Shown here: one piece after another, positions 1 through 64,000 of the stretch | Position numbering within the stretch: position 1 is the first letter of the stretch | How the letters are laid out: the number at the start of each line of letters is the position of its first letter | Origin: Rhizobium sp. ACO-34A | GTDB taxonomy: Bacteria; Pseudomonadota; Alphaproteobacteria; Rhizobiales; Rhizobiaceae | Direction of reading: 5' to 3' | Assembly (NCBI GenBank): GCA_002600635.1 | Contig: CP021372.1 | Span: 1 to 64,000, forward strand | Length of the DNA stretch: 64,000 nucleotides | Program-made: the position numbers and the translations under genes | The notes under the pieces: model-generated | Told to the model about the DNA's origin: nothing | What the model saw: only the letters and a program-made list of their open reading frames with translations | The model's database searches: none

Positions 1-584
1 CGGGGGGTGATTTCACTTGGGCTTTGCTGAGAGAATCTGAGAAGAGACATTGCCATCGAAAGCGCCAGAATGACCCACCATAGCTGTGGTCAGCTGACCA
101 CAGCTATAACACTTTGAGAAATATAGCCTTTTTACGTGTACTGATTTTTGTGGTCAGCATCTGTTATTAATGTCGTCGCAACCGCGAAATCTGAGTTAGC
201 GTAGCCCAATTATCCGGAGATATGCTCACGACTATAAGGCATCGGACTCCCGAGCTGGTTCCCGACCTTAACGAAACAGCCGGCAAGGCCTACAGTGCGG
301 GCAGCTGCCTATTCAGATCGGGCGAGCCGATCAAGCCCAATGTTAATCGACATTACTGATGCAGTCGGAATGTTAGGGGAGGTTCTGACCGGATGAGTTG
401 ATGAACTCGGCAAAGCTTCTGGCGACCTCTTTCCGATCGTACAGTAGCAATGGTGTCGCCGGGGTGGGGGAAACTTGGACGCACAATCGGTGAGCGTCTT
501 AAATCATACGGCGCCTGGGTCAAGGAGTTATGATGTCACTTGCTGAAGGCAGCATTGGACGCCAGCTTGCACACGGCCTTAGCA
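1..584. other. Non-coding left edge, no gene recognised
   Basis: No convincing reading frame was found on either strand between the window edge and the stop codon of the secretion fusion-protein gene at 585. The first 180 bases are AT-richer than the rest and hold the large palindrome described separately. A gene ending just outside the window could use part of this stretch as its promoter. Confidence 0.5.
80..107. promoter_or_regulatory. Perfect 28-bp palindrome, probable operator
   Basis: Bases 80-93 are the exact reverse complement of 94-107, with no spacer; the core reads TGTGGTCAGCTGACCACA. A half copy (TGTGGTCAGC) recurs at 150-159, so two sites lie about 65 bp apart in an AT-rich stretch. 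With no loop it would make a poor terminator; a dimeric repressor site is more likely. The bound protein is unknown. The TGGTC...GACCA core recalls GntR-family operators, but that is only a resemblance. Confidence 0.5.
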
Positions 585-1895
585 TCAGCGCTCGCGAAAT
601 GCCTTCAGGAAATAGTCGGCGATTGGCCTGACCAGATATTCCATGGGTGACCGTTCGGAGGTCTGGATAAAGGTTTCGACAGGCATTCCGGGAATGACTT
701 GGTTCTGGCCGAGTTTGCGGAATTCTGCCGGATCGGGTTTGATTTCCGCCTTGTAATAGGTCGCGCCGGTTCGCTGGTCCGTCAGAATGTCTGCGGCGAC
801 CTTGCTGACATGCCCGAAGATTTCGGGCGTCGAGCGCTTGTCGAAATTCACAAACCGCAGGTGGGCTTTCTGCCCCGGGAAGACCTGGTCGATCTGGGCC
901 GGGGGTATCTGGGTGGTGATCACCAGATCGCTGTTTTGCGGGATGATGTAGAGCAGGGGGTCCGCGGGCCGGATGACGGATCTCAGCGTGTGGACCTGCA
1001 GATCCAGCACGATCCCGGAAAGCGGCGCGGTAATTTCCATGCGGCTCAGGGTTTCACGCTTCGAGTTGCGCTTCTCGCGAAGCTCAGCGATCTTCGCTTC
1101 GATCTCGCGAAGTTCTGTCGTGGCCTGCTCGCGTACCTGCGAGTGGACGTTGAGGATGGCCAGTTCCATTTCCGCCATCTTGCCGGCATTCTCGGCGATG
1201 GAGGACTGCGTCTGGCTGATGGCGCCACGGGTTTCGGCTTCATCACTTTGAAGTTCCAACACCCGGCTGGAAATCGTCAGCCCCTTTTCACGCAGTCTGC
1301 TCTGGGTCGCCAGTTCCTCGATGGTCAGCTTCAACTGGGTGTCGAGCGCGTTGATCCGGCTCGCCAGTCCCTCGTTCTGTTTGGAAATCTGGGACTTGCG
1401 CTCGTTGAGCTGACCGATCTGCTTTTCGCGGGTTTCCGCTCTCACCTGCAGCAGGCGGATTTGTCCGGCCCTGATTTCTTCCACGTCTGCCCTCGTCTTC
1501 GCCGTTTCCAGGAATTCGGGGTCGAAAACGATCTCGGTCTTTTCGTCCTGTTCCGCTTTCAGGCGCGCTGCCGTGCCAAGCAGGCTGAACAACTGGCCTT
1601 CGATGACTGCCAGTTCCGAGCGGTCGAAAGTATCGTCGAGGCGCATGAGAACGTCGCCGGCTTGGACGGTACTGCCTTCCTTGACGAGAATTTCTCCGAC
1701 CACTCCGCCCGTCAGATGCTGAACCACCTGCCGATTGCTGGCGACCTCGATGACGCCGGAGGCAACTACCGCGCCGTTGACCTGCGTCAGGGCGGCCCAT
1801 GCTCCGACCCCGCCGAGCAGGACGAAAATCGTGGAGTAACCAATGAGGGCGTGGCCCCCGCTGCTCCATTTGTTGTTCTTCGGTTTCCCGTTCAT
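585..1895 (-). CDS. Type I secretion membrane fusion protein (HlyD/PrsE-like)
   Basis: 436-residue periplasmic adaptor that links an inner-membrane ABC exporter to an outer-membrane TolC-type channel. A short cytoplasmic N-terminus is followed by one membrane segment (about residues 16-36), a first lipoyl/barrel stretch (about 50-90), a long heptad-rich hairpin (about 100-290) and a C-terminal beta-barrel part ending in a basic amphipathic tail. The start at 1895 is chosen because its ATG overlaps the TGA of the upstream ABC gene (ATGA), which implies translational coupling; a longer in-frame start at 2006 would add a non-conserved Arg/Pro-rich stretch. Known family role: HlyD/PrsE partner of PrsD. 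The likely cargo is the RTX protein at 4819. No TolC gene is present here, as is usual. Confidence 0.93.
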   Translation of the reverse strand: MNGKPKNNKWSSGGHALIGYSTIFVLLGGVGAWAALTQVNGAVVASGVIEVASNRQVVQHLTGGVVGEILVKEGSTVQAGDVLMRLDDTFDRSELAVIEGQLFSLLGTAARLKAEQDEKTEIVFDPEFLETAKTRADVEEIRAGQIRLLQVRAETREKQIGQLNERKSQISKQNEGLASRINALDTQLKLTIEELATQSRLREKGLTISSRVLELQSDEAETRGAISQTQSSIAENAGKMAEMELAILNVHSQVREQATTELREIEAKIAELREKRNSKRETLSRMEITAPLSGIVLDLQVHTLRSVIRPADPLLYIIPQNSDLVITTQIPPAQIDQVFPGQKAHLRFVNFDKRSTPEIFGHVSKVAADILTDQRTGATYYKAEIKPDPAEFRKLGQNQVIPGMPVETFIQTSERSPMEYLVRPIADYFLKAFRER

Positions 1896-3604
1896 TTTCC
1901 GCCTCCCACGACCTGGGTATGGTTGCGCAGATGCGCCCGCAGCACTTCGTCGCGCGGGCCGAAGGCGGCGCGCTGGCCGTTTTCCAGAATAAGGATCAGG
2001 TCGCATTCCTCGATCGCGGCCGGGCGATGCGCCATGATGATCACCGATTTTTCATCGGCTTTCAGGCCGCGGATGGCCATGTTGAGAGCCATGGATCCAT
2101 CGGCGTCGAGATTGGAGTTCGGCTCATCCAGAACGACCAGAACCGGATCGCCATAGAGTGCGCGGGCGAGCGCAATCCGTTGCTTCTGACCACCCGAGAG
2201 CTTGCTGCCGACGGACGGAAGGCGCGTGTCGTAACCGTCGGGCAGGCGGAGGATGAGATCATGGGCACCGGCCTTCTTGGCGGCTTCCACGACCTTGGCC
2301 GGGTCCGGCCTCGTCTCCATGCGGGCAATGTTTTCGGCAATCGTGCCTTCGAACAGGACGACATCCTGCGGCAGGTATCCGACATGTTCGCCAAGGCCGT
2401 CGCTGCCATATTGCTCGAGCGACGCACCATCCAGACGGACCTTGCCGCCTGCGGGGACCCAGATGCCGGTCAGGAGCCGGGCGAGCGTCGATTTCCCCGA
2501 TGCGCTCTGCCCGATGACGCCCAGTGCATGCCCTGGCTGCAGGGAGAAACTCAGGAGGCGGAGGGTCGCGACCTTTTCACCCGGAGGGGTGACGGTAACC
2601 TGCTCGACATCGAGAATGGCGCGCGGTTTCGGCAGCGTCGTGCGAATTTCCTCGGCAGGCATGCGCGCCAGAAGCTCGGAAAGTTGCCGCCAGCCTTTGA
2701 CGGCGCGTTGCAGGAGCGCCCAATGGCCGATGGCGCCTTCGATGGGTGCAAGCGCCCGGCCAATGATGATGGAACTCGCAAGCATGGCACCAGAGGTGAT
2801 CTCGTTGCTGAGAACCAGCCACGCGCCGAGCGCGAGGATGCCCGACTGGAAGAACGTCCGGAAGGTCTTGGAAGCGACCGAATAGAAGCCGTTCTTGTCA
2901 GAATAACCGATATTGGCGTCGAGCGCCCGCATGCGCAGGTTCTCCCATCGGTCAGCGACGGCTCCGCGCATGCCTAGGGCGCGCACCGTTTCGTTTTCCT
3001 TCTGGAGTGTCTGGGTCATCTCCTCGCTCATCCGCCCGGCGACCATGGCCCTGTCCTGCTGGTCCTTGGTGCCGTTCTGGTTAAGCCAGGTCAGCGCCAC
3101 CAGCACGAGGCCGCCAGCGAGGCCGAGCACGCCCATCCATGGGTGGAAGGAGAAGATCACCAGCACGAAGAGTGGTGTCCAGGGAATGTCGAAGAATGTG
3201 AAGACCGCCGGCGATGACAGCATTTTCTGTATCGCATCGAGGTCGCGCATGCCGCTCGCCCCGGAGACCCCGCGGGCTTCCAGCGTGTTGCGATCGAGAA
3301 CCGCGTTGAACACGCGCTTGTCGAACGTCGCCTGGAAACGGGCGCCGATGCGAGCCGCAACGCGGGCGCGGACATGATCGAGAACACCCATGACGAAGTA
3401 GAGGCCGGCAATCAGCCCGGTCAGTGCGACCAGTGTCGCCTCGGATCGGGAAGAGAGCACCCGGTCGTAGACCTGCATCATGTAGAGCGGCCCGGTAAAG
3501 ACGAGCAGGTTTGCGAAAAAGCTGAAGATACCGATGGCGATGAAGCCCGCGGCGCTTTTTCGCAAGGCCTTCCTGAGTTCGCTGACGCCGGGTGTGGAAC
3601 GCAT
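1892..3604 (-). CDS. Type I secretion ABC exporter (PrsD-like)
   Basis: 570-residue fused membrane/ATPase half-transporter that powers one-step export of RTX proteins. The membrane domain covers about residues 18-310, with hydrophobic stretches near 21-44, 58-76, 145-172 and 253-285. The ATPase domain has a Walker A GQSASGKST (365-373), signature LSGGQ (469-473) and Walker B VLVVLDEP (488-495). There is no N-terminal C39 peptidase domain, so the substrate is not a double-glycine peptide; this fits the PrsD/AprD class that recognises C-terminal signals. It overlaps the fusion-protein gene by 4 bases. The LysR gene lies 45 bases upstream on the same strand. Confidence 0.94.
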   Translation of the reverse strand: MRSTPGVSELRKALRKSAAGFIAIGIFSFFANLLVFTGPLYMMQVYDRVLSSRSEATLVALTGLIAGLYFVMGVLDHVRARVAARIGARFQATFDKRVFNAVLDRNTLEARGVSGASGMRDLDAIQKMLSSPAVFTFFDIPWTPLFVLVIFSFHPWMGVLGLAGGLVLVALTWLNQNGTKDQQDRAMVAGRMSEEMTQTLQKENETVRALGMRGAVADRWENLRMRALDANIGYSDKNGFYSVASKTFRTFFQSGILALGAWLVLSNEITSGAMLASSIIIGRALAPIEGAIGHWALLQRAVKGWRQLSELLARMPAEEIRTTLPKPRAILDVEQVTVTPPGEKVATLRLLSFSLQPGHALGVIGQSASGKSTLARLLTGIWVPAGGKVRLDGASLEQYGSDGLGEHVGYLPQDVVLFEGTIAENIARMETRPDPAKVVEAAKKAGAHDLILRLPDGYDTRLPSVGSKLSGGQKQRIALARALYGDPVLVVLDEPNSNLDADGSMALNMAIRGLKADEKSVIIMAHRPAAIEECDLILILENGQRAAFGPRDEVLRAHLRNHTQVVGGGK

Positions 3605-3649
3605 GATGAAAATCTCACAAATTTGATGATCTGAAGCGCGTCATGCACT

Positions 3650-4531
3650 TCAGGCGGTCTGCATCGAGGAGCCGAACATTTCGATCGCACAGGTGATGAA
3701 GTCGGCGATCATCGGCTGGCGCCGCCGCTCTTCCAGACAGATGAGGTGTTCCTTGAGCATGATCGCCGCATCGCGGATCGGCAGATAATGCAGCCGGCTG
3801 TCGTAACCGAACTCGGTATCGACGATCACGCCCACACCAAAGCCGTTCGCGACGGCTTCGCGCACGCCTTCCCGGCTGGTCACCTCGAGAACAGGACCGA
3901 GACGGATGTTATGCTCCGCCAGGTTCTCCTCGAAGACAGCCCTGGTGCGCGATCCCTGTTCCCGCAGAACGAAGGGGCAGTTCATCAGGTCGGCCATGTC
4001 GATATGTTGACGTTCCGCCCAGGGATGGGTCTTGGGAACGAAGGCTCCGATCCGCAGATTGATGAGCGGCCTGACATAGAGGCGTTCGTCGCGCAAGGGA
4101 TTGGCGCTGATCCCGACATCCGCCTGCTGTTGCACGAGATGTTCGACCACGCGGTCGGAGTTCTGGATGACGAGCTGGAAATTCAGCTCCGGCCGCCGTT
4201 CGCGCAGTCTCGCCAGGATAGGCAGCGCGTGGGTGACGCCGTCGGCACAGACGCGCAACCGTCCGGCGCCGCTGCGTTGTGATTTCAGAAGATTGGTTGC
4301 CTGTCCAAGCGCGGCAAACAGGCGCGAGGTGATGTTATAGAGCGCGCGGCCGTCGGGCGTCAGAATAACGCCACGAGGAGTGCGTTCGAACAGCGAAAGG
4401 CCCGAGGAAGCCTCGAGTTGACGCACCTGTGCGGACAGCGTCGACTGGCTGATCGATATCTCCCTTGCCGCCTGCGAGTATCCGCCTGCCATGGCGACAT
4501 AATGGAAAGCGCGCAGCTGTGTAACGGACAA
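3650..4531 (-). CDS. LysR-family transcriptional regulator
   Basis: 293 residues. N-terminal winged helix-turn-helix (about residues 1-60: SVTQLRAFHYVA, then the LysR-typical SQSTLSAQVRQLE) followed by a periplasmic-binding-like effector domain (about 90-290). The start codon is TTG (4529-4531) with an AG-rich stretch upstream. It is divergent from the RTX gene across 287 bases, which contain a LysR-type palindrome at 4640-4654, so it probably controls the RTX gene and perhaps itself and the exporter behind it. The effector is unknown. The LysR regulators nearest in style control phosphonate or amino-acid genes, but that is too weak to name a ligand. Confidence 0.9.
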   Translation of the reverse strand: MSVTQLRAFHYVAMAGGYSQAAREISISQSTLSAQVRQLEASSGLSLFERTPRGVILTPDGRALYNITSRLFAALGQATNLLKSQRSGAGRLRVCADGVTHALPILARLRERRPELNFQLVIQNSDRVVEHLVQQQADVGISANPLRDERLYVRPLINLRIGAFVPKTHPWAERQHIDMADLMNCPFVLREQGSRTRAVFEENLAEHNIRLGPVLEVTSREGVREAVANGFGVGVIVDTEFGYDSRLHYLPIRDAAIMLKEHLICLEERRRQPMIADFITCAIEMFGSSMQTA

Positions 4532-4639
4532 TGGAACTCTTCTCTTTTACTTCACGGCAGAGGGTTTCCCCCCAAAAATGATGGGCGATCTATAGGCGTT
4601 GTATTTTTCATGTTTGTGACGCTTGGAACGGGGCGGGCG

Positions 4640-4654
4640 ATTGAAATTCTCAAT
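4640..4654. promoter_or_regulatory. LysR-type T-N11-A palindrome
   Basis: ATTGA-AATTC-TCAAT, 5-bp arms around a 5-bp spacer, containing the T-N11-A spacing (4641/4653) typical of LysR sites. It lies between the divergent LysR gene (start 4531) and the RTX gene (start 4819), about 165 bases before the RTX start. Assignment to this regulator is inferred from position. Confidence 0.4.
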
Positions 4655-4818
4655 ACCCGGCGTTGGCATTTTCAATAGTTAAGAAAAGGTATTTTTCACA
4701 CGTTTGTCACGCAGCCTACCTAGTTCGTCAGTCCGGAAAGCGAGGGAAATTACGTGGCCTTGAGGCGCGCAATATTCCCTCTCCCAAGCTTTTTTGGTTC
4801 TTGCGAAGAGGAATCCCC

Positions 4819-7800
4819 ATGACTGCGATCACGAACAAGATTCTTGATTACATTGCGAAAAAAGGCTCGGAAGACCGGGTTATCGATCTCAGCACCATCT
4901 TTTCCGGTACTGGGCTGACCTATACGGTTTCGAGCAGCGACCCGAGCATTGCCGATGTCTCGATTGAGGACGGTCAGCTCACGATCGACTATACCGATAC
5001 CCTCGGTTACACCGATCTCAAGATCACCGCGACGGACAGCAACGGCCAGAGCGTGACCGACAATGTGCGTGTCCGCGTTGCCGGCGAAAACTCCTATACG
5101 ATTGCAGTTCTGCCCGACACGCAGGACTATTCCTACACGACGGGCGCACCGACGCTGGCGAAGATGACCCAGTGGCTGGTCGACAACAAGGATAGCCTCA
5201 GCATCCAGTTCGTCACCCATGTGGGCGACGTTACCGCCAACGCCACGGACCAGCAGTGGCAGAACGTCACGCAGGCCCTGTCCATCCTGGATGGCAAGAT
5301 CCCTTACTCGCTGACGGCAGGTAACCACGACCAGGGCTCCGGCGGTTCAGCCGGCTCGCACACCACGACCGGCATGGACAACTACTATTCGCCGGAACAT
5401 CAGGCCGAGATCAGCGACACCTTCGGTGGCGTCTACGACATGGAGCCTGACCGCGCCGCCAACAACTACCACACCTTCACTGCTCCCGATGGCACGAAGT
5501 GGCTGGTGCTGAGCATTGAATTCGGTCCTTCGGACGACGTTCTCCGCTGGGGCAAGGAAGTGATCGAGGCTCACCTCGATCATCGCGTCATGCTGACGAC
5601 CCATGCCTACATGAACTGGGGCGGCCGTCACGACTCGACCGGCAGCCCGCTTTACGGCGAAGGCGCCGGCTACGACTATGGCCTGGGCAAGCTGCCTGAG
5701 GGCGCCAATGATGGCGAAACCATCTATCGGGAACTGGTACAGCCCTATTCCAACGTGACCTTTACCTTCTCGGGCCACATCTTCGGTGACGGCGCGGAGA
5801 CGCTCGTTTCCTACGACGAGTTCGGCAACCCGGTCTACCAGATGCTGGTGAACTACCAGAACGGCGTGGCCAACGAAATCCAGGACGGTAACGGCGGCTC
5901 GGGCGCGATCCGCCTGCTGACGATCGATCCGGACAACGGTCAGGTCTATACGTCGACCTACTTCGCGCTTCAGGACAAGTACCTGACCAACGACCGTGGC
6001 GAAGATCTGGACCGCGACACGCTGAGCGGCCCCTACCGCGGTCAGGAAGAAACGCTGCAGGTCGATACCTCGGCTCCGGAACTGCATGCGATCGCGAAGG
6101 CCGGCAACGACCTTTACGTGACGGTTGAAGGCAACGGCGGCGGAGCTGTCACGCTGGAAGGCAAGGCAGTCAATCCGGGCAACGATGAAGGCCTGACCTA
6201 TGTCTGGACGGATGCGGACGGCAACGTCGTTGCCACCGGCGCCACCCCGTCGATCGATCTCTCCGCGGGCCGTCACCACCTGACGCTTACGGTCACCGAT
6301 TCCACCGGTGCGAAGTCCAGCGACGACGTCATGATCATCGTGCGCAACGACGAGACGCTGCTGGTCGATAATTTCAACGACGGCAATGCCGATGGCTGGA
6401 CGACCGGCAACAACAGCGGCGCGGTCAGCATCGCGCATGGTTCGACGACGGATTTCGGCATTGCGCCGTTCCCGGGTGCAACGGTTCCGACCGATCCGAC
6501 GACGCCAGAGGAGCCGGAAGAGCCGACGACCCCCACGGATCCGGCAGATGCAATGGATGCGGTTCTCGTTCCGGCGACGACCGGTAAGGAAGGTCTGCTG
6601 CTGAAAGCCGGCTTCGGCGATGCAGAGGGTGCGTTGACGAAATCCTACAGCCTTGCCTTCGACATGATGATCCCGTCCGGCACGGCGAAGAGCTATATCT
6701 CCCTGATCCAGAGCGGCATTGAAAACACCACCGACGCCGACATGTTCTTCAAGGTTTCGGGCAATTCCGCTTCGCTTGGAACGATGAGCGTCTATCAGGG
6801 CAATATCTCGCTCGACCAGTGGCACCGCATCATTCTGACCTATGAGGTCAAGGATGGTAACGTCACGATCGTCAAGTATGTCGATGGCGTCGAAATCGGC
6901 CGCCAATCCCGCGTTGCCGACGATCGCTATGCGCTCGATACGGATAATGGCATCCTGCTGTTTGCCGATGAAGACGGCGAAACCGCTCCGGTTGTCGTGT
7001 CTGCCGTAACGGTTACCGACAAGGTCCTGACGGCTGACGACGTCGCATCGCTCGGTGGCGTCTCCAAGGGCGGGATTGCTCTGCCCGAGGGCACGACCGG
7101 CACGCAGATCGTTGCCGATGAGACCGGCTTCACTACCGTTGACGGCGAAGGCAGCCTTGCACCGCACGGCGGCGTTACCGTGACGCCGACAACCGATGTT
7201 AAGGTCGGCGTTCCGGTTGACGGCACCGAGACTGGCGGCGGTACGACAACTCCGCCGGAAACCCAGCCTTCGGAAGGCGACGCAGCCAACGTCACCAAGA
7301 TCGGCGCTCTGACCCCTACCCAGATGTTCAAGGTGGAAGTGAGCCAGCCCGTGCCGGAAGGCACGATCGTGAAGGAATACACGCTGGTTTACGACCTTCT
7401 CATCCCCGGTGGCCCCGGCTCATGGCTGTCGCTGTTCCAGTCCGACACCAAGAACCAGTCCGATGGCGAGCTCTTCGTCAACGGTAACGGCGGAATTGGT
7501 ATTGCCGGCGATTACGAAGGCAATGTCACCTACAATGCATGGCATCGCATTGCCTTCACCATCCAGCGCCAGGGCGAGAATGTCCTGATCTCGAAGTATA
7601 TCGATGGCAATCTGGTTGGAACGACGACACAGTCTTCTGGCAACGCCGACCGCTACGATATCGACCTGTCCAAGGGCCTTCTGCTGTTCTCGGACGAAGA
7701 TGGCGAAACTCGCGACGTCTACGTCTCCAGCGTTCTGTTCACCGACAAGGTGATGACCGGCACGGAAATCGCCGATCTCGGTGGTGTGAAGGCAGGCGGC

Positions 7801-10800
7801 ATCGTGGATACGGCGCCTTCCGAGATCAGCTTCCAGCTCGATTTCTCCGGTGAGAACGTCACGGACGACTTCGGCAACGTGAAGACGTCTGCCGGCGCAA
7901 CGGCAAGCCAGACCGGCAACTACATGGTCAAGGGCAGCTATGCCCAGCGGGTCGATGGCGTCGAAGTCGAAGCCGATCCCGAAGGCCGCGTCTATGAAGG
8001 CTCGAATTCCGGTGAAAACATCCTGGTCTGGTCGGGTGAGGGGTCCCAGAATTGGCAGAACTACCGCTACGAAGTGACGATCAAGTCCACGGACCAGGAC
8101 ACGATCGGCACCGTCTTCTATTACAAGGATGCGGGCAACTTTTATCGCGTGACCTTCAACTCGGCGAACAACACCCGTGAACTGGTGCGCGTCAAGGATG
8201 GTGTTGCAACGGTTCTCGCAACCACCAATGCCGGCAGCCCGTGGGCACGTGACGCCGGCCTGGAAATCGCCGTCAAGGATGGCGAGATCCGCGTCTATCT
8301 CGATGGACAGTCGGTGTTCGGCACGGTCGTCGACAGCAACCCGCTTTCCGGCGGCTCCATCGGTTTCTACTCCGCCAACCAGAAGTCCTCGCAGTTCGAT
8401 GATGTCTTCGTCGGTGCGCTCGACCTCAAGGCCCATGCCGGCCGCGATGTCGAGGTTCTGGACCGGGATCACGACGGTCAGGTCACGGTTCATCTGAACG
8501 CCGGTGACAGCTATGGGCAGAACGACATCGTGTCCTGGCGCTGGCTTGACAGCAACGGCAACGAACTTGCCACCGGAGCAACGGCCGATGTTACCCTTTC
8601 GGCTTCCGGCGATCAGGTCGTGACGCTCGAAATCACCGATAGCACCGGCAAGGTTTCCCGCGATACGGTGACCGTCGATGCCGTTTCCAGGGAACGCATC
8701 CTCTTCAGCGACGACTTCTCGGATGCGAATTTCGCCAGCCGCTGGACCATCGTCGATGAAGGTGAAAAGAACGGTGTCGGCGAGGGTGGAAAGTACGGGG
8801 ACTGGAAGGTCGTCGATGGCAAGCTGGTTCAGCTTTCCGATGTCAGCAGCAAGGAGCTGAAGTGGACTTCCGCTGATGCAAGCGATGACTGGCAGAAGGG
8901 CTGGTCGCCGCTTGGCGATGGCACGAACGTGCTGCGCAAGGGAACCTATGCACTGATTTCCGATGAAGGGGCCAAGGAATGGACCAACTACGCCGTGGAA
9001 ACCACGGTGAAGACCCCCGACAACGGCGCTGTCGGCATTCTCGTCCACTATCAGGATGCCAAGAACTACTACAAGATCGAGCTTGATGCCCAGAACGGCA
9101 CGAGCCTGTTCCAGCTGATCGAGGTGAAGGACGGGGTCGAAAAGTATCTCACCCAGATCCCGGCCCGCTACACCAGCAACAAGGAATTCCAGTTCCGCGT
9201 CGAGGTGAAGGACGGCAAGATCCAGACGTGGATCGACGGCAACCAGATCTTCTCCTACGCCATCGAAAGCCATGCGGTTCAGAAGGGCACTGTCGGTCTA
9301 TTCTCCTGGGGCAATGCCGGTCTGTCATTCGACAACGTGACCGTCGTCAGCCTGGACAACGCTCCTTCAGAGCCGAATACCGCGCCGGTTGCAGGTGACG
9401 ACGAAGGCTTCCGTACCGGTTTCGGTACCGCTCTTCTGATCGCCGCTGCGGCCCTGCTGGCAAACGACACTGATGCCAATGCCGATGCACTCGTCATCAG
9501 CTCGGTCGAAGCCATCACCGGCGGTACCGTTGAACTCGATAGCAACGGCAACATCGTCTTCAAGCCAGCTCCGGGTTTCCACGGTGTCGCGCAGTTCAGC
9601 TACACCGTCGCGGACGGCAAGGGTGGAACCGATGTCGCAACCGTCAGCATCGTCGTCGATGCCGACAAGGCTCCGGCTAAAGCCATCGAAGGCACTCCGG
9701 GCGCGGATGTGCTAAAGGGCACCGATGGTGACGACAGTATCTTCGGTCGCGGTGGCAACGACAAGCTCTACGGCAAAGCCGGCGATGACCTGATCTATGG
9801 TGGCGATGGCGATGACCACCTCGATGGTGGAGCTGGTAACGACGAACTCCATGGTGGCGCCGGTAACGATCTGCTGTACGGCGGCGCCGGCAACGACTAC
9901 CTCGATGGTGGAGACGGCAATGACCGCCTCGATGGTGGCGCCGGTAATGACGAGCTTCATGGCGGAGCCGGTAGCGATACCCTCTATGGTGGAGCCGGCA
10001 ACGACAAGCTCTATGGCGGTGATGGCAACGACACCTTGCAGGCTGGCGATGGCGATGATCTGCTGATGGGTGACGACGGCGACGACCTGCTGATGGGGGA
10101 GGCCGGCAACGACAAGCTCTATGGTGGCGTCGGTAACGACAGGCTCTATGGCGGTGACGGCGATGACCTGCTGATGGGCGATGAAGGCAACGACATCCTC
10201 AACGGCGGAGCCGGCAACGACAAACTCTACGGTGGCACCGGTGATGACCGGCTCTATGGTGGGGAAGGCGATGATCTTCTGATGGGTGATGAAGGCAATG
10301 ACCATCTCGATGGTGGCGCCGGTAACGACAAGCTCTTTGGTGGCGCCGGTGACGACGCCCTGTATGGCGGTGCCGGCCATGACCTGCTGATGGGTGACGA
10401 GGGCAATGACTACCTCGAGGGCGGAGCGGGTAACGATGAGCTCTATGGCGGTGCAGGCCATGACAGGCTTTATGGCGGCGCCGGCAACGACAAGCTCTAT
10501 GGCGGTGATGGCAACGACACCCTGCAGGCTGGCGACGGTGACGACCTGCTGATGGGCGAGGCCGGCAACGACAAGCTCCATGGTGGAGCCGGCGATGACA
10601 GGCTCTATGGCGGTGACGGCGACGATCTGCTGGTGGGCGATGAAGGCAATGACACCCTCATTGGCGGTGCCGGTAACGACAAGCTCTTTGGTGGAGCCGG
10701 TATCGATCGTCTCTATGGCGGAGCTGGCCAGGACGTCTTCATCTTCAAGTCGATCAGCGACATGTCCACCGACAAGTCGGAGACCGACACCATCTTCGAC

Positions 10801-11046
10801 TTCTCGCGAGCCGAAGGCGATCTCATAGACTTCACCGCCATCGACTTCAACACGGGAGCGGCCGGCAATCAGGGCTTCAGCTTCATCGGTGCGGAGGGCT
10901 TTTCCAACAAGGCCGGTGAACTGCGGTACGAAAGCACAAGGTCGGACAGCTATGTCTACGGCGATGTCGATGGCGACGGAAACGCGGACTTCGTACTGCA
11001 CCTTCGCGGTGTGCTTGATCTGAGCAAGGACGACTTCCTGCTCTAA
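4819..11046 (+). CDS. Giant secreted RTX protein with metallophosphoesterase and LamG/PKD-like domains
   Basis: 2075 residues, read from the ATG at 4819 preceded by a GAAGAGGAA ribosome site; a start 52 codons earlier has none. Visible parts: a cadherin/Ig-like domain (about 1-92); a calcineurin-type metallophosphoesterase (about 93-405) with PDTQDY near 99, HVGDV near 134, AGNHDQ near 168 and SGHIFGDG near 320; a PKD-like domain (about 418-508); a Pro/Thr linker; two LamG-like modules (about 575-753 and 825-995); two further concanavalin-type modules (about 1003-1207 and 1295-1514) around a second PKD domain; a VCBS/cadherin-like domain (about 1519-1620); 38-39 RTX nonapeptides (about 1625-1975); and a serralysin-like C-terminal domain ending DDFLL. 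There is no Sec signal, which fits export by the adjacent type I system. Expected role: calcium-folded extracellular or surface-held phosphoesterase. The substrate is unknown. Confidence 0.9.
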   Translation: MTAITNKILDYIAKKGSEDRVIDLSTIFSGTGLTYTVSSSDPSIADVSIEDGQLTIDYTDTLGYTDLKITATDSNGQSVTDNVRVRVAGENSYTIAVLPDTQDYSYTTGAPTLAKMTQWLVDNKDSLSIQFVTHVGDVTANATDQQWQNVTQALSILDGKIPYSLTAGNHDQGSGGSAGSHTTTGMDNYYSPEHQAEISDTFGGVYDMEPDRAANNYHTFTAPDGTKWLVLSIEFGPSDDVLRWGKEVIEAHLDHRVMLTTHAYMNWGGRHDSTGSPLYGEGAGYDYGLGKLPEGANDGETIYRELVQPYSNVTFTFSGHIFGDGAETLVSYDEFGNPVYQMLVNYQNGVANEIQDGNGGSGAIRLLTIDPDNGQVYTSTYFALQDKYLTNDRGEDLDRDTLSGPYRGQEETLQVDTSAPELHAIAKAGNDLYVTVEGNGGGAVTLEGKAVNPGNDEGLTYVWTDADGNVVATGATPSIDLSAGRHHLTLTVTDSTGAKSSDDVMIIVRNDETLLVDNFNDGNADGWTTGNNSGAVSIAHGSTTDFGIAPFPGATVPTDPTTPEEPEEPTTPTDPADAMDAVLVPATTGKEGLLLKAGFGDAEGALTKSYSLAFDMMIPSGTAKSYISLIQSGIENTTDADMFFKVSGNSASLGTMSVYQGNISLDQWHRIILTYEVKDGNVTIVKYVDGVEIGRQSRVADDRYALDTDNGILLFADEDGETAPVVVSAVTVTDKVLTADDVASLGGVSKGGIALPEGTTGTQIVADETGFTTVDGEGSLAPHGGVTVTPTTDVKVGVPVDGTETGGGTTTPPETQPSEGDAANVTKIGALTPTQMFKVEVSQPVPEGTIVKEYTLVYDLLIPGGPGSWLSLFQSDTKNQSDGELFVNGNGGIGIAGDYEGNVTYNAWHRIAFTIQRQGENVLISKYIDGNLVGTTTQSSGNADRYDIDLSKGLLLFSDEDGETRDVYVSSVLFTDKVMTGTEIADLGGVKAGGIVDTAPSEISFQLDFSGENVTDDFGNVKTSAGATASQTGNYMVKGSYAQRVDGVEVEADPEGRVYEGSNSGENILVWSGEGSQNWQNYRYEVTIKSTDQDTIGTVFYYKDAGNFYRVTFNSANNTRELVRVKDGVATVLATTNAGSPWARDAGLEIAVKDGEIRVYLDGQSVFGTVVDSNPLSGGSIGFYSANQKSSQFDDVFVGALDLKAHAGRDVEVLDRDHDGQVTVHLNAGDSYGQNDIVSWRWLDSNGNELATGATADVTLSASGDQVVTLEITDSTGKVSRDTVTVDAVSRERILFSDDFSDANFASRWTIVDEGEKNGVGEGGKYGDWKVVDGKLVQLSDVSSKELKWTSADASDDWQKGWSPLGDGTNVLRKGTYALISDEGAKEWTNYAVETTVKTPDNGAVGILVHYQDAKNYYKIELDAQNGTSLFQLIEVKDGVEKYLTQIPARYTSNKEFQFRVEVKDGKIQTWIDGNQIFSYAIESHAVQKGTVGLFSWGNAGLSFDNVTVVSLDNAPSEPNTAPVAGDDEGFRTGFGTALLIAAAALLANDTDANADALVISSVEAITGGTVELDSNGNIVFKPAPGFHGVAQFSYTVADGKGGTDVATVSIVVDADKAPAKAIEGTPGADVLKGTDGDDSIFGRGGNDKLYGKAGDDLIYGGDGDDHLDGGAGNDELHGGAGNDLLYGGAGNDYLDGGDGNDRLDGGAGNDELHGGAGSDTLYGGAGNDKLYGGDGNDTLQAGDGDDLLMGDDGDDLLMGEAGNDKLYGGVGNDRLYGGDGDDLLMGDEGNDILNGGAGNDKLYGGTGDDRLYGGEGDDLLMGDEGNDHLDGGAGNDKLFGGAGDDALYGGAGHDLLMGDEGNDYLEGGAGNDELYGGAGHDRLYGGAGNDKLYGGDGNDTLQAGDGDDLLMGEAGNDKLHGGAGDDRLYGGDGDDLLVGDEGNDTLIGGAGNDKLFGGAGIDRLYGGAGQDVFIFKSISDMSTDKSETDTIFDFSRAEGDLIDFTAIDFNTGAAGNQGFSFIGAEGFSNKAGELRYESTRSDSYVYGDVDGDGNADFVLHLRGVLDLSKDDFLL
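9691..10743 (+). repeat. RTX nonapeptide-coding tandem repeat block
   Basis: 39 consecutive 27-base units encode GGxGxDxLx nonapeptides with no interruption (the first, GTPGADVLK, is degenerate). Variants such as LLMGDEGND and TLQAGDGDD recur at intervals, and a longer block coding KLYGGDGNDTLQAGDGDD appears twice (about 10009 and 10492), pointing to segmental duplication on top of single-unit expansion. Known role of the motif: calcium-bound parallel beta-roll that folds after export. Confidence 0.95.
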
Positions 11047-11058
11047 TCCTCGATGCCA

Positions 11059-11093
11059 GAGCCCCCCGGCATCTTCGTGGTGCCGGGGGGCTC
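11059..11093 (+). terminator. Strong hairpin terminator after the RTX gene
   Basis: A 13-bp perfect G+C-rich stem (11059-11071 with 11081-11093; GAGCCCCCCGGCA) and a 9-base loop, 13 bases after the stop codon. The following bases (AATTGCAT) are not a clean T tract, so it may act with Rho or as an mRNA 3' stabiliser. Confidence 0.75.
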
Positions 11094-11548
11094 AATTGCA
11101 TATCTCACTTGTTTAATGGCGCGTATCCTGCCGGGTACAATTGCATTGAGATCTTTTCACAAAGCAGGCCCGTATCGTGCTCAACGAGGCCGCAGCGGTT
11201 GATGTCGGGGGCTTTTGTTCCTGGAGGGTCTGCCAATTTCCTCTGAATTTGCAAACGTGACGGCCGTGTGCTCGTGATCATGCCAATATGAATTTTCTGC
11301 GGTTTCCGACAGAAAACCCCAAGGAGTTACGGCCAAGCCGTTTGCTGGCAAGCTTTGGGTTTGAGCTAATTTGGTGGGCGCCGAAAATCTTATGGGCTTT
11401 TTCCGTTTAGATGAATTGCTTTTGGACGACGCACTGCGGACCTAAACAGGAACCTCTGACAAGTCTGTGCGCGGTCAACTGGCAGGTGGGCGTTTTCATT
11501 TTCCCGACCAGAGTGGCAAGCCGATCGACAACCAGCGTAGAAATATCC

Positions 11549-11586
11549 AGCGCTGTACGACTTCTGATTAGCTGTCGTACAGCGCT
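11549..11586. repeat. Perfect 13-bp inverted repeat, 12-base loop
   Basis: AGCGCTGTACGAC (11549-11561) is repeated in reverse complement at 11574-11586. It can form a stable hairpin. No T tract follows on either strand and no gene is adjacent, so its role (operator, RNA structure, element end) is open. Confidence 0.55.
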
Positions 11587-11678
11587 TCAGCTTATCCCTT
11601 TGCACGCTCGCGGTCATTCTGCTCGACGAGAGAGGCCGTTTTACCGCTGTTTCGGGTTTCTTTTTATATAAAGAAACA

Positions 11679-11709
11679 AATGATGGATAATGCAACATTA
11701 TCAATCATT
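11679..11709. promoter_or_regulatory. Near-perfect palindrome with GATAATG-CAA-CATTATC core
   Basis: 14-base arms (11679-11692 and 11696-11709) with one mismatch and a 3-base centre. It sits at the start of the AT-rich stretch, about 75 bases before a Shine-Dalgarno site and small reading frame at 11785. The core resembles Fur-like boxes in composition, but not in exact spacing. Confidence 0.35.
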
Positions 11710-11784
11710 ATATAATATATACATGCGGTGCGGTTTTATCATATATATAAATTGTAACCGCTCTTCTTCTCGAAGGAGATTTCC

Positions 11785-11919
11785 GTGTTTGCGGCACCTC
11801 GTTCATCAAAGAGCTGCATGGGCAGATATCCGCTCGCCATCACGCCGTCGGAGAAACCACGCTTTATCAGTGACTTGAGTTATCCGAATGCAGCTCCGAG
11901 CGCTTCGGGTACAGCTTGA
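11785..11919 (+). CDS. Possible 44-residue small protein
   Basis: GTG start with an ideal ribosome site (AAGGAG at 11773-11778, six bases before the start) and a run of 44 codons to TGA. The product (begins VFAAPRSSKSC) has no membrane segment and no family I recognise. Support is only the ribosome site and the AT-rich, palindrome-bearing upstream region; it could be a chance frame or the remnant of a gene. It ends 68 bases before the MYG1-family gene. Confidence 0.25.
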   Translation: MFAAPRSSKSCMGRYPLAITPSEKPRFISDLSYPNAAPSASGTA

Positions 11920-11987
11920 GATCGGGGGCTGCATAGGCTATTGGCCGTTCAGCACGATCAGCGAACAACAAAGGCGAAAACTCCCGC

Positions 11988-12917
11988 ATGGCTCCCGATT
12001 TCCTCGTCACGCATTCTGGCGGCTTTCATGCCGATGAAGTGTTGTCCAGCGTCGTCCTCACACAGCTTTTTCCGCAGGCCAAGCTGGTGCGAAGCAGGGC
12101 GCCGGACTGGATCAAGGCAGGTTCCGACAGGATCGTCTATGACGTCGGCGGCTCTTATGATGCCGATACTCGGATTTTCGATCATCACCAGCGCGGGGCA
12201 CCGCTGCGCGACGACGGCCAACCATTCAGTTCGTTCGGTCTGATCTGGAAGCATTTCGGCCGGGATTATCTGGCCGCTCTCTCCGTGCCCGATGGCTTCA
12301 TCGAAACCGTGCACGCCTCGTTCGATGCAAGCTTCGTGCTGCCGGTCGATCTGGTGGACAATGGTGCGCTGAGTCCCGACAGTGCCGGTGCGCTGGCCGG
12401 CCTGACGCTGCCGACACTCATTGAAACCCTGAAGCCGCCATTCGACGAGCGGGATACCGAAGCGACCGAACGCGCTTTTCATGCCGCAATCGCAATCGCC
12501 CGCAGTTTCATCGAGGCAAAGATCAGCGGGCTGAATGCCAAGCTTCGCGCCGAGGCACTGGTGTTGAGCGCCATCGCCGCCTCGGGGCAGGGCAGGGTGC
12601 TTGAACTGCCGATGGGCATGCCGTTCCGATCGGCTATTGTGAAAGCAGGCGCGGACCAGTTGCTGTTCGTGGTCCATCCACGCGATACGGATTGGTGTGT
12701 GACTGGCATTCGCCGTGCAGAAGAGGGCTTCGAGCTGCGCGCCGACCTTCCCGCCGCCTGGGCGGGCTTGACCGGAAACGCCCTTGAACAGGCAAGCGGC
12801 GTTGAAGGTGCAAGCTTCTGCCACAACGGCCGCTTCATCGCCGCGGCCAAAACCCGGGAAGCTGCTCTGGCCATGGCCAACCTTGCCGTACACGAAGCAG
12901 AAAAGGTTGCCGCTTGA
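11988..12917 (+). CDS. MYG1-family metal-dependent hydrolase
   Basis: 309 residues, close to the usual length of this family. The N-terminal THSGGFHADE (8-17) and the DHH triad at 65-67 are the metal-ligand signatures of the UPF0160/MYG1 group, which is related to DHH phosphoesterases. Family knowledge: eukaryotic MYG1 is an RNA exonuclease; the bacterial members are poorly studied, so a phosphodiesterase or nuclease role is only likely. It stands alone, with a hairpin 13 bases downstream and a degraded locus after that. Confidence 0.88.
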   Translation: MAPDFLVTHSGGFHADEVLSSVVLTQLFPQAKLVRSRAPDWIKAGSDRIVYDVGGSYDADTRIFDHHQRGAPLRDDGQPFSSFGLIWKHFGRDYLAALSVPDGFIETVHASFDASFVLPVDLVDNGALSPDSAGALAGLTLPTLIETLKPPFDERDTEATERAFHAAIAIARSFIEAKISGLNAKLRAEALVLSAIAASGQGRVLELPMGMPFRSAIVKAGADQLLFVVHPRDTDWCVTGIRRAEEGFELRADLPAAWAGLTGNALEQASGVEGASFCHNGRFIAAAKTREAALAMANLAVHEAEKVAA

Positions 12918-12930
12918 GGCGATACGATTA

Positions 12931-12971
12931 ACTGTTCCAGCAGGGCCGCGTAGCGGACTTGCTGGAACAGT
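12931..12971 (+). terminator. Hairpin after the MYG1-family gene
   Basis: ACTGTTCCAGCA (12931-12942) pairs perfectly with 12960-12971; an inner CCGC/GCGG pair stacks inside the loop. No T tract follows. Probable transcript end. Confidence 0.55.
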
Positions 12972-13088
12972 ATGAGAAAAACGGGATAGAGTTTGGCTCC
13001 GGCTGCCTTCCTGGGTGGAGCTTATCGGAACGCGAATTTCCGAAGCAGGCTCTGCGTAGCAATGGGACCTGCGATCGACTGGCAGAGC

Positions 13089-13564
13089 TCAGATCTGCGC
13101 CTTGCCGCCATCGACGAAGAGTTCGGCGCGGTTGTCGAAGCTCGACTCTTCCGTTGCCAGAAACAGCACCGCCTTGCCGATTTCCTCGGGTTCGCCGACG
13201 CGGCCGAGCGGAACGATCGATGCCAGATAATCGAGGAGGCCCTGCCGCTGCGCCTTGTCATCGCCGGCAAGTTCGACCAGTCCGGCCGTGTGGATCGGAC
13301 CGGGCGAGACGACGTTGACGCGGATGCCCGTGCTCTTGAGATCAAGGATCCAGGACCGCGCCAGATTGCGGACGGCAGCCTTGGATGCAGAATAGATGCT
13401 GAAAGTGGGGTTGCCCTCGATACTGTCACGGAACCGGTAAAAATGACGGAAGACCCCTTGCCGAGCCGCGGCAACGCCTTCTGCACGGTAGAGATCACCG
13501 CCTTGACGTTGCGGCCGAAGACGTCGTCCCCTTGCTCTTCCGTTATCTGGCCGAACGAAAGCAT
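13089..13564 (-). pseudogene. SDR oxidoreductase remnant (5' half missing, frameshifted)
   Basis: The C-terminal half of a short-chain dehydrogenase/reductase is recognisable. A first piece in one frame covers the FGRNVKAV...VQKALPRL helix and the VIFTGS strand; a second frame continues with the catalytic YSASK motif, [11 protein letters not shown], the GEPEEIG helix and the usual FVDGGKAQI end. The frames switch near 13428, so there is an indel of one or two bases. The Rossmann TGxxxGxG half is absent: homology stops near 13560, exactly where the opposite-strand aldolase fragment begins. A non-functional remnant. Confidence 0.85.
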
Positions 13565-14030
13565 GCCGCCGCCGCGCGTCGGCGCGGCCTTTCATACCCA
13601 TATGCCGAATGCGACCGAGCTCAGCATGGTGGAGGGAGAGCCGCTGGTCCGGGCGGGCCAAACGGCGCTCAAGTTCTACGGTCGTGTAGCCGTCGATGAA
13701 AACTACAATGGTCTGGCACTGGATGAGCGCGAGGGCGAGAGGATCGCTGCGGTTCTTGGTGACAAGGACATCCTGTTCATGAGAAGCCACGGTGTGATGG
13801 TTTGTGCGCCGAACATCGCCGAGGCGTGGGACGACCTCTATTATCTGGAACGGGCCGCAGAAGTTCAGTTGAAGGCAATGAGTTCCGGCCGCAAGCTCCT
13901 GCCTGTCTCGCCGAAGATCGCCTTGCAGGCGGCAAGACAGATACGGGAAGGGGATCCGGAAAGTGCTCGGATGCATCTGGAAAGCATCCGGCGCGTTCTC
14001 GACCGGCAGGAGCCGGAATATCGCAACTGA
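13562..14030 (+). pseudogene. Class II aldolase/adducin-family fragment (N-terminus missing)
   Basis: Homology begins at about 13583 with the zinc-binding HTH motif ([11 protein letters not shown]) and runs to the natural end, including [10 protein letters not shown] and the following helical region. This is the C-terminal 150 or so residues of a protein normally about 250 long; the N-terminal substrate-binding half is gone. The only nearby ATG (13562) lies at the junction with the truncated SDR gene, without a clear ribosome site. Without its N-terminal half it is unlikely to be active. Confidence 0.82.
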
Positions 14031-14108
14031 CAGGACTAGAAACGGCGCGGCCGTTTTTGCCGGATTTCGGTCCTCAGCCCGGCTGTGCGCGTGTTTTAAT
14101 GAGCCGGC

Positions 14109-16434
<2,326 letters not shown>

Positions 16435-16538
16435 TGCCTGGCGTTAACGGGAAGCCGGAATGCATGTTGGCGGTGGTTGCCAGCGAGGCTCTCACCACCC
16501 TTGCGAAAGGGAGGCGCCTCTTTCGGAAAGATGGGGCC

Positions 16539-16556
16539 TCCGCCATCTGGCGGAGA
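16539..16556. terminator. Small hairpin between convergent dgdA and cysG
   Basis: CTCCGCC-ATCT-GGCGGAG, 7-bp stem and tetraloop, in the 176-base convergent gap. No T tract on either side; a possible bidirectional end signal. Confidence 0.35.
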
Positions 16557-16610
16557 TGAGGCAGCCAGTAGGAGAGGACGAGAGTTTAAATCCGGAATGA
16601 CACGCCGCGG

Positions 16611-18131
16611 CTAGCCGGCCAGACGCTCCAGATTCATTGCCTCTGATGGCGGGAGTGGCTGCCGCTCGGTGGCTGTAGCGGCGGCGCTGAAGACCGATCC
16701 GACCCCGATCAGAACGGGTTCATCGATCCCGATTCCCGCCATTGCTTGTTCCAAATGTTCGATCCGGCCGGCCCATCGCTTTTCACTGCTGCGCGTAAGC
16801 CCGCTGACGATGACGGCCGGCATATCGCTCGTCATGCCGGCTTCCATGAGTCTCGCTGCGATCTGACCGGCGGTGCGGCCTGCCATGTAGTAGACCGTTG
16901 TCGTTGCCCTGTCGGCAAGCGAGGTCCAGTCGAGGTTATCCGGCAGAAGCCCCTTTCTCGAATGGCCGGTGACAAAGCGGACAGCCTGCGCATGGTCGCG
17001 ATGCGTGAGCGAGATGCCAAGGCTGGCGGCCATCGCGCTTGCCGCAGTAATTCCGGGCACGACGTCGCAGGAAATGCCGTGGCGTTCGAGAAAGGCGATT
17101 TCCTCCCCGGCGCGACCGAAGATCATGGGGTCCCCGGATTTGAGCCGAACCACCCGTTTTCCTGATTTCGCCAAGGCCAGCATCGTGTCGTTGATGTCTT
17201 CCTGACGGCAGCTCTCGCGACCGCCGCGCTTGCCCACCAGCATGCGCTTCGCCTCTCGTCGGGCAAGTTCCAGAACCTCGGCCGAAACCAGATCGTCGAA
17301 CAGGATCACATCAGCCGATTGCAGGGCTCGCACCGCCTTCAGCGTCAGAAGCTCGGCGTCGCCGGGACCTGCTCCGACAAGCGTGACATGCCCATGAACA
17401 GGTTCTTTCGACAGCCTTTCAGCATCGGCGAGCAGGGCATGTCCCTCGATCTCCTCCGGCTCCCGGTTACCGGAAAAGGCGCGATCGACGAAGCGTTCCC
17501 AGAAATTCCGGCGCGATTGCGGGGTCGTCAGAAGCGCGTTTGCCTTCTCCCGCAGCGCCTGCGCCAGTTCGGCCCATGATTTCAGGGCCGGGGGCAACAA
17601 TGTCTCGATGCGTCGGCGGATCGCCTGCGCGAGAATCGGGGCAGCGCCATCGGTCGAGATGGCAACGACGACCGGAGAGCGATTGACGATGGAGCCGAAC
17701 TGAAACTGGCAGAAATCGGGCTTGTCGATGATATTGACCGGGACACCGGCCGCGCGGGCGGCATCATGAAAGGTCCGGGCTTCCTCTTCCGTTTCGCAGT
17801 CGGCAAGTGCGAGGGCGGTCCCGGCGAAGATGCCGGCATGCCATGCATGGGAATGGTGGATGATGGTGGTGGCTTCGTCCCCCTCTGGCCTGCTAGCGCT
17901 GTCAAGCAACGCCCTCATGGCATCCCCTAGTTCCCCCTCCGGGCAATAGACATGCACTTCGGCTCTGCAGGCGGCCAGCAGCTCGGCCTTCCAGGCTGCA
18001 CCGTCGGTACCGCCGGCGACGACTACCTGTTTTTCTTCCAGCGACCAGAAGACGGGAAGCTTGGCGAGCGGTGCGACACGCGCCGCCCTGGCTGGTTTCG
18101 GCTCACTCAGCAGCAGCGACATGGCAGGCAT
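16611..18131 (-). CDS. cysG: Siroheme synthase CysG
   Basis: 506-residue fusion. The N-terminal half is the NAD-dependent precorrin-2 dehydrogenase/ferrochelatase (CysG-A/B; Rossmann VVVAGGTDGA near residue 36). The C-terminal half is the SAM-dependent uroporphyrinogen-III methyltransferase (VTLVGAGPGDAELLTLKA, then GDPMIFGRAGEE). It makes siroheme, the cofactor of the nitrite reductase encoded upstream. The start at 18131 has a GGGGGA ribosome site six bases away and overlaps the end of the nitrate reductase gene by 29 bases, so it is the last gene of the nas operon. Confidence 0.95.
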   Translation of the reverse strand: MPAMSLLLSEPKPARAARVAPLAKLPVFWSLEEKQVVVAGGTDGAAWKAELLAACRAEVHVYCPEGELGDAMRALLDSASRPEGDEATTIIHHSHAWHAGIFAGTALALADCETEEEARTFHDAARAAGVPVNIIDKPDFCQFQFGSIVNRSPVVVAISTDGAAPILAQAIRRRIETLLPPALKSWAELAQALREKANALLTTPQSRRNFWERFVDRAFSGNREPEEIEGHALLADAERLSKEPVHGHVTLVGAGPGDAELLTLKAVRALQSADVILFDDLVSAEVLELARREAKRMLVGKRGGRESCRQEDINDTMLALAKSGKRVVRLKSGDPMIFGRAGEEIAFLERHGISCDVVPGITAASAMAASLGISLTHRDHAQAVRFVTGHSRKGLLPDNLDWTSLADRATTTVYYMAGRTAGQIAARLMEAGMTSDMPAVIVSGLTRSSEKRWAGRIEHLEQAMAGIGIDEPVLIGVGSVFSAAATATERQPLPPSEAMNLERLAG

Positions 18132-20763
18132 CGATGATCCCCCTGATTTCTGCGCGGCATGAGCCGCAATTGGTTCCCGCAGAAAGCGTCTTGCCGACGG
18201 CTTCCACCGTTCGGCAGCCGCCTTTTACCGCACCGACGATCTGGTTCACGCCGACGGAGAAGCAGGAGCAGACGATTGCACCCGGGTCTGGCCTGTCCGC
18301 GGCCGGGCGACCGGCGATCACGGCAAAGCGGGTGCGTGCGTCCGAATGGGGTTCCGTCAGTTGCCCAACGGCCCATTGGCGGGAGACTGCAACTGGTGTG
18401 GCGGCCACGAAGAGAGCCAGAAGCAGTCGCTCTCCCAGGAAAAAGGCAAGCCGTGTGATGCCGGTGGCGCGGTCGCCATATCCGATCAGTTCGGCTTCTT
18501 CGGGAAGGTCGAACTGCGAGCGGCACCAATGATCCCAGTCGTCCGCGGGCTCAGCCCAGGCGAGCTCGCTGCGCCAGCCGCCGGGCGCGCGAGCAAGCGC
18601 GAAATAGGGCAGGTCCAGACCTTCCGGCCGGTTGGCGCTGACGGCGAAGCCGTAGGCCGTGGCCTTGAAACGGCTCGCCCGGATGGCGGCGTGCTTGGAG
18701 GCCGGCTGGCCGGAGACCGGGTCAGTGACCGACGGAACCAGCGCATCGATGCGGCCTTGCGCGGAGGTTTCACCCGTCCAGTGCATGGGCACGAAAAGCG
18801 AGCCCCGGGCCTGCCGTTCACTCAGCAGCGCCCGCACGATTGCCGTGCCGCCGGTCTCGCCCATGAGTTCGACGAGATCGGCATCTCCAATCCCGAGTTC
18901 GCGGCCATCGGCGGGGTGCAGCTCGGCATAGGGTTCGGCGATATGGGCGGAAAGGCGAGCGCTCTTGCCTGTGCGCGTCATGGTGTGCCAGTGGTCGCGC
19001 ACCCGGCCGGTGTTCAATACCAGCGGGAAATCGTCGCTTGTCCGTTTCGGCGCTTCGGAGGTGACAGGTACGAAGCGGGCCTTTCCATCCGGATGATAAA
19101 AGCGACCCTCGGCGAAGAAACGGGTCGGCCGGGTCCGGATACCGGTCGGCTGGGGCCATTGGAACGGAGCGAGAGCGTCGAAGGCGGTCTCGTCGATTGC
19201 CGCGTATGCACCGATGTCGAAATCGCGGGATCCCTCGTTTTCGAATGCGGACAGGGCCGCATGTTCGGCGAAGATTTCCGCAGGTGAGCGATAGGAAAAA
19301 GCCTCGATAAAGCCCATCCGCCGGGCGACTTCGGCAATCTGCCACCAGTCGGGCCGAGCCTCGCCGGGGGATGGCAGGAAGGGGCGTTGCCGGGATATTC
19401 GGCGCTCGGAATTCGTCACCGTGCCGGATTTTTCGCCCCAGCCGGTGGCGGGTAAGAGAACATGGGCAAGCCTTGCCGTGTCGGTCTCCTTCAGCATGTC
19501 GGACACGACGACGAAGGGGCAGGCTTCGATGGCGGCCTTGACCCGGTTAGCATCCGGCATGGAAACCACCGGATTGGTGGACATGATCCACAGCGCCTTG
19601 ATGCGGCCATCGGCGACCGCCTCGAACATGTCGACTGCCTTGAGACCCGGCCTGTCGGCAATCGTCGGCGCGTTCCAGAAGCGTTGCACGCGGTCGCGAT
19701 GCTGAGGATTTTCGATGGCCATATGGGCGGCGAGCATGTTGGCGAGCCCGCCGACTTCACGGCCGCCCATGGCGTTCGGCTGACCGGTCAGTGAGAACGG
19801 TCCCATGCCGGGGCGGCCGATCCGGCCGGTTGCCAGGTGGCAGTTGATGATGGCGTTGACCTTGTCGGTGCCGATCGACGACTGATTGACGCCCTGACTG
19901 TAGCAGGTGACGACCTTCTCCGTGCGTTCGAAAAGGCCGAAGAACTGGCGCAACTCGCCGGCGCCGAGGCCGGTGCATTCGATCAGTTCCGCAAAGCTCA
20001 GGGAGCTTGCCGCGGCGAAAGCGTCCGCGAAGCCTGTCGTGTGGGCGGCGAGGTAGTTCTCGTCGATTGCCGGGCTCTTTGCCAGATGGGAAAGCAGGCC
20101 GTTGAACAGCGCCACGTCGCCATCGGGCCGGATGGAGAGATGCAGGTCGGCGATATCGGATGTTGCCGTGCGGCGCGGATCGATGACGACGACCTTCATG
20201 CCCGGCCGGGCTGCCTTGGCGGCGGCAAGCCTCTGGTAAAGCACCGGATGACACCAGCCCATGTTGGAGCCGACCAGCACGACGAGATCGGCAAGCTCCA
20301 GATCCTCATAAACCCCGGGCACGGTATCGGCCCCGAATGCCCGCCGATGACCGGCCACCGACGAGGCCATGCAGAGCCGCGAATTGGTGTCGATGTTGGC
20401 CGAGCCGATGAAGCCCTTCATCAGCTTGTTGGCGAGGTAATAGTCTTCCGTCAGTAACTGGCCGGAAACATAGAACGCGACTGCATCCGGGCCATGCATG
20501 GCGATGGTCTGCGCGAAGGTGCGGGCCACCATGTCAAGGGCCGTGTCCCAGGTGGTGCGCTCACCCATGATTTCCGGGTAAAGCGCGCGTCCCTCGAGAT
20601 CGAGCGTTTCGGCCAGCGCCGATCCCTTGGAACACAGGCGGCCGAAATTGGCAGGGTGATCCGGGTCGCCCTTCACCGAGACGGCGCCTTCGTCGCTGAC
20701 GGTTGCGATAACCCCGCAGCCGACACCGCAATAGGGACAGGTGGTTCTGGTTTCAGTGGACAT
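18103..20763 (-). CDS. nasA: Assimilatory nitrate reductase, catalytic subunit
   Basis: 886-residue cytoplasmic molybdopterin enzyme reducing nitrate to nitrite. N-terminal [4Fe-4S] cysteines in CPYCGVGCG and FGRLCSKG, then the molybdopterin oxidoreductase body with SRLCMASSVAGH and GQPNAMGGREVGG, and a molybdopterin-dinucleotide-binding domain (TGRVRDHWHTMTRTG). The last 70 residues form a BFD-like [2Fe-2S] domain (CSCFSVG ... CGSCRAEI), as in NasA/NasC enzymes that take electrons from a flavoprotein or ferredoxin. The start at 20763 gives the normal N-terminus; a longer frame runs into the upstream RIME-like palindrome. It follows nirD. Confidence 0.95.
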   Translation of the reverse strand: MSTETRTTCPYCGVGCGVIATVSDEGAVSVKGDPDHPANFGRLCSKGSALAETLDLEGRALYPEIMGERTTWDTALDMVARTFAQTIAMHGPDAVAFYVSGQLLTEDYYLANKLMKGFIGSANIDTNSRLCMASSVAGHRRAFGADTVPGVYEDLELADLVVLVGSNMGWCHPVLYQRLAAAKAARPGMKVVVIDPRRTATSDIADLHLSIRPDGDVALFNGLLSHLAKSPAIDENYLAAHTTGFADAFAAASSLSFAELIECTGLGAGELRQFFGLFERTEKVVTCYSQGVNQSSIGTDKVNAIINCHLATGRIGRPGMGPFSLTGQPNAMGGREVGGLANMLAAHMAIENPQHRDRVQRFWNAPTIADRPGLKAVDMFEAVADGRIKALWIMSTNPVVSMPDANRVKAAIEACPFVVVSDMLKETDTARLAHVLLPATGWGEKSGTVTNSERRISRQRPFLPSPGEARPDWWQIAEVARRMGFIEAFSYRSPAEIFAEHAALSAFENEGSRDFDIGAYAAIDETAFDALAPFQWPQPTGIRTRPTRFFAEGRFYHPDGKARFVPVTSEAPKRTSDDFPLVLNTGRVRDHWHTMTRTGKSARLSAHIAEPYAELHPADGRELGIGDADLVELMGETGGTAIVRALLSERQARGSLFVPMHWTGETSAQGRIDALVPSVTDPVSGQPASKHAAIRASRFKATAYGFAVSANRPEGLDLPYFALARAPGGWRSELAWAEPADDWDHWCRSQFDLPEEAELIGYGDRATGITRLAFFLGERLLLALFVAATPVAVSRQWAVGQLTEPHSDARTRFAVIAGRPAADRPDPGAIVCSCFSVGVNQIVGAVKGGCRTVEAVGKTLSAGTNCGSCRAEIRGIIDACHVAAAE

Positions 20764-20790
20764 CTCTGCAACCCCGGCGTGGCAAAACCA

Positions 20791-20959
20791 TACCCCCCTC
20801 TGGCCTGCCGGCCATCTCCCCCTCAAGGGGGGAGAACGACTCGCGGCGACGCTCCGCAACTTGCATACGGCTTGGTGTTTGGCTCGAGGAAGGCCGGAGC
20901 CGTCCCTCTAGCGGATCTCTCCCTTGAGGGGGAGATGGCCGGCAGGCCAGAGGGGGGTA
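20791..20959. repeat. RIME-like intergenic palindromic element (nirD-nasA)
   Basis: 39-bp perfect inverted repeat: 20791-20829 and 20921-20959, starting TACCCCCCTCTGGCCTGCCG, around a 91-base centre. Its composition (GGCCTGCCGGCC and CCCCTCAAGG motifs) matches the Rhizobium-specific intergenic mosaic elements as I know them; that family name is inference. It occupies nearly all of the nirD-nasA gap inside the operon. Confidence 0.7.
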
Positions 20960-20986
20960 ACCGCAATCGCCAACGCCTGCATCCCG

Positions 20987-21316
20987 CTACTCCGCTGCCT
21001 GAAGCAGGCTTTCGAGCATGATCGACAGGTGTCCATCCTCGTTGCGCAACGGAATGGTTCTGACCGCTCCCTCGTCGGCGCCGAGCGCCTTGCCGCTTTC
21101 CAGCGAGATCACCCAGTTATGCAGCGGGCAGGTCACGGCCTTGCCGTGCACGATACCCTGCGAGAGCGGTCCTCCCTTGTGGGGGCAATGATCCTCGATG
21201 GCGAAAACCTCGTTTTCGGCCGTTCGGAAGACGGCGATCTTACCCTCCGGCGTCTTCACGCAGCGAGCGCCGCGGAGCGGAATGTCGTCGATGTGTCCGA
21301 TGGATATCCAGTTCAT
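20987..21316 (-). CDS. nirD: Assimilatory nitrite reductase small subunit
   Basis: 109 residues, a Rieske-like [2Fe-2S] domain protein of the NirD family that partners NirB. Cluster ligands appear in CPHKG and CPLHNW, so this is a cluster-bearing form rather than the ligand-less E. coli type. It is separated from nirB by a 128-base gap filled with a RIME-like element, unusual spacing for two subunits of one enzyme. Confidence 0.93.
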   Translation of the reverse strand: MNWISIGHIDDIPLRGARCVKTPEGKIAVFRTAENEVFAIEDHCPHKGGPLSQGIVHGKAVTCPLHNWVISLESGKALGADEGAVRTIPLRNEDGHLSIMLESLLQAAE

Positions 21317-21341
21317 GGGTGTGCTCCGTTTTGTTCCTGTC

Positions 21342-21443
21342 TCCTCTCCCTGCTTGCGGGGAGAGGGCTAGGGTGAGGGGCAGTCCAGCACGCCCCCTCA
21401 TCCGCCCTTCGGGCCCCTTCTCCCCGCAAGCAGGGAGAAGGGG
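21342..21443. repeat. RIME-like element between nirB and nirD
   Basis: Two hairpins facing each other: CCTCTCCC with GGGAGAGG (about 21344-21367), and an 11-bp perfect stem CCCCTTCTCCC (21414-21424) with 21433-21443. The second ends one base from the nirB stop codon (21445). The CCCTCATCCGCC ... CTCCCCGCAAGC style is that of rhizobial RIME elements (inferred). Confidence 0.65.
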
Positions 21444-21444
21444 A

Positions 21445-23904
21445 TCATTCCGCCGCAGCCGAAAAGCCGACCGTCGCCATGGGCTTGAACTCGTGCTTGT
21501 CCTTGCCGGAAACGCGCTCCGACCACGGGTCGACCTGGGCGAATTGTTGCGAGAAGACGAAGCGGTCGAAATAGGCGCGGCGCTTGTCGTGATCCTCCAT
21601 GATCTGGCGGCGGATCTCGTCGGTGCCGATGCGTTTTGCCCATTTGTAGATGCGCTCGAGGTAGCGGGCCTGCTCGCGATACATCTGGGTCAGCGCCACG
21701 ATATGCTCGAGGGCCTCGTCCTCGCTTTTCACCAGTCCGAGGATTTCCGTGCCCTTGATGTCGAGACCGGCGGCGCCTGCGAAGTGGATTTCGAAGCCTG
21801 AATCCACGCAGATGACGCCGATGTCCTTGCAGGTCGCTTCCGCGCAGTTGCGCGGGCAGCCGGAGACGGCGAGCTTCAGCTTGGCCGGCGTCCACGAGCC
21901 CCACATGAACTTCTCGATGCGGATGCCGAGGCCGGTCGAATCCTGCGTGCCGAAGCGACACCATTGCTCACCGACACAGGTCTTCACGGTGCGCAGGCCC
22001 TTCGCATAGGCCTGGCCGGAGATGAAACCGGCCTTGCCGAGATCGGCCCAGACGGCCGGCAGGTCTTCTTTGTGGATGCCGAGCAGGTCGATGCGCTGGC
22101 CGCCGGTGACCTTCACCATGGGGATGTCGAACCTGTCGACCACATCGGCGATGGCGCGCAGTTCCGAGGAACTGGTAACGCCGCCCCACATGCGCGGCAC
22201 GACGGAGTAGGTGCCGTCCTTCTGGATATTGGCGTGGACGCGTTCGTTGATGAAGCGCGACTGATAGTCGTCGGCATATTCGTCCGGCCAGTCGCAGACG
22301 AGGTAATAGTTCAGAGCCGGCCGGCACTTGGCGCAGCCGCAGGAGGTCTTCCACTCCAGTTCCTGCATGAGGGCGGGAATGGTCTTCAGCCCCTTGGCCT
22401 TGATCAGGCGGCGCACGTCATCATGGCCGAATTCGGTGCAGGGGCACATGGGCGTGACGGCGGCGGGGTTGTATTTCTCGCCGAGCGTCAGCGCCATCAA
22501 TTGCTCGACAAGGCCGGTACAGTTGCCGCAGGAGGCCGAGGCCTTGGTGTGGGCGCGCACCTCGTCAAGCGAGGTCAGTCCCTTGCCGGTGATGGTTCCG
22601 ACGATCTTGCCCTTGCAGACGCCGTTGCAGCCGCAGATTTCCGCATCATCCGGCAAGGCTGCAACGGCCGCCATAGGGTCCAGCGCGGCACCCCCCTGGT
22701 AGGCCTGACCGAAGATCAGCGTCTCGCGCATCTCGGAAATGTCGGTGCCCTTCTTCATCAGGTCGAAGAACCAGGAACCGTCTGCGGTCTCGCCATAGAG
22801 CACGGCACCGATGATCCGGTTTTCCTTGAGGACGAGGCGCTTGTAGACGCCGGCCGTGGCATCGCGCAGCACGATTTCCTGCCGGTCCGGGGCTTCCGCG
22901 AAATCGCCGGCGGAGAACAGGTTGATGCCGGTGACCTTCAGCTTCGTGTTGGTGACGGAGCCGTGATACTCGCCGTCGCCGCCCGTCAGCCTGTCGGCCA
23001 GCACCTTTGCGCTTTCATAGAGCGGGGCGACCAGCCCGTAGCAGATGCCGCGATGCTCGGCGCATTCGCCAAGCGCGAAGATCGAGGCATCCGAGGTCAT
23101 CATGCCGTCGTCGACGACGATGCCCCTGTTGACGGCAAGGCCCGCATCCCTGGCAAGCTGCGAGGCCGGGCGGATGCCGACCGCCATGACCACCATGTCG
23201 CCGGCAATGATGCGACCGTCTTCCAGCTCGATACCCTCGACCCTGTCGGTGCCGAGGATCTGCTTCGTATTGGCCTTGGTGATGATGTCGATGCCGCGTT
23301 CGTTGAGCGCCCTTTCCAGAAGGTAGGCCGCAGCGGGGTCGAGCTGACGCTCCATGATGGTCGGCATCAGGTGGATGACGGTGACATCCATGCCCTGCCG
23401 CTTCAGGCCGTAGGCCGCCTCGAGCCCCAGCAGGCCGGCGCCGATGACGATGGCGCGCCCCTTACCTTCCGCAATTTCCAGCATCTTCTCGACATCGTCG
23501 AGATCGCGATAGGCAAGCACGCCGGGAAGCTGATGGCCGGGTACGGGAATGATGAAGGGCAGGGAGCCCGTGGCGATCACCAGCTTGTCGTAGGATGCGG
23601 TGATGCCGTTGGCGGAGGTGACAGTCTTGTTCTGGCGATCGATCCCGGTGACCTTGGCACCCTTGTGCAGGGTCACGCCATGCGTGGCGTACCACTCGTC
23701 GCTATGGATGACGATGTTCTCGTAGGTCTTTTCGCCGGAGAGCACTGGAGAAAGCATGATGCGGTCGTAGTTGACGCGCGGTTCGGCGTTGAAGATCGTA
23801 ACGTCGTATAGGGCGGGAGCCCTTTCGAAGAGTTCTTCCAGCATGCGGCCAGGGGCCATGCCGTTGCCGATGATGACGAGTTTTTCAGTTTGCGTCCCTG
23901 GCAT
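21445..23904 (-). CDS. nirB: Assimilatory nitrite reductase large subunit
   Basis: 819-residue NAD(P)H-dependent siroheme enzyme reducing nitrite to ammonium. The order is FAD/NAD oxidoreductase (GNGMAPGRMLEE at the start, second dinucleotide fold IVIGAGLLGLEAAYG), BFD-like [2Fe-2S] domain (CGCNGVCKGKI ... CGNCTG), then ferredoxin-like and siroheme/[4Fe-4S] domains with the C-x5-C and C-x3-C pairs (CVGEQWC; GCPRNC). The start at 23904 has a GGAG site eight bases before the ATG; a GTG at 23913 would overlap that site and the end of the upstream ATPase gene. The gap to the ATPase gene is 5 bases. Confidence 0.95.
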   Translation of the reverse strand: MPGTQTEKLVIIGNGMAPGRMLEELFERAPALYDVTIFNAEPRVNYDRIMLSPVLSGEKTYENIVIHSDEWYATHGVTLHKGAKVTGIDRQNKTVTSANGITASYDKLVIATGSLPFIIPVPGHQLPGVLAYRDLDDVEKMLEIAEGKGRAIVIGAGLLGLEAAYGLKRQGMDVTVIHLMPTIMERQLDPAAAYLLERALNERGIDIITKANTKQILGTDRVEGIELEDGRIIAGDMVVMAVGIRPASQLARDAGLAVNRGIVVDDGMMTSDASIFALGECAEHRGICYGLVAPLYESAKVLADRLTGGDGEYHGSVTNTKLKVTGINLFSAGDFAEAPDRQEIVLRDATAGVYKRLVLKENRIIGAVLYGETADGSWFFDLMKKGTDISEMRETLIFGQAYQGGAALDPMAAVAALPDDAEICGCNGVCKGKIVGTITGKGLTSLDEVRAHTKASASCGNCTGLVEQLMALTLGEKYNPAAVTPMCPCTEFGHDDVRRLIKAKGLKTIPALMQELEWKTSCGCAKCRPALNYYLVCDWPDEYADDYQSRFINERVHANIQKDGTYSVVPRMWGGVTSSSELRAIADVVDRFDIPMVKVTGGQRIDLLGIHKEDLPAVWADLGKAGFISGQAYAKGLRTVKTCVGEQWCRFGTQDSTGLGIRIEKFMWGSWTPAKLKLAVSGCPRNCAEATCKDIGVICVDSGFEIHFAGAAGLDIKGTEILGLVKSEDEALEHIVALTQMYREQARYLERIYKWAKRIGTDEIRRQIMEDHDKRRAYFDRFVFSQQFAQVDPWSERVSGKDKHEFKPMATVGFSAAAE

Positions 23905-23909
23905 AGTCT

Positions 23910-24707
23910 TCACTCCGCGGCTTCGACGAAGCGATGACGTTCGTAGAGGAACTTCAGCACGGCTTCGCGGGATTTGAGGTAGGTGCGGTCGGAGGCAAGC
24001 GCGATGCGGTCGCGCGGTCGAGGGATCGGGACTTCCAGCACTTCGCCGATGCGGGCGGCGGGACCGTTGGTCATCATCACGATGCGGTCGGAGAGCAGGA
24101 CCGCCTCGTCCACGTCATGGGTGATCATGATCATGGTGTTGCCGAGCCGTGCGTGGATCTCCATCACGGCATCCTGAAGGTGCGCGCGGGTGAGCGCGTC
24201 GAGCGCGCCGAAGGGTTCGTCGAGCAGCAGGATCTTCGGCTCCATGGCAAGTGCCCGGGCAATGCCGACGCGCTGCTTCATGCCGCCGGAGATTTCGGCC
24301 GGGCGCTTGTCCCTGGCATGAGCCATCTGCACGAGATCGAGATTGCGCATCACCCAGTCATGCTTCTCGGTCTTGCTCTTCCGGCCGGCGAAGACCTTGG
24401 ACACGGCGAGGTTGACGTTTTCATAGACGGAGAGCCAGGGCAGCAGCGAGTGGTTCTGGAAGACCACGGCGCGTTCCGGGCCGGGCTCGTTCACCTCGGC
24501 GTTTTCCAGGAGTACGGCGCCGCTCGATACGCGGGTCAGGCCGGCGATCAGGTTCAGCAACGTGGACTTGCCACAGCCGGAATGGCCGATGATCGAGACG
24601 AATTCGCCCTTGTCGATGGTCAGCGTGACGTCCTTCAGCACTTCAGTCCTGGTGCCGCCGCGTTCGAAGCTTTTGTCGATATGGTCGATCTTGAGATAGG
24701 CGTTCAT
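23910..24707 (-). CDS. nrtD: Nitrate ABC importer, ATP-binding subunit
   Basis: 265 residues. Walker A GHSGCGKST near residue 40, signature ISGGMKQRVGIARAL, Walker B ILLLDEPFGALD and the H-loop ITHDVDEA. It belongs to the nitrate/taurine/sulfonate ATPase group and lacks the C-terminal nitrate-binding domain found on cyanobacterial NrtC. Placed between permease and nitrite reductase genes in the nas operon, which supports nitrate/nitrite as the substrate. Confidence 0.92.
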   Translation of the reverse strand: MNAYLKIDHIDKSFERGGTRTEVLKDVTLTIDKGEFVSIIGHSGCGKSTLLNLIAGLTRVSSGAVLLENAEVNEPGPERAVVFQNHSLLPWLSVYENVNLAVSKVFAGRKSKTEKHDWVMRNLDLVQMAHARDKRPAEISGGMKQRVGIARALAMEPKILLLDEPFGALDALTRAHLQDAVMEIHARLGNTMIMITHDVDEAVLLSDRIVMMTNGPAARIGEVLEVPIPRPRDRIALASDRTYLKSREAVLKFLYERHRFVEAAE

Positions 24708-24720
24708 GGATGTCGTCTCC

Positions 24721-25617
24721 TCAGTTGGCGGCCGTGCCGCGGGTGACGACGCTGCCCAGCAGGGCGACCAGCTTGTCGAGAATGAAGCCGGTCACACCGA
24801 TATAGGCGAGCGCCACGATGATGTCGGAGAGCCGGGACGAGTTCCACGCATCCCAGATGAAGAAGCCGATGCCGACGCCGCCGGTCAGCATTTCGGCGGC
24901 GACGATGGCGAGCCAGGAGAGGCCGATGCCGATGCGCAGGCCGGTAAAGATGTAAGGAGCTGCCGCCGGGATCATGATGCGAATGAAGAATTCGAGCGGA
25001 TTGAGGCGCAGAACGCGGGCGATGTTGCGGTAGTCGTCCGGAATATTGCGGACGCCTACGGCGGTGTTGATGATGACGGGCCAGATCGAGGTGATGAAGA
25101 TCACGAAAATCGCTGACGGGTTCGAATTCTGGAAGGCCGCTAGCGACAGCGGCAACCAGGCGAGCGGCGGCACGGTGCGCAGGATCTGGAAGATCGGATC
25201 GAGGCCGCGCATCGCCCAGACCGACTGGCCGACGATGGCGCCGAGCACCACGCCGGCGACTGCGGCAAGGCCGAAGCCGATTGCCACGCGCTGCAGCGAG
25301 ACCAGCACGCGCCAGGCAAGGCCGATATCCTGCGATCCGTAATCGAAGAAAGGATAGGCGATCAGGTCGAAGCTGTCGGTCCAGACCTGGCTCGGCGGTG
25401 GCAGCGTCGCGCCCGGATGAGAACAGGCAATCTGCCAGATTCCAAGCAGGACCAGCAGCACGACGAGCGGTGGCAGGACATTGCGCAGCATCGTCAGGCC
25501 AATGCGTTTCAGGTCGATTTTCGTGGCGGGGGGTCGTGTCATCTGTACGACGGTGCCGCTGGTGGTCGCGGGAATGGCCGTCGCCTCGATATCGGCTTTG
25601 CGGGCGGTTGCGGTCAT
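24721..25617 (-). CDS. nrtB: Nitrate ABC importer, permease
   Basis: 298 residues, about six membrane segments after a 40-residue cytoplasmic N-terminus. The binding-protein-dependent transport motif appears as the EAA-like loop NIPDDYRNIARVLRLNPLEFF. It is the NrtB-type permease (WLPLSLAAFQNSNPSAIFVIF is typical). 13 bases upstream of the ATPase gene; separated from the binding-protein gene by a RIME-like element. Confidence 0.93.
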   Translation of the reverse strand: MTATARKADIEATAIPATTSGTVVQMTRPPATKIDLKRIGLTMLRNVLPPLVVLLVLLGIWQIACSHPGATLPPPSQVWTDSFDLIAYPFFDYGSQDIGLAWRVLVSLQRVAIGFGLAAVAGVVLGAIVGQSVWAMRGLDPIFQILRTVPPLAWLPLSLAAFQNSNPSAIFVIFITSIWPVIINTAVGVRNIPDDYRNIARVLRLNPLEFFIRIMIPAAAPYIFTGLRIGIGLSWLAIVAAEMLTGGVGIGFFIWDAWNSSRLSDIIVALAYIGVTGFILDKLVALLGSVVTRGTAAN

Positions 25618-25669
25618 GGTGTGGTCCTCTTGGGCGTTTGTTGTTCGGTTTGCATCGAGGGCTCGCCCC

Positions 25670-25790
25670 TCACCCGGCTGCCGTCACCCTCTCCCCGCGA
25701 GCGGGGAGAGGGGATGGGGGGCGCCGGCCTTGCCACTTGCCCCTTCGCCCCGCTCGCGGGGAGAAGGTCCCGACAGGGGGATGAGGGGGC
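25670..25790. repeat. RIME-like element between nrtA and nrtB
   Basis: Two strong hairpins: CCCTCTCCCCGC (25687-25698) pairing with 25701-25712 across two bases, and CCTTCGCCCCGC (25742-25753) pairing with 25756-25767 with one mismatch. The ends (CCCCTCACCCGG ... GATGAGGGGG) mirror each other. It fills the nrtA-nrtB gap and could separate expression of the abundant binding protein from the membrane subunits. Confidence 0.65.
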
Positions 25791-25798
25791 TGCGCGCC

Positions 25799-27097
25799 TT
25801 ACGCACCTGCCTTGATCGTCAGGCTTTCGAGATATGCCTTGGGGTTTTCCGGATCGAAGACCTTGCCGTCGAAGAAGGTTTCCGGGCCGCGCGAGGTGGA
25901 AGCGGGAATGTCGGCCTCGGCGACGCCGAGGTCCTTGGCCGCCGAGCGCCAGATGTCCTCGCGGTTCACCTTGTCGACCAGTGCCTTGGTGTCCGTGTCG
26001 GATGCGAACTTGCCCCAGCGGATATTCTCGGTGAGGAACCAGAGATCGTGGCTCTTGAACGGGTAGGACGCATGGTCCTTCCAGAACTTCATTTCGAGGC
26101 CGGTATTTTCCTCAACGCGGCCGTTGCCGTAGTTGATGTTGCCCTTGAGGCGGCCGAGCACATCCTTCGGCGGTACGTTGAACCATTGGCGCTTGCCGAG
26201 GATCGTCGCCATCTCTTCCTTGTTGTCCATGCTGTCGGCCCAGATCTGGGCTTCCATCACGGCCATCATCAGGGCCTTGGCAGCGTTGGGGTTCTTCTCG
26301 ATCCAGTCCGAGCGCATCGAGAAAGCCTTCTCCGGATGGCCCTTCCACAGCTCGCCGGTGGTACAGGCCGTAAAGCCGATGCCCTGGTTGACGAGCTGCT
26401 CGTTCCACGGCTCGCCGACGCAGAAGGCGTCCATGTTGCCGACCTTCATATTGGCCACCATCTGCGGTGGCGGCACGACGATGGTCGAGACGTCCTTGTC
26501 GGGATCGATGCCGCCGGCGGCGAGCCAGTAGCGGATCCAGAGGTCATGGGTGCCGCCGGGGAAGGTCATGGCGACCTTGATTTCCTTGCCCTCGGCCTTC
26601 TTCGCGGCGAAGGCGTCTCGAAGCTTCGAGGAATCGAGGCCAACGCCCGTTTCGGCATATTCCCTGGCGACGGAAATGCCCTGGCTGTCGAGGTTCAGGC
26701 GGGCGAGGATCGACATGGGCACCGGAACGTTGTTCTGGGTGACCTTGCCGGTTTCCATGAGGTAGGGCATCGGGGTGAGGATATGCGCGCCGTCGATGCC
26801 GTTTGCCGCGCCGCCAAGCACGAGGTTATCGCGGGTGGCGCCCCAGGATGCCTGTTTCGCCACCTCGACATCCGGCAGGCCATGCTTTTCGAAGAGGCCC
26901 TTCTCCTTGGCGATGATCAGGGGAGCGGCGTCGGTGAGCGCGATGAAGCCGAGCTTGGCGCCCGTGACTTCGGGGGCGGCGGTCGCGGCGAAGGCGCCGG
27001 ACGGGAAGGCGGTGCGCACAGCGCTGATGAGTGCGGCGGCAGCAGTGGTCTTCAGAATGGTACGGCGGCTGATGCTTGATCCTGTGGTCTTCGTCAT
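25799..27097 (-). CDS. nrtA: Nitrate-binding protein of the ABC importer
   Basis: 432 residues with a twin-arginine export signal (SRRTILKTTAAAAL, about residues 9-24), as in NrtA/NasF proteins. The body shows the NrtA/CmpA motifs GAKLGFIALTDAAPLIIAKE, WIRYWLAAGGIDPD and the VGEPWNEQLV loop. It is the first gene of the nas structural operon: a sigma-54 promoter, leader hairpins and a terminator lie in the 355-base gap before it. A RIME-like element follows. Confidence 0.94.
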   Translation of the reverse strand: MTKTTGSSISRRTILKTTAAAALISAVRTAFPSGAFAATAAPEVTGAKLGFIALTDAAPLIIAKEKGLFEKHGLPDVEVAKQASWGATRDNLVLGGAANGIDGAHILTPMPYLMETGKVTQNNVPVPMSILARLNLDSQGISVAREYAETGVGLDSSKLRDAFAAKKAEGKEIKVAMTFPGGTHDLWIRYWLAAGGIDPDKDVSTIVVPPPQMVANMKVGNMDAFCVGEPWNEQLVNQGIGFTACTTGELWKGHPEKAFSMRSDWIEKNPNAAKALMMAVMEAQIWADSMDNKEEMATILGKRQWFNVPPKDVLGRLKGNINYGNGRVEENTGLEMKFWKDHASYPFKSHDLWFLTENIRWGKFASDTDTKALVDKVNREDIWRSAAKDLGVAEADIPASTSRGPETFFDGKVFDPENPKAYLESLTIKAGA

Positions 27098-27267
27098 GGC
27101 TGTCCCCTTGCAGTTGGCGGAAATCCGGAAACAAAAAAACGCCGCATGGGATCTGCGCCTTCAGGACCTGGAAAAGCCTGGGCTGCAAAAACCTTGCGAC
27201 GTCGATGTCTGATGGTTGTGCGCTCTTTTAGCGCTCATCTGCTTTCCGGTCGCCGTTGACCGGTGCG
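27098..27267 (-). promoter_or_regulatory. nas operon leader RNA, probable NasT (ANTAR) target
   Basis: Starting near 27267 (expected transcript start), the RNA begins with a 6-bp stem CCGGUC/GACCGG holding the hexaloop AACGGC (27246-27263). A at loop position 1 and G at position 4 is the established ANTAR recognition pattern. Eleven bases on comes a second hairpin, GCGCU/AGCGC with loop AAAAG (27220-27234), and then the terminator at 27133-27160. The second loop is 5 bases, not 6, so the pair is not a textbook match. The ANTAR protein gene nasT lies 1.7 kb upstream on the same strand. Confidence 0.65.
27133..27160 (-). terminator. Leader terminator upstream of nrtA
   Basis: In the nrtA transcript, a short G+C-rich hairpin (GCGCA ... 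TGCGGC, one bulge, 27140-27158) is followed at once by seven U (complement of A at 27133-27139), 35 bases before the nrtA start. Its place within the leader, not after a gene, is what NasT-type antitermination requires. Confidence 0.6.
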
Positions 27268-27276
27268 AAATTAAGG

Positions 27277-27293
27277 AAGCAAGCACCGTGCCA
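27277..27293 (-). promoter_or_regulatory. Sigma-54 promoter of the nas operon
   Basis: Read on the minus strand: TGGCAC-GGTGC-TTGCTT, matching the -24/-12 consensus (TGGCAC-N5-TTGCA) with correct GG-GC spacing. It places the transcript start near 27267, just before the first leader hairpin. It implies RpoN plus an enhancer-binding protein, presumably NtrC. Confidence 0.8.
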
Positions 27294-27401
27294 GTTTCCG
27301 GAGGTGCTAACTAAGATTATGAATTTCTGTTTGAATTTCGATTTTGGCCTGGCGCATATTTTTTCTGATTGAAAAACAAGCTTGCTCAAACATTGTGCGA
27401 C

Positions 27402-27418
27402 TGCGCTATTCCGGCGCT
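27402..27418. promoter_or_regulatory. NtrC-like enhancer site
   Basis: TGCGCTATTCCGGCGCT agrees at 11 of 16 scored positions with the NtrC consensus as I recall it (TGCACNATTTTGGTGCA). It is about 110 bp upstream of the -24 element, a normal enhancer distance. A second half-site-like TGCACAAT lies nearby on the minus strand (about 27434-27441). Confidence 0.5.
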
Positions 27419-27452
27419 GAGTTTCGCTAGCGCATTGTGCATTGCGTGACGA

Positions 27453-28727
27453 TCAGGCCTCTTGGTGAGCCGTATCCGGACGCCCGCTGGAGCGCACCGC
27501 AAAGCCTTCGACATAGGCCGGAATGCTGGTCGGATCGAAGACGTGCCCATCCATGAAACGGTCTTCCGGGACCGTTCCTTCGGTGCGGATATCGGCGTCC
27601 GTCGGCAGCCCCGTATTGCCGAGTGCCGCCCGGTAAAGGTCGGGCCGGAAGGCCGATGCGGCAGCCGTTGCGCCGGCGTCGCTGTACTCGGCCTGTCCCC
27701 AGCGGATCATCTGGCTGTAGATCCACAGCGCCTGGCTCGGCCGGGGGTAGTTGGCGTGTTCCTTGTGGAAGAGGAAATAGTCCGGAATGACGCGCACGTT
27801 GCCCTTGGCGTCGAGGCTGAATTCGCCGGATAGAACGCGGCGGATGATGTTGACGGGGGCCGCGATGAAGCGTGGGCCGGCCAGCAGTTCGGCCAGCGCG
27901 TCGTGGTTTTCGGGTGCGTCGCACCACTGGGCGGCTGCATCGAGCGCAACGATCAGGCGGGACACGGTTTCCGGATGGCTCTCGGCCCATTCGGGCCGCA
28001 TGCCGATCACCTTTTCCGGCGCGGAAGGCCAGATGTCCTGCTTGGCGGCGACGATGCGGCCGACGCCCCGTTCGGAGGCAACCATGTTCCATGGTGCTCC
28101 GACACAAAAGCCGTCGATGGCGCCGGCGGCCAGCGCGTCGGATGTCAGCGGCGGCGGGACGACGACGAGCTTGACGTCCTTGTCCGGATCGATGCCGCCT
28201 GCGGCCAGCCAGTAGCGGAATTCGTAGTTATGGGATGAGAACGGATACGTCATGCCGAGCGTCGGCAGGGGCTCTCCATGCGTTTTCATGTCCGAGAGGA
28301 CGCGGGCGAACGCGCGGGCATTGTCGAGGGCGCCTGCCGTTTCCGTCAGGCCCGCCGCTGCCTGCATCCGTTCGTAAAGCCGCAGGGAGAGGGTAATGGC
28401 ATTGCCACCCCGGCCCAGCGAGAAGGGCGCAATCGTTGGCGACGGATTGGAGCCCAGCCCCAACATGGAGGCGACCGGCATAGGGGAAAGCATGTGGGCG
28501 ATGTCGAACTGACGGAAGGCGAGGCGATCGCGGACGTTTGCCCAGGAAACGTCACGCACCAGATCGAGGTGCAGGCCTTCCTTTTCGGCGAAGCCGCATT
28601 CGGCGGCAACGATCAGGATCGAGGCATCCATCAGCGGAATAAAACCCGCGCGGAGCGTTTTCGGCTCGCTTGCGCCGACGATGGCCGGCGTGGGTTGTCC
28701 CGCCTTGATATCTGCCGTTCTCGTCAT
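27453..28727 (-). CDS. nasS: Nitrate sensor NasS (NrtA-like, cytoplasmic)
   Basis: 424 residues, clearly paralogous to NrtA (FRYWLAAGGIDPD, VGAPWNMVASERG) but with no export signal: it starts MTRTADIKAG and enters the fold directly. In Azotobacter and Paracoccus such proteins bind NasT and release it when nitrate or nitrite is bound (established knowledge). The ATG at 28727 has GGAG eight bases upstream; a GTG at 28736 lies too close to that site. It sits 48 bases after nasT and 355 bases before nrtA. Confidence 0.9.
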   Translation of the reverse strand: MTRTADIKAGQPTPAIVGASEPKTLRAGFIPLMDASILIVAAECGFAEKEGLHLDLVRDVSWANVRDRLAFRQFDIAHMLSPMPVASMLGLGSNPSPTIAPFSLGRGGNAITLSLRLYERMQAAAGLTETAGALDNARAFARVLSDMKTHGEPLPTLGMTYPFSSHNYEFRYWLAAGGIDPDKDVKLVVVPPPLTSDALAAGAIDGFCVGAPWNMVASERGVGRIVAAKQDIWPSAPEKVIGMRPEWAESHPETVSRLIVALDAAAQWCDAPENHDALAELLAGPRFIAAPVNIIRRVLSGEFSLDAKGNVRVIPDYFLFHKEHANYPRPSQALWIYSQMIRWGQAEYSDAGATAAASAFRPDLYRAALGNTGLPTDADIRTEGTVPEDRFMDGHVFDPTSIPAYVEGFAVRSSGRPDTAHQEA

Positions 28728-28775
28728 CTCATTCACTCCGCTTCCTCCTGACTCCGGCCTTCATAGAGGCCGGCA

Positions 28776-29363
28776 TCACATCAGGAGGCCCGCCGCGGTC
28801 ACCACGCTCTGGGCGATCTCGGCAAGCTTCTTCTTCTCGTTCATGGCCGTCTGGCGCAGCAGCGCAAAGGCTTCCTCTTCCGACAGTCCGCGCATCTTCA
28901 TCATGATGCCCTTGGCGCGCTCGATCACCTTGCGCTCTTCCAGCGCGGTCCTGGCGTCCGCCAGCTCCCGCTGAAGGCGACTGAAGGCGTTGAAGCGGCT
29001 GACGGCCATGTCGAGGATCGGCTTCACCCGCTCCTTCTTCAGGCCGTCGACGATATAGGCCGAGACACCGGCATCCACCGCCGCCTCGATCGAGGCCGTA
29101 TCGGAGCGGTCGACAAACATTGCAATCGGACGGCTCACCGTCCGCGTCAGCTGGAAAAGGTGTTCCATCATGTCGCGATCGGGGTTCTCGAGATCGATGA
29201 CGATGACATCAGGCTCGATCGTTTCGATGATTCTGGCGACACCCTGAACGGAATTGATAACCGTGACATTGGCATGCCCTGCCTCCCGCAGCCCCTCTTC
29301 GATAATGGAAGCGCGGATCGCGTTTTCGTCAATGACCAGAATAGTGAGATCGGATGCCGACAT
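28776..29363 (-). CDS. nasT: Antiterminator NasT (receiver plus ANTAR domain)
   Basis: 195 residues. N-terminal response-regulator-like domain (LTILVIDENAIRASII, VIVIDLENPD near residue 50), a short coiled coil (FNAFSRLQRELADARTALEERK), then an ANTAR RNA-binding domain (RAKGIMMKMRGLSEEEAFALLRQ). It should bind the nrtA leader and prevent termination when NasS carries nitrate. The start at 29363 (MSASDL) is preferred to one 15 codons earlier, which would precede the domain with an unrelated stretch. First gene of a nasT-nasS unit. Confidence 0.93.
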   Translation of the reverse strand: MSASDLTILVIDENAIRASIIEEGLREAGHANVTVINSVQGVARIIETIEPDVIVIDLENPDRDMMEHLFQLTRTVSRPIAMFVDRSDTASIEAAVDAGVSAYIVDGLKKERVKPILDMAVSRFNAFSRLQRELADARTALEERKVIERAKGIMMKMRGLSEEEAFALLRQTAMNEKKKLAEIAQSVVTAAGLLM

Positions 29364-29464
29364 GGCCGAATGTTGTCGCAGTGCAATATCATTGGCAAGC
29401 CATAACAATTCCGTTCCTCGCGAATTTGCGAGCGTGCGCCGTCTGTGGGACGGTATCTTTATTC

Positions 29465-29481
29465 AAGCAGATCTGGCGCCA
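29465..29481 (-). promoter_or_regulatory. Candidate sigma-54 promoter of nasT-nasS
   Basis: Minus strand TGGCGC-CAGAT-CTGCTT has the GG-N10-GC spacing of -24/-12 promoters with two departures from consensus (TGGCAC-N5-TTGCA). It would start transcription about 90 bases before the nasT ATG. Weaker than the nrtA promoter. Confidence 0.4.
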
Positions 29482-29972
29482 GGCTTGTTCTGAAAAACGG
29501 CTGAAAGCGAATGTGGTTATGTCGCGAGGTTCTGGGATGCAGCGCATCCTGTCGGATGGTGTGGTAGCCCCGCAAGGGCATCGGCCGTTTGGGAAATTAT
29601 CTAAAAGTCACATCCGATTATGAAAGGCAGTTGGAAAGGCATTGCAACTGATGTGCGGGCTGATGCTGCCGTAGCCAGGTTAGCGAGCGGACATCTTCAG
29701 TTTGTTAGGATTGATGGACCGGATCTCAAGTCGGCGGTTGGTGCAGTGCGTCGAACCGAGTAACGCGAACGAGATATCGGGACGTGGCGATCCGAAATCA
29801 TCCCGCCTAGCTCCAATCCGTTAAGGCGCCAGCATCTGGCAGGATCGTGCTCTCCGCAGTCGCGGAAGGGACAAGCGAAGCGTCCGGACCCGATCAGAAT
29901 CTTGCCATCATCGGGTCCTGAATTTAATGCTGCGGTGAGGGAAAACATCCTGCAGCGCAGGTTTTTGCCCAT
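29482..29972. other. Intergenic stretch between nasT and the sulfatase operon
   Basis: About 490 bases with no credible gene. A 91-codon frame on the minus strand (29697-29972) is rich in Arg, Cys and Pro without any recognisable motif and has no ribosome site, so it is left out. The sulfatase operon's likely end hairpin lies at 29886-29918. Confidence 0.5.
29886..29918 (-). terminator. Possible end hairpin of the sulfatase operon
   Basis: 9-bp perfect inverted repeat GGACCCGAT (29886-29894) and ATCGGGTCC (29910-29918) about 55 bases past the sulfatase stop codon; no T tract. A smaller stem CCTGC-AGC-GCAGG at about 29951 is followed by TTTTT on the plus strand and could stop transcription coming from the other side. 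Confidence 0.35.
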
Positions 29973-31472
29973 TTATTCAGGCGGGGAGAGCCCGATCCGG
30001 CGATAGGCCTCCGGTGGTGCATCGTTTTCCTTCATCAATTGGATCATCCGCTCGATGAGGCGGGCTTCCGTTTCCGGATCGGACAACGGCTGCGCCTGTT
30101 GCGGGTCGACCGCGACGTCGTAGAGACGTGTCTCGCTCTCGATGAGGGAGCCGGGGCCATAGTTCATGAAGAAGGGCGACCGGTGCTGGACTGGTATCTG
30201 GAGCAGGGGAACGTCCTTGGTCCAGTCGAAGGGCGGGTGCAGCCGCGCCTCGCGCAACTCCTCCGGCGTGAAGCGCGTCTTCAGATGGGTCGGCATCAGC
30301 GTGTACTGGTAGATTTCCTGGTTCAGTACATCGTCCGGATAGCGGTGATAGGTGTAGTCACCGTCGGTGATGTTCACCGCTCCGCCGAAATAGCCGAAGA
30401 TCACCGCGTCATGATGGGTTTCACCGACGAGGGCCCGCCCTTTCATTTCCTCGGCCGGAGGTTCTCCGAAGAGCGCCAGCAAAGTCGGTGCGATGTCGAT
30501 AGACTGTGTGACATCGCCGACGCGGCCCGAACGCGGTGCCCGGGGGTCGTGTATGAAGAGCGGGATGTTGGCGATCTCCTGATAGATCGTCATCCGGTTC
30601 TTGGCCCACAGGTCATGCTCGCCGAGAAGGAAGCCGTGGTCGGTCGTCAGGACCAGCGCCGTGTCCTTCCACAGGTCGTATTCATCGAAGGCATCGAGCA
30701 GCTTGCCGAGCAGGTGGTCGCAATGGGCAAGCGTCGCGCGGTAGTTGGCCCGCAGTTCGTCCGCTTCGCCGGGATCGTCATTGCCGCGACCATAGGTCGG
30801 CCAGTCGCGGATCGGTCCGTTCCAGCCTGTGCGGAACGCTTCCTTGAAACGGTCGGGCGCATGGAAGGGCTCATGCGGATCGAAGGTCTCGATCTGGAGA
30901 AGCCAGTTGTCCGCGTCATGGTTCCTCGCCAGAAAATCGAGACCGTGCGCGAAAGTCTTGTAGGACGGAAAGTCCTCTTCCTGCGCGATGAACTCGCGGT
31001 TGACGATATACGGTTCGAAGACGTGCTTGATGCCGCCGCCCCGCTGTTTGGGGTGATACTTCTCGCTGAGCGCTGCGATGTCCCTCGACTTGTCGACCTT
31101 CCACGGATCCGCCTCCTGTCCTCGAACGAATTCGAAGGTGGTGTAGCGATTGTGATAGGTTGCCCCGCCATCCTCCCAGTAGTGATAGTGGTCGGTGACC
31201 AGATGGGAATGGACGCCGGCCTTGAACAGAAGTTCAGGGAAGGCATTGTCGAAGGGTTCGAGCGGCCCCCAGCTCCGGTGCAGGAACGACAATCGCCCGG
31301 TCATCATGTCGCGCCGCGCCGGCATGCACGGCATCGAGCCGACATAGTGCTTGTCGAAAACAAGAGAACGGGCTGCCAGCCGATCGAAGTTCGGTGTTGG
31401 AACGTCGGTTCCCCCATAAGGTCCGAGCAGGTGGCGATTGAGGCTGTCGAACAGCAGGAAGACAACTTTCAT
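29973..31472 (-). CDS. Sulfatase (formylglycine-dependent)
   Basis: 499 residues of the alkaline-phosphatase/sulfatase superfamily. The N-terminal metal motif (LLFDSLNRH), the maturation sequence CMPAR with the cysteine at 49 (C-x-P-x-R, converted to formylglycine) and the later metal site TTDHGFLLGEHDL are all present. No signal peptide is visible, so it probably acts in the cytoplasm on imported sulfate esters. The start at 31472 overlaps the TGA of the transporter ATPase gene (ATGA), so it is translated with the importer. The substrate is unknown; it lacks the features I would expect of choline sulfatase. Confidence 0.92.
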   Translation of the reverse strand: MKVVFLLFDSLNRHLLGPYGGTDVPTPNFDRLAARSLVFDKHYVGSMPCMPARRDMMTGRLSFLHRSWGPLEPFDNAFPELLFKAGVHSHLVTDHYHYWEDGGATYHNRYTTFEFVRGQEADPWKVDKSRDIAALSEKYHPKQRGGGIKHVFEPYIVNREFIAQEEDFPSYKTFAHGLDFLARNHDADNWLLQIETFDPHEPFHAPDRFKEAFRTGWNGPIRDWPTYGRGNDDPGEADELRANYRATLAHCDHLLGKLLDAFDEYDLWKDTALVLTTDHGFLLGEHDLWAKNRMTIYQEIANIPLFIHDPRAPRSGRVGDVTQSIDIAPTLLALFGEPPAEEMKGRALVGETHHDAVIFGYFGGAVNITDGDYTYHRYPDDVLNQEIYQYTLMPTHLKTRFTPEELREARLHPPFDWTKDVPLLQIPVQHRSPFFMNYGPGSLIESETRLYDVAVDPQQAQPLSDPETEARLIERMIQLMKENDAPPEAYRRIGLSPPE

Positions 31473-32545
31473 TGGTCGGAAACTCCCGTTATCGGCGGCA
31501 GGACACTGCCGGTGGCCTTGTCGAAGAGGTGGATACGGCCGGGTTCTGCTCGCAGCCAGACGGTGTCGCCGACGCGACTTTGCGAGCCCGAACGACGCCA
31601 ACAGATCTGCTGGCCGTCATGATCTCCGAAGACGTAGGTTTCCGCGCCCAGATGCTCCACGATGTCGAAGGTCAGCGGCAGGGCGTCGGGCGCACCCTGC
31701 TCGGTAACCACCAGATCTTCGGGCCGGATGCCGATATCGACCATTCCGGGCGCTGACGAACTTTGGCCCAGAGTGAGATTGCCTGCCCTTACCGTTCCGT
31801 CTCCGGTGATTTCGCCTTTGAGGATGTTGATCCCCGGCGCGCCGATAAACTCGGCGACGAAGCGGTTGACCGGGTTGGTATAGATATCGAGCGGTGATCC
31901 GACCTGAACGATCCTGCCACGATCGAGCACGACAATCCGGTCGGCCATGGTCATTGCCTCCACCTGATCGTGCGTGACGTAGATCGAGGTGGCGGAGAGG
32001 CGTTCATGCAGGGCCCGGATCTCGGTGCGCATCTGCACGCGCAGCTTGGCATCGAGATTGGAAAGCGGTTCATCGAACAGGAAAAGGGCCGGCTTGCGCA
32101 CGATGGCACGTCCCATTGCGACGCGTTGCCTCTGTCCACCCGAGAGCTGTCGCGGCTTGCGGTCGAGCAAGGCGGAAAGATCGAGCAGACGGGCGGCATC
32201 CTCGACCGCAGCATCGATTTCCGGCTTCGGCCGGCCGGAAAGCTTGAGACTGAAACCGATGTTGTCGCGCACCGTCATGTGCGGATAGAGCGCATAGGAC
32301 TGGAAGACCATGGCGATGTCACGCTCGCGCGGTTCCAGGCCGGTAACGTCGCGGCCAGCGATCTCCACGGTGCCGGCGTCGGCATCCTCAAGGCCTGCAA
32401 TCACCCGCAGAAGCGTCGATTTTCCGCAGCCCGAAGGGCCGACGAGAACCAGGAATTCTCCGTCCTCGATATCGAGCGAGATCTGCGACAGGATCTGCGC
32501 ACCACCGAAATTCTTGCCGATATTTTCGACATTCACTCTTGCCAT
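31469..32545 (-). CDS. Carbohydrate-type ABC importer ATPase (UgpC/MalK family)
   Basis: 358 residues: ATPase domain with Walker A GPSGCGKST (about 36-44), signature LSGGQRQRVAMGRA and Walker B LFLFDEPLSNLDA, followed by a TOBE/OB-type regulatory domain (about 240-358) with the family's IGIRPEDL motif. It energises the two permeases encoded upstream. The coupled overlap with the sulfatase gene links import to desulfation. Confidence 0.93.
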   Translation of the reverse strand: MARVNVENIGKNFGGAQILSQISLDIEDGEFLVLVGPSGCGKSTLLRVIAGLEDADAGTVEIAGRDVTGLEPRERDIAMVFQSYALYPHMTVRDNIGFSLKLSGRPKPEIDAAVEDAARLLDLSALLDRKPRQLSGGQRQRVAMGRAIVRKPALFLFDEPLSNLDAKLRVQMRTEIRALHERLSATSIYVTHDQVEAMTMADRIVVLDRGRIVQVGSPLDIYTNPVNRFVAEFIGAPGINILKGEITGDGTVRAGNLTLGQSSSAPGMVDIGIRPEDLVVTEQGAPDALPLTFDIVEHLGAETYVFGDHDGQQICWRRSGSQSRVGDTVWLRAEPGRIHLFDKATGSVLPPITGVSDQ

Positions 32546-32553
32546 GTTTGCTC

Positions 32554-33384
32554 CTATTTCACCGCGCCGCCGGTCAGGCCCTGGGTGACGAAACGCTGGC
32601 CGAAGATCATCAGCAGCAGTGCCGGCAGGATCGCGATCATGGAGGCGGCGGCCATCGGACCGTTCTGGATTTCGAACTGCTGTGCGAACTGGGCGATACC
32701 GATCGGCACGGTGGCGGCGGCGCGCGATGCAAGCGTGAGGGCGACGGAAAACTCATTCCAGCTGAAAACGAAGGCGAGCACGCCCGCGGCGATCAGCCCG
32801 GGCACCACGAGAGGCAGGACCACCTTGCGGAACACCTGGAACGGCGAGCAGCCATCGACACGGGCGGCGTCTTCCAGTTCGATCGGCACATCCCTGATAA
32901 AGCCCATCAGCAGCCAGACGGTCAGGGGCAGATTCAGCACGACATGCACCAGCACCAGCGCCGTCAGCGTGTTGTAGAGACCCAGCCAATGGAAGAGCAG
33001 ATACCAGGGACCGACAAGGGTGAGCGTCGGCATGACATGAAAGACAAGGGTCCACCCGAGGAAGAGGCGGGAAATCAGCCGGGAATATTTCTGTCGTTCC
33101 AGCACGTAGGCGGCGAGAATCCCGACCACCAGCGTGATCAGGGTGCTGATCGCCGCAACGGTCACGCTGTTGAACAGGTTGCGAGGCAGGTTCGAACGTC
33201 GTCCGAACAATACCTGCTGGTAGTTGGCAAGCGTCGGATCGAAGAGGATCTCACCCGTTGCGATCGATATCTCGGTCTTGAACGAGGTCGCGAGGATGTA
33301 AAGGAAAGGCACAAGGGTGAAGATTACCGAAAGCGCGAGAAGCATGTAGCCGAGACCGAGGCTGCGTCCCTTGAGCTCAAGCAT
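32554..33384 (-). CDS. ABC importer permease (MalG type)
   Basis: 276 residues, six membrane segments starting at about residue 12. The EAA loop is EDAARVDGCSPFQVFRKVVL, as in sugar-type permeases. It overlaps the companion permease gene by 8 bases and is 8 bases upstream of the ATPase gene. Confidence 0.93.
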   Translation of the reverse strand: MLELKGRSLGLGYMLLALSVIFTLVPFLYILATSFKTEISIATGEILFDPTLANYQQVLFGRRSNLPRNLFNSVTVAAISTLITLVVGILAAYVLERQKYSRLISRLFLGWTLVFHVMPTLTLVGPWYLLFHWLGLYNTLTALVLVHVVLNLPLTVWLLMGFIRDVPIELEDAARVDGCSPFQVFRKVVLPLVVPGLIAAGVLAFVFSWNEFSVALTLASRAAATVPIGIAQFAQQFEIQNGPMAAASMIAILPALLLMIFGQRFVTQGLTGGAVK

Positions 33385-34324
33385 TGCGCGCCTCCGCCCA
33401 GCGCATGCCGAGCCGCGCGGTCAGGAGAAAGACCAGGATCATCACAATCGTCACCACGGAAAGAAGCGCGCCATAACCCATGGCGTTCTGCTCGAAATAG
33501 ACCTTGTAGAGCCTGAGGCTCAGCACTTCGGTCGATGTGCCGGGCCCGCCGCCGGTGAGGAGCACGATCTGGTCGAAGACCTTGAAGGCGGCGATGGAGC
33601 GGAAGATGAAGGCGACGCCGATTGCCGGTGCCAGCAGCGGCAGGACGATATAACGAAGAAGCTGACGACGATTGGCTCCGTCCATCCTCGCGGCCTCGAT
33701 CACCTCGCGGGGCAATCCTTCGACGCCGGCAAAGAGGATCAGAAACACCAGAGGTGTCCAGTGCCAGATATCGACTACCACGACCGACAAAAGGGCGATC
33801 GAGGTTTCGGACAGCCAGCCGACTTTGGCGAAGCCGAATGCCTCGAGGATCTGGTTCAGCGGACCGAAATCATACGAGTAGATCAGCCGCCACATGGCTC
33901 CAATGGCGACAGGCGAGACGAGAATGGGCAGGATCGTCACGGTCCTGATCAGTCCCTTGCCGCGACGAACCGAAGCCGCGAGAAGAGCCAGCGCGACGCC
34001 CAATACCAGTTCGATCGAGACGGACAGGACGACGAACAGGATGGTGTTCAGCGTCGCCGTGAGAAAAAGTGCGTCGCCCAGCAGCAGGTTCAGGTTGGAC
34101 AGGGGTTTTAACGCCCACTCGACCTTTCCGCGGGAGATCGAGATTTCGGTCAGTGCCATGGCAAACAGGTTCAGCACCGGCACGACCGTCAGCACGGCCA
34201 GCAGGATTGCAGCCGGCCACAGGGCAAGATGCCGAAAGGCCTGCCTGCGGCGAGGCGCCCTTTGAGGGCGCCCCGCTTCGTTTCGATTGCCGGAGACTGC
34301 AGTCATGGCTGTCTTGTGTGTCAT
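33377..34324 (-). CDS. ABC importer permease (MalF/UgpA type)
   Basis: 315 residues with an Arg-rich 30-residue cytoplasmic start and six membrane segments; EAA loop EAARMDGANRRQLLRYIVL. Its ATG overlaps the TGA of the binding-protein gene by 4 bases, and its own end overlaps the next permease, so the operon is tightly coupled throughout. Confidence 0.93.
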   Translation of the reverse strand: MTHKTAMTAVSGNRNEAGRPQRAPRRRQAFRHLALWPAAILLAVLTVVPVLNLFAMALTEISISRGKVEWALKPLSNLNLLLGDALFLTATLNTILFVVLSVSIELVLGVALALLAASVRRGKGLIRTVTILPILVSPVAIGAMWRLIYSYDFGPLNQILEAFGFAKVGWLSETSIALLSVVVVDIWHWTPLVFLILFAGVEGLPREVIEAARMDGANRRQLLRYIVLPLLAPAIGVAFIFRSIAAFKVFDQIVLLTGGGPGTSTEVLSLRLYKVYFEQNAMGYGALLSVVTIVMILVFLLTARLGMRWAEARNA

Positions 34325-35688
34325 TCAGCGAGATCGGGAAGACGGCCGGTCTTGCGGCCGGATTTCTGGAAAACGGCCTCGATCTCCTTGGCCGCCGTGT
34401 TCAGTGCTGCAGCCGGGGTGAGTTCACCGATCAGCGCCTGGTTCAGCCGCAGGCCGAGGATGTCGTTTACCTCAGCGGCTTCGGCATAGCCGAACAGGCT
34501 GACGGCTCCATCGAGATTGGCAAGATAGGCCTTGACCCAGAAATATTCCGGCTTGTCGGCAAGGGGTTCGAGAACATCGGCGCGAACAGGCACGCCACCG
34601 GCTTCCACATAGGCTTCCTGGGCCGGCTTCGAAACGAACCATTTCAGGAAGGCCAACGCGGCCTGCTTTTCTTCAGGTGTGATGTTCTGCGGGATCGCGG
34701 ATACCCAGTTGCCGATCGGCGAAGGAAGCTTCTTGCCATCGACTGTCGGGTTCGGAACGGCGCCCAGCTTGCCGACAACCACGGATTTCGCCGGATCCGT
34801 CAGGCTGGACATGGCCGCAACGACCACCTGGATTTCGGCAGCCTTGCCCGCAGCCAACAGTTGGATCACGTCGTTCTGCGTCAACGCGGCGACGTTCTCG
34901 GGTCCGCAGCCCTTGAGGATCCCGATGAACTTCGTCAGTGCGGTCAACGCCCCGGGGCTGTTGATGGTGACTGTATAGTCGCCTTCTTCCATGTTGGCGG
35001 CGATGTCGCCACCATAGGCGAGAAGATAGGGAGACCAGTCAAAGCGGATGGAGCCGCGCTCGCCACGCGTCACATAGCCGTAGAGGCCGGAGGACTGCTG
35101 TACGGCCTTGCAGCTCGCAGCGACGTCATCGACCGTGACGGGCGGGGTCAACTTGGCCTGCTCGTAAAGGTCGGTGCGATAGACCTGCATATGGGTGTTG
35201 CAGTTCGGCGGAACGCCGTAGAGAGCGCCGCCTTCCGGCGTGCGCCAGCGCTTTTCGGCATTCCACCAATGCGTCAGGCCGCAGGCGAAGACCTCTTCCG
35301 GCAATTTGAATTCCGGGTCGATATCTTTCAGCGGCGTCAGAGTGCCGCCCTCGTAGAATTCGACAGTCCAACCACCGTCGATATTCAGCAGTTGATGCGT
35401 GCTCTGCGTGCCGCGCACGTCGTTGCGGGCTTTTTCCAGCATACCCGCATAAGGCGTGACATCCAGTTCGACCACATTGCCCGTCTGCTCCTCATAGAGA
35501 GCAACGGCGGCTTCGTAGCCAGAGAACCAGGGCGAAGCGTTGATCAGAACGGTGATCGGCACCTGTTTGCCGACATCCGGAAAGTCATCCTGCGCCGCAG
35601 ACGGCGTGGCAGCAATGCCCGAAGCGAGCAGGGCTGCGGCGAGCACTGTCCGCCACTGCAGGCGGACCGAACGAAGTATCGCGGTCAT
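34321..35688 (-). CDS. ABC importer substrate-binding protein (family 1)
   Basis: 455 residues with a Sec signal peptide (hydrophobic core LAAALLASGIAA, cleavage after about residue 32 at PSAAQ). The mature part is a family 1 extracellular solute-binding protein (VPITVLINASPWFSGYEAAV; WWNAEKRW; ATLTPLKD-like loops). It contains several cysteines (in FACGLTHWW, NCNTH, CKAVQ, KGCGPE), more than usual, which may form disulfides. First gene of a five-gene operon ending with a sulfatase, so the ligand is probably a sulfated organic molecule (inference). Confidence 0.91.
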   Translation of the reverse strand: MTAILRSVRLQWRTVLAAALLASGIAATPSAAQDDFPDVGKQVPITVLINASPWFSGYEAAVALYEEQTGNVVELDVTPYAGMLEKARNDVRGTQSTHQLLNIDGGWTVEFYEGGTLTPLKDIDPEFKLPEEVFACGLTHWWNAEKRWRTPEGGALYGVPPNCNTHMQVYRTDLYEQAKLTPPVTVDDVAASCKAVQQSSGLYGYVTRGERGSIRFDWSPYLLAYGGDIAANMEEGDYTVTINSPGALTALTKFIGILKGCGPENVAALTQNDVIQLLAAGKAAEIQVVVAAMSSLTDPAKSVVVGKLGAVPNPTVDGKKLPSPIGNWVSAIPQNITPEEKQAALAFLKWFVSKPAQEAYVEAGGVPVRADVLEPLADKPEYFWVKAYLANLDGAVSLFGYAEAAEVNDILGLRLNQALIGELTPAAALNTAAKEIEAVFQKSGRKTGRLPDLAE

Positions 35689-35814
35689 GAGTTTGTCCTC
35701 CGTTGGTATGCCTTAAAACAACACATACTTTATAGACTTCATTGACAAAACTATCGGAGGATCGATGATGTAAAATGAAATCAGCGGGCTTCAGTCATAA
35801 CCTCAGGGAATGAG

Positions 35815-36723
35815 ATGGATAGAAATCTTCGAGCGTTCCTTTCCGTAGCAAGAAAGGGCAATTTGACCGCCGCTTCGGAGGAAATTGGTCTCACACAGCC
35901 CGCCGTGACGAAAACGATCCGTCGGCTCGAATCCGAGCTCGGTGCCGAACTTTTTACGCGAACGGCGCGGGGAATGTTCCTCAATGAAGCCGGAAGGCGC
36001 TTCATGGAACGTGCGGAAGCAATCGAAAACCAGTATCGTTTCGCCGCAGAAGAAATGGCGGCGCACAAACGGCAGGAAAAGCCGGTGCTACGGATCGTGG
36101 CAGGCGTCGCCTATCAAAGTGGCCTCGCTGCCCGCTTCGTCAGTCGCCTTCATGTCGATTTCCCCGAGACCATGATCGAGTTGCGCGCCGATCTCCTGGC
36201 GCCCAGCCGCCCCGAACTGATGCGTGGAGATATCGACATGATCCTTGGTGCGCTGATCGGCGTCCCGCCGGAAGGCATCGTCACCCGTTCTCTGCTGTCG
36301 GCGAATGTCGTGGTCTTCGCCGGACCGGACAATCCCCTCTATGATCGGTCGGTCGTCTCGCTAGCGGATACCGCACCCTACTCGTGGGCGCTGCTGCATC
36401 GCGACGATCAGACAATGGCGCGACTGAAACGCGCCTATGACGACCTGCGCCTCCCGACCCCGCGTATCGGCCTTACAGCTCATACGATCGAGGCCTGTCT
36501 GGATATCGTAGGCAATTCCACCGCATTGACGGCGGCGGTCGATCCGGTCCGGCCATTGGCCGGCGAGCGCGGCCTGCGTCAGTTGCCACTGACCTCACCG
36601 CTCTGGAGCTTCGAATCCGGGCTTTGGGTCAGGACGTCCTCGCTCGGCTACCCGATCATCCAGCGATCGATCGAAATACTTGAGGATCTTTGCGCACCGC
36701 TCCGAGATAAAAATTCGTCATGA
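35815..36723 (+). CDS. LysR-family regulator of the sulfatase region
   Basis: 302 residues; helix-turn-helix at about 14-40 (KGNLTAASEEIGLTQPAVTKTIRRLE), effector domain from about 90. Divergent from the binding-protein gene over 126 AT-rich bases and co-directional with the second sulfatase and the formylglycine-generating enzyme 82 bases downstream, so it is placed to control both arms. The ligand is unknown; the domain is GbpR/CbbR-like rather than CysB-like by eye. Confidence 0.92.
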   Translation: MDRNLRAFLSVARKGNLTAASEEIGLTQPAVTKTIRRLESELGAELFTRTARGMFLNEAGRRFMERAEAIENQYRFAAEEMAAHKRQEKPVLRIVAGVAYQSGLAARFVSRLHVDFPETMIELRADLLAPSRPELMRGDIDMILGALIGVPPEGIVTRSLLSANVVVFAGPDNPLYDRSVVSLADTAPYSWALLHRDDQTMARLKRAYDDLRLPTPRIGLTAHTIEACLDIVGNSTALTAAVDPVRPLAGERGLRQLPLTSPLWSFESGLWVRTSSLGYPIIQRSIEILEDLCAPLRDKNSS

Positions 36724-36805
36724 CTTGCTGCTCCGAAATTCATTTCACGCATGCCGGCTCCGTCGCTACGGTCACTCGCGATTTTGACAGCATTCGGAGC
36801 ATACT

Positions 36806-38159
36806 GTGACAAAACGGCCCAACGTGATCGTCTTCTTTACGGACCAGCAGCGGTTCGACACGACCGGCCTGCACGGCAATCCCATGGGTCTGACGCCGAA
36901 CTTCGACCGTATTGCGCAGAGGGGCACCCATGTCGCCAACGCCTTCACCTGCCAGCCGCTCTGCGGCCCGGCGCGGTCGGCGCTGCAAACGGGGCGCTAT
37001 GCGACGGCGACCGGAGTGTTCCGCAACGAGAAGCCGCTCGACCCGCAATTGCCGACGCTTGCCCGCGTCTTCGCCGAGAATGGCTATCGCACCGGCTACA
37101 TCGGCAAATGGCATCTGGCCGGCAAGGATCCGGTTCCCGAGGACCTGCGCGGCGGCTATCAGGACTGGCTGGCGGCAAACCATCTCGAGTTCGTTTCCGA
37201 TGCCTATGATACGCGTCTGACGGACGGTGACGGTGTGGAGCATCGCCTTCCGGGTTACCGCGTCGATGCCATGACGGATGCGGCCATCCGCTATGTCGAT
37301 ACCCACAAGGAAGATCCCTTCCTTCTGTTCGTTTCCTTTCTGGAACCGCACCACCAGAACCATACCGACGACTATCCTGCCCCGACCGGCTATCGCGAGG
37401 AATTGCAGAAGCGTCTGTGGACACCACCGGACCTGCAGACGCTTCAGGGCACGTCGAGCTGGCATCTGGCCGGATATTACGGAATGGTCAAACGCCTCGA
37501 TGAAGCCTTCGGGAGGCTTCTGGATGCGCTCAAGAGCCTGAATCTCGAGGACGATACGATCGTTCTTTTCACCTCGGACCATGGTTGCCACTTCAAGACG
37601 AGAAACGACGAATACAAGCGCTCCTGCCACGAATCCTCCATCCGCGTTCCGATGGCCTTTACCGGTCCTGGCTTCGACAGCGGCGGGCAGGTCCGCGCGC
37701 TGGTCAATACCACCGACATCGCTCCGACACTGATCGCCGCCGCCGGCCTGCCGGTGCCGGAGACGATGCAGGGCAGGTCCATCCTGCCGCTCCTACGGGA
37801 TCCCAGGTCCGAATGGCGACAGGAGAGCTTCGTGCAGATTTCCGAAACCGAAACCGGTCGGGCGATCCGCACCGCGCGGTGGAAATATGCCGTCACGGCT
37901 CCTTACGATGCAGAGGCTTCGAACGCCGAGACATACGAGGAAACGGCCCTCTATGATCTGGAAAACGATCCTTACGAACTGGTGAACCTGATCGGCATGC
38001 CGGCTTTCGCCGAGGTGACCGCGGATCTGAGGGAGCGTCTGCTCGCCTGGGTTCTGGAGGTCGAAGGCTACCGGCCACAGGTCTCCGATCACCCGGAAAG
38101 CTACCAGCGGCAGCATCGCCTCAATGCCCTGGATCTGCTGGACGACTATCGAAAAGGCG

Positions 38160-38188
<29 letters not shown>
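36806..38188 (+). CDS. Second sulfatase (formylglycine-dependent)
   Basis: 460 residues. N-terminal metal motif FFTDQQRFD (about 10-18), maturation motif CGPAR at 53-57, the GKWHL signature near 110 and the later metal site FTSDHGCHFKT. The start is GTG with GGAG six bases upstream. No signal peptide, so cytoplasmic like the first sulfatase, from which it differs widely: the two probably act on different esters or successive sulfates. Overlaps the following FGE gene by 29 bases. Confidence 0.93.
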
Positions 38189-39149
<961 letters not shown>

Positions 39150-39725
39150 CCAGCGATGGCCATCGATGCCCTGATCCGGCACGATTGGTGTCTGCGTCCT
39201 TCAAGGCAATAGAGAACCGTTTCTGGGTAGGAACTCGGATATTACACCTCTGTGAAACGATGATCCGTTTGGCACCGCCTTTTCCTTGGCCTTCTTCCGC
39301 TCACAGGCCATGCTTCGAGAATAACTGCCTTGTGGCAGGCCAGTCTCCGCGCATCTCCTCCATATCCCTGTCGTTCCGATTGCCCGCTCCATGGGTGGAG
39401 GGGATAAATAATATTCTATATATTACATAGAATATGAAAACATTGATCTCCATCTTCTACCGGTAGCCAGATAATGTCGCCGGCGCTCCCCTTCATCCGA
39501 AGAATGGAAGAACTCGATGAACATGGCCCCTGCTGCTCGCGAATCAGCCGAGCGTTTCAAATGCTGGCACGCACCGGCAGGTGTCAGTACCGCCGGATTG
39601 TCTTCCTTGAACCGCCAATCAGCGTAGTTCGCCCATCCCGCTGGATCGAAGGCCCTGGCCTTTGCCGTGGCAGGTCCGACCGGACGGCGTACTGAATTCA
39701 CAACCGTCTCGGAAGGAGCGGAAAC
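39150..39725. other. 576-base intergenic region before the organosulfur cluster
   Basis: No gene recognised. It contains the AT-rich inverted repeat at 39411-39435 and a weak frame from 39517 that is broken by TAG at 39625 and then stays open up to the next gene. The probable promoter of the 39726 gene lies in the AT-rich part. Confidence 0.5.
39411..39435. promoter_or_regulatory. AT-rich inverted repeat, probable operator/promoter
   Basis: ATATTCTAT (39411-39419) and ATAGAATAT (39427-39435) around 7 bases, all in an AT-rich island. About 290 bases before the flavoprotein gene. Size and symmetry fit a dimeric regulator site; which regulator is unknown. Confidence 0.45.
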
Positions 39726-40952
39726 ATGACGTTCGTTTACAGGGAAGAGGTTCAGGCCGGACGGCCGGATCTTCTGGAAAAATACGGGCCGGTGTTCCGG
39801 CGGATCGCCGAAGGCACTCTTGAACGGGAGCGGAACCGCCAACTGCCGCACGAACAGATCGCATGGCTGAAGGAGGCCGGGTTCCCGGCCGTGCGGGTTT
39901 CGCGCGAGCACGGCGGGGACGGCGGCTCGATCGTCGATCTCACGGCTCTGCTGATCGCGCTGGCGGAGGCTGATCCGAACATCACGCAGGCGCTTCGCGG
40001 CCATGTGGTTTTCTCCGAGGACCGCATTTTTGCTGACCCCGGCACCGAGCGGGACGCGTGGCTCAAGCGTTTCGTTGCCGGCGAGATTGCCGGAAACGCC
40101 TGGACGGAAATAGGTTCTGCCGTCCTGTGGGGCGTGGGCACCACCCTGAAGAAGGATGGCACCGGCTTCCGCCTCGATGGCAAGAAGTTTTACACGACCG
40201 GCAGCATCTACGCTGAATGGATCGACGTGCTCGCCCGGCGCGAGGATGGGGTCGATGTGCTCGCGCTGGTTCGCTCGAACACCGATGGCGTTACCGTGCG
40301 CGACGATTGGGACGGTTTCGGCCAGAAGACCACCGGCAGCGGCGAGGCGGTCTTCCAGTCTGCTGCAGTCGATCCCGGTAATGTATTCGTTTTTGAAGAT
40401 CGGATTCCCTACCAGACAGCTCTCTTCCAGCTCGTGCTGCTTGCAGCGCTCGCCGGCATCGGTCGGGCGATCGTCCGCGACACGGCCGAACAGGTCCGCA
40501 ACCGTGTGCGTGTCTACAGCACCGGCTCAGGCCCGACGGACCGCCAGGACCCGCAGATCCAGCAGGTCGTCGGTCAGCTTGCCGGACTGTCCTACGCGAC
40601 AGAAGCGAGCACGTTGCGGGCCGCGGCGGCAGTCCAGCGAGCCTTCGAGGCGAAGTCGGCGGGGCCGGAAGCCGTGAAGGCAGCAGCCCAGATCGCAGAC
40701 ATCGAAGTCTATACCGCACAGACGATCGTCACCGAATTCACCCAGCGCGCGGGGAGCCTCCTGTTCAATGCGCTCAGCGCATCGGCAGCGCGTGAAAGCC
40801 AGGCCCTCGACCGGCACTGGCGAAATGCCAGGACGCTGTCCTCCCACAACCCGGTCATCAACAAGGAACGGATCGTCGGTGACTGGCATGTCAACGGTAC
40901 GCCGCCGCCGCTCAACTGGTCTATCGGCCTTCCGCCATCCCCGGCGAAATAA
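39726..40952 (+). CDS. Acyl-CoA-dehydrogenase-fold flavin monooxygenase (DszC/SfnB-like)
   Basis: 408 residues. The fold is that of acyl-CoA dehydrogenases, but the family markers are those of sulfur-acquisition oxygenases: RDDWDGFGQKTTGSG in the beta domain and LDRHWRNARTLSSHNP near the C-terminus. Such enzymes use reduced FMN from a separate reductase to oxidise sulfides, sulfones or thiophenes. The ribosome site is GGAAGGAG. First gene of a run that includes a BMP-type importer, a second related enzyme and a class C flavin monooxygenase. The substrate is not predictable. Confidence 0.87.
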   Translation: MTFVYREEVQAGRPDLLEKYGPVFRRIAEGTLERERNRQLPHEQIAWLKEAGFPAVRVSREHGGDGGSIVDLTALLIALAEADPNITQALRGHVVFSEDRIFADPGTERDAWLKRFVAGEIAGNAWTEIGSAVLWGVGTTLKKDGTGFRLDGKKFYTTGSIYAEWIDVLARREDGVDVLALVRSNTDGVTVRDDWDGFGQKTTGSGEAVFQSAAVDPGNVFVFEDRIPYQTALFQLVLLAALAGIGRAIVRDTAEQVRNRVRVYSTGSGPTDRQDPQIQQVVGQLAGLSYATEASTLRAAAAVQRAFEAKSAGPEAVKAAAQIADIEVYTAQTIVTEFTQRAGSLLFNALSASAARESQALDRHWRNARTLSSHNPVINKERIVGDWHVNGTPPPLNWSIGLPPSPAK

Positions 40953-41001
40953 CCGGATCGACAGCGAAGGCGAGACGACAGGCAATGCGGGAACGGGAAG
41001 T

Positions 41002-41601
41002 TTGAAGGGTCAGTTGAAACATGCGATCGCCTGCGTCTTTGCCATGCTGGCGCTTGCTCCGGCACAGGCACAGGTGATCGATGTCACCGACTGGGCTCGA
41101 CGCTTGCCGGTCAGCGCGTCGGCATACGGCGTCAAGGTGGAGCCGACCTATCTGGCTTCGATCGAGGTCACGCGCAGCGAGGATGTTTTCAGTATCCTGG
41201 GCGGCGCCCCGGCATGGGCCGAACGTTCGCGGGAAACGGTCGCCGTGGACCGCGGGGGCGCCATTCGCCATACCGAATGTCCGCCCGGCATGGCCTGTTC
41301 CGGCCTTGCTCATCCCGCCGGCTTCCTGTCGGGCGCCGCATTGCTTGCCGCGCTTCGCGCCGGACAGGAACTCGGCCTCTCTTCGACCGAACCATATGGC
41401 CGGTTCGAGGTGCTCTGCCTGCCCGCCGAAAAACTTGGCATCCGGAAACCGATCCTCGATCCCTGTTTCGAGCGGGCATCCGGCCTGGTGATCGCCCACA
41501 AGAACCGTTTCAGCCATCGGATCGATGGTCCGTCCCTCGACCCGGCAACGCTTCAAATCAACAGCACGACAACATTCCAACCAAAGGACAAGGCCCCATG
41601 A
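41002..41601 (+). CDS. Periplasmic protein of unknown function
   Basis: About 199 residues if started at TTG 41002 (a second TTG at 41014 is equally possible; no ATG fits before the signal peptide). A Sec signal peptide (ACVFAMLALAPAQAQ) leads to a soluble domain with four cysteines, two of them in TECPPGMACSG and one each in EVLCLP and DPCFER. I recognise no family. It lies between the flavin monooxygenase and the BMP-family binding protein, with 4 bases overlapping the latter, so it may help capture the imported substrate. Start uncertain. Confidence 0.6.
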   Translation: MKGQLKHAIACVFAMLALAPAQAQVIDVTDWARRLPVSASAYGVKVEPTYLASIEVTRSEDVFSILGGAPAWAERSRETVAVDRGGAIRHTECPPGMACSGLAHPAGFLSGAALLAALRAGQELGLSSTEPYGRFEVLCLPAEKLGIRKPILDPCFERASGLVIAHKNRFSHRIDGPSLDPATLQINSTTTFQPKDKAP

Positions 41602-42584
41602 GCCTCAAGAAACATCTTCCCTTCGCTGCCTTGCTCGCTGTGGGCCTTTCGGCCGGTGTCGCCTTTGCCGATCCGCTCAAGGTCGCCATTCTTGTGCCCG
41701 GTCATGCCAATGACGGAGCGTTCAACCAGGTTGCTCGCGAAGCGGCCGAGAAACTCGCCAAGGATGGCGAAATCGTTTTCGAACTGCGAGAGGAACTGGC
41801 CGATCCCTCCAAGTCCGAACCGGTCATCCGTCAATATGCCTCTCGCGGGTATGATCTGGTCATCGGCCACGGCATCGAGCTTTCCGATCCGATTCTGAAA
41901 GTCGCCAAGGATTTTCCGCAGGTGCATTTTGCAGCGTCCGGCGGGCCTGATCTCGCGGACCGGCTGGTCGGCAATGTCGATGGCTGGACCTACGATTTCG
42001 GCCAGTAGGGATATCTCGGGGGCGTGATCGCCGGCAAGATTTCCGGGCTTGAAAAAGTCGGCTTGGTCGGCGGCCCGGAACTGGCCTTCGTGAAGGCGTC
42101 CCACGCCGGGTTCAAGGCGGGCTTCAAGGAAGGCAATCCGTCGGCGACGCTCCTCGAAACCTATACGGGTTCCTTCGACGACGCCCAGAAAGCGGCTGAA
42201 GTGACACGCGGCTTCGTTGCGCAGGGCGCCAAGCTGGTGTGGACCTCCGGCGACGGTATCGGCAACGGCGTGGCCGCAGCCGCTGCCCAGGAGGGCGCGC
42301 TCACCATCGGCGTGACCGGCGAGGCAGGCGGCTTTGCCAAGAAGGTCAACCTCGTCTCGGTCGTGCTCGACATGCACCCGACCTACAAGGCTTATGTCGA
42401 TGACATCAAGGCGGGTACGTTCGGCAAGAAGTTCTTCGTTTCCGGTATCGGCAACAAGGGTCTGGTGCTGACTGATATCAACACGCTCGGCGCGGCGTTG
42501 CCTGCGGATGTCTCGGCTGAAATCGATGCGCTGGTGGCCGATCTCGCTTCCGGCGAGAAGACGCTGCCGAACTTCTTCGAGTAA
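41598..42584 (+). pseudogene. BMP-family ABC substrate-binding protein, interrupted by in-frame TAG
   Basis: The frame encodes a complete 328-codon basic membrane protein/nucleoside-type binding protein: signal peptide (LPFAALLAVGLSAGVAFA), VAILVPGHANDGAFNQ, then after the stop GYLGGVIAGKISG and on to the natural end. Codon 137 (42006-42008) is TAG between DFGQ and GYLGG, with no change of frame on either side. A single CAG- or TAC-type to TAG change would explain it. Either a recent nonsense mutation (the importer would lose its receptor), a sequencing error, or suppression. All other genes of the system look intact. Confidence 0.85.
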
Positions 42585-42591
42585 GCGCCGA

Positions 42592-44103
42592 ATGTCGACC
42601 GATCCCATTCTTCTGACTGCCGTTTCCAAGCGTTTCGGGTCTGTTGTGGCTCTGGACAACGCCGGCATAGGCCTGCAGAAGGGTGGCGTCGCGGCGATCG
42701 TGGGAGAAAACGGCGCCGGCAAATCCACACTGGCAAAGATCATTGCCGGCATCTTGCCGAAGGATGCCGGAGATATCGTCGTCAACGGCGTGCCGGTTGC
42801 GAACTGGTCGCGGCGGCAGGCCTTGCAGGCTGGAATAGGCTTCGTGCCGCAGACACTCTCGCTGGTCGCCACGCTCTCCGTTCTCGACAACTATCTGCTT
42901 GCCGGGCAGGGTTTCAGGCTCGACCGAAAGCAGGCTCTTGCCGAGCTTTCCCGGGCGGCGGAGGCCATGGGGACCGACATCGATTTCCTCCGTCCGTCGG
43001 AAAAGCTGAGTCTTGCGGAGCGTCAGCTCGGAGAAATCGTCGCGGCGCTTGCCGGCGGCGCCAACGTGCTGCTGCTCGATGAACCCACCTCTGCACTCGG
43101 CCCAGTGGAGGTGGATCGGCTGATCGGCACGATGCGCAAGCTCGGGGCAAGCGGCCGGACGGTCGGGCTCGTCACCCACCGTATTTCGGAGGTGATGGAA
43201 GCCGCCGATCGCGTTACCGTGCTGCGCGCAGGTCGGGTGGTGTACGATGGGGAGACGGCCGGGCTGGAACGCGAGGCCGTGGCGCGGCTGATGGTTGGCG
43301 ACCGGAACCGCTCCCTGCGGGTGAGGACACCGTTTTCCAGCGGACGGGCGCGACTGACGGTCGAGAACCTTACTGTCGTGGATGCCGACCAGACACTGCT
43401 CGATCGTGTGTCGCTGGTTCTGCGCGAAGGCGAAATCCTCGCTGTGGCCGGTGTTTCGAGCGCGAGCCAACCGGCCCTTGCGGAGGCGATCGCCGGACTT
43501 CGCGCCATCTCCAGCGGCCGGGTTGCGCTTGACGGGCGAGAGGTTACGGCAGATCCGCATGCTGCTTTCAGGGCCGGTCTTGCCTTCATTCCCGAAAACC
43601 GTTCGGACGGCGTCGTTGCCGGCTTGAGCATTTCTGAAAACGCCAGCCTGCCCAAGCTGTCGGATCCGGTTCTTTCGCGTTTCGGTTTACGCCGAAAGAA
43701 AGCCGAAGCCGATCTTGGAGCCGGTGTCATCCGTGATTTCGACATACGCCCGCCGCAACCGGACGCGAAAGCGGGCGGGCTTTCAGGCGGCAATCAACAG
43801 AAGCTGCTGGTCGGCCGGGAACTGGCGATCCGGCCCGCCGTCATCGTAGCGCACGGACCGACGCAGGGTCTCGATCTGGCAGCGGCGGCGATCATCCGCA
43901 ACGGGTTGACGCAGGCGGCGGATGCGGGCGCGGCAGTGCTCGTCATCTCAGCCGATCTCGACGAGCTGCTCGACATCGCCAATCGTCTCGTCGTGCTGTT
44001 CGAAGGGCGCATCGTGGCGGAATTCGATCTCTCGTCGCCGCCAGATATCGACCGGATCGGTCAGGCCATGACGGGCTTGAAACCTGTGCAAGAGCCCGCG
44101 TGA
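42592..44103 (+). CDS. BMP-type ABC importer ATPase (two ATPase domains)
   Basis: 503 residues, two ATPase halves as in nucleoside (YufO/RbsA-like) importers. The first half has Walker A GENGAGKST (about 37-45) and Walker B VLLLDEPTSALGP. The second half keeps LSGGNQQK and AHGPTQGLD, but its P-loop position reads GVSSASQPAL instead of the usual GVSGNGQ-type loop, so it has lost the glycines. Such second sites are often weak in this family, but this one is more eroded. Seven bases after the binding-protein frame. Confidence 0.92.
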   Translation: MSTDPILLTAVSKRFGSVVALDNAGIGLQKGGVAAIVGENGAGKSTLAKIIAGILPKDAGDIVVNGVPVANWSRRQALQAGIGFVPQTLSLVATLSVLDNYLLAGQGFRLDRKQALAELSRAAEAMGTDIDFLRPSEKLSLAERQLGEIVAALAGGANVLLLDEPTSALGPVEVDRLIGTMRKLGASGRTVGLVTHRISEVMEAADRVTVLRAGRVVYDGETAGLEREAVARLMVGDRNRSLRVRTPFSSGRARLTVENLTVVDADQTLLDRVSLVLREGEILAVAGVSSASQPALAEAIAGLRAISSGRVALDGREVTADPHAAFRAGLAFIPENRSDGVVAGLSISENASLPKLSDPVLSRFGLRRKKAEADLGAGVIRDFDIRPPQPDAKAGGLSGGNQQKLLVGRELAIRPAVIVAHGPTQGLDLAAAAIIRNGLTQAADAGAAVLVISADLDELLDIANRLVVLFEGRIVAEFDLSSPPDIDRIGQAMTGLKPVQEPA

Positions 44104-44158
44104 CCCACATGGCCTTTTCATCTTTTTCCAAACCCGCCTTTCATCAGGAATTTGAATC

Positions 44159-45409
44159 ATGACCACAGGCAAACTTCCTCCGCTTCTGGGGGCAGCTTTT
44201 CCAGCCACCGGCTTTTCCGGCGAGGAATTCTCCGCTCTGGCGCAACTGCAATCGGTCATCGACCGGGAAATTCTACCTCGTGCCGGCGAAAACGAAGCCG
44301 CCGGACGTTATCCGACAGCCTCGATCGCGGCGCTCAAATCGAGTGGTTTCCTGAGAGCCGTGCTACCGGTGGATCTTGGCGGCCTCGCAATTTCCCATCG
44401 CGCATCGCTGGAAGCGCAGCTTAGGCTTGCCAGCGCCGATGCCTCGGTCGCTCAGCTTTACAAGGTGCATGATGAAATCGTGCGCGAAATGCTGACCTAC
44501 TGCCCCGATGCTTTGAAGCCGGTTCTCGCTAGAGAGATTATCGAGAAACAGGCGATCATCGGGCTCGCGGTCGCCGAAAGCGGCCGTACTGTCGCCGATC
44601 CGTTGAAAACGACCGCGCTGCCCCGCCCGGATGGCGGTTTTGTCGTGCATGGCACGAAGATCTATACCACGGGCGCTGCCGAGGCCGACTATATCGCCAC
44701 ATGGGCCTTCAATCCCCATGCCCCTGGCGCGGCCGACAACCCGCTCGCCGGCATGCAGTTAAACCTCATCCCTCCCGATGCCAGGGGTGTGACGATCCAT
44801 CGAGACTGGGATCCGATCGGACAGCGGGCAACCGATTCCGGCACGATCACATTCGATCAGGTGGAGACCGATCCGGTACTCAACGCCACCATACCGGGCA
44901 AGTTCTCCCCGCCGCATGCTTCCTTGCGCTACCAGGCCGGCTTTGCGGCGATCATGATCGGCTCCGCAATCGGAGCGCTGCGTGAGGCGGCAGGTTTCGT
45001 CAGCGCCAAAAGCCGACCCTGGCCATCCGCCGGGGTGGACAACGCTGCGGACGACCTGCTGACGCGCCGGCTTGCCGGCGAGCTGACCGCCGATCTCGTT
45101 GCGGCCTATTCGCTGCTTCTTACCGTTGCCGATCTGCTCGACGCCCATGAACGCGGCGAGATCGACCGCACGGCGCTCGCCATTCCGGTTTATGCGGCAA
45201 AGGTCTCGGCGCACAGGGCGGCCCTTGCTGCAGCATCCGAGATCTTCACGCTCATGGGCACGCGCTCCGTGGCTCGTTCGAACGGCTTCGACCGGCACTG
45301 GCGAAATATCCGCGTGCTGTCACTCCATGATCCCGTTCAATGGAAGCAGGCCGAAATCGGCCGCCATGTGTTGACCGGATGGAACCCCGAACCCGGACTT
45401 TATCAATGA
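44159..45409 (+). CDS. Second DszC/SfnB-like flavin oxidoreductase
   Basis: 416 residues, acyl-CoA dehydrogenase fold: helical N-terminal domain, beta domain with GTKIYTTGAAEADYIA and HRDWDPIGQRATDSG, and C-terminal helices ending FDRHWRNIRVLSLHDP. Related to, but clearly distinct from, the enzyme at 39726 (lower similarity outside the shared motifs). Probably a second step or second substrate in the same organosulfur route. It is followed with a 4-base ATGA overlap by the importer permease, which ties enzyme and transport together. Confidence 0.86.
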   Translation: MTTGKLPPLLGAAFPATGFSGEEFSALAQLQSVIDREILPRAGENEAAGRYPTASIAALKSSGFLRAVLPVDLGGLAISHRASLEAQLRLASADASVAQLYKVHDEIVREMLTYCPDALKPVLAREIIEKQAIIGLAVAESGRTVADPLKTTALPRPDGGFVVHGTKIYTTGAAEADYIATWAFNPHAPGAADNPLAGMQLNLIPPDARGVTIHRDWDPIGQRATDSGTITFDQVETDPVLNATIPGKFSPPHASLRYQAGFAAIMIGSAIGALREAAGFVSAKSRPWPSAGVDNAADDLLTRRLAGELTADLVAAYSLLLTVADLLDAHERGEIDRTALAIPVYAAKVSAHRAALAAASEIFTLMGTRSVARSNGFDRHWRNIRVLSLHDPVQWKQAEIGRHVLTGWNPEPGLYQ

Positions 45410-46428
45410 CAGGTTCCGGTATCGAACGCCTTTACGGACTGGCGCCGGTTACGATCGGGCTCGCGGTTTTGTCGCTGTTGCTGGTTCTGCTTGTCGCATC
45501 GGCGGGCGCCGATCCCCGCGCCGCCATCGTCGAGCTTGCCTATGGCGCGTTCGGGGAACGCTATCTGGTCGCCGAGACGGTCGTTACCGCCATTCCGCTG
45601 GCGCTCGTCGGGCTCGGTGTGATTCCGGCGCTGAGAGCCGGCCTGTTCACGATCGGCAGCCAGGGACAGTTGATCGCCGGGGCCGCGGTGTCGGTGGCGC
45701 TGATCGAGGCGTTTTCCGGTTTCGGCGCAGTCGCTCTGCTGGCTATCGGCTTGATCGGCGGGGTTTGCGGCGGTGCTTTTTACGCCCTCATACCCGCCTT
45801 CCTGCGCAGCCGTTTTTCCGTCAATGAGATCCTCTCTACGTTGCTTTTGAACTACATCGCTGCAATCGGTCTGGTCTGGCTTCTCAAGGGGCCGCTCGCC
45901 ACGGCGGCGCAGACAGCGACGCCGCGTAGCGATGCCCTGCCGGACGCGGCCGTGATTCCGCTTTTCATGGAAAACACGCGTCTTCACTGGGGCATCGTCC
46001 TTGTCCCGGTTCTGGCGGCTCTTCTCCTCTACTGGATGCGGACGGGAAGCAGGCTGAAGTTCGATATCTTTTCCACTCACCCACCGCTGGCTGCTCGTCT
46101 GGGGCTCAGCGAACATCGCGCTGTATACGGCACGCTCATCTTCTCCGGTGTCGCCGCGGGTCTTGCAGGCTGGGTGCAGGTGGCCGGCGTCACGCACACG
46201 CTCTACGCTTCAGTGGATGGCGGGCTGGGCTTCCGTGGAATTCTGGTAGCGGTGCTCGGAGGGCTACATCCTATCGGTGCGGTCGCCGCCGCGCTCTTTC
46301 TTGCGGCGTTGAGCACCGGGGCACAAGGCGTGCAGCTCGGAACCGGCGTACCGGCGGCAATCGCCATCGTCGCCGAGGGGTTGATCCTGCTTTTCGCAGC
46401 GATCCTTTTCACGCGGCGAAAGGTCTGA
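45406..46428 (+). CDS. BMP-type ABC importer permease 1 (YufP-like)
   Basis: 340 residues, eight or more hydrophobic segments; PLALVGLGVIPALRAGLFTIG and NEILSTLLLNYIA are typical of the nucleoside-type permeases of the BPD-transp-2 family. The ATG at 45406 overlaps the stop of the upstream flavin enzyme. Confidence 0.92.
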   Translation: MTGSGIERLYGLAPVTIGLAVLSLLLVLLVASAGADPRAAIVELAYGAFGERYLVAETVVTAIPLALVGLGVIPALRAGLFTIGSQGQLIAGAAVSVALIEAFSGFGAVALLAIGLIGGVCGGAFYALIPAFLRSRFSVNEILSTLLLNYIAAIGLVWLLKGPLATAAQTATPRSDALPDAAVIPLFMENTRLHWGIVLVPVLAALLLYWMRTGSRLKFDIFSTHPPLAARLGLSEHRAVYGTLIFSGVAAGLAGWVQVAGVTHTLYASVDGGLGFRGILVAVLGGLHPIGAVAAALFLAALSTGAQGVQLGTGVPAAIAIVAEGLILLFAAILFTRRKV

Positions 46429-46436
46429 GGTTAGCG

Positions 46437-47345
46437 ATGGACTGGTCCGATCCCATTTTCTGGGAAATCGTGCTTGGCGGCATGATACGTCTGGCGACGC
46501 CTGTTTTTCTTGCGGCGATTGGCGAAATGATCACGGAGCGCGCCGGCACGATCAATCTCGGCATTGACGGCATCATGACCGCCGGCGCTTTCGCCGCCGT
46601 CGTGGCGGCCAATCTCGCAGGCTGGCCCGCGGGCGTCGGGGCAGCCCTCGTGACAGGAGCACTTTACGGGCTGCTTCTGGCGCTTTGCGTCATCCGGTTT
46701 CAAGCGAACCAGATCGTCGTGGGCATTGCGCTTTCTCTGATCGGTGCCGGCCTTACCTCCTATTTTTTCCAGCTCTGGCAGCCGTCCGGGCAGGTGGCCA
46801 TCTTCGTGCCTCTGGTTCCGAAGCTTGATATCGCCTGGCTTGGCGGGGCGCCGTTCGTCGGAACCATTCTCTTCGGCCAGAATGTCTTCGTCTACGGCAT
46901 GGTCGTGCTGCTCGCCGTCAGCCTGTTCGTAATGCAACGCACGCGGATCGGGCTTGCGCTGCGCGCTGTCGGTGACGATCCGGCGGCGGCGAGCCTGCGC
47001 GGCGTCCATGTCACCCGCGTCCGCTATCTGGCCCTGACGCTCGGCGGCGCATTGATGGGGCTTGCCGGCGCCTCGATCACACTCGGCGTCCTTGGCTCCT
47101 TCAATGACGGGTTGACGAATGGCCGGGGCTACATTGCGCTCGCTGTGGTGATGATCGGCCGCTGGTCTCCTCTCGGGGCGTTCTGCGGCGCCCTGGCGTT
47201 CGCGTTCTTCGACAGCCTCGGCCTGCGCTGGCAGGGCGCGTCAAACGGGATTCCGTCGGAAGTCTTCTCAATCCTGCCTTATGTCATGACGCTCGCGGCT
47301 CTTGTTCTGACCTCCAGAGGAAAAGTTGGCCCACGAGCGCTGTGA
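46437..47345 (+). CDS. BMP-type ABC importer permease 2 (YufQ-like)
   Basis: 302 residues, with the family start IGEMITERAGTINLGIDG and the GDDPAAASLRGVHVTRVRYLAL loop that contacts the ATPase. It begins 8 bases after permease 1. The usual purine-nucleoside importers have this exact pair, but here no nucleoside catabolic gene is nearby. Confidence 0.92.
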   Translation: MDWSDPIFWEIVLGGMIRLATPVFLAAIGEMITERAGTINLGIDGIMTAGAFAAVVAANLAGWPAGVGAALVTGALYGLLLALCVIRFQANQIVVGIALSLIGAGLTSYFFQLWQPSGQVAIFVPLVPKLDIAWLGGAPFVGTILFGQNVFVYGMVVLLAVSLFVMQRTRIGLALRAVGDDPAAASLRGVHVTRVRYLALTLGGALMGLAGASITLGVLGSFNDGLTNGRGYIALAVVMIGRWSPLGAFCGALAFAFFDSLGLRWQGASNGIPSEVFSILPYVMTLAALVLTSRGKVGPRAL

Positions 47346-47457
47346 CGAATGTGGCGGAAAGGCATTCTACCAAATAATACATAAATAACATGTAATTACT
47401 GTAAAATTGAACGTGGACGCTATATTCGTCTGAGCCGAAAGATCGAAAGGGAAAAAC

Positions 47458-48846
47458 ATGACCAGGCAAATTCGTTTCAATGCGTTCGAGATGAACTGCG
47501 TCGGTCATCAGTCGCCGGGGCTATGGGCACATCCCCGCGACAAGTCCTGGAAGTACAAGGATCTCGACTATTGGCAGGATCTGGCGCGTACGCTGGAGCG
47601 TGGCATCTTCGACGGTATCTTCATTGCAGACGTGATTGGATATTATGACGTCTACAAGGGCTCGAATTACCACGCGATCCAACAGGCGGCGCAAATTCCG
47701 GTCAACGATCCCCTGCAGCTCGCAGCGCCGATCGCACTTGCCACCGAGCACCTCGGCATCGGGATCACCGCCTCCACGTCCTTCGAACACCCCTACACCT
47801 TCGCGCGGCGTCTTGCGACGGCCGACCATCACACGAAGGGCCGCATCGGCTGGAACATCGTCACCTCCTATCTCGAAAGCGGAGCGAAAAACGTTGGACA
47901 GACCGGCCTGAAGGCGCACGACAACCGCTATGAAGTGGCCAGCGAGTATCTTGAGGTCATCTACAAGCTGCTGGAGGGTTCATGGGAAGACGGAGCGGTG
48001 CGGCGCGACCGGGAGGGGCGCATATTCACCGATCCCACCAAGGTTCACGAGATCGGACACAAGGGCAAATATTTCGACGTGCCGGGCTACGGACTGACGG
48101 AACCGTCCCCGCAGCGCACTCCCGTCCTTTATCAGGCGGGGACATCCTCGGCCGGGCGCCATTTCGCTTCAAGCCACGCGGAATGCATTTTCATAGCCGC
48201 TCCGACCAAGGAGATCCTCAAGGCTCACGTCGCCGATATCCGCGCTCGCGCAGCGGCGGTCGGCCGCGATCCGCGCAAGCTCTATTTCTACAATCTCCTG
48301 ACCGTCATCGTCGATGAAACGGAGGAGAAGGCGAAGAAGAAATACGAGGAGTACCTGCAATACGTGTCCTATGACGGCTCCCTGGTTTTCATGTCGGGCT
48401 GGACCGGCATCGATTTCGGCTCCTATGCACCAAACGATACGGTACGGCATGTCGAGACCAATGCAGGACGCGCCGCCATCCATGCACTGACGGCTGCCGG
48501 TGCGGGTTCCGCCTGGACGATTGATCAGGTGGCAAAATGGGGTGGCATCGGTGGCCTGGGACCGGTCATCGTGGGCTCGCCCTCGCAGGTTGCCGACATC
48601 CTGCAGGAATGGGTGGAAGAGACCGACGTCGACGGCTTCAACCTCGCCTACGCGGTGACACCGGAGAGCTTCGAGGACGTCGTGGAGTATCTTGTGCCCG
48701 AACTCCAGAGGCGCGGAGCCTATCCGACCGCCTACAAGCCGGGAACGCTGCGTGAGAAGCTTTTCCGAGACGGGCCACTGCTGCCCAGTAATCACCCGGC
48801 TGAGTCTTATCGCAGGCTCCATTCCGACCAGCGCGACGCTTCTTGA
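47458..48846 (+). CDS. FMN-dependent monooxygenase, NtaA/SnaA/DmoA family
   Basis: 462 residues, bacterial-luciferase-like barrel of the class C two-component flavin monooxygenases. Family marks: FNAFEMNCVGHQSPGLW at the start, FDGIFIADVIGYYDVY, the HPYTFARRLATADH segment and GRIGWNIVTSY. Members oxidise nitrilotriacetate, dimethyl sulfide, dibenzothiophene sulfone or EDTA with FMNH2 from a separate reductase (none seen here). The neighbouring DszC-like enzymes favour a sulfur substrate. A 112-base AT-rich gap before it may carry its own promoter; the ribosome site is AAAGGG. Confidence 0.9.
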   Translation: MTRQIRFNAFEMNCVGHQSPGLWAHPRDKSWKYKDLDYWQDLARTLERGIFDGIFIADVIGYYDVYKGSNYHAIQQAAQIPVNDPLQLAAPIALATEHLGIGITASTSFEHPYTFARRLATADHHTKGRIGWNIVTSYLESGAKNVGQTGLKAHDNRYEVASEYLEVIYKLLEGSWEDGAVRRDREGRIFTDPTKVHEIGHKGKYFDVPGYGLTEPSPQRTPVLYQAGTSSAGRHFASSHAECIFIAAPTKEILKAHVADIRARAAAVGRDPRKLYFYNLLTVIVDETEEKAKKKYEEYLQYVSYDGSLVFMSGWTGIDFGSYAPNDTVRHVETNAGRAAIHALTAAGAGSAWTIDQVAKWGGIGGLGPVIVGSPSQVADILQEWVEETDVDGFNLAYAVTPESFEDVVEYLVPELQRRGAYPTAYKPGTLREKLFRDGPLLPSNHPAESYRRLHSDQRDAS

Positions 48847-49043
48847 CTGATCGGGCAGCTTCGGCCAGTGGGCAGGTGACTTGTGGATCACCCCTTGAAT
48901 GGAGTCTAGACGTGAGCTTCTCCCTCGTGGTCCGAAGCGGGCTTGAAGCGTTCTCAAAGCTGAGCGGGAACGACAGCCACCGGTGGTGACTTGTCGTCAG
49001 GGTCCCCCTAAACCCCAAAACGAATCGACACGCCCGGCGCAAA

Positions 49044-49817
49044 TCATTCCTCCTGACAGGCCGCGACGATGCGCTTGCTGGTTGCCTGAAGCAATGGCAG
49101 GAGGCTCTTCGCGCGGTCTGGTGTCAGGCGTTGCGAGATGCTGGAAATGGTAAGCGCGAGATAGGAGGCACCGTTTGGGTTTGGGACCGGGACTGTCAGG
49201 CCTGCCACGCCGACAAAGGTTACGTCGCGCGCCCAGCCGAACCCCTTTCGCCGCACCATGTCGATTTCTTCCCGCAGGCCTGTGGCGTCCGTTTCGTGAA
49301 ACAGTGATGGTGTCTGCATAGCCCGCAGGATGATGTCCTCGGCTTCTTCCTCTGACATCGCGCCGAGCAGTGCGCGCCCCGAATGGCCACTCACGAGGTG
49401 CAGGGTCTGGTTGGCGGAAACGACATGCGTACGCACGGGATACGCACCCTCGCACCGTAGTAGATAGTGGGCTTGATCACCTCTTCGCATGGCGAGATAG
49501 ACGGTATCGCCGCATTCATCGGCCAGTGCCTGAACGATTTCCCGCAGCTTGCGCAGGTCGCTCATGGGACTGGGCGCGTTCAGGCCCATCTCATAGACCA
49601 CCGAGCCGAGCTGATATCGGCGTTCGGCTGTTCTGCGAATGAAACGCTCACCAACCAGTGTATTGAGAATCCGGTGAGCCGTTGGCCGGCTCAATCCGGT
49701 TGCCTGGGTGACATCGATAAGTCGCGCGCCCCGCTGCCCATGGCGGGAAACCTCGCGGAGGATGGCGCAGGTTCGTTCAACCACCTGGCTCTTTCCGTCG
49801 CTTTCTTCCGCTGACAC
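49044..49817 (-). CDS. IclR-family transcriptional regulator
   Basis: 257 residues: winged helix-turn-helix (about 8-70: ILREVSRHGQRGARLIDVTQATGLSRPTAHRIL) and an IclR effector domain (about 85-250, AMRRGDQAHYLLR; HLVSGHSGRALLGAMS). The start is GTG. A GTCC-N7-GGAC palindrome lies 17 bases before it and a second before the divergent SDR gene, with two more before the LIV operon; it probably represses itself and the whole catabolic block until an aromatic- or acid-like effector binds. The ligand is unknown. Confidence 0.92.
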   Translation of the reverse strand: MSAEESDGKSQVVERTCAILREVSRHGQRGARLIDVTQATGLSRPTAHRILNTLVGERFIRRTAERRYQLGSVVYEMGLNAPSPMSDLRKLREIVQALADECGDTVYLAMRRGDQAHYLLRCEGAYPVRTHVVSANQTLHLVSGHSGRALLGAMSEEEAEDIILRAMQTPSLFHETDATGLREEIDMVRRKGFGWARDVTFVGVAGLTVPVPNPNGASYLALTISSISQRLTPDRAKSLLPLLQATSKRIVAACQEE

Positions 49818-49833
49818 CTAAATTCCCCCTAAA

Positions 49834-49848
49834 GTCCGATTATCGGAC
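49834..49848. promoter_or_regulatory. IclR-type operator 1 (GTCC-N7-GGAC)
   Basis: GTCCGATTATCGGAC, extended by AA/TT to a 19-base near-perfect palindrome, 17 bases upstream of the iclR-type GTG start: suited to autorepression. Confidence 0.65.
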
Positions 49849-49928
49849 TTAAATACAGAGCGTCCCGGATAATTGCAAATGATGTCTTGCCTAAATTCAA
49901 AATACGATGATTTTAGAAGTGTTTTCGA

Positions 49929-49943
49929 GTCCAATATATGGAC
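49929..49943. promoter_or_regulatory. IclR-type operator 2 (GTCC-N7-GGAC)
   Basis: GTCCAATATATGGAC, 20 bases before the start of the SDR gene at 49963; same arms and spacing as the other three sites. Confidence 0.65.
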
Positions 49944-49962
49944 TTTTCGGGAGAGATCAGGA

Positions 49963-50700
49963 ATGGAAAATCGTTTTGAAGGGCGAGTCGCTGTTGTAAC
50001 CGGTGGCGCACGAGGTATCGGCTTGGCTGTAGCCAAGAGGCTTGCCGGGGAGGGCGCCAGGGTGGCCATATGGGACTTGCGTGGGGCAACAGAAGCTGCG
50101 GCGGCGCTGGGCAAGAACTCGATGGGTGTCGCGGTGGATGTGAGTGACGAGTCCTCCGTGATCGAGGCCATGAGGCAAACGCGGGCACAACTCGGTCCGG
50201 CCGACATAATGATCACTGCGGCCGGCATCACGGGGCCGACGCAGCCCGTTCAGGGGCATCCCTATGCGGAATGGAAGCGGGTCGTCGATATTCATCTCGG
50301 CGGCGTCTTCCTGTGCTGCAGGGCTGCGCTCGATGACATGGTGGCGCGAGATTATGGGCGCATCATTACGATTGCGTCAGTGGCGGGCAAAGAGGGCAAT
50401 CCGAACGCATCCTCTTATTCGGCCGCGAAGGCGGGCATAATCGGCTTCACGAAATCGCTGGGCAAGGAACTCGCCGCAACGGGCGTGCGTGCCAATGTCA
50501 TCGCGCCCGGCCTCATCAATACGCCGTTGATGGAGCAGCTTCCGCCGGAACAGGTTCAGTTTTCTCTGGGTAAGATCCCGCAGGGGCGTTTTGGTACTGT
50601 CGAAGAGTGCGCTTCGCTCGTTGGCTGGCTTGCGTCGGAGGAGTGCTCGTTCAACTCTGGTGCGGTCTTTGATCTTTCCGGCGGTCGCGCGACCTACTGA
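49963..50700 (+). CDS. SDR-family oxidoreductase
   Basis: 245 residues, classical short-chain dehydrogenase: cofactor motif TGGARGIG (13-20), NAG replaced by TAAGI near 85, catalytic Ser in ITIASVAG, YSAAK near 152 and PGLINTPL. NAD(P)-dependent alcohol/ketone interconversion is expected; it reads like a FabG-type carbonyl reductase. The start at 49963 gives the usual N-terminus. Divergent from the IclR gene, with operator 2 just upstream and operator 3 touching its stop codon, so it belongs to the same regulon as the LIV operon. Confidence 0.9.
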   Translation: MENRFEGRVAVVTGGARGIGLAVAKRLAGEGARVAIWDLRGATEAAAALGKNSMGVAVDVSDESSVIEAMRQTRAQLGPADIMITAAGITGPTQPVQGHPYAEWKRVVDIHLGGVFLCCRAALDDMVARDYGRIITIASVAGKEGNPNASSYSAAKAGIIGFTKSLGKELAATGVRANVIAPGLINTPLMEQLPPEQVQFSLGKIPQGRFGTVEECASLVGWLASEECSFNSGAVFDLSGGRATY

Positions 50701-50715
50701 GTCCATTTAATGGAC
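50701..50715. promoter_or_regulatory. IclR-type operator 3 (GTCC-N7-GGAC)
   Basis: GTCCATTTAATGGAC begins at the base after the SDR stop codon. It lies about 360 bases before the binding-protein gene, in an AT-rich stretch, and may act with operator 4. Confidence 0.6.
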
Positions 50716-51073
50716 AAGTGAAAGTTTCTCGTCAGCCTGTCATGAAATCTGAAAATCGGAATTTTTCGGTGAAAAAAGATCCTTTTTGCAGGAAATTCCA
50801 ATTATTTCCCATCGAGGAAGGTTTTTCGGATTTGATGCAAGGCAAGAAAAATTTCCATTAAGTCCGAATAGTGGACGCTTCAAGTTGACCGCATGTCCCA
50901 GTCTGCGGCAACTTCGCGAACAGGAGGAGCCGGGTCCGTGAACGTGAGGGAGCGTTCATTCGGGGCGCCGGCCATGGGGGAGCCCGGCCTGAACTGATTG
51001 TCGATCCGGTTTCGGCGCATGCCCGAGGGTGTGCGCCGAATGGGTCGAGTTGCGCCTAAAGGGAGGAAGCACA
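50716..51073. promoter_or_regulatory. Promoter/leader region of the LIV operon
   Basis: The first 150 bases are AT-rich (promoter-like) up to operator 4 at 50862-50876; the rest is a roughly 200-base leader. It holds a 34-codon frame (50893-50997) with no recognisable product; I do not call it a gene. Confidence 0.45.
50862..50876. promoter_or_regulatory. IclR-type operator 4 (GTCC-N7-GGAC)
   Basis: GTCCGAATAGTGGAC, with the less symmetric centre of the four, about 200 bases before the start of the LIV-type binding-protein gene. Probably over or next to the operon promoter. Confidence 0.6.
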
Positions 51074-52309
51074 ATGAAATTCAATCGTATCTTCGTCATC
51101 TCCGGTCTCATGGCCACCCTTTCGTCGGTGGCCTACGCCGAGGATACATTCAAGTTCGCCATGATCGATCCCTTCTCCGGTCCGGCCGCGGTCGTGACCG
51201 AACGGATCAATAAGGTCCTCAGTCACTCCGTTGCCGAGGTCAATGCGAACGGCGGCCTGAACGGCCAGAAGATCGAAATCCTGACCTTCGACAACAAAAT
51301 GTCCCCGCAAGAAACGGCGATCCAGGCGCAGAAGGCGATCGATGCCGGCGCCCGCATCCTTCAGACGAGCGTTTCCTCGTCGAATACGTTCGCTCTTGTC
51401 GATTTCGTGCGCAAGTACAACCGCCGCAATCCCGACAAGCGGGTGATGGTATTCGACGGCGCATCCCATGACCCGGCGACGACCGGAGCCAAGTGCAGCC
51501 CCTACAGCTTTTCCTGGGTGCTCAACGCCAACATGAAGACGGCCGGCCTCGCTTCCTACCTGAAGACCCGTCCGGATATCACCAAGGTTTTCCTGCTGAA
51601 CGCAGAGGGCTCTTCCGGGCAGACCACGCGTCAGAGCGTGATCGACATGGTCGGCAAGGCGCGCCCGGATATCGAATGGGTCGGCGATGATACGCACCCG
51701 TTGCAGAAGATCACGGATTTTGCGCCCTACATCGCCAAGATCCGCGCCTCGGGTGCACAAGCCGTCATCACCTCCGACTGGGGCGCCGATCTGGCGCTGG
51801 TGCTGAAGTCGGCAGGAGAATCCGGCCTTGGTGTGGAGTGGTTCACCTATTTCTCGACAGGCCCCGGTGCTCCGACGGCAATTGCCCAGGCAGGCCTCAA
51901 GGATCTCGTCTACTCGGTCTTCGATGGCGACGCCGGTATCGATAATGCGGAACTGAAGGCGTTCGAGACCTCCTTCCGCGTGGAGCAGGGCATATCCGCA
52001 AGCCCGTTCCCCGGTGATACTTCAGCCATCCGCGCTCTCGCGGAGGCGGCAAAGAAGGCTGGTTCCAACGAGACCGGTGCACTCGCGTCCGCGCTTGAAG
52101 GCGTAGAGTTCAAGACGGTCTACGGTGCGCCGGCGACGATGCGTCCCGATGATCACCAGATCATCACCCAGATGGCAGTTTCGACCTTTGGCCCGGTTTC
52201 CGGTGATGCGCTGGACGAGGACAAGACCGGCTGGGGCTGGACAAACGTTGCTATCATCCCCGCGACGGACGTCACGTTGCCTTCGACCTGCAACATGGAT
52301 CGCTCCTGA
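51074..52309 (+). CDS. LIV-type ABC substrate-binding protein
   Basis: 411 residues with a Sec signal peptide (about 1-21, ending SVAYA) and a Leu/Ile/Val-binding-protein fold (FKFAMIDPFSGPAAVV; VNANGGLNGQKIEI). LIV-like receptors also take aromatic acids, amides and short carboxylates (family knowledge). The context, an operon for oxidation of a ketone, argues against branched-chain amino acids. Strong ribosome site GGGAGGAAG. First gene of the operon that runs to 62578. Confidence 0.93.
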   Translation: MKFNRIFVISGLMATLSSVAYAEDTFKFAMIDPFSGPAAVVTERINKVLSHSVAEVNANGGLNGQKIEILTFDNKMSPQETAIQAQKAIDAGARILQTSVSSSNTFALVDFVRKYNRRNPDKRVMVFDGASHDPATTGAKCSPYSFSWVLNANMKTAGLASYLKTRPDITKVFLLNAEGSSGQTTRQSVIDMVGKARPDIEWVGDDTHPLQKITDFAPYIAKIRASGAQAVITSDWGADLALVLKSAGESGLGVEWFTYFSTGPGAPTAIAQAGLKDLVYSVFDGDAGIDNAELKAFETSFRVEQGISASPFPGDTSAIRALAEAAKKAGSNETGALASALEGVEFKTVYGAPATMRPDDHQIITQMAVSTFGPVSGDALDEDKTGWGWTNVAIIPATDVTLPSTCNMDRS

Positions 52310-52382
52310 AACGGAACGTCTGCAGCGGGTCTGGCTCAGGCTCGCTTTCAGCCGCACGACCAATACAGTCGAGAGTGACACG

Positions 52383-53315
52383 ATGCCAGTTCAATACCCC
52401 TATCGCGAAGTCGTTTCCGGTCTCGGTTTTCCCGAAGGGCCGGTGGTTCTGCCCGACGGATCCCTGATCGTATGCGAGATCCAGCACCGCTGCCTTACGC
52501 AGATCGCGCCGGACGGAACGAAGACGATGTTGCTGACGATCGATGGCGCCCCGAACGGGGCAGCCATCGGCGCGGACGGCGCGCTTTACATCTGCAACAA
52601 CGGTGACGGTTTCGCCTGGGGCGAGCCGGGTGGCTGGACGCAGCCTGTTGGCGGCAACCCCGCCTATTCCGGAGGTCGTATCGAACGGGTGGATTTGCAG
52701 ACCGGCGAAGTGCGGGAACTCTATCGCGAAGTGGGCGGGCACGCGCTGCTGATGCCCAACGACATCGTCGTCGATAGCGATGGTGGTCTCTGGTTTACCG
52801 ACCATGGCATCCGCGACGCGCGCGGGTTTCGCCATGGCGGACTTTATTATGGCAAACCTGACGGATCTCATGTCCACGAAGTCGCCTATCCGATCACCAC
52901 GGCCAATGGTGTCGGCCTCTCTCCGGATGGCAGGACGGTCTATGTTGCCGAAACAGAGACCGGCCGCCTCTATGCCTATCCGATCACCGGGCCGGGGCAA
53001 ATTACAGCGCCATCTCCGGCAAGGCCGGGAGACGCCATTCTGGCGCAGATCGAGGGGTTCAAGCGCTATGACAGCCTGGCCGTCGAAGCCTGTGGCAACA
53101 TCTGCGTGGCCGGGCTGACGCCGGGCTGCATCACGGTCATTTCGCCTGATGGCAAGGAAGTCGAGACCGTCGAGATGCCGGACGAATTCTCCACAAACCT
53201 GGCCTTCGGCGGACCGGACATGAAGACCGCCTTTGTCACCCTTTCCGGCAAGGGACGGGTGATCGCGGTCGATTGGCCGCGACCGGGCCTCAAACCGAAC
53301 TTTTCGGGACTATGA
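52383..53315 (+). CDS. SMP-30/gluconolactonase-family hydrolase (probable lactonase)
   Basis: 310 residues, a six-bladed propeller hydrolase. GFPEGPVVLPDG holds the metal-binding Glu (about E18); LLMPNDIVVDSDGGLWFTD and NGVGLSPDGRTVYVAE are the family repeats with the Asn/Asp metal ligands. Members hydrolyse lactones with a divalent metal. Placed within an operon that also encodes a Baeyer-Villiger monooxygenase, it is the natural candidate to open a lactone product. The stop overlaps the LivH-type start (ATGA). Confidence 0.9.
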   Translation: MPVQYPYREVVSGLGFPEGPVVLPDGSLIVCEIQHRCLTQIAPDGTKTMLLTIDGAPNGAAIGADGALYICNNGDGFAWGEPGGWTQPVGGNPAYSGGRIERVDLQTGEVRELYREVGGHALLMPNDIVVDSDGGLWFTDHGIRDARGFRHGGLYYGKPDGSHVHEVAYPITTANGVGLSPDGRTVYVAETETGRLYAYPITGPGQITAPSPARPGDAILAQIEGFKRYDSLAVEACGNICVAGLTPGCITVISPDGKEVETVEMPDEFSTNLAFGGPDMKTAFVTLSGKGRVIAVDWPRPGLKPNFSGL

Positions 53316-54265
53316 CGATGAGCATCGATGTCCTCACCTTCTCGCTGCTGAACGGCGTGCTCTATGGCATGCTGCTTTTCCTGCTTGCCTCCGGGCTCAC
53401 GCTGATCTTTTCGATGATGGGCGTCCTCAACTTCGCCCACGCCAGCTTCTTCATGGTGGGCGCCTATCTCGGCTTCGCGATCTCCCGCCATACCGGCTTT
53501 TTCGCTGCTCTTATTCTTGCACCGCTTGCCGTCGGTATTCTCGGCATTCTGGTGGAGCGCTACGGCCTGAGGCGCGTGCATCGTTTCGGGCATCTGGGCG
53601 AATTGCTCTTCACTTTCGGTCTCGCCTTCGTACTGGAAGAGGCCGTGCAGATGATCTGGGGCCGTTCGCCGCAGGATTTCAAGGTGCCGGCCGTGCTTGA
53701 TTTTCCCGCCTTCACCCTGTTCGGTGCGGATTATCCGGCATTCCGCATATTCATGCTTGCGGTCTCGGTCATCGTCTTCGTCGGTCTCGGATTGCTTCTG
53801 ACCCGCACCCGTGTTGGCCTCATCGTCAAGGCGTCGCTCAACCATCCGGAAATGGTGTCCATGCTCGGTCACAATGTTCCGATGGTCTTCATGGGAGTGT
53901 TCGGCGTCGGTTCGGCACTCGCTGGTCTGGCAGGCGTTATCGCCGGCCCGGTTCTCGTCACGCAGCCTTCCATGGCGGCGGCGCTCGGACCGATCCTCTT
54001 CGTCATCATCGTGGTCGGCGGGCTTGGCTCCCTGACCGGGGCCTTCATCGCTTCGCTTCTCGTTGGTTTCATCCAGACCTTCGCGGTCGCAATCGACCTC
54101 TCGGTTTCCGATGTCTTCGGCCTCATCGGCATCCACAGCGCGCCGGCAATCTTCCGCGATGTGTGGAATGTCAGCGTCGCCCAGATCGGACCGGTCATCC
54201 CCTATCTGCTGCTCGTTCTCGTGCTGATCGTGCGGCCGGCAGGGCTTATCGGCAAGCGCATGTGA
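53312..54265 (+). CDS. LIV-type ABC permease (LivH family)
   Basis: 317 residues, about eight hydrophobic segments. GVLYGMLLFLLASGLTLIFSMMGVLNFAHASFFMVGAY is reduced here to its key parts: LTLIFSMMGVLNFAH is the LivH hallmark. Overlaps the lactonase gene by 4 bases. One half of the membrane channel with the gene at 54296. Confidence 0.93.
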   Translation: MTMSIDVLTFSLLNGVLYGMLLFLLASGLTLIFSMMGVLNFAHASFFMVGAYLGFAISRHTGFFAALILAPLAVGILGILVERYGLRRVHRFGHLGELLFTFGLAFVLEEAVQMIWGRSPQDFKVPAVLDFPAFTLFGADYPAFRIFMLAVSVIVFVGLGLLLTRTRVGLIVKASLNHPEMVSMLGHNVPMVFMGVFGVGSALAGLAGVIAGPVLVTQPSMAAALGPILFVIIVVGGLGSLTGAFIASLLVGFIQTFAVAIDLSVSDVFGLIGIHSAPAIFRDVWNVSVAQIGPVIPYLLLVLVLIVRPAGLIGKRM

Positions 54266-54295
54266 CGGTTACCGGGAAAGACAGGATACGCGAAT

Positions 54296-55588
54296 ATGAC
54301 TATCGGTACTGACATTTCCACGACGAACCGTCCTGCAGCCGGCATCGCCGTGCCGGGCATCGGGCCATGGCTTGCCGCAGCCGCTCTGCTTTTGGGTCTG
54401 CCACTGGTCTTCCAGGGCGACTCTGCGGTCTCGACCCTCAACTATCTCGGGATCATGGCGCTCTTTGCGCTTTCCTATAACGTGCTGCTCGGGCAGACCG
54501 GCCTGCTTTCACTCGGCCACGCGACCTTCTTCGGTCTTGGCGGTTTCGTGGTCTGTCACATCATCCTTGGCCTGTCCGAGGCGGGGTTGTCCTTTCCGCT
54601 CCCGCTCGTGCCGTTGTTCGGTGGCTTGGCGACGCTGCTGCTCGGCGTGTTCGCCGGCTGGCTCGCTTCGGCAAGGGGCGGCATGCCCTTTGCCATGATC
54701 ACGCTCGGCCTCAGCGAACTCGTCTATGCGGCGGCCGCCCTGTTTCCCTCGATCTACGGATCGGAAGAGGGCATCGGCATCGATCGCATGGAACTCGGCT
54801 CCTTCCTCGGTTTCGATTTTGCCTCGCCCGTTCACGTCTATTACGTGATCGCCGCCTGGCTGCTCGTCTGCGCTTTCCTGATGTATTATCTCGCACGCAC
54901 CCCCCTCGGCCTGCTTTCGAACGCCGTGCGCGACAATGCCGAACGTATCGAGTTTCTCGGCTTCTCCGCTCGCCGGGTGCGTATGCTGAGCTACGCCATC
55001 GCCTCCGGTTTCGCAGGCGTTGCCGGTGGTCTTGCGGCACTCAACTTCGAGATCATGACGGTGCATGAACTCAGCGCCGGCCAGTCCGCGCTGGTGTTGA
55101 TCATGACCTATATCGGCGGTACCCGGGTTTTCTTCGGCCCCATTCTCGGTGCCGTCGTGATCGGTCTCATGAAGATCTGGCTCTCCGATGTGACGCCTGC
55201 CTGGCAGCTCTATTTCGGCCTGCTTTTCATCTTCGTCGTCATGGTCGCGCCGGGCGGTCTCGCGGGTATGGTCCTGGGCGGCGCATCGCTCATCCGTTCA
55301 AGGCGGTTGAAAGTTGAAGCGCCGTTGCTTGCCGCGGTCGCCTGCACCGGTGCGGCAACTGTCGCGGGCGTGATTTTCCTGATCGAGCTTGGTTACCGGA
55401 TCGGCCTCGATGCCGCCCTTGGTCCCGATCTTGTCGTCCTCGGCGTTCCGCTTGACGCGCAATCTGTCTGGTCATGGTTGCTTGCCCTCGCGCTCGCGGT
55501 GGGCGGGTCTCTTGCCACCCGTGCAGTCGTTGGCAGTTTGAATGGACTGCGGCAGACGCTCGCCATCACGGAAAAAGGAGCGGTGTAA
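54296..55588 (+). CDS. LIV-type ABC permease (LivM family) with C-terminal extension
   Basis: 430 residues. The core (about 1-325) is a normal LivM permease (LLGQTGLLSLGHATFFGLGG; RDNAERIEFLGFSARRVR; RVFFGPILGAVV). About 100 residues follow the usual end (after MVAPGGLAGM), with two further hydrophobic segments (near 340-360 and 395-410) and a polar tail; the extension has no motif I know. TAATG overlap with the next gene. Confidence 0.92.
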   Translation: MTIGTDISTTNRPAAGIAVPGIGPWLAAAALLLGLPLVFQGDSAVSTLNYLGIMALFALSYNVLLGQTGLLSLGHATFFGLGGFVVCHIILGLSEAGLSFPLPLVPLFGGLATLLLGVFAGWLASARGGMPFAMITLGLSELVYAAAALFPSIYGSEEGIGIDRMELGSFLGFDFASPVHVYYVIAAWLLVCAFLMYYLARTPLGLLSNAVRDNAERIEFLGFSARRVRMLSYAIASGFAGVAGGLAALNFEIMTVHELSAGQSALVLIMTYIGGTRVFFGPILGAVVIGLMKIWLSDVTPAWQLYFGLLFIFVVMVAPGGLAGMVLGGASLIRSRRLKVEAPLLAAVACTGAATVAGVIFLIELGYRIGLDAALGPDLVVLGVPLDAQSVWSWLLALALAVGGSLATRAVVGSLNGLRQTLAITEKGAV

Positions 55589-56346
55589 TGACCAACAGTC
55601 TCGAAATCCGCGATCTCACGAAGAGCTTCGGTCCGGTCGCAATCATTCGCGGCATCAATCTCGATCTCCGGCAGGGAGAACGTCATGCCCTGATCGGCCC
55701 GAACGGCGCCGGCAAGTCCACCCTGTTTCACCTGATATCCGGCAGGCTTACGCCGACATCCGGGACGGTCCGCCTGAACGGCAGGGAGATCCAGGGCAGG
55801 AGCCCTGCCGCCATCTGCCATGCGGGCCTCGCGCGCAGCTTCCAGATCACCAACATCTTTCCGGAAATGTCCGTGCTCGACAATCTGCGTTGCGGCGTGC
55901 TCTGGCGGCTCGGTCATCGCTACAGCATTCGCCGCGTGCTTGGCAGGATGCCGGATGTTGCGGAGACGTGCGATCAGTTGCTGGAAGAGGTCGGTCTCAC
56001 CGGCCGCCGCCATCACCGGGCCGATACGCTGACCTATCCGGAACAGCGGGCGCTGGAACTCGGACTGGCAATCGCAAGCGGTGCGCAGACTCTGCTGCTC
56101 GATGAGCCCATGGCCGGCATGAGTCACTCCGAAACCGCAGCCGCTCTCGCGCTCATCCGCAAGGTTACCGAGAACCGCACATTGCTGATGGTCGAGCATG
56201 ACATGGGCGTGATCTTCGAACTGGCGGACCGCATCTCCGTTCTGGTCTACGGCGAGATCATCGCGACCGGTACGCCGGAGGAAATCCGTTCCAACAAGGC
56301 GGTCCAGGAAGCCTATCTCGGGACCGCGATGGAGAAGGCCGCATGA
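55588..56346 (+). CDS. LIV-type ABC ATPase (LivG family)
   Basis: 252 residues: Walker A GPNGAGKST (about 38-46), Q-loop RSFQITNIFPEMSVLDN, Walker B TLLLDEPMAGMSHSE and H-loop VEHDMGVIF. The usual LSGG signature is altered to LTYPEQRALELGLAIA, a variant seen in LivG proteins. Its last 4 bases overlap LivF. Confidence 0.93.
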   Translation: MTNSLEIRDLTKSFGPVAIIRGINLDLRQGERHALIGPNGAGKSTLFHLISGRLTPTSGTVRLNGREIQGRSPAAICHAGLARSFQITNIFPEMSVLDNLRCGVLWRLGHRYSIRRVLGRMPDVAETCDQLLEEVGLTGRRHHRADTLTYPEQRALELGLAIASGAQTLLLDEPMAGMSHSETAAALALIRKVTENRTLLMVEHDMGVIFELADRISVLVYGEIIATGTPEEIRSNKAVQEAYLGTAMEKAA

Positions 56347-57083
56347 ACGCTCCCGTTCGCGAAGTCGCACCACACGTTCCCGCTGACGTCCTTCTGGAGG
56401 TCGCGGGCCTTCATGCCTGGTACGGCAAGAGCCATATCCTGCATGGGGTCGCTCTCAGCGTCGGGCGCGGCGAAATCGTCAGCCTTCTCGGCCGTAACGG
56501 CGCGGGCCGGTCGACGCTTCTGAAGGCGATCATGGGTGCGGTCGACATGCGTGGCGACGTGCGTCTCGCCGGCCGGCAGCTCGCCGGCATGAAACCTCAT
56601 CAGGTGGCGCGGGCCGGACTGGGCTATGTGCCGGAAAGCCGCGATGTCTTCGCTGATCTCACCGTGCGCGAAAACCTGCAGCTCGGCCTGAAGGCGAAAG
56701 GCGAGGGCCGCTGGAGCATGGAAGATATCTTCGGGCTCTTTCCGGTCCTCAGGACCCGCGCGGACACCCGCGCCGGCGTGCTCTCCGGCGGTGAACAGCA
56801 GATGCTCACGATCTGCCGTACCCTGATCGGCGACCCTGATCTCATCATGATCGACGAACCGACAGAAGGTCTTGCGCCGAAAATGGTGATGGCGGTTGGG
56901 GAATTGCTGCGCCGGATCGCCGAACGCGGCGTTTCCATTCTGCTCGTGGAGCAGAAGCTGGTGATCGCCATGGAGGTCAGCCATCGGCTCTATGTCATGG
57001 GCCATGGCGAAATCGCGTTCGAGGGAACGCCGCAATCCCTGCTGGACAATCCGGAAGTCCGTGCCGAATGGCTGGAGGTTTGA
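56343..57083 (+). CDS. LIV-type ABC ATPase (LivF family) with Arg in Walker A
   Basis: 246 residues. Walker A reads GRNGAGRST, with Arg (codon CGG, 56508-56510, residue 56) where lysine normally contacts the ATP phosphates. The rest is orthodox: LSGGEQQMLTICRTLIG, Walker B LIMIDEPTEGLAP and LVEQKLVIA. I recall similar Arg variants in some rhizobial LivF proteins, so it may still bind ATP. With LivG it powers the importer. Confidence 0.92.
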   Translation: MNAPVREVAPHVPADVLLEVAGLHAWYGKSHILHGVALSVGRGEIVSLLGRNGAGRSTLLKAIMGAVDMRGDVRLAGRQLAGMKPHQVARAGLGYVPESRDVFADLTVRENLQLGLKAKGEGRWSMEDIFGLFPVLRTRADTRAGVLSGGEQQMLTICRTLIGDPDLIMIDEPTEGLAPKMVMAVGELLRRIAERGVSILLVEQKLVIAMEVSHRLYVMGHGEIAFEGTPQSLLDNPEVRAEWLEV

Positions 57084-57087
57084 CGAA

Positions 57088-57861
57088 ATGACAAAACAAC
57101 GTCCCGTAGCCGTCGTCACCGGCGGTCGCCAGGGTCTGGGGCGCGCGATCGCGCTGGAACTCGCCCGTCGTGAATTCGACGTCGCCGTTCTCGACCTTGT
57201 CGAAGACGAGAAAGCCGAGGGCCTGAAGGCGGATCTGGCCGCGCTCGGTGCCCGTGCCCATTTCGGCGTGATGGATCTTGCTGCGATCGAGACCCATGAG
57301 GGCGCCCTCGACGGCGTTGAGGCAAACCTCGGTCCGATCGATGCGCTGATCAACAATGCCGGTATTGCATCGCGGCCATTGACCGACATTCTCGACATCT
57401 CCGCGGAGGCATTCGACCGCAATCTCGGCATCAACCTGCGCGGCAGCTTCTTTCTGACCCAGGCAGTCGCGCGGCGGATGCTCACCCGGACGGTGGAGAC
57501 ATATCGGTCCATCACCTTCATCACCTCGATTGCCGCTTCGCATGCGTCGCCGGATCGCAGTCCTTACTGCGTGTCCAAGGCTGGTCTCTCCATGACTGCG
57601 TGCCTCTTCGCTGATCGGCTCGGCGGAAATGGTATTGCCGTGCATGAAGTCCGTCCCGGCTTCATCCGCACTGAAATGACCGGCTCTGCGCCAACCGGAA
57701 AGATCGACGCCTATATCGAGAACGGAACCGTTCCCATGCGCCGGTGGGGGCAATCCGGTGATATCGGCGCGGTCGTCTCGGCCCTTGCGGCCGGGGCTCT
57801 GCCCTATGTGACCGGCCAGCCGATCTACGTTGACGGAGGGTTTCACATCCCGACCGCCTGA
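57088..57861 (+). CDS. SDR-family oxidoreductase
   Basis: 257 residues: cofactor motif TGGRQGLG (about 11-18), NNAGIAS near 87, catalytic Ser in ITSIAASHAS, YCVSK, and PGFIRTEMTG. An acidic residue at the end of the second strand (LDLVED) suggests NAD rather than NADP. A FabG-like ketone/alcohol dehydrogenase. It starts 4 bases after LivF, so it is translated with the importer. Confidence 0.91.
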   Translation: MTKQRPVAVVTGGRQGLGRAIALELARREFDVAVLDLVEDEKAEGLKADLAALGARAHFGVMDLAAIETHEGALDGVEANLGPIDALINNAGIASRPLTDILDISAEAFDRNLGINLRGSFFLTQAVARRMLTRTVETYRSITFITSIAASHASPDRSPYCVSKAGLSMTACLFADRLGGNGIAVHEVRPGFIRTEMTGSAPTGKIDAYIENGTVPMRRWGQSGDIGAVVSALAAGALPYVTGQPIYVDGGFHIPTA

Positions 57862-57985
57862 TCCGTCGCAAAGGCCTGCCTGAAGGGGCAGGCGAGACAA
57901 ACCGAACCGACATCATGAGCGCATCCGCAACGCGGATGCGAACGGAGGTGCTTTGCCTCCGATCCGCAATCGAAAGGAGACCCAA

Positions 57986-58828
57986 GTGCTTGATCGACCC
58001 AAACCGCAGGAAAAGGAAGTCGTCGTTGGCGGCGTCACCGTGCGTTACCGTGTGGACGGACCTGAGAACGGCCGCTTGCCGCTGGTGATGGTGCATGGCA
58101 CTGCCGGCAGCATCGACGGCCATTACGGCTACCTGTTTCCCATGATGGCCTATCGCCAGCGTGTCATCGCGCTGGAATTTGCCGAACCTGAGGGCGAGAC
58201 GCTGGAGCTCGACCAACTCGTCGCACAGGTGCAGGCTGTCATCGACGCCGAACGCCCGGGCAAGCCCGTCGCCCTGATGGGCTATTCGCTTGGCGCCGTG
58301 GTTGCTGCCGCGACAGCGGCCCTCCTTGGAAAGCGCATCGAGAACCTGATCCTGATCGCCGGCTGGCAGAAGACGGATACCCATCAGCTCTTCCGAAACA
58401 AAGTCTGGAAGGCGCTACGCAACGACGGCTCCGCATCGTTGACGGAATACATGACCTTCTGCGCCTTCTCGCCAGCCTTCATGAATATCAGGACGGTGGA
58501 CGACATGGCGGCAGCCGCGGGCATGCTGAACGTCACCCCCTTCGTCGAAAAGCAGATGGATCTCAACACGCGCATCGATATCGCCGCCGCGGTCGAGACC
58601 ATCACCGCGAGAACGCTGGTGATCGGCTGCACCTCCGACATGATGGTGCCAAAGCACCATTCGAAGGCGTTGTTCGGCTCCATTCCGGACGCCCGGTATA
58701 CGGAAGTGCCGTCGGGTCATGCGGTGGTGCATGAGCGGCCTGCCGAGCTTTTCTATCACATCGACAATTTCACCCGTCTGCCCGGCACCCATCCGGCCGG
58801 CACGATCATTCCTGCCCAGAAGCCTTGA
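57986..58828 (+). CDS. Alpha/beta-hydrolase (probable esterase/lactonase)
   Basis: 280 residues, started at GTG 57986 with AAGGAG six bases upstream. HGTAGSIDGH is the oxyanion motif, the nucleophile elbow is GYSLGA (Ser near 101), the catalytic His is in GHAVVHERP near the end, and an Asp is expected in CTSDMMVPKHH. A soluble carboxyl-ester hydrolase. Directly before the Baeyer-Villiger monooxygenase, it could hydrolyse the ester or lactone that enzyme makes. Confidence 0.9.
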   Translation: MLDRPKPQEKEVVVGGVTVRYRVDGPENGRLPLVMVHGTAGSIDGHYGYLFPMMAYRQRVIALEFAEPEGETLELDQLVAQVQAVIDAERPGKPVALMGYSLGAVVAAATAALLGKRIENLILIAGWQKTDTHQLFRNKVWKALRNDGSASLTEYMTFCAFSPAFMNIRTVDDMAAAAGMLNVTPFVEKQMDLNTRIDIAAAVETITARTLVIGCTSDMMVPKHHSKALFGSIPDARYTEVPSGHAVVHERPAELFYHIDNFTRLPGTHPAGTIIPAQKP

Positions 58829-58838
58829 GGAGGCGAAC

Positions 58839-60317
58839 ATGACCACTCACACGAGCATTCTCATCATCGGTGCTGGGTTCGCCGGGCTTGGCATGGGCAT
58901 CCAGCTGCGCCGGGCGGGCCGAGAGGATTTCCTGATCATCGAGCGCGCCTCGGATGTCGGCGGCACCTGGCGCGACAACCATTATCCCGGTGTCGCCTGC
59001 GACGTGCCATCCCACCTTTATTCCTTCAGCTACCTCACCAATCCCAACTGGAGCCGTGTCTTCTCTCCCGGTGGCGAAATTCTCGACTACATGCGCGGTT
59101 GCGCGAAAGACGAAGGGCTGCTGCCGAAGATCCATTTCGAAACGGATATGCTCGAGTGCCGCTGGGATGCGGGCGCCGGACAGTGGGTGGTGAATACCTC
59201 GAAAGGTGTCTACACCGCGCCGATCCTGATTACCGGGACGGGACATCTGGCCGACAGCCGCTTGCCGGATGTCCAGGGCCTCGACAGCTTCACGGGTGCG
59301 TCCTTCCACTCCGCCGGGTGGGATCATTCCATCGATCTCAAGGGCAAGCGTATCGGGGTCGTGGGATCCGGCGCATCCGCGATCCAGGTCGTGCCGGAAA
59401 TGCAGAAACTGGCTTCCGAACTCGTGGTGTTCCAGCGTTCGGCCCCCTACATGATCCCGCGCGCCGACCGGGCCTATACGGAAGGTGAAAAGCGCCTGTT
59501 CCAGCGCGATCCGGAAACGGTCGATGCCCTGCGTTCGGAAATCTTCTGGGGCGGTGAATTCAACTTCGCCCAGCGTCGCAACATCCCGCGCTACCTGAAC
59601 GAAGCGAAGAAGATGGCGCTCGGACATCTCGATACGCAGGTTGCCGATCCGACGCTCAAGGCCAAGCTGACGCCGGACTATGAGATCGGCTGCAAGCGAC
59701 TGCTGATTTCCAACACCTATTATCCGGCGCTTTGCGCGGAAAACACGGTTCTGGAAGCTTCCGCGCTCGCCCGCGTCGAAGGTTCGAAGGCATATGGTGC
59801 AAGCGGCGAGGCCTATGATCTCGACGTGCTGATCTTTGCGACCGGCTTCGAGGCGGTTCGCCCCCCCTTCGCCAAGCGCATTTTCGGCACGGAAGGTATC
59901 AGCCTCGACGACCATTGGGACAAGGGGATGCAGGCGCATGACTCCATCGCCGTGCACGGCTATCCCAACCTCTTCATCATCAACGGTCCGAACACAGGCC
60001 TTGGCCATAATTCCATCGTCTACATCATCGAGGCGCAGGTCGATTACATCCTCGGCGCTCTCGACCATGCCGAGACCCGTGGCATCGCCGTGATGGAAGC
60101 CCGCAAGGATGCCGAGGATGCCTATATGGACCGCCTACACGAGCGTTCGCAGGGAACGGTCTGGCTCGCTGGCGGTTGCAAGAGCTGGTACGTAGACGAC
60201 CGGTCCGGTCGCCTTACGCTTGTCTGGCCGGACTTCGCGCATTCCTTCCGCGACGAAAACGGCACGTTCCATCCCGGCGACTACGTCACGCAGCCCGAGC
60301 GCATCGCCGCCGAATAA
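58839..60317 (+). CDS. Baeyer-Villiger flavin monooxygenase (type I)
   Basis: 492 residues. FAD motif GAGFAGLG (about 12-19), the Baeyer-Villiger fingerprint FxGxxxHxxxW/D at 151-162 (FTGASFHSAGWD), the NADPH motif GSGASA near 175 and ATGF near 335. Such enzymes insert oxygen next to a carbonyl, turning ketones to esters or cyclic ketones to lactones. GAGGAGG ribosome site. The operon's dehydrogenases and hydrolases supply the steps before and after. Confidence 0.94.
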   Translation: MTTHTSILIIGAGFAGLGMGIQLRRAGREDFLIIERASDVGGTWRDNHYPGVACDVPSHLYSFSYLTNPNWSRVFSPGGEILDYMRGCAKDEGLLPKIHFETDMLECRWDAGAGQWVVNTSKGVYTAPILITGTGHLADSRLPDVQGLDSFTGASFHSAGWDHSIDLKGKRIGVVGSGASAIQVVPEMQKLASELVVFQRSAPYMIPRADRAYTEGEKRLFQRDPETVDALRSEIFWGGEFNFAQRRNIPRYLNEAKKMALGHLDTQVADPTLKAKLTPDYEIGCKRLLISNTYYPALCAENTVLEASALARVEGSKAYGASGEAYDLDVLIFATGFEAVRPPFAKRIFGTEGISLDDHWDKGMQAHDSIAVHGYPNLFIINGPNTGLGHNSIVYIIEAQVDYILGALDHAETRGIAVMEARKDAEDAYMDRLHERSQGTVWLAGGCKSWYVDDRSGRLTLVWPDFAHSFRDENGTFHPGDYVTQPERIAAE

Positions 60318-60327
60318 GGAGACCTCC

Positions 60328-61107
60328 ATGTTGAATGGCAAGACTATCATCGTCACGGGTGCTGCTTCCGGCATCGGGGCGGAAACCGCGCGGCAGATCA
60401 AGGCCGCCGGTGGTCGTGTGATTGCTCTCGACCGCAACGAGCCTGCCTTCCCTGTCGATGCCTTTCACAAGATCGACCTGACAGACGAGGCTGCCGTCGA
60501 TGGTGCGATAGCCGCGTTGCGTCCGCTCAAGGCCGACGGGCTCGCCAACATTGCCGGCGTGCCGCCGACCGCATCGCCGCAGGTAGTGTTGACCGTCAAT
60601 CTGGTTGCGTTAAAGAGGCTGACGCTCGGTCTCGTCGACAGCCTTGCGGACAGAGCCTCGATCGTCAATCTGGCGTCGCTGGCCGGTCTTGGCTGGGAAG
60701 GTAATGTCGCCGCCATCAAGGCGGCGTCGGGGCTCACCCATGCCGGTGTGGCAGGCTTCTGCGCCGAGCATGCGATCACGGCGGAGAACAGCTATTTCTT
60801 TACGAAGCAGGCGCTCGTGGCCTGGACCCATGAACACCGCTGGACATGGCGGGAACGTGGCATCCGCATCAATGCGGTCAGTCCCGGTCCCGTCGAAACG
60901 CCGATCTTGGTCGATTTCCTCGAGACGCTCGGCGAGCGGGCGGAAGAGGACATGCGCATCATGGATCGGCCAGGTACGCCACTGGACATAGCTCCCGTCG
61001 TCGTATTCCTGTTGTCGGAGGGATCGCGCTGGATCCGCGGCGCGAATATTCCCGTCGATGGTGGCATGCGGGCGCATATCGATGCGACGACCGCCGGCCT
61101 GTCCTGA
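60328..61107 (+). CDS. SDR-family oxidoreductase (3-alpha-HSD/coniferyl-alcohol type)
   Basis: 259 residues of the subgroup typified by Comamonas 3-alpha-hydroxysteroid dehydrogenase: cofactor motif TGAASGIG (10-17), ANIAGVPPT in place of NNAG, VNLASLAG, a long insert before the catalytic YFFTK, and NAVSPGPVETPIL. Likely NAD-dependent oxidation of a cyclic or bulky secondary alcohol. 10 bases after the monooxygenase gene, with GGAGACCTCC upstream. Confidence 0.91.
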   Translation: MLNGKTIIVTGAASGIGAETARQIKAAGGRVIALDRNEPAFPVDAFHKIDLTDEAAVDGAIAALRPLKADGLANIAGVPPTASPQVVLTVNLVALKRLTLGLVDSLADRASIVNLASLAGLGWEGNVAAIKAASGLTHAGVAGFCAEHAITAENSYFFTKQALVAWTHEHRWTWRERGIRINAVSPGPVETPILVDFLETLGERAEEDMRIMDRPGTPLDIAPVVVFLLSEGSRWIRGANIPVDGGMRAHIDATTAGLS

Positions 61108-61132
61108 GAACGAAGCGAGGAGACGAATAACG

Positions 61133-62578
61133 ATGACCCTGCAATTGCTGATCGGCGGGAAGGACCACGCCGCTTCTGGCGACCGAGCCTATGAACGCCA
61201 TGATCCCGTAACAGGCAAGGTTGCCTCTGTAGCTGCTGCGGCGACACCTGCCGATGCACTCGCCGCTGTGAATGCTGCGGCAAAGGCCTTTGCCGTCTGG
61301 TCTGCCAAGGGCCCCGAGGCTCGCCGTTCCGTGCTGATGAAGGCGGGGGAGATCATGGAACACCGTGCCGGCGATTTCATCTCGGCGATGGTCGAGGAGA
61401 CAGGCGCGACGAAGACCTGGGCCGGCTTCAACGTCCATCTGGCCGCCGGTATCCTGCTTGAGGCCGGCGCCATGACCACCCAGATCGGCGGCGAAGTCAT
61501 CCCTTCCAACAAGCCCGGCACGCTGGCGATGTCGGTCGCCCGCCCGCGCGGCGTCTGCCTCGGTATCGCGCCGTGGAACGCGCCGGTCATTCTCGGCACG
61601 CGAGCAGTCGCGATGCCGCTCGCCTGCGGTAATACTGTGGTGCTCAAGGCATCGGAAATGTGCCCTCGCACCCATCGGCTGATCGGTGAGTGCCTGGTGG
61701 AAGCCGGATTGCCGGAAGGGGCGATCAACGTCATCAGCAATGCGCCGGAGGATGCGGCCGAGGTGGTGAAAGCTCTCGTAGAGGCTCCCGCCGTTCGTCA
61801 CGTCAACTTCACCGGCTCGACGGCTGTCGGCCGCATCATCGGTCGATTGGCCGGTGAGAATCTCAAGCCGGTATTGCTGGAACTCGGCGGCAAGGCTCCG
61901 TTCGTCGTTCTGGACAGCGCGGACATCGACGGAGCGGTGAATGCAGCGATCTTCGGCGCCTTCATGAACCAGGGTCAGATCTGCATGTCGACGGAGCGGA
62001 TCATCGTGGTCGAGGCGGTTGCCGATGACTTTGTCAGCCGCCTGGCCAAGCGCGCCTATGTCCTGCCCTATGGCGATCCACGCGGCGATGTCGTGCTGGG
62101 TTCGCTGGTCAACCCGAGTGCTGCTGAAAAAATGGATGGCCTGATTGCCGATGCCGTCTCCAAGGGTGCCAAGGTCGTCGCGGGCGGCGTGCGTCACGGT
62201 GCCGTCCATTCGGCGACGCTTCTCGATGGTGTGACATCCGAGATGCGCATCTATTCCGAGGAATCCTTCGGTCCGGTGAAGTCGATCATCCGCGTCAAGG
62301 ATGCGGAAGAGGCCATTCGCGTCGCCAACGACACCGAATACGGTTTGTCCTCGGCAGTCTTTGCCCAGGATATCCGGCAGGCGCTCGACGTTGCCAACAA
62401 GCTCCAGAGCGGCATCTGCCATATCAACGGTCCGACCGTTGCGGACGAGCCACAAATGCCGTTCGGCGGTGTCAAGGCCAGCGGCTATGGCCGGTTCGGA
62501 GGAAAGGCCGCAATCGCCGAATTCACCGACCTCCGCTGGATCACCATAGAAGACGCCGGTCAGCACTATCCGTTCTGA
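61133..62578 (+). CDS. NAD(P)-dependent aldehyde dehydrogenase
   Basis: 481 residues, full-length class. Motifs: GIAPWNAPVILGTRA, FTGSTAVGR, catalytic Glu in LELGGKAP (about E250), catalytic Cys in GQICMSTERI (about C284) and the PFGGVKASGYG end. It groups by eye with vanillin/salicylaldehyde dehydrogenases. It would oxidise the aldehyde formed from the alcohol half of a cleaved ester or from an omega-hydroxy acid. Last gene of the operon; a terminator follows. Confidence 0.94.
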   Translation: MTLQLLIGGKDHAASGDRAYERHDPVTGKVASVAAAATPADALAAVNAAAKAFAVWSAKGPEARRSVLMKAGEIMEHRAGDFISAMVEETGATKTWAGFNVHLAAGILLEAGAMTTQIGGEVIPSNKPGTLAMSVARPRGVCLGIAPWNAPVILGTRAVAMPLACGNTVVLKASEMCPRTHRLIGECLVEAGLPEGAINVISNAPEDAAEVVKALVEAPAVRHVNFTGSTAVGRIIGRLAGENLKPVLLELGGKAPFVVLDSADIDGAVNAAIFGAFMNQGQICMSTERIIVVEAVADDFVSRLAKRAYVLPYGDPRGDVVLGSLVNPSAAEKMDGLIADAVSKGAKVVAGGVRHGAVHSATLLDGVTSEMRIYSEESFGPVKSIIRVKDAEEAIRVANDTEYGLSSAVFAQDIRQALDVANKLQSGICHINGPTVADEPQMPFGGVKASGYGRFGGKAAIAEFTDLRWITIEDAGQHYPF

Positions 62579-62583
62579 AAGAC

Positions 62584-62612
62584 ACATCGGGGCGAGAAAA
62601 TCGCCCCGATGT
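62584..62612 (+). terminator. Terminator at the end of the catabolic operon
   Basis: 12-bp perfect stem, ACATCGGGGCGA (62584-62595) with 62601-62612, and a GAAAA loop, 5 bases after the aldehyde dehydrogenase stop. No long T tract. Confidence 0.7.
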
Positions 62613-62764
62613 CTTGGAGTCCTGACCGTTCGGCTTCATGCAATCCATTCGTCGATGACATATGTGAGTGGGGGACGGGACGGCTTAATCTTTGTCAGGC
62701 CCACCTCGCAGATAACGGTCGCTGTATGGTCGTCTCCGCACACCGGAGAGTGCATGCGGCGGAG

Positions 62765-63475
62765 CTATTCGAACGCAATGTTCGAGTCGTCGGCAATAAT
62801 GGACAATCGTGGCTTCAAACCGTCGGCCAACAAGGCGAAACACTGCTTCAGGTAGGTCCGTCTATCCTTGCCGCCTGGCCATTGCGGGGTCTGCGAGGTC
62901 TTGAGTGACGAGGCTCCGAAAACGACGTCCATGATCATGGCCGCTGCCAGCGCTGTATCGTTTATGCTTACCCGACCGACCGAGTTCTGCCGATCAAGCC
63001 ATTCCTGAAGCAGGGTGATTGATTGCTCCGGGCCTTGTGCCTTGAGGATTGGCACCAGCTCGGGAAATTGATGGCTCTCCACCAGGAACATGGCCATCAG
63101 CGCGTCGCGTTTTCGGCCCGCCTCGTCGTCAAGATCGATCCGGAATATTTGCCCCAACGCCGTTTCCAGCGGAATGTCTGCATAGTCGCCCGGCAGCGCG
63201 AGCATGGTTTGCCGATGGTTGGCGACGACTGCGGCGAACAGATCGGTCTTGCCGGGAAAGAAACGATAGATGGAGGCCAGCGAAACGTGAGCGGCGGCGG
63301 CTATCTCCCCCATCGTCGTCTTGCCGTAGCCACGTTCGAGAAAGAGCAAGGCGGCTACGTCGACAATCGCGGTCCGTTGCTGCGTGTCTGCGACCACTTT
63401 CGGGCGGCCCCGGGGGCGACGCTCATCTGACGATTTCTCCTTCGGTTGGCCTGCGGCCCGATCGGACGTGGACAT
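62765..63475 (-). CDS. TetR-family regulator
   Basis: 236 residues with a basic 30-residue N-terminal tail (RRPRGRPKVV). Helix-turn-helix at about 45-75 (TTMGEIAAAAHVSLASIYRFFPGKTDLF), then an all-helical ligand domain. Divergent from an AcrA-like efflux gene over 126 bases that contain a palindrome on the -10 element, so it should repress that efflux system and perhaps itself. Confidence 0.92.
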   Translation of the reverse strand: MSTSDRAAGQPKEKSSDERRPRGRPKVVADTQQRTAIVDVAALLFLERGYGKTTMGEIAAAAHVSLASIYRFFPGKTDLFAAVVANHRQTMLALPGDYADIPLETALGQIFRIDLDDEAGRKRDALMAMFLVESHQFPELVPILKAQGPEQSITLLQEWLDRQNSVGRVSINDTALAAAMIMDVVFGASSLKTSQTPQWPGGKDRRTYLKQCFALLADGLKPRLSIIADDSNIAFE

Positions 63476-63491
63476 GATGCTTGCCTCACAT

Positions 63492-63519
63492 TTGACGACT
63501 TTGATATTATGGATAATAT
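63492..63519 (+). promoter_or_regulatory. Promoter of the efflux gene with overlapping TetR operator
   Basis: TTGACG (63492-63497), 16 bases, then TAATAT (63514-63519) gives a good sigma-70-type promoter. The palindrome ATATTAT-GG-ATAATAT (63504-63519) covers the -10 box, the classic arrangement for TetR-family repression. Confidence 0.6.
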
Positions 63520-63601
63520 TGATTACTGTAAATGCCTGTGGGGATCTGGGTTTGAGAATGGCTCAGCAACAGTCCGGTCGAAGTGAAGGACACGAATTTC
63601 G

Positions 63602-64000
63602 ATGAAAACATTAAAAAGCCTGCGCCTTGTCTGGATTCCGCTGTTGGTGGCCGCATGTAGTCCTTCGGAGGATACGAAGCCAGTGACATCTGCGGTGGAG
63701 GTCGGATACGTCACGGCAAAATCCGAGGCTGTCCCTTATTCCATCGAGCTACGCGGTCGTGTGGTGGCGTTGGCGACCGCAGAAGTTCGTCCGCAGGTGG
63801 ACGGTATCGTCCGCAAAATTGCGTTCACGGAGGGCCGGGAGGTCAAGGCCGGCGACGTCCTTTATGAAATCGACGACCGGAAGTTCAAGGCGGCTGTCGC
63901 GGCCGCTGAGGCCGCGTTGAAAAAGGCTGAAGCCGCGACGGCAAGTGCGCGGACGACGTATGACCGGAACAAATCCCTGGCCGAAACGAAGGCCGTCAGC
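63602..64000 (+). CDS. RND efflux periplasmic adaptor (AcrA/MexA-like), partial
   Basis: The first 133 codons are in the window and the frame is still open at the edge. N-terminal lipoprotein signal with lipobox LVAAC (Cys 19), then the AcrA-type start VRPQVDGIVRKIAFTEGREVKAGDVLYEID (trimmed: the lipoyl motif around GDVLYEID) and the beginning of the coiled-coil hairpin (AAEAALKKAEAA). It anchors to the inner membrane and couples an RND pump to TolC; the pump gene should lie beyond the window. Regulated by the divergent TetR protein (inference). Confidence 0.9.
   Translation, partial: MKTLKSLRLVWIPLLVAACSPSEDTKPVTSAVEVGYVTAKSEAVPYSIELRGRVVALATAEVRPQVDGIVRKIAFTEGREVKAGDVLYEIDDRKFKAAVAAAEAALKKAEAATASARTTYDRNKSLAETKAVS

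Follow-up and report, generated by a model that had tools for sequence, protein, structure and literature searches.

In the window, the 64,000-nucleotide stretch of Rhizobium sp. ACO-34A analyzed here, a tight cluster of 11 genes, all on the plus strand, occupies positions 51074-62578 and comprises a LIV importer, an SMP-30 lactonase, two SDRs, an alpha/beta hydrolase, a Baeyer-Villiger monooxygenase (BVMO) and an aldehyde dehydrogenase (ALDH). The widest intergenic gap is 91 bases, or 124 bases if the hydrolase starts at the GTG at 57986. With the addition of an IclR gene in divergent orientation and one more SDR gene (49044-50700), 13 genes were assigned to the unit. These genes and four candidate operators are as follows:

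49044..49817, minus strand: IclR-family regulator (Pfam HTH_IclR and IclR_C), divergent from SDR1
49834..49848, no strand: candidate operator GTCCGATTATCGGAC, a GTCC-N7-GGAC palindrome
49929..49943, no strand: candidate operator GTCCAATATATGGAC, a GTCC-N7-GGAC palindrome; an identical 15-mer lies upstream of SDR1 in locus L151
49963..50700, plus strand: SDR1, predicted secondary-alcohol dehydrogenase (Pfam adh_short; YxxxK, TGxxxGxG)
50701..50715, no strand: candidate operator GTCCATTTAATGGAC, a GTCC-N7-GGAC palindrome
50862..50876, no strand: candidate operator GTCCGAATAGTGGAC, a GTCC-N7-GGAC palindrome
51074..52309, plus strand: LIV-type periplasmic binding protein (Peripla_BP_6, 194 bits; signal peptide by eye)
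52383..53315, plus strand: SMP-30 lactonase (SGL, 161 bits; no signal peptide by eye)
53318..54265, plus strand: LivH-type permease (BPD_transp_2)
54296..55588, plus strand: LivM-type permease (BPD_transp_2)
55588..56346, plus strand: LivG-type ATPase (ABC_tran, BCA_ABC_TP_C)
56343..57083, plus strand: LivF-type ATPase (ABC_tran)
57088..57861, plus strand: SDR2 (NCBIfam PRK12745, 3-ketoacyl-ACP reductase, 304.5 bits, cut-off 250)
57986..58828, plus strand: alpha/beta hydrolase, predicted esterase on the BVMO product (Abhydrolase_6; GYSLG elbow)
58839..60317, plus strand: type I BVMO of 492 aa (both type I fingerprints, two GxGxx(G/A) motifs)
60328..61107, plus strand: SDR3, predicted aryl-alcohol dehydrogenase (NCBIfam PRK12428, coniferyl-alcohol dehydrogenase, 272.6 bits, cut-off 242)
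61133..62578, plus strand: ALDH of the salicylaldehyde/vanillin dehydrogenase group (603, 588 and 531 bits to 6QHN, 9IHB and 4JZ6)

Open reading frames and profile matches placed all the genes named in an earlier sequence-only reading at 51074-62578, with the SMP-30 gene (52383-53315) nested between the binding protein and the first permease, as had been described. The range proposed there captured a real cluster but left out the IclR gene (49044-49817) and SDR1 (49963-50700), which also belong to the unit. A search for syntenic operons found the gene set in two other genomes. In locus L109 (genome G221), SDR1, the importer, SMP-30, SDR2, the hydrolase and the BVMO lie together up to the end of the contig, which stops before the position of SDR3 and ALDH; in L151 (genome G1193), the same genes are accompanied by SDR3, with no ALDH match after it. 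SDR1 is 73% identical in L109 and 67% in L151. Since the gene set recurs in these two further genomes, the cluster is more than a chance arrangement. This synteny, along with relatives of the receptor and the BVMO on contigs of identical size in 11 cases, bears out the claim that the importer genes belong with those for the SDRs, BVMO, hydrolase and ALDH in a single catabolic unit, which is probably co-regulated. Promoter and terminator scans gave results near shuffle level. Downstream of the ALDH gene lies a TetR gene (62765-63475), which was considered as a regulator and member of the unit; compared with the related loci, it had no match among those listed, so it was rejected as regulator and its membership is unsupported.

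At E 1e-150, the BVMO was matched in two genomes of a 387-genome sample of the order, one of the two being the source of the window, and no second genome appeared in the class and phylum samples (of 385 and 398 genomes, G000 alone matched). A near-identity plasmid search returned no record covering 80% of 40000-63999. Twelve plasmid records matched part of this region at 95-99%, and the flanks 62580-63999 and 48850-51100 had no near-identity plasmid match. Judged from its sequence, the unit is real, conserved and rare, and is a variant of the known BVMO-plus-esterase cluster.

The importer has all the components of the LIV/HAAT type together (a binding protein, two permeases and two ATPases). 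A branched-chain amino acid importer was rejected on scores far below the NCBIfam cut-offs (PRK15404, 59.5 vs 477; PRK10740, 60.2 vs 379; PRK11301, 54.9 vs 366). The binding protein has at least 45 relatives at ≥66% identity over ≥90% of the query, and the next full-length ones are at 54%. LIV-type importers beside aromatic-degradation genes have been described in Cupriavidus and R. palustris (LIV/HAAT family 4), where the components adjoin aromatic catabolic genes as they do here; unlike the present unit, no pairing with a BVMO is given in the portion of that text available (PMC2842291). The literature searched yielded no description of an operon that combines a LIV importer and a BVMO. The suggestion of a polar, probably carboxylated ligand is plausible from the transporter types in other versions of the cluster: L032 and L052 carry receptors read as tripartite-tricarboxylate type, a Kocuria locus has an annotated transporter of that type, and L029 has an MFS protein whose closest resemblance is to metabolite/H+ symporters, at a score below the cut-off of that model.

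The BVMO has two Rossmann motifs and both type I fingerprints (residues 11, 176, 41 and 151), the latter being [AG]GxWxxxx[FY]P[GM]xxxD and FxGxxxHxxxW[PD] in the text available from PMC12724174. Its conversion of a ketone to an ester is predicted, and its scores to phenylacetone monooxygenase (1W4X, 210 bits) and steroid monooxygenase (203 bits) are almost equal. The adjoining hydrolase, whose ORF opens at a TTG at 57953 and which has a GTG start at 57986 with a ribosome site by eye, is separated from the BVMO by 10 bases and scores 103 bits to the solved carboxylesterase 8QZU. Of the 21 kept genome loci in which BVMO identity is ≥50%, 15 have a hydrolase match (threshold E 1e-10) ahead of the BVMO; none of the 59 loci below 50% does. 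By this sequence measure, it is the alpha/beta hydrolase that regularly accompanies the BVMO, the two genes being adjacent and conserved together as in BVMO-plus-esterase ketone clusters.

Such pairs are known to act on aryl ketones of the acetophenone kind, and a route of this type, in which the BVMO would give a phenyl ester, the hydrolase would release phenol and an acid, and SDR3 and ALDH would serve another branch, was considered. In acpAB of strain GD02, a BVMO and an esterase likewise perform the first two steps and phenylacetone monooxygenase is the closest characterized BVMO, whereas the product is phenol, and an importer, SMP-30, an SDR3/ALDH pair and IclR go unmentioned in the text available (PMC9618137). 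The bisphenol F cluster bpfABCD of Sphingobium also combines a BVMO with an alpha/beta hydrolase; however, BpfC has 402 aa against 492 here, no transporter is mentioned in the available main text, and the p-cresol-methylhydroxylase-type flavoprotein and cytochrome c of that cluster have a counterpart only near the cluster of L109 (PMC12724174), namely a flavoprotein of the p-cresol-methylhydroxylase/vanillyl-alcohol-oxidase type that scores 634 bits to 9H40 and is accompanied by a cytochrome c. In Comamonas testosteroni KF-1, a charged polar ketone, 4-sulfoacetophenone, is similarly split by a BVMO and the esterase of the next gene, although this xenobiotic route is IS1071-framed and gives a phenol product according to the text available (PMC3746432). 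Moreover, several related loci have the hydrolase and BVMO with no SDR3/ALDH match, as this route would allow. However, no ring-cleavage, phenol-hydroxylase or other phenol- or hydroquinone-processing gene of the hap/acp kind is found among the 13 genes, and the route leaves no role for SDR3 and ALDH, which are kept together with the hydrolase and BVMO in all four importer-free Pseudomonadota versions (Azohydromonas, a Rhodoferax MAG, Curvibacter and a Pseudomonadota MAG). The hap 4-hydroxyacetophenone pathway of Pseudomonas fluorescens ACB reportedly shares the BVMO and esterase, and hydroquinone ring cleavage genes would be expected from it. We consider the acetophenone route clearly unlikely.

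The SMP-30 protein belongs to the SMP-30/gluconolactonase family (SGL, 160.9 against a cut-off of 26.3), and its closest solved relatives, at 318 bits, are the lactonases 8DJF/7RIS, which we take to be the beta-propeller lactonase of Rhodopseudomonas palustris (Hall et al. 2023). It had been proposed that a cyclic ketone is turned into a lactone that SMP-30 opens. In a broader form, a carboxylated cyclic ketone (terpenoid, jasmonate-like or a steroid fragment) would be imported and converted by the BVMO to a lactone, opened by SMP-30 or the hydrolase, and the hydroxy acid oxidized by an SDR and the ALDH. Lactone formation from cyclic ketones is established chemistry of type I BVMOs, and SMP-30 occurs in all three loci with this particular importer (the window, L109 and L151). 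The nearest solved relatives of SDR3, at low scores, are 3-alpha-hydroxysteroid dehydrogenase (74 bits) and borneol dehydrogenase (68 bits), and steroid monooxygenase is among the close solved BVMOs. However, SMP-30 is found only with this importer: it was not found in any of the four importer-free versions that keep the hydrolase, BVMO, SDR3 and ALDH, and no match lies beside other BVMO-linked LIV importers (L108, L049). On these grounds, SMP-30 as opener of the BVMO product was rejected, and that part of the earlier proposal is unsupported. In addition, the ALDH belongs to an aryl-aldehyde group, and none of the 13 genes is a ring-degrading CoA gene. The cyclic-ketone, terpenoid or steroid route is therefore weaker than one through an aryl-alkyl ketone, and we regard it as unlikely. 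SMP-30 relatives near 50% identity lie in mixed contexts, one of them a sugar-type locus; therefore, the lactonase names no substrate.

Salicylaldehyde (603 bits) and vanillin (588 bits) dehydrogenases are clearly the closest relatives of the ALDH, followed among solved proteins by 4-hydroxybenzaldehyde dehydrogenase (340 bits), with at most 273 bits to succinate-semialdehyde dehydrogenases and no NCBIfam model listed above cut-off. Its predicted action is on aryl aldehydes. A paralogue in the same genome (61% identity) adjoins a p-hydroxycinnamoyl-CoA hydratase/lyase (460 bits, cut-off 276). In identity, all four ALDHs from the importer-free versions lie nearer to this vanillin-type paralogue (64-65%) than to the window ALDH (58-64%), and by bit score two of the four are nearer the paralogue; thus, the ALDHs of the clusters are only putative orthologues. 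In Curvibacter, a gene for a XylR_N/V4R sigma-54 activator is transcribed divergently from the SDR3-ALDH pair. Six BVMO-hydrolase loci (L108, L031, L030, L117, L118 and L119) have no SDR3 or aryl-type ALDH match, and therefore these two steps do not apply to all such loci. If the substrate were instead a linear ketone or keto acid without an aromatic ring, such as a levulinate- or alkanone-type compound, SDR3 and ALDH would act on an aliphatic alcohol and aldehyde. The acetone and methyl-ethyl-ketone systems provide examples of small BVMO-esterase pairs that act on aliphatic ketones, and small organic acids also fit the transporter families observed, but the ALDH similarity points to aryl aldehydes and SDR3 matches a coniferyl-alcohol dehydrogenase model, which makes such a substrate improbable. 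A raspberry-ketone route with a phenylacetaldehyde-type ALDH was dropped, as the nearest solved ALDH relatives are benzaldehyde-type. The pinoresinol pathway was also set aside: no Baeyer-Villiger or lactone term occurs in the main text of its paper.

With regard to control, all four GTCC-N7-GGAC sites of the window fall in two upstream gaps, one between IclR and SDR1 and the other between SDR1 and the binding protein gene, so that a divergent IclR gene and palindromes in the shared promoter region are found together. Within 400 bases upstream of IclR, nine sites were counted in 6 of 10 loci, compared with 0.185 expected, and these loci include Burkholderiales and Streptomyces. IclR homologues are divergent from SDR1 in L109 (58%) and in L028, L029 and L052 (38-43%), and homologues of about 41% adjoin the hydrolase-BVMO pair in L030 and L117. 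The palindrome is present in L151 with no IclR match, and L034 and L039 have IclR homologues and no palindrome site. The unit is probably IclR-controlled, with a putative pairing of IclR and palindrome and presumed induction.

Overall, the earlier interpretation is partly supported. We give about an even chance to uptake and degradation, probably under IclR control, of an aryl-alkyl alcohol or ketone whose side chain probably bears a carboxylate or lactone. The LIV-type importer would take the compound into the cell, where the cytosolic SMP-30 would open it if it is a lactone and SDR1 and/or SDR2 would oxidize the secondary alcohol of the side chain to a ketone. The BVMO would insert oxygen on the arylmethyl side to give a benzyl-type ester, the hydrolase would release from this ester a benzyl-type alcohol along with a short acid, and SDR3 and ALDH would carry the aryl alcohol through the aryl aldehyde to an aromatic acid. 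This acid could enter the 4-hydroxybenzoate/protocatechuate pathway, since the same genome encodes PobA (672.7 bits, cut-off 538.7) and PcaH (359.5 bits, cut-off 296.4). Gene families, gene order, conservation, palindrome placement and the PobA and PcaH matches above cut-offs are read directly from the DNA; all substrates and the order of steps are what we infer. As a specific substrate, 5-aryl-gamma-valerolactones or 5-aryl-4-hydroxypentanoates, which are microbial breakdown products of plant flavan-3-ols, are a long shot. For these, SMP-30 would open the lactone, SDR1/SDR2 would yield a 4-oxo acid, the BVMO a benzyl succinate half-ester and the hydrolase a benzyl alcohol and succinate, and SDR3 with ALDH would deliver a hydroxybenzoic acid for PobA/Pca. 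This flavanol reading gives a step to every gene, and its carboxylate would fit the transporter types of the other versions.

In this unit, a BVMO route is linked with an importer of its own, a lactonase and a recurrent palindrome, and the unit therefore lends itself to direct substrate screening with one binding protein, one promoter and one enzyme. If the aryl-alkyl reading is true, it would reveal a way in which certain bacteria trim side chains of the phenylpropanoid or flavanol type, which would be of interest for the turnover of tannin and lignin.

The window forms the first part of contig C2 (516,813 bases) in a genome of 6.28 Mb and five contigs. Positions 51074-62578 hold eleven genes, all on the plus strand, several of which overlap or lie no more than 10 bases apart. 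Pfam and NCBIfam support the binding protein (receptor), two permeases and two ATPases of a LIV-type importer, an SMP-30 protein (the lactonase) between the receptor and the first permease, two SDRs (SDR2 and SDR3), an alpha/beta hydrolase, a flavin monooxygenase and an aldehyde dehydrogenase (ALDH). Both fingerprints of type I Baeyer-Villiger enzymes are present in the monooxygenase (hereafter BVMO); its nearest solved protein is phenylacetone monooxygenase (210 bits), closely followed by steroid monooxygenase (203 bits). All the genes named in the sequence-only reading for a catabolic operon are present and its catabolic idea is upheld, but two more genes outside its range belong to the unit: IclR (49044-49817), oriented divergently, and another SDR (49963-50700; SDR1).

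Other gene groups lie before this unit.

Features at positions 29973-48846
29973-31601, minus strand: sulfatase (by eye)
36806-38188: sulfatase (Pfam)
38124-39149: sulfatase-modifying-factor-like protein
39726-40952: acyl-CoA-dehydrogenase-like flavoprotein
42508-47345: nucleoside/BMP-type ABC importer, from the ATPase to the permeases (family by eye)
44159-45409: acyl-CoA-dehydrogenase-like flavoprotein
47458-48846: luciferase-like monooxygenase

The flavoproteins and the luciferase-like monooxygenase surround the nucleoside/BMP-type importer, and 39726-48846 is possibly a cluster for scavenging organosulfur or similar compounds. In the binding-protein gene beside this importer (41598-42584), a stop codon in frame follows residue 136, and its receptor seems to be disrupted, at least in the present assembly. 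By eye, 29973-39149 also holds a sugar-type ABC importer, and 16611-28736, with siroheme and nitrite reductase, molybdopterin nitrate reductase and NrtABC-like importer genes, is an apparent nitrate assimilation cluster. A 2127-residue protein at 4663-11046 is rich in RTX-type GGxGxDxLx repeats, its front part resembles a phosphoesterase, and ABC and membrane-fusion export genes lie nearby (by eye).

A search for syntenic operons, as the sequence-only reading had proposed, showed that the gene set recurs. This importer and the catabolic genes occur together in three loci: the window, L109 (genome G221, same family), which reaches its contig end after the BVMO, and L151 (genome G1193, same order), where LivH stands before the receptor and no ALDH match was found after SDR3. 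Between SDR1 and the receptor, L109 (7796-10243) also encodes an acetolactate-synthase-family enzyme (thiamine diphosphate type) along with a Glyoxalase_4 protein. Among the matches listed, 45 receptor relatives with 66% identity or more covered at least 90% of the query sequence, and three more were partial. For 11 of the 45, including Celeribacter baekdonensis, Pseudooceanicola, Mangrovicoccus and Rhizobium alvei, the longest contig is identical in size to the contig of one of 120 listed BVMO relatives, and a twelfth equals that of L151; linkage is judged here from contig size, not from gene order. Counting the window's own genome throughout, 2 of 63 genomes in the genus matched the receptor at E 1e-60; the one besides the window's own showed 42% identity. 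At family level, 14 of 297 genomes had the BVMO at E 1e-80, with more than 43% identity only in G221 and the window's own. At E 1e-150, BVMO matches came from 2 of 387 genomes sampled in the order, 1 of 385 in the class and 1 of 398 in the phylum. The unit is real, conserved and rare.

An IclR gene is also divergent from SDR1 in L109 and in three importer-free versions, L028, L029 and L052, and L030 and L117 have one next to their hydrolase-BVMO pair. The palindrome GTCC-N7-GGAC has four sites in the 64 kb, all within the gaps 49818-49962 and 50701-51073. With 1.45 expected by chance and four reached in 5 of 100 shuffles, the count alone is weak; the placement in the two gaps carries the argument. 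Ten loci have an IclR homologue at 30% identity or above (L045, 27%, and L031, 24%, are excluded). In six of them the 400 bases upstream of IclR contain sites, nine in all, where 0.185 would be expected from the remaining sequence of the ten. The pattern was derived from the window itself; without the window there are seven sites against about 0.19. One-mismatch sites precede IclR in L109 and L052, and L034 and L039 have none of the sites in these 400 bases. Outside the ten-locus count, L151 has upstream of SDR1 a 15-mer identical to that at 49929, and the stretch examined there has no IclR match. A tighter pattern from the four sites matched, genome-wide, the same four places and one inside an unrelated reading frame; a reversed control matched nowhere. 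The whole gene set is probably regulated as a single unit.

Hydrolase, BVMO, SDR3 and ALDH are present in all four importer-free versions (the three named and L032; their sources are Azohydromonas, a Rhodoferax MAG, Curvibacter and a Pseudomonadota MAG), as is SDR1 (truncated at the contig edge in L032); SDR2 and IclR each occur in three. This importer and SMP-30 are unmatched there, barring a 27% ATPase match in L029; the L032 stretch is only 9.3 kb. Of 80 loci kept from at least 596, 21 have a BVMO at 50% identity or higher, and in 15 of these a hydrolase match stands ahead of the BVMO; none of the 59 with lower identity shows this arrangement. Because the hydrolase tracks the BVMO across versions and the lactonase does not, the likely enzyme for the BVMO product is the hydrolase rather than the lactonase, which would probably act on a compound delivered by this importer. 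The cyclic-ketone and lactone chemistry proposed earlier finds little support, SMP-30 being unmatched in the importer-free versions.

The ALDH matches salicylaldehyde dehydrogenase 6QHN (603 bits), vanillin dehydrogenase 9IHB (588) and NahF (531) above 4-hydroxybenzaldehyde dehydrogenase (340) and succinate-semialdehyde dehydrogenases (at most 273). A 61% paralogue in the same genome adjoins a p-hydroxycinnamoyl-CoA hydratase/lyase well above its cut-off, PcaH and PobA also exceed theirs, and SDR3 passes the NCBIfam coniferyl-alcohol dehydrogenase model. Elsewhere, G221 encodes a flavoprotein of the p-cresol-methylhydroxylase type and a cytochrome c roughly 2 kb ahead of SDR1, with the IclR gene between, and a XylR_N/V4R activator is divergent from the SDR3-ALDH pair in Curvibacter. 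By homology, SDR3 and ALDH suggest a route from aryl alcohol through aryl aldehyde to aromatic acid, which would need BVMO oxygen insertion on the arylmethyl side. Against an aryl substrate count the steroid and borneol relatives of SDR3 (weak matches), the missing ALDH match in L151, the mixed contexts of SMP-30 relatives, and the lack of SDR3 and aryl-type ALDH matches in L108, L031, L030, L117, L118 and L119. So does the ALDH of the importer-free versions, closer in all four to the vanillin-type paralogue (64-65% identity) than to the window ALDH (58-64%), and in two of four by bit score. The earlier guess of a polar, carboxylated substrate is plausible. The boldest reading that gives every gene a fit, breakdown of 5-aryl-gamma-valerolactones from plant flavan-3-ols, would be a long shot.

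BVMO-plus-esterase clusters for aryl ketones have been described (acpAB, PMC9618137; bpfCD, PMC12724174; the 4-sulfoacetophenone pair, PMC3746432), as have aromatic genes with adjoining LIV-type importers (PMC2842291). The unit works like the BVMO-plus-esterase clusters in its BVMO plus hydrolase, but its 13 genes lack the phenol-yielding feature, and its LIV importer scores below the cut-offs of the amino-acid importer models. No description of a LIV-type importer together with a BVMO cluster was found in the literature searched.

Other transporters accompany related pairs. The L029 MFS protein most resembles metabolite/H+ symporters (333.5 bits; cut-off 443), receptors in L032 and L052 are read as tripartite-tricarboxylate type, and L032 has an unrelated LIV-type receptor on the opposite strand (by eye). 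On a Kocuria plasmid the pair is followed by two SDRs and a transporter annotated as tripartite tricarboxylate type. Other LIV importers accompany the pair in L108, the second cluster of G221 (28-39% to the window's importer), and in Microbacterium testaceum L049 (28-42%), where LIV uptake and a BVMO apparently form a separate combination. In L108 (1982-16567), genes apparently for acyl-CoA dehydrogenase, ligase and kinase-like proteins follow the cluster and its importer (by eye); in L049 (9077-16600), hydrolase, BVMO, two SDRs and the distant importer are consecutive on a single strand. Since SMP-30 is unmatched in both loci, LIV importers seem to have been recruited to hydrolase-BVMO pairs repeatedly, with the lactonase accompanying one of them.
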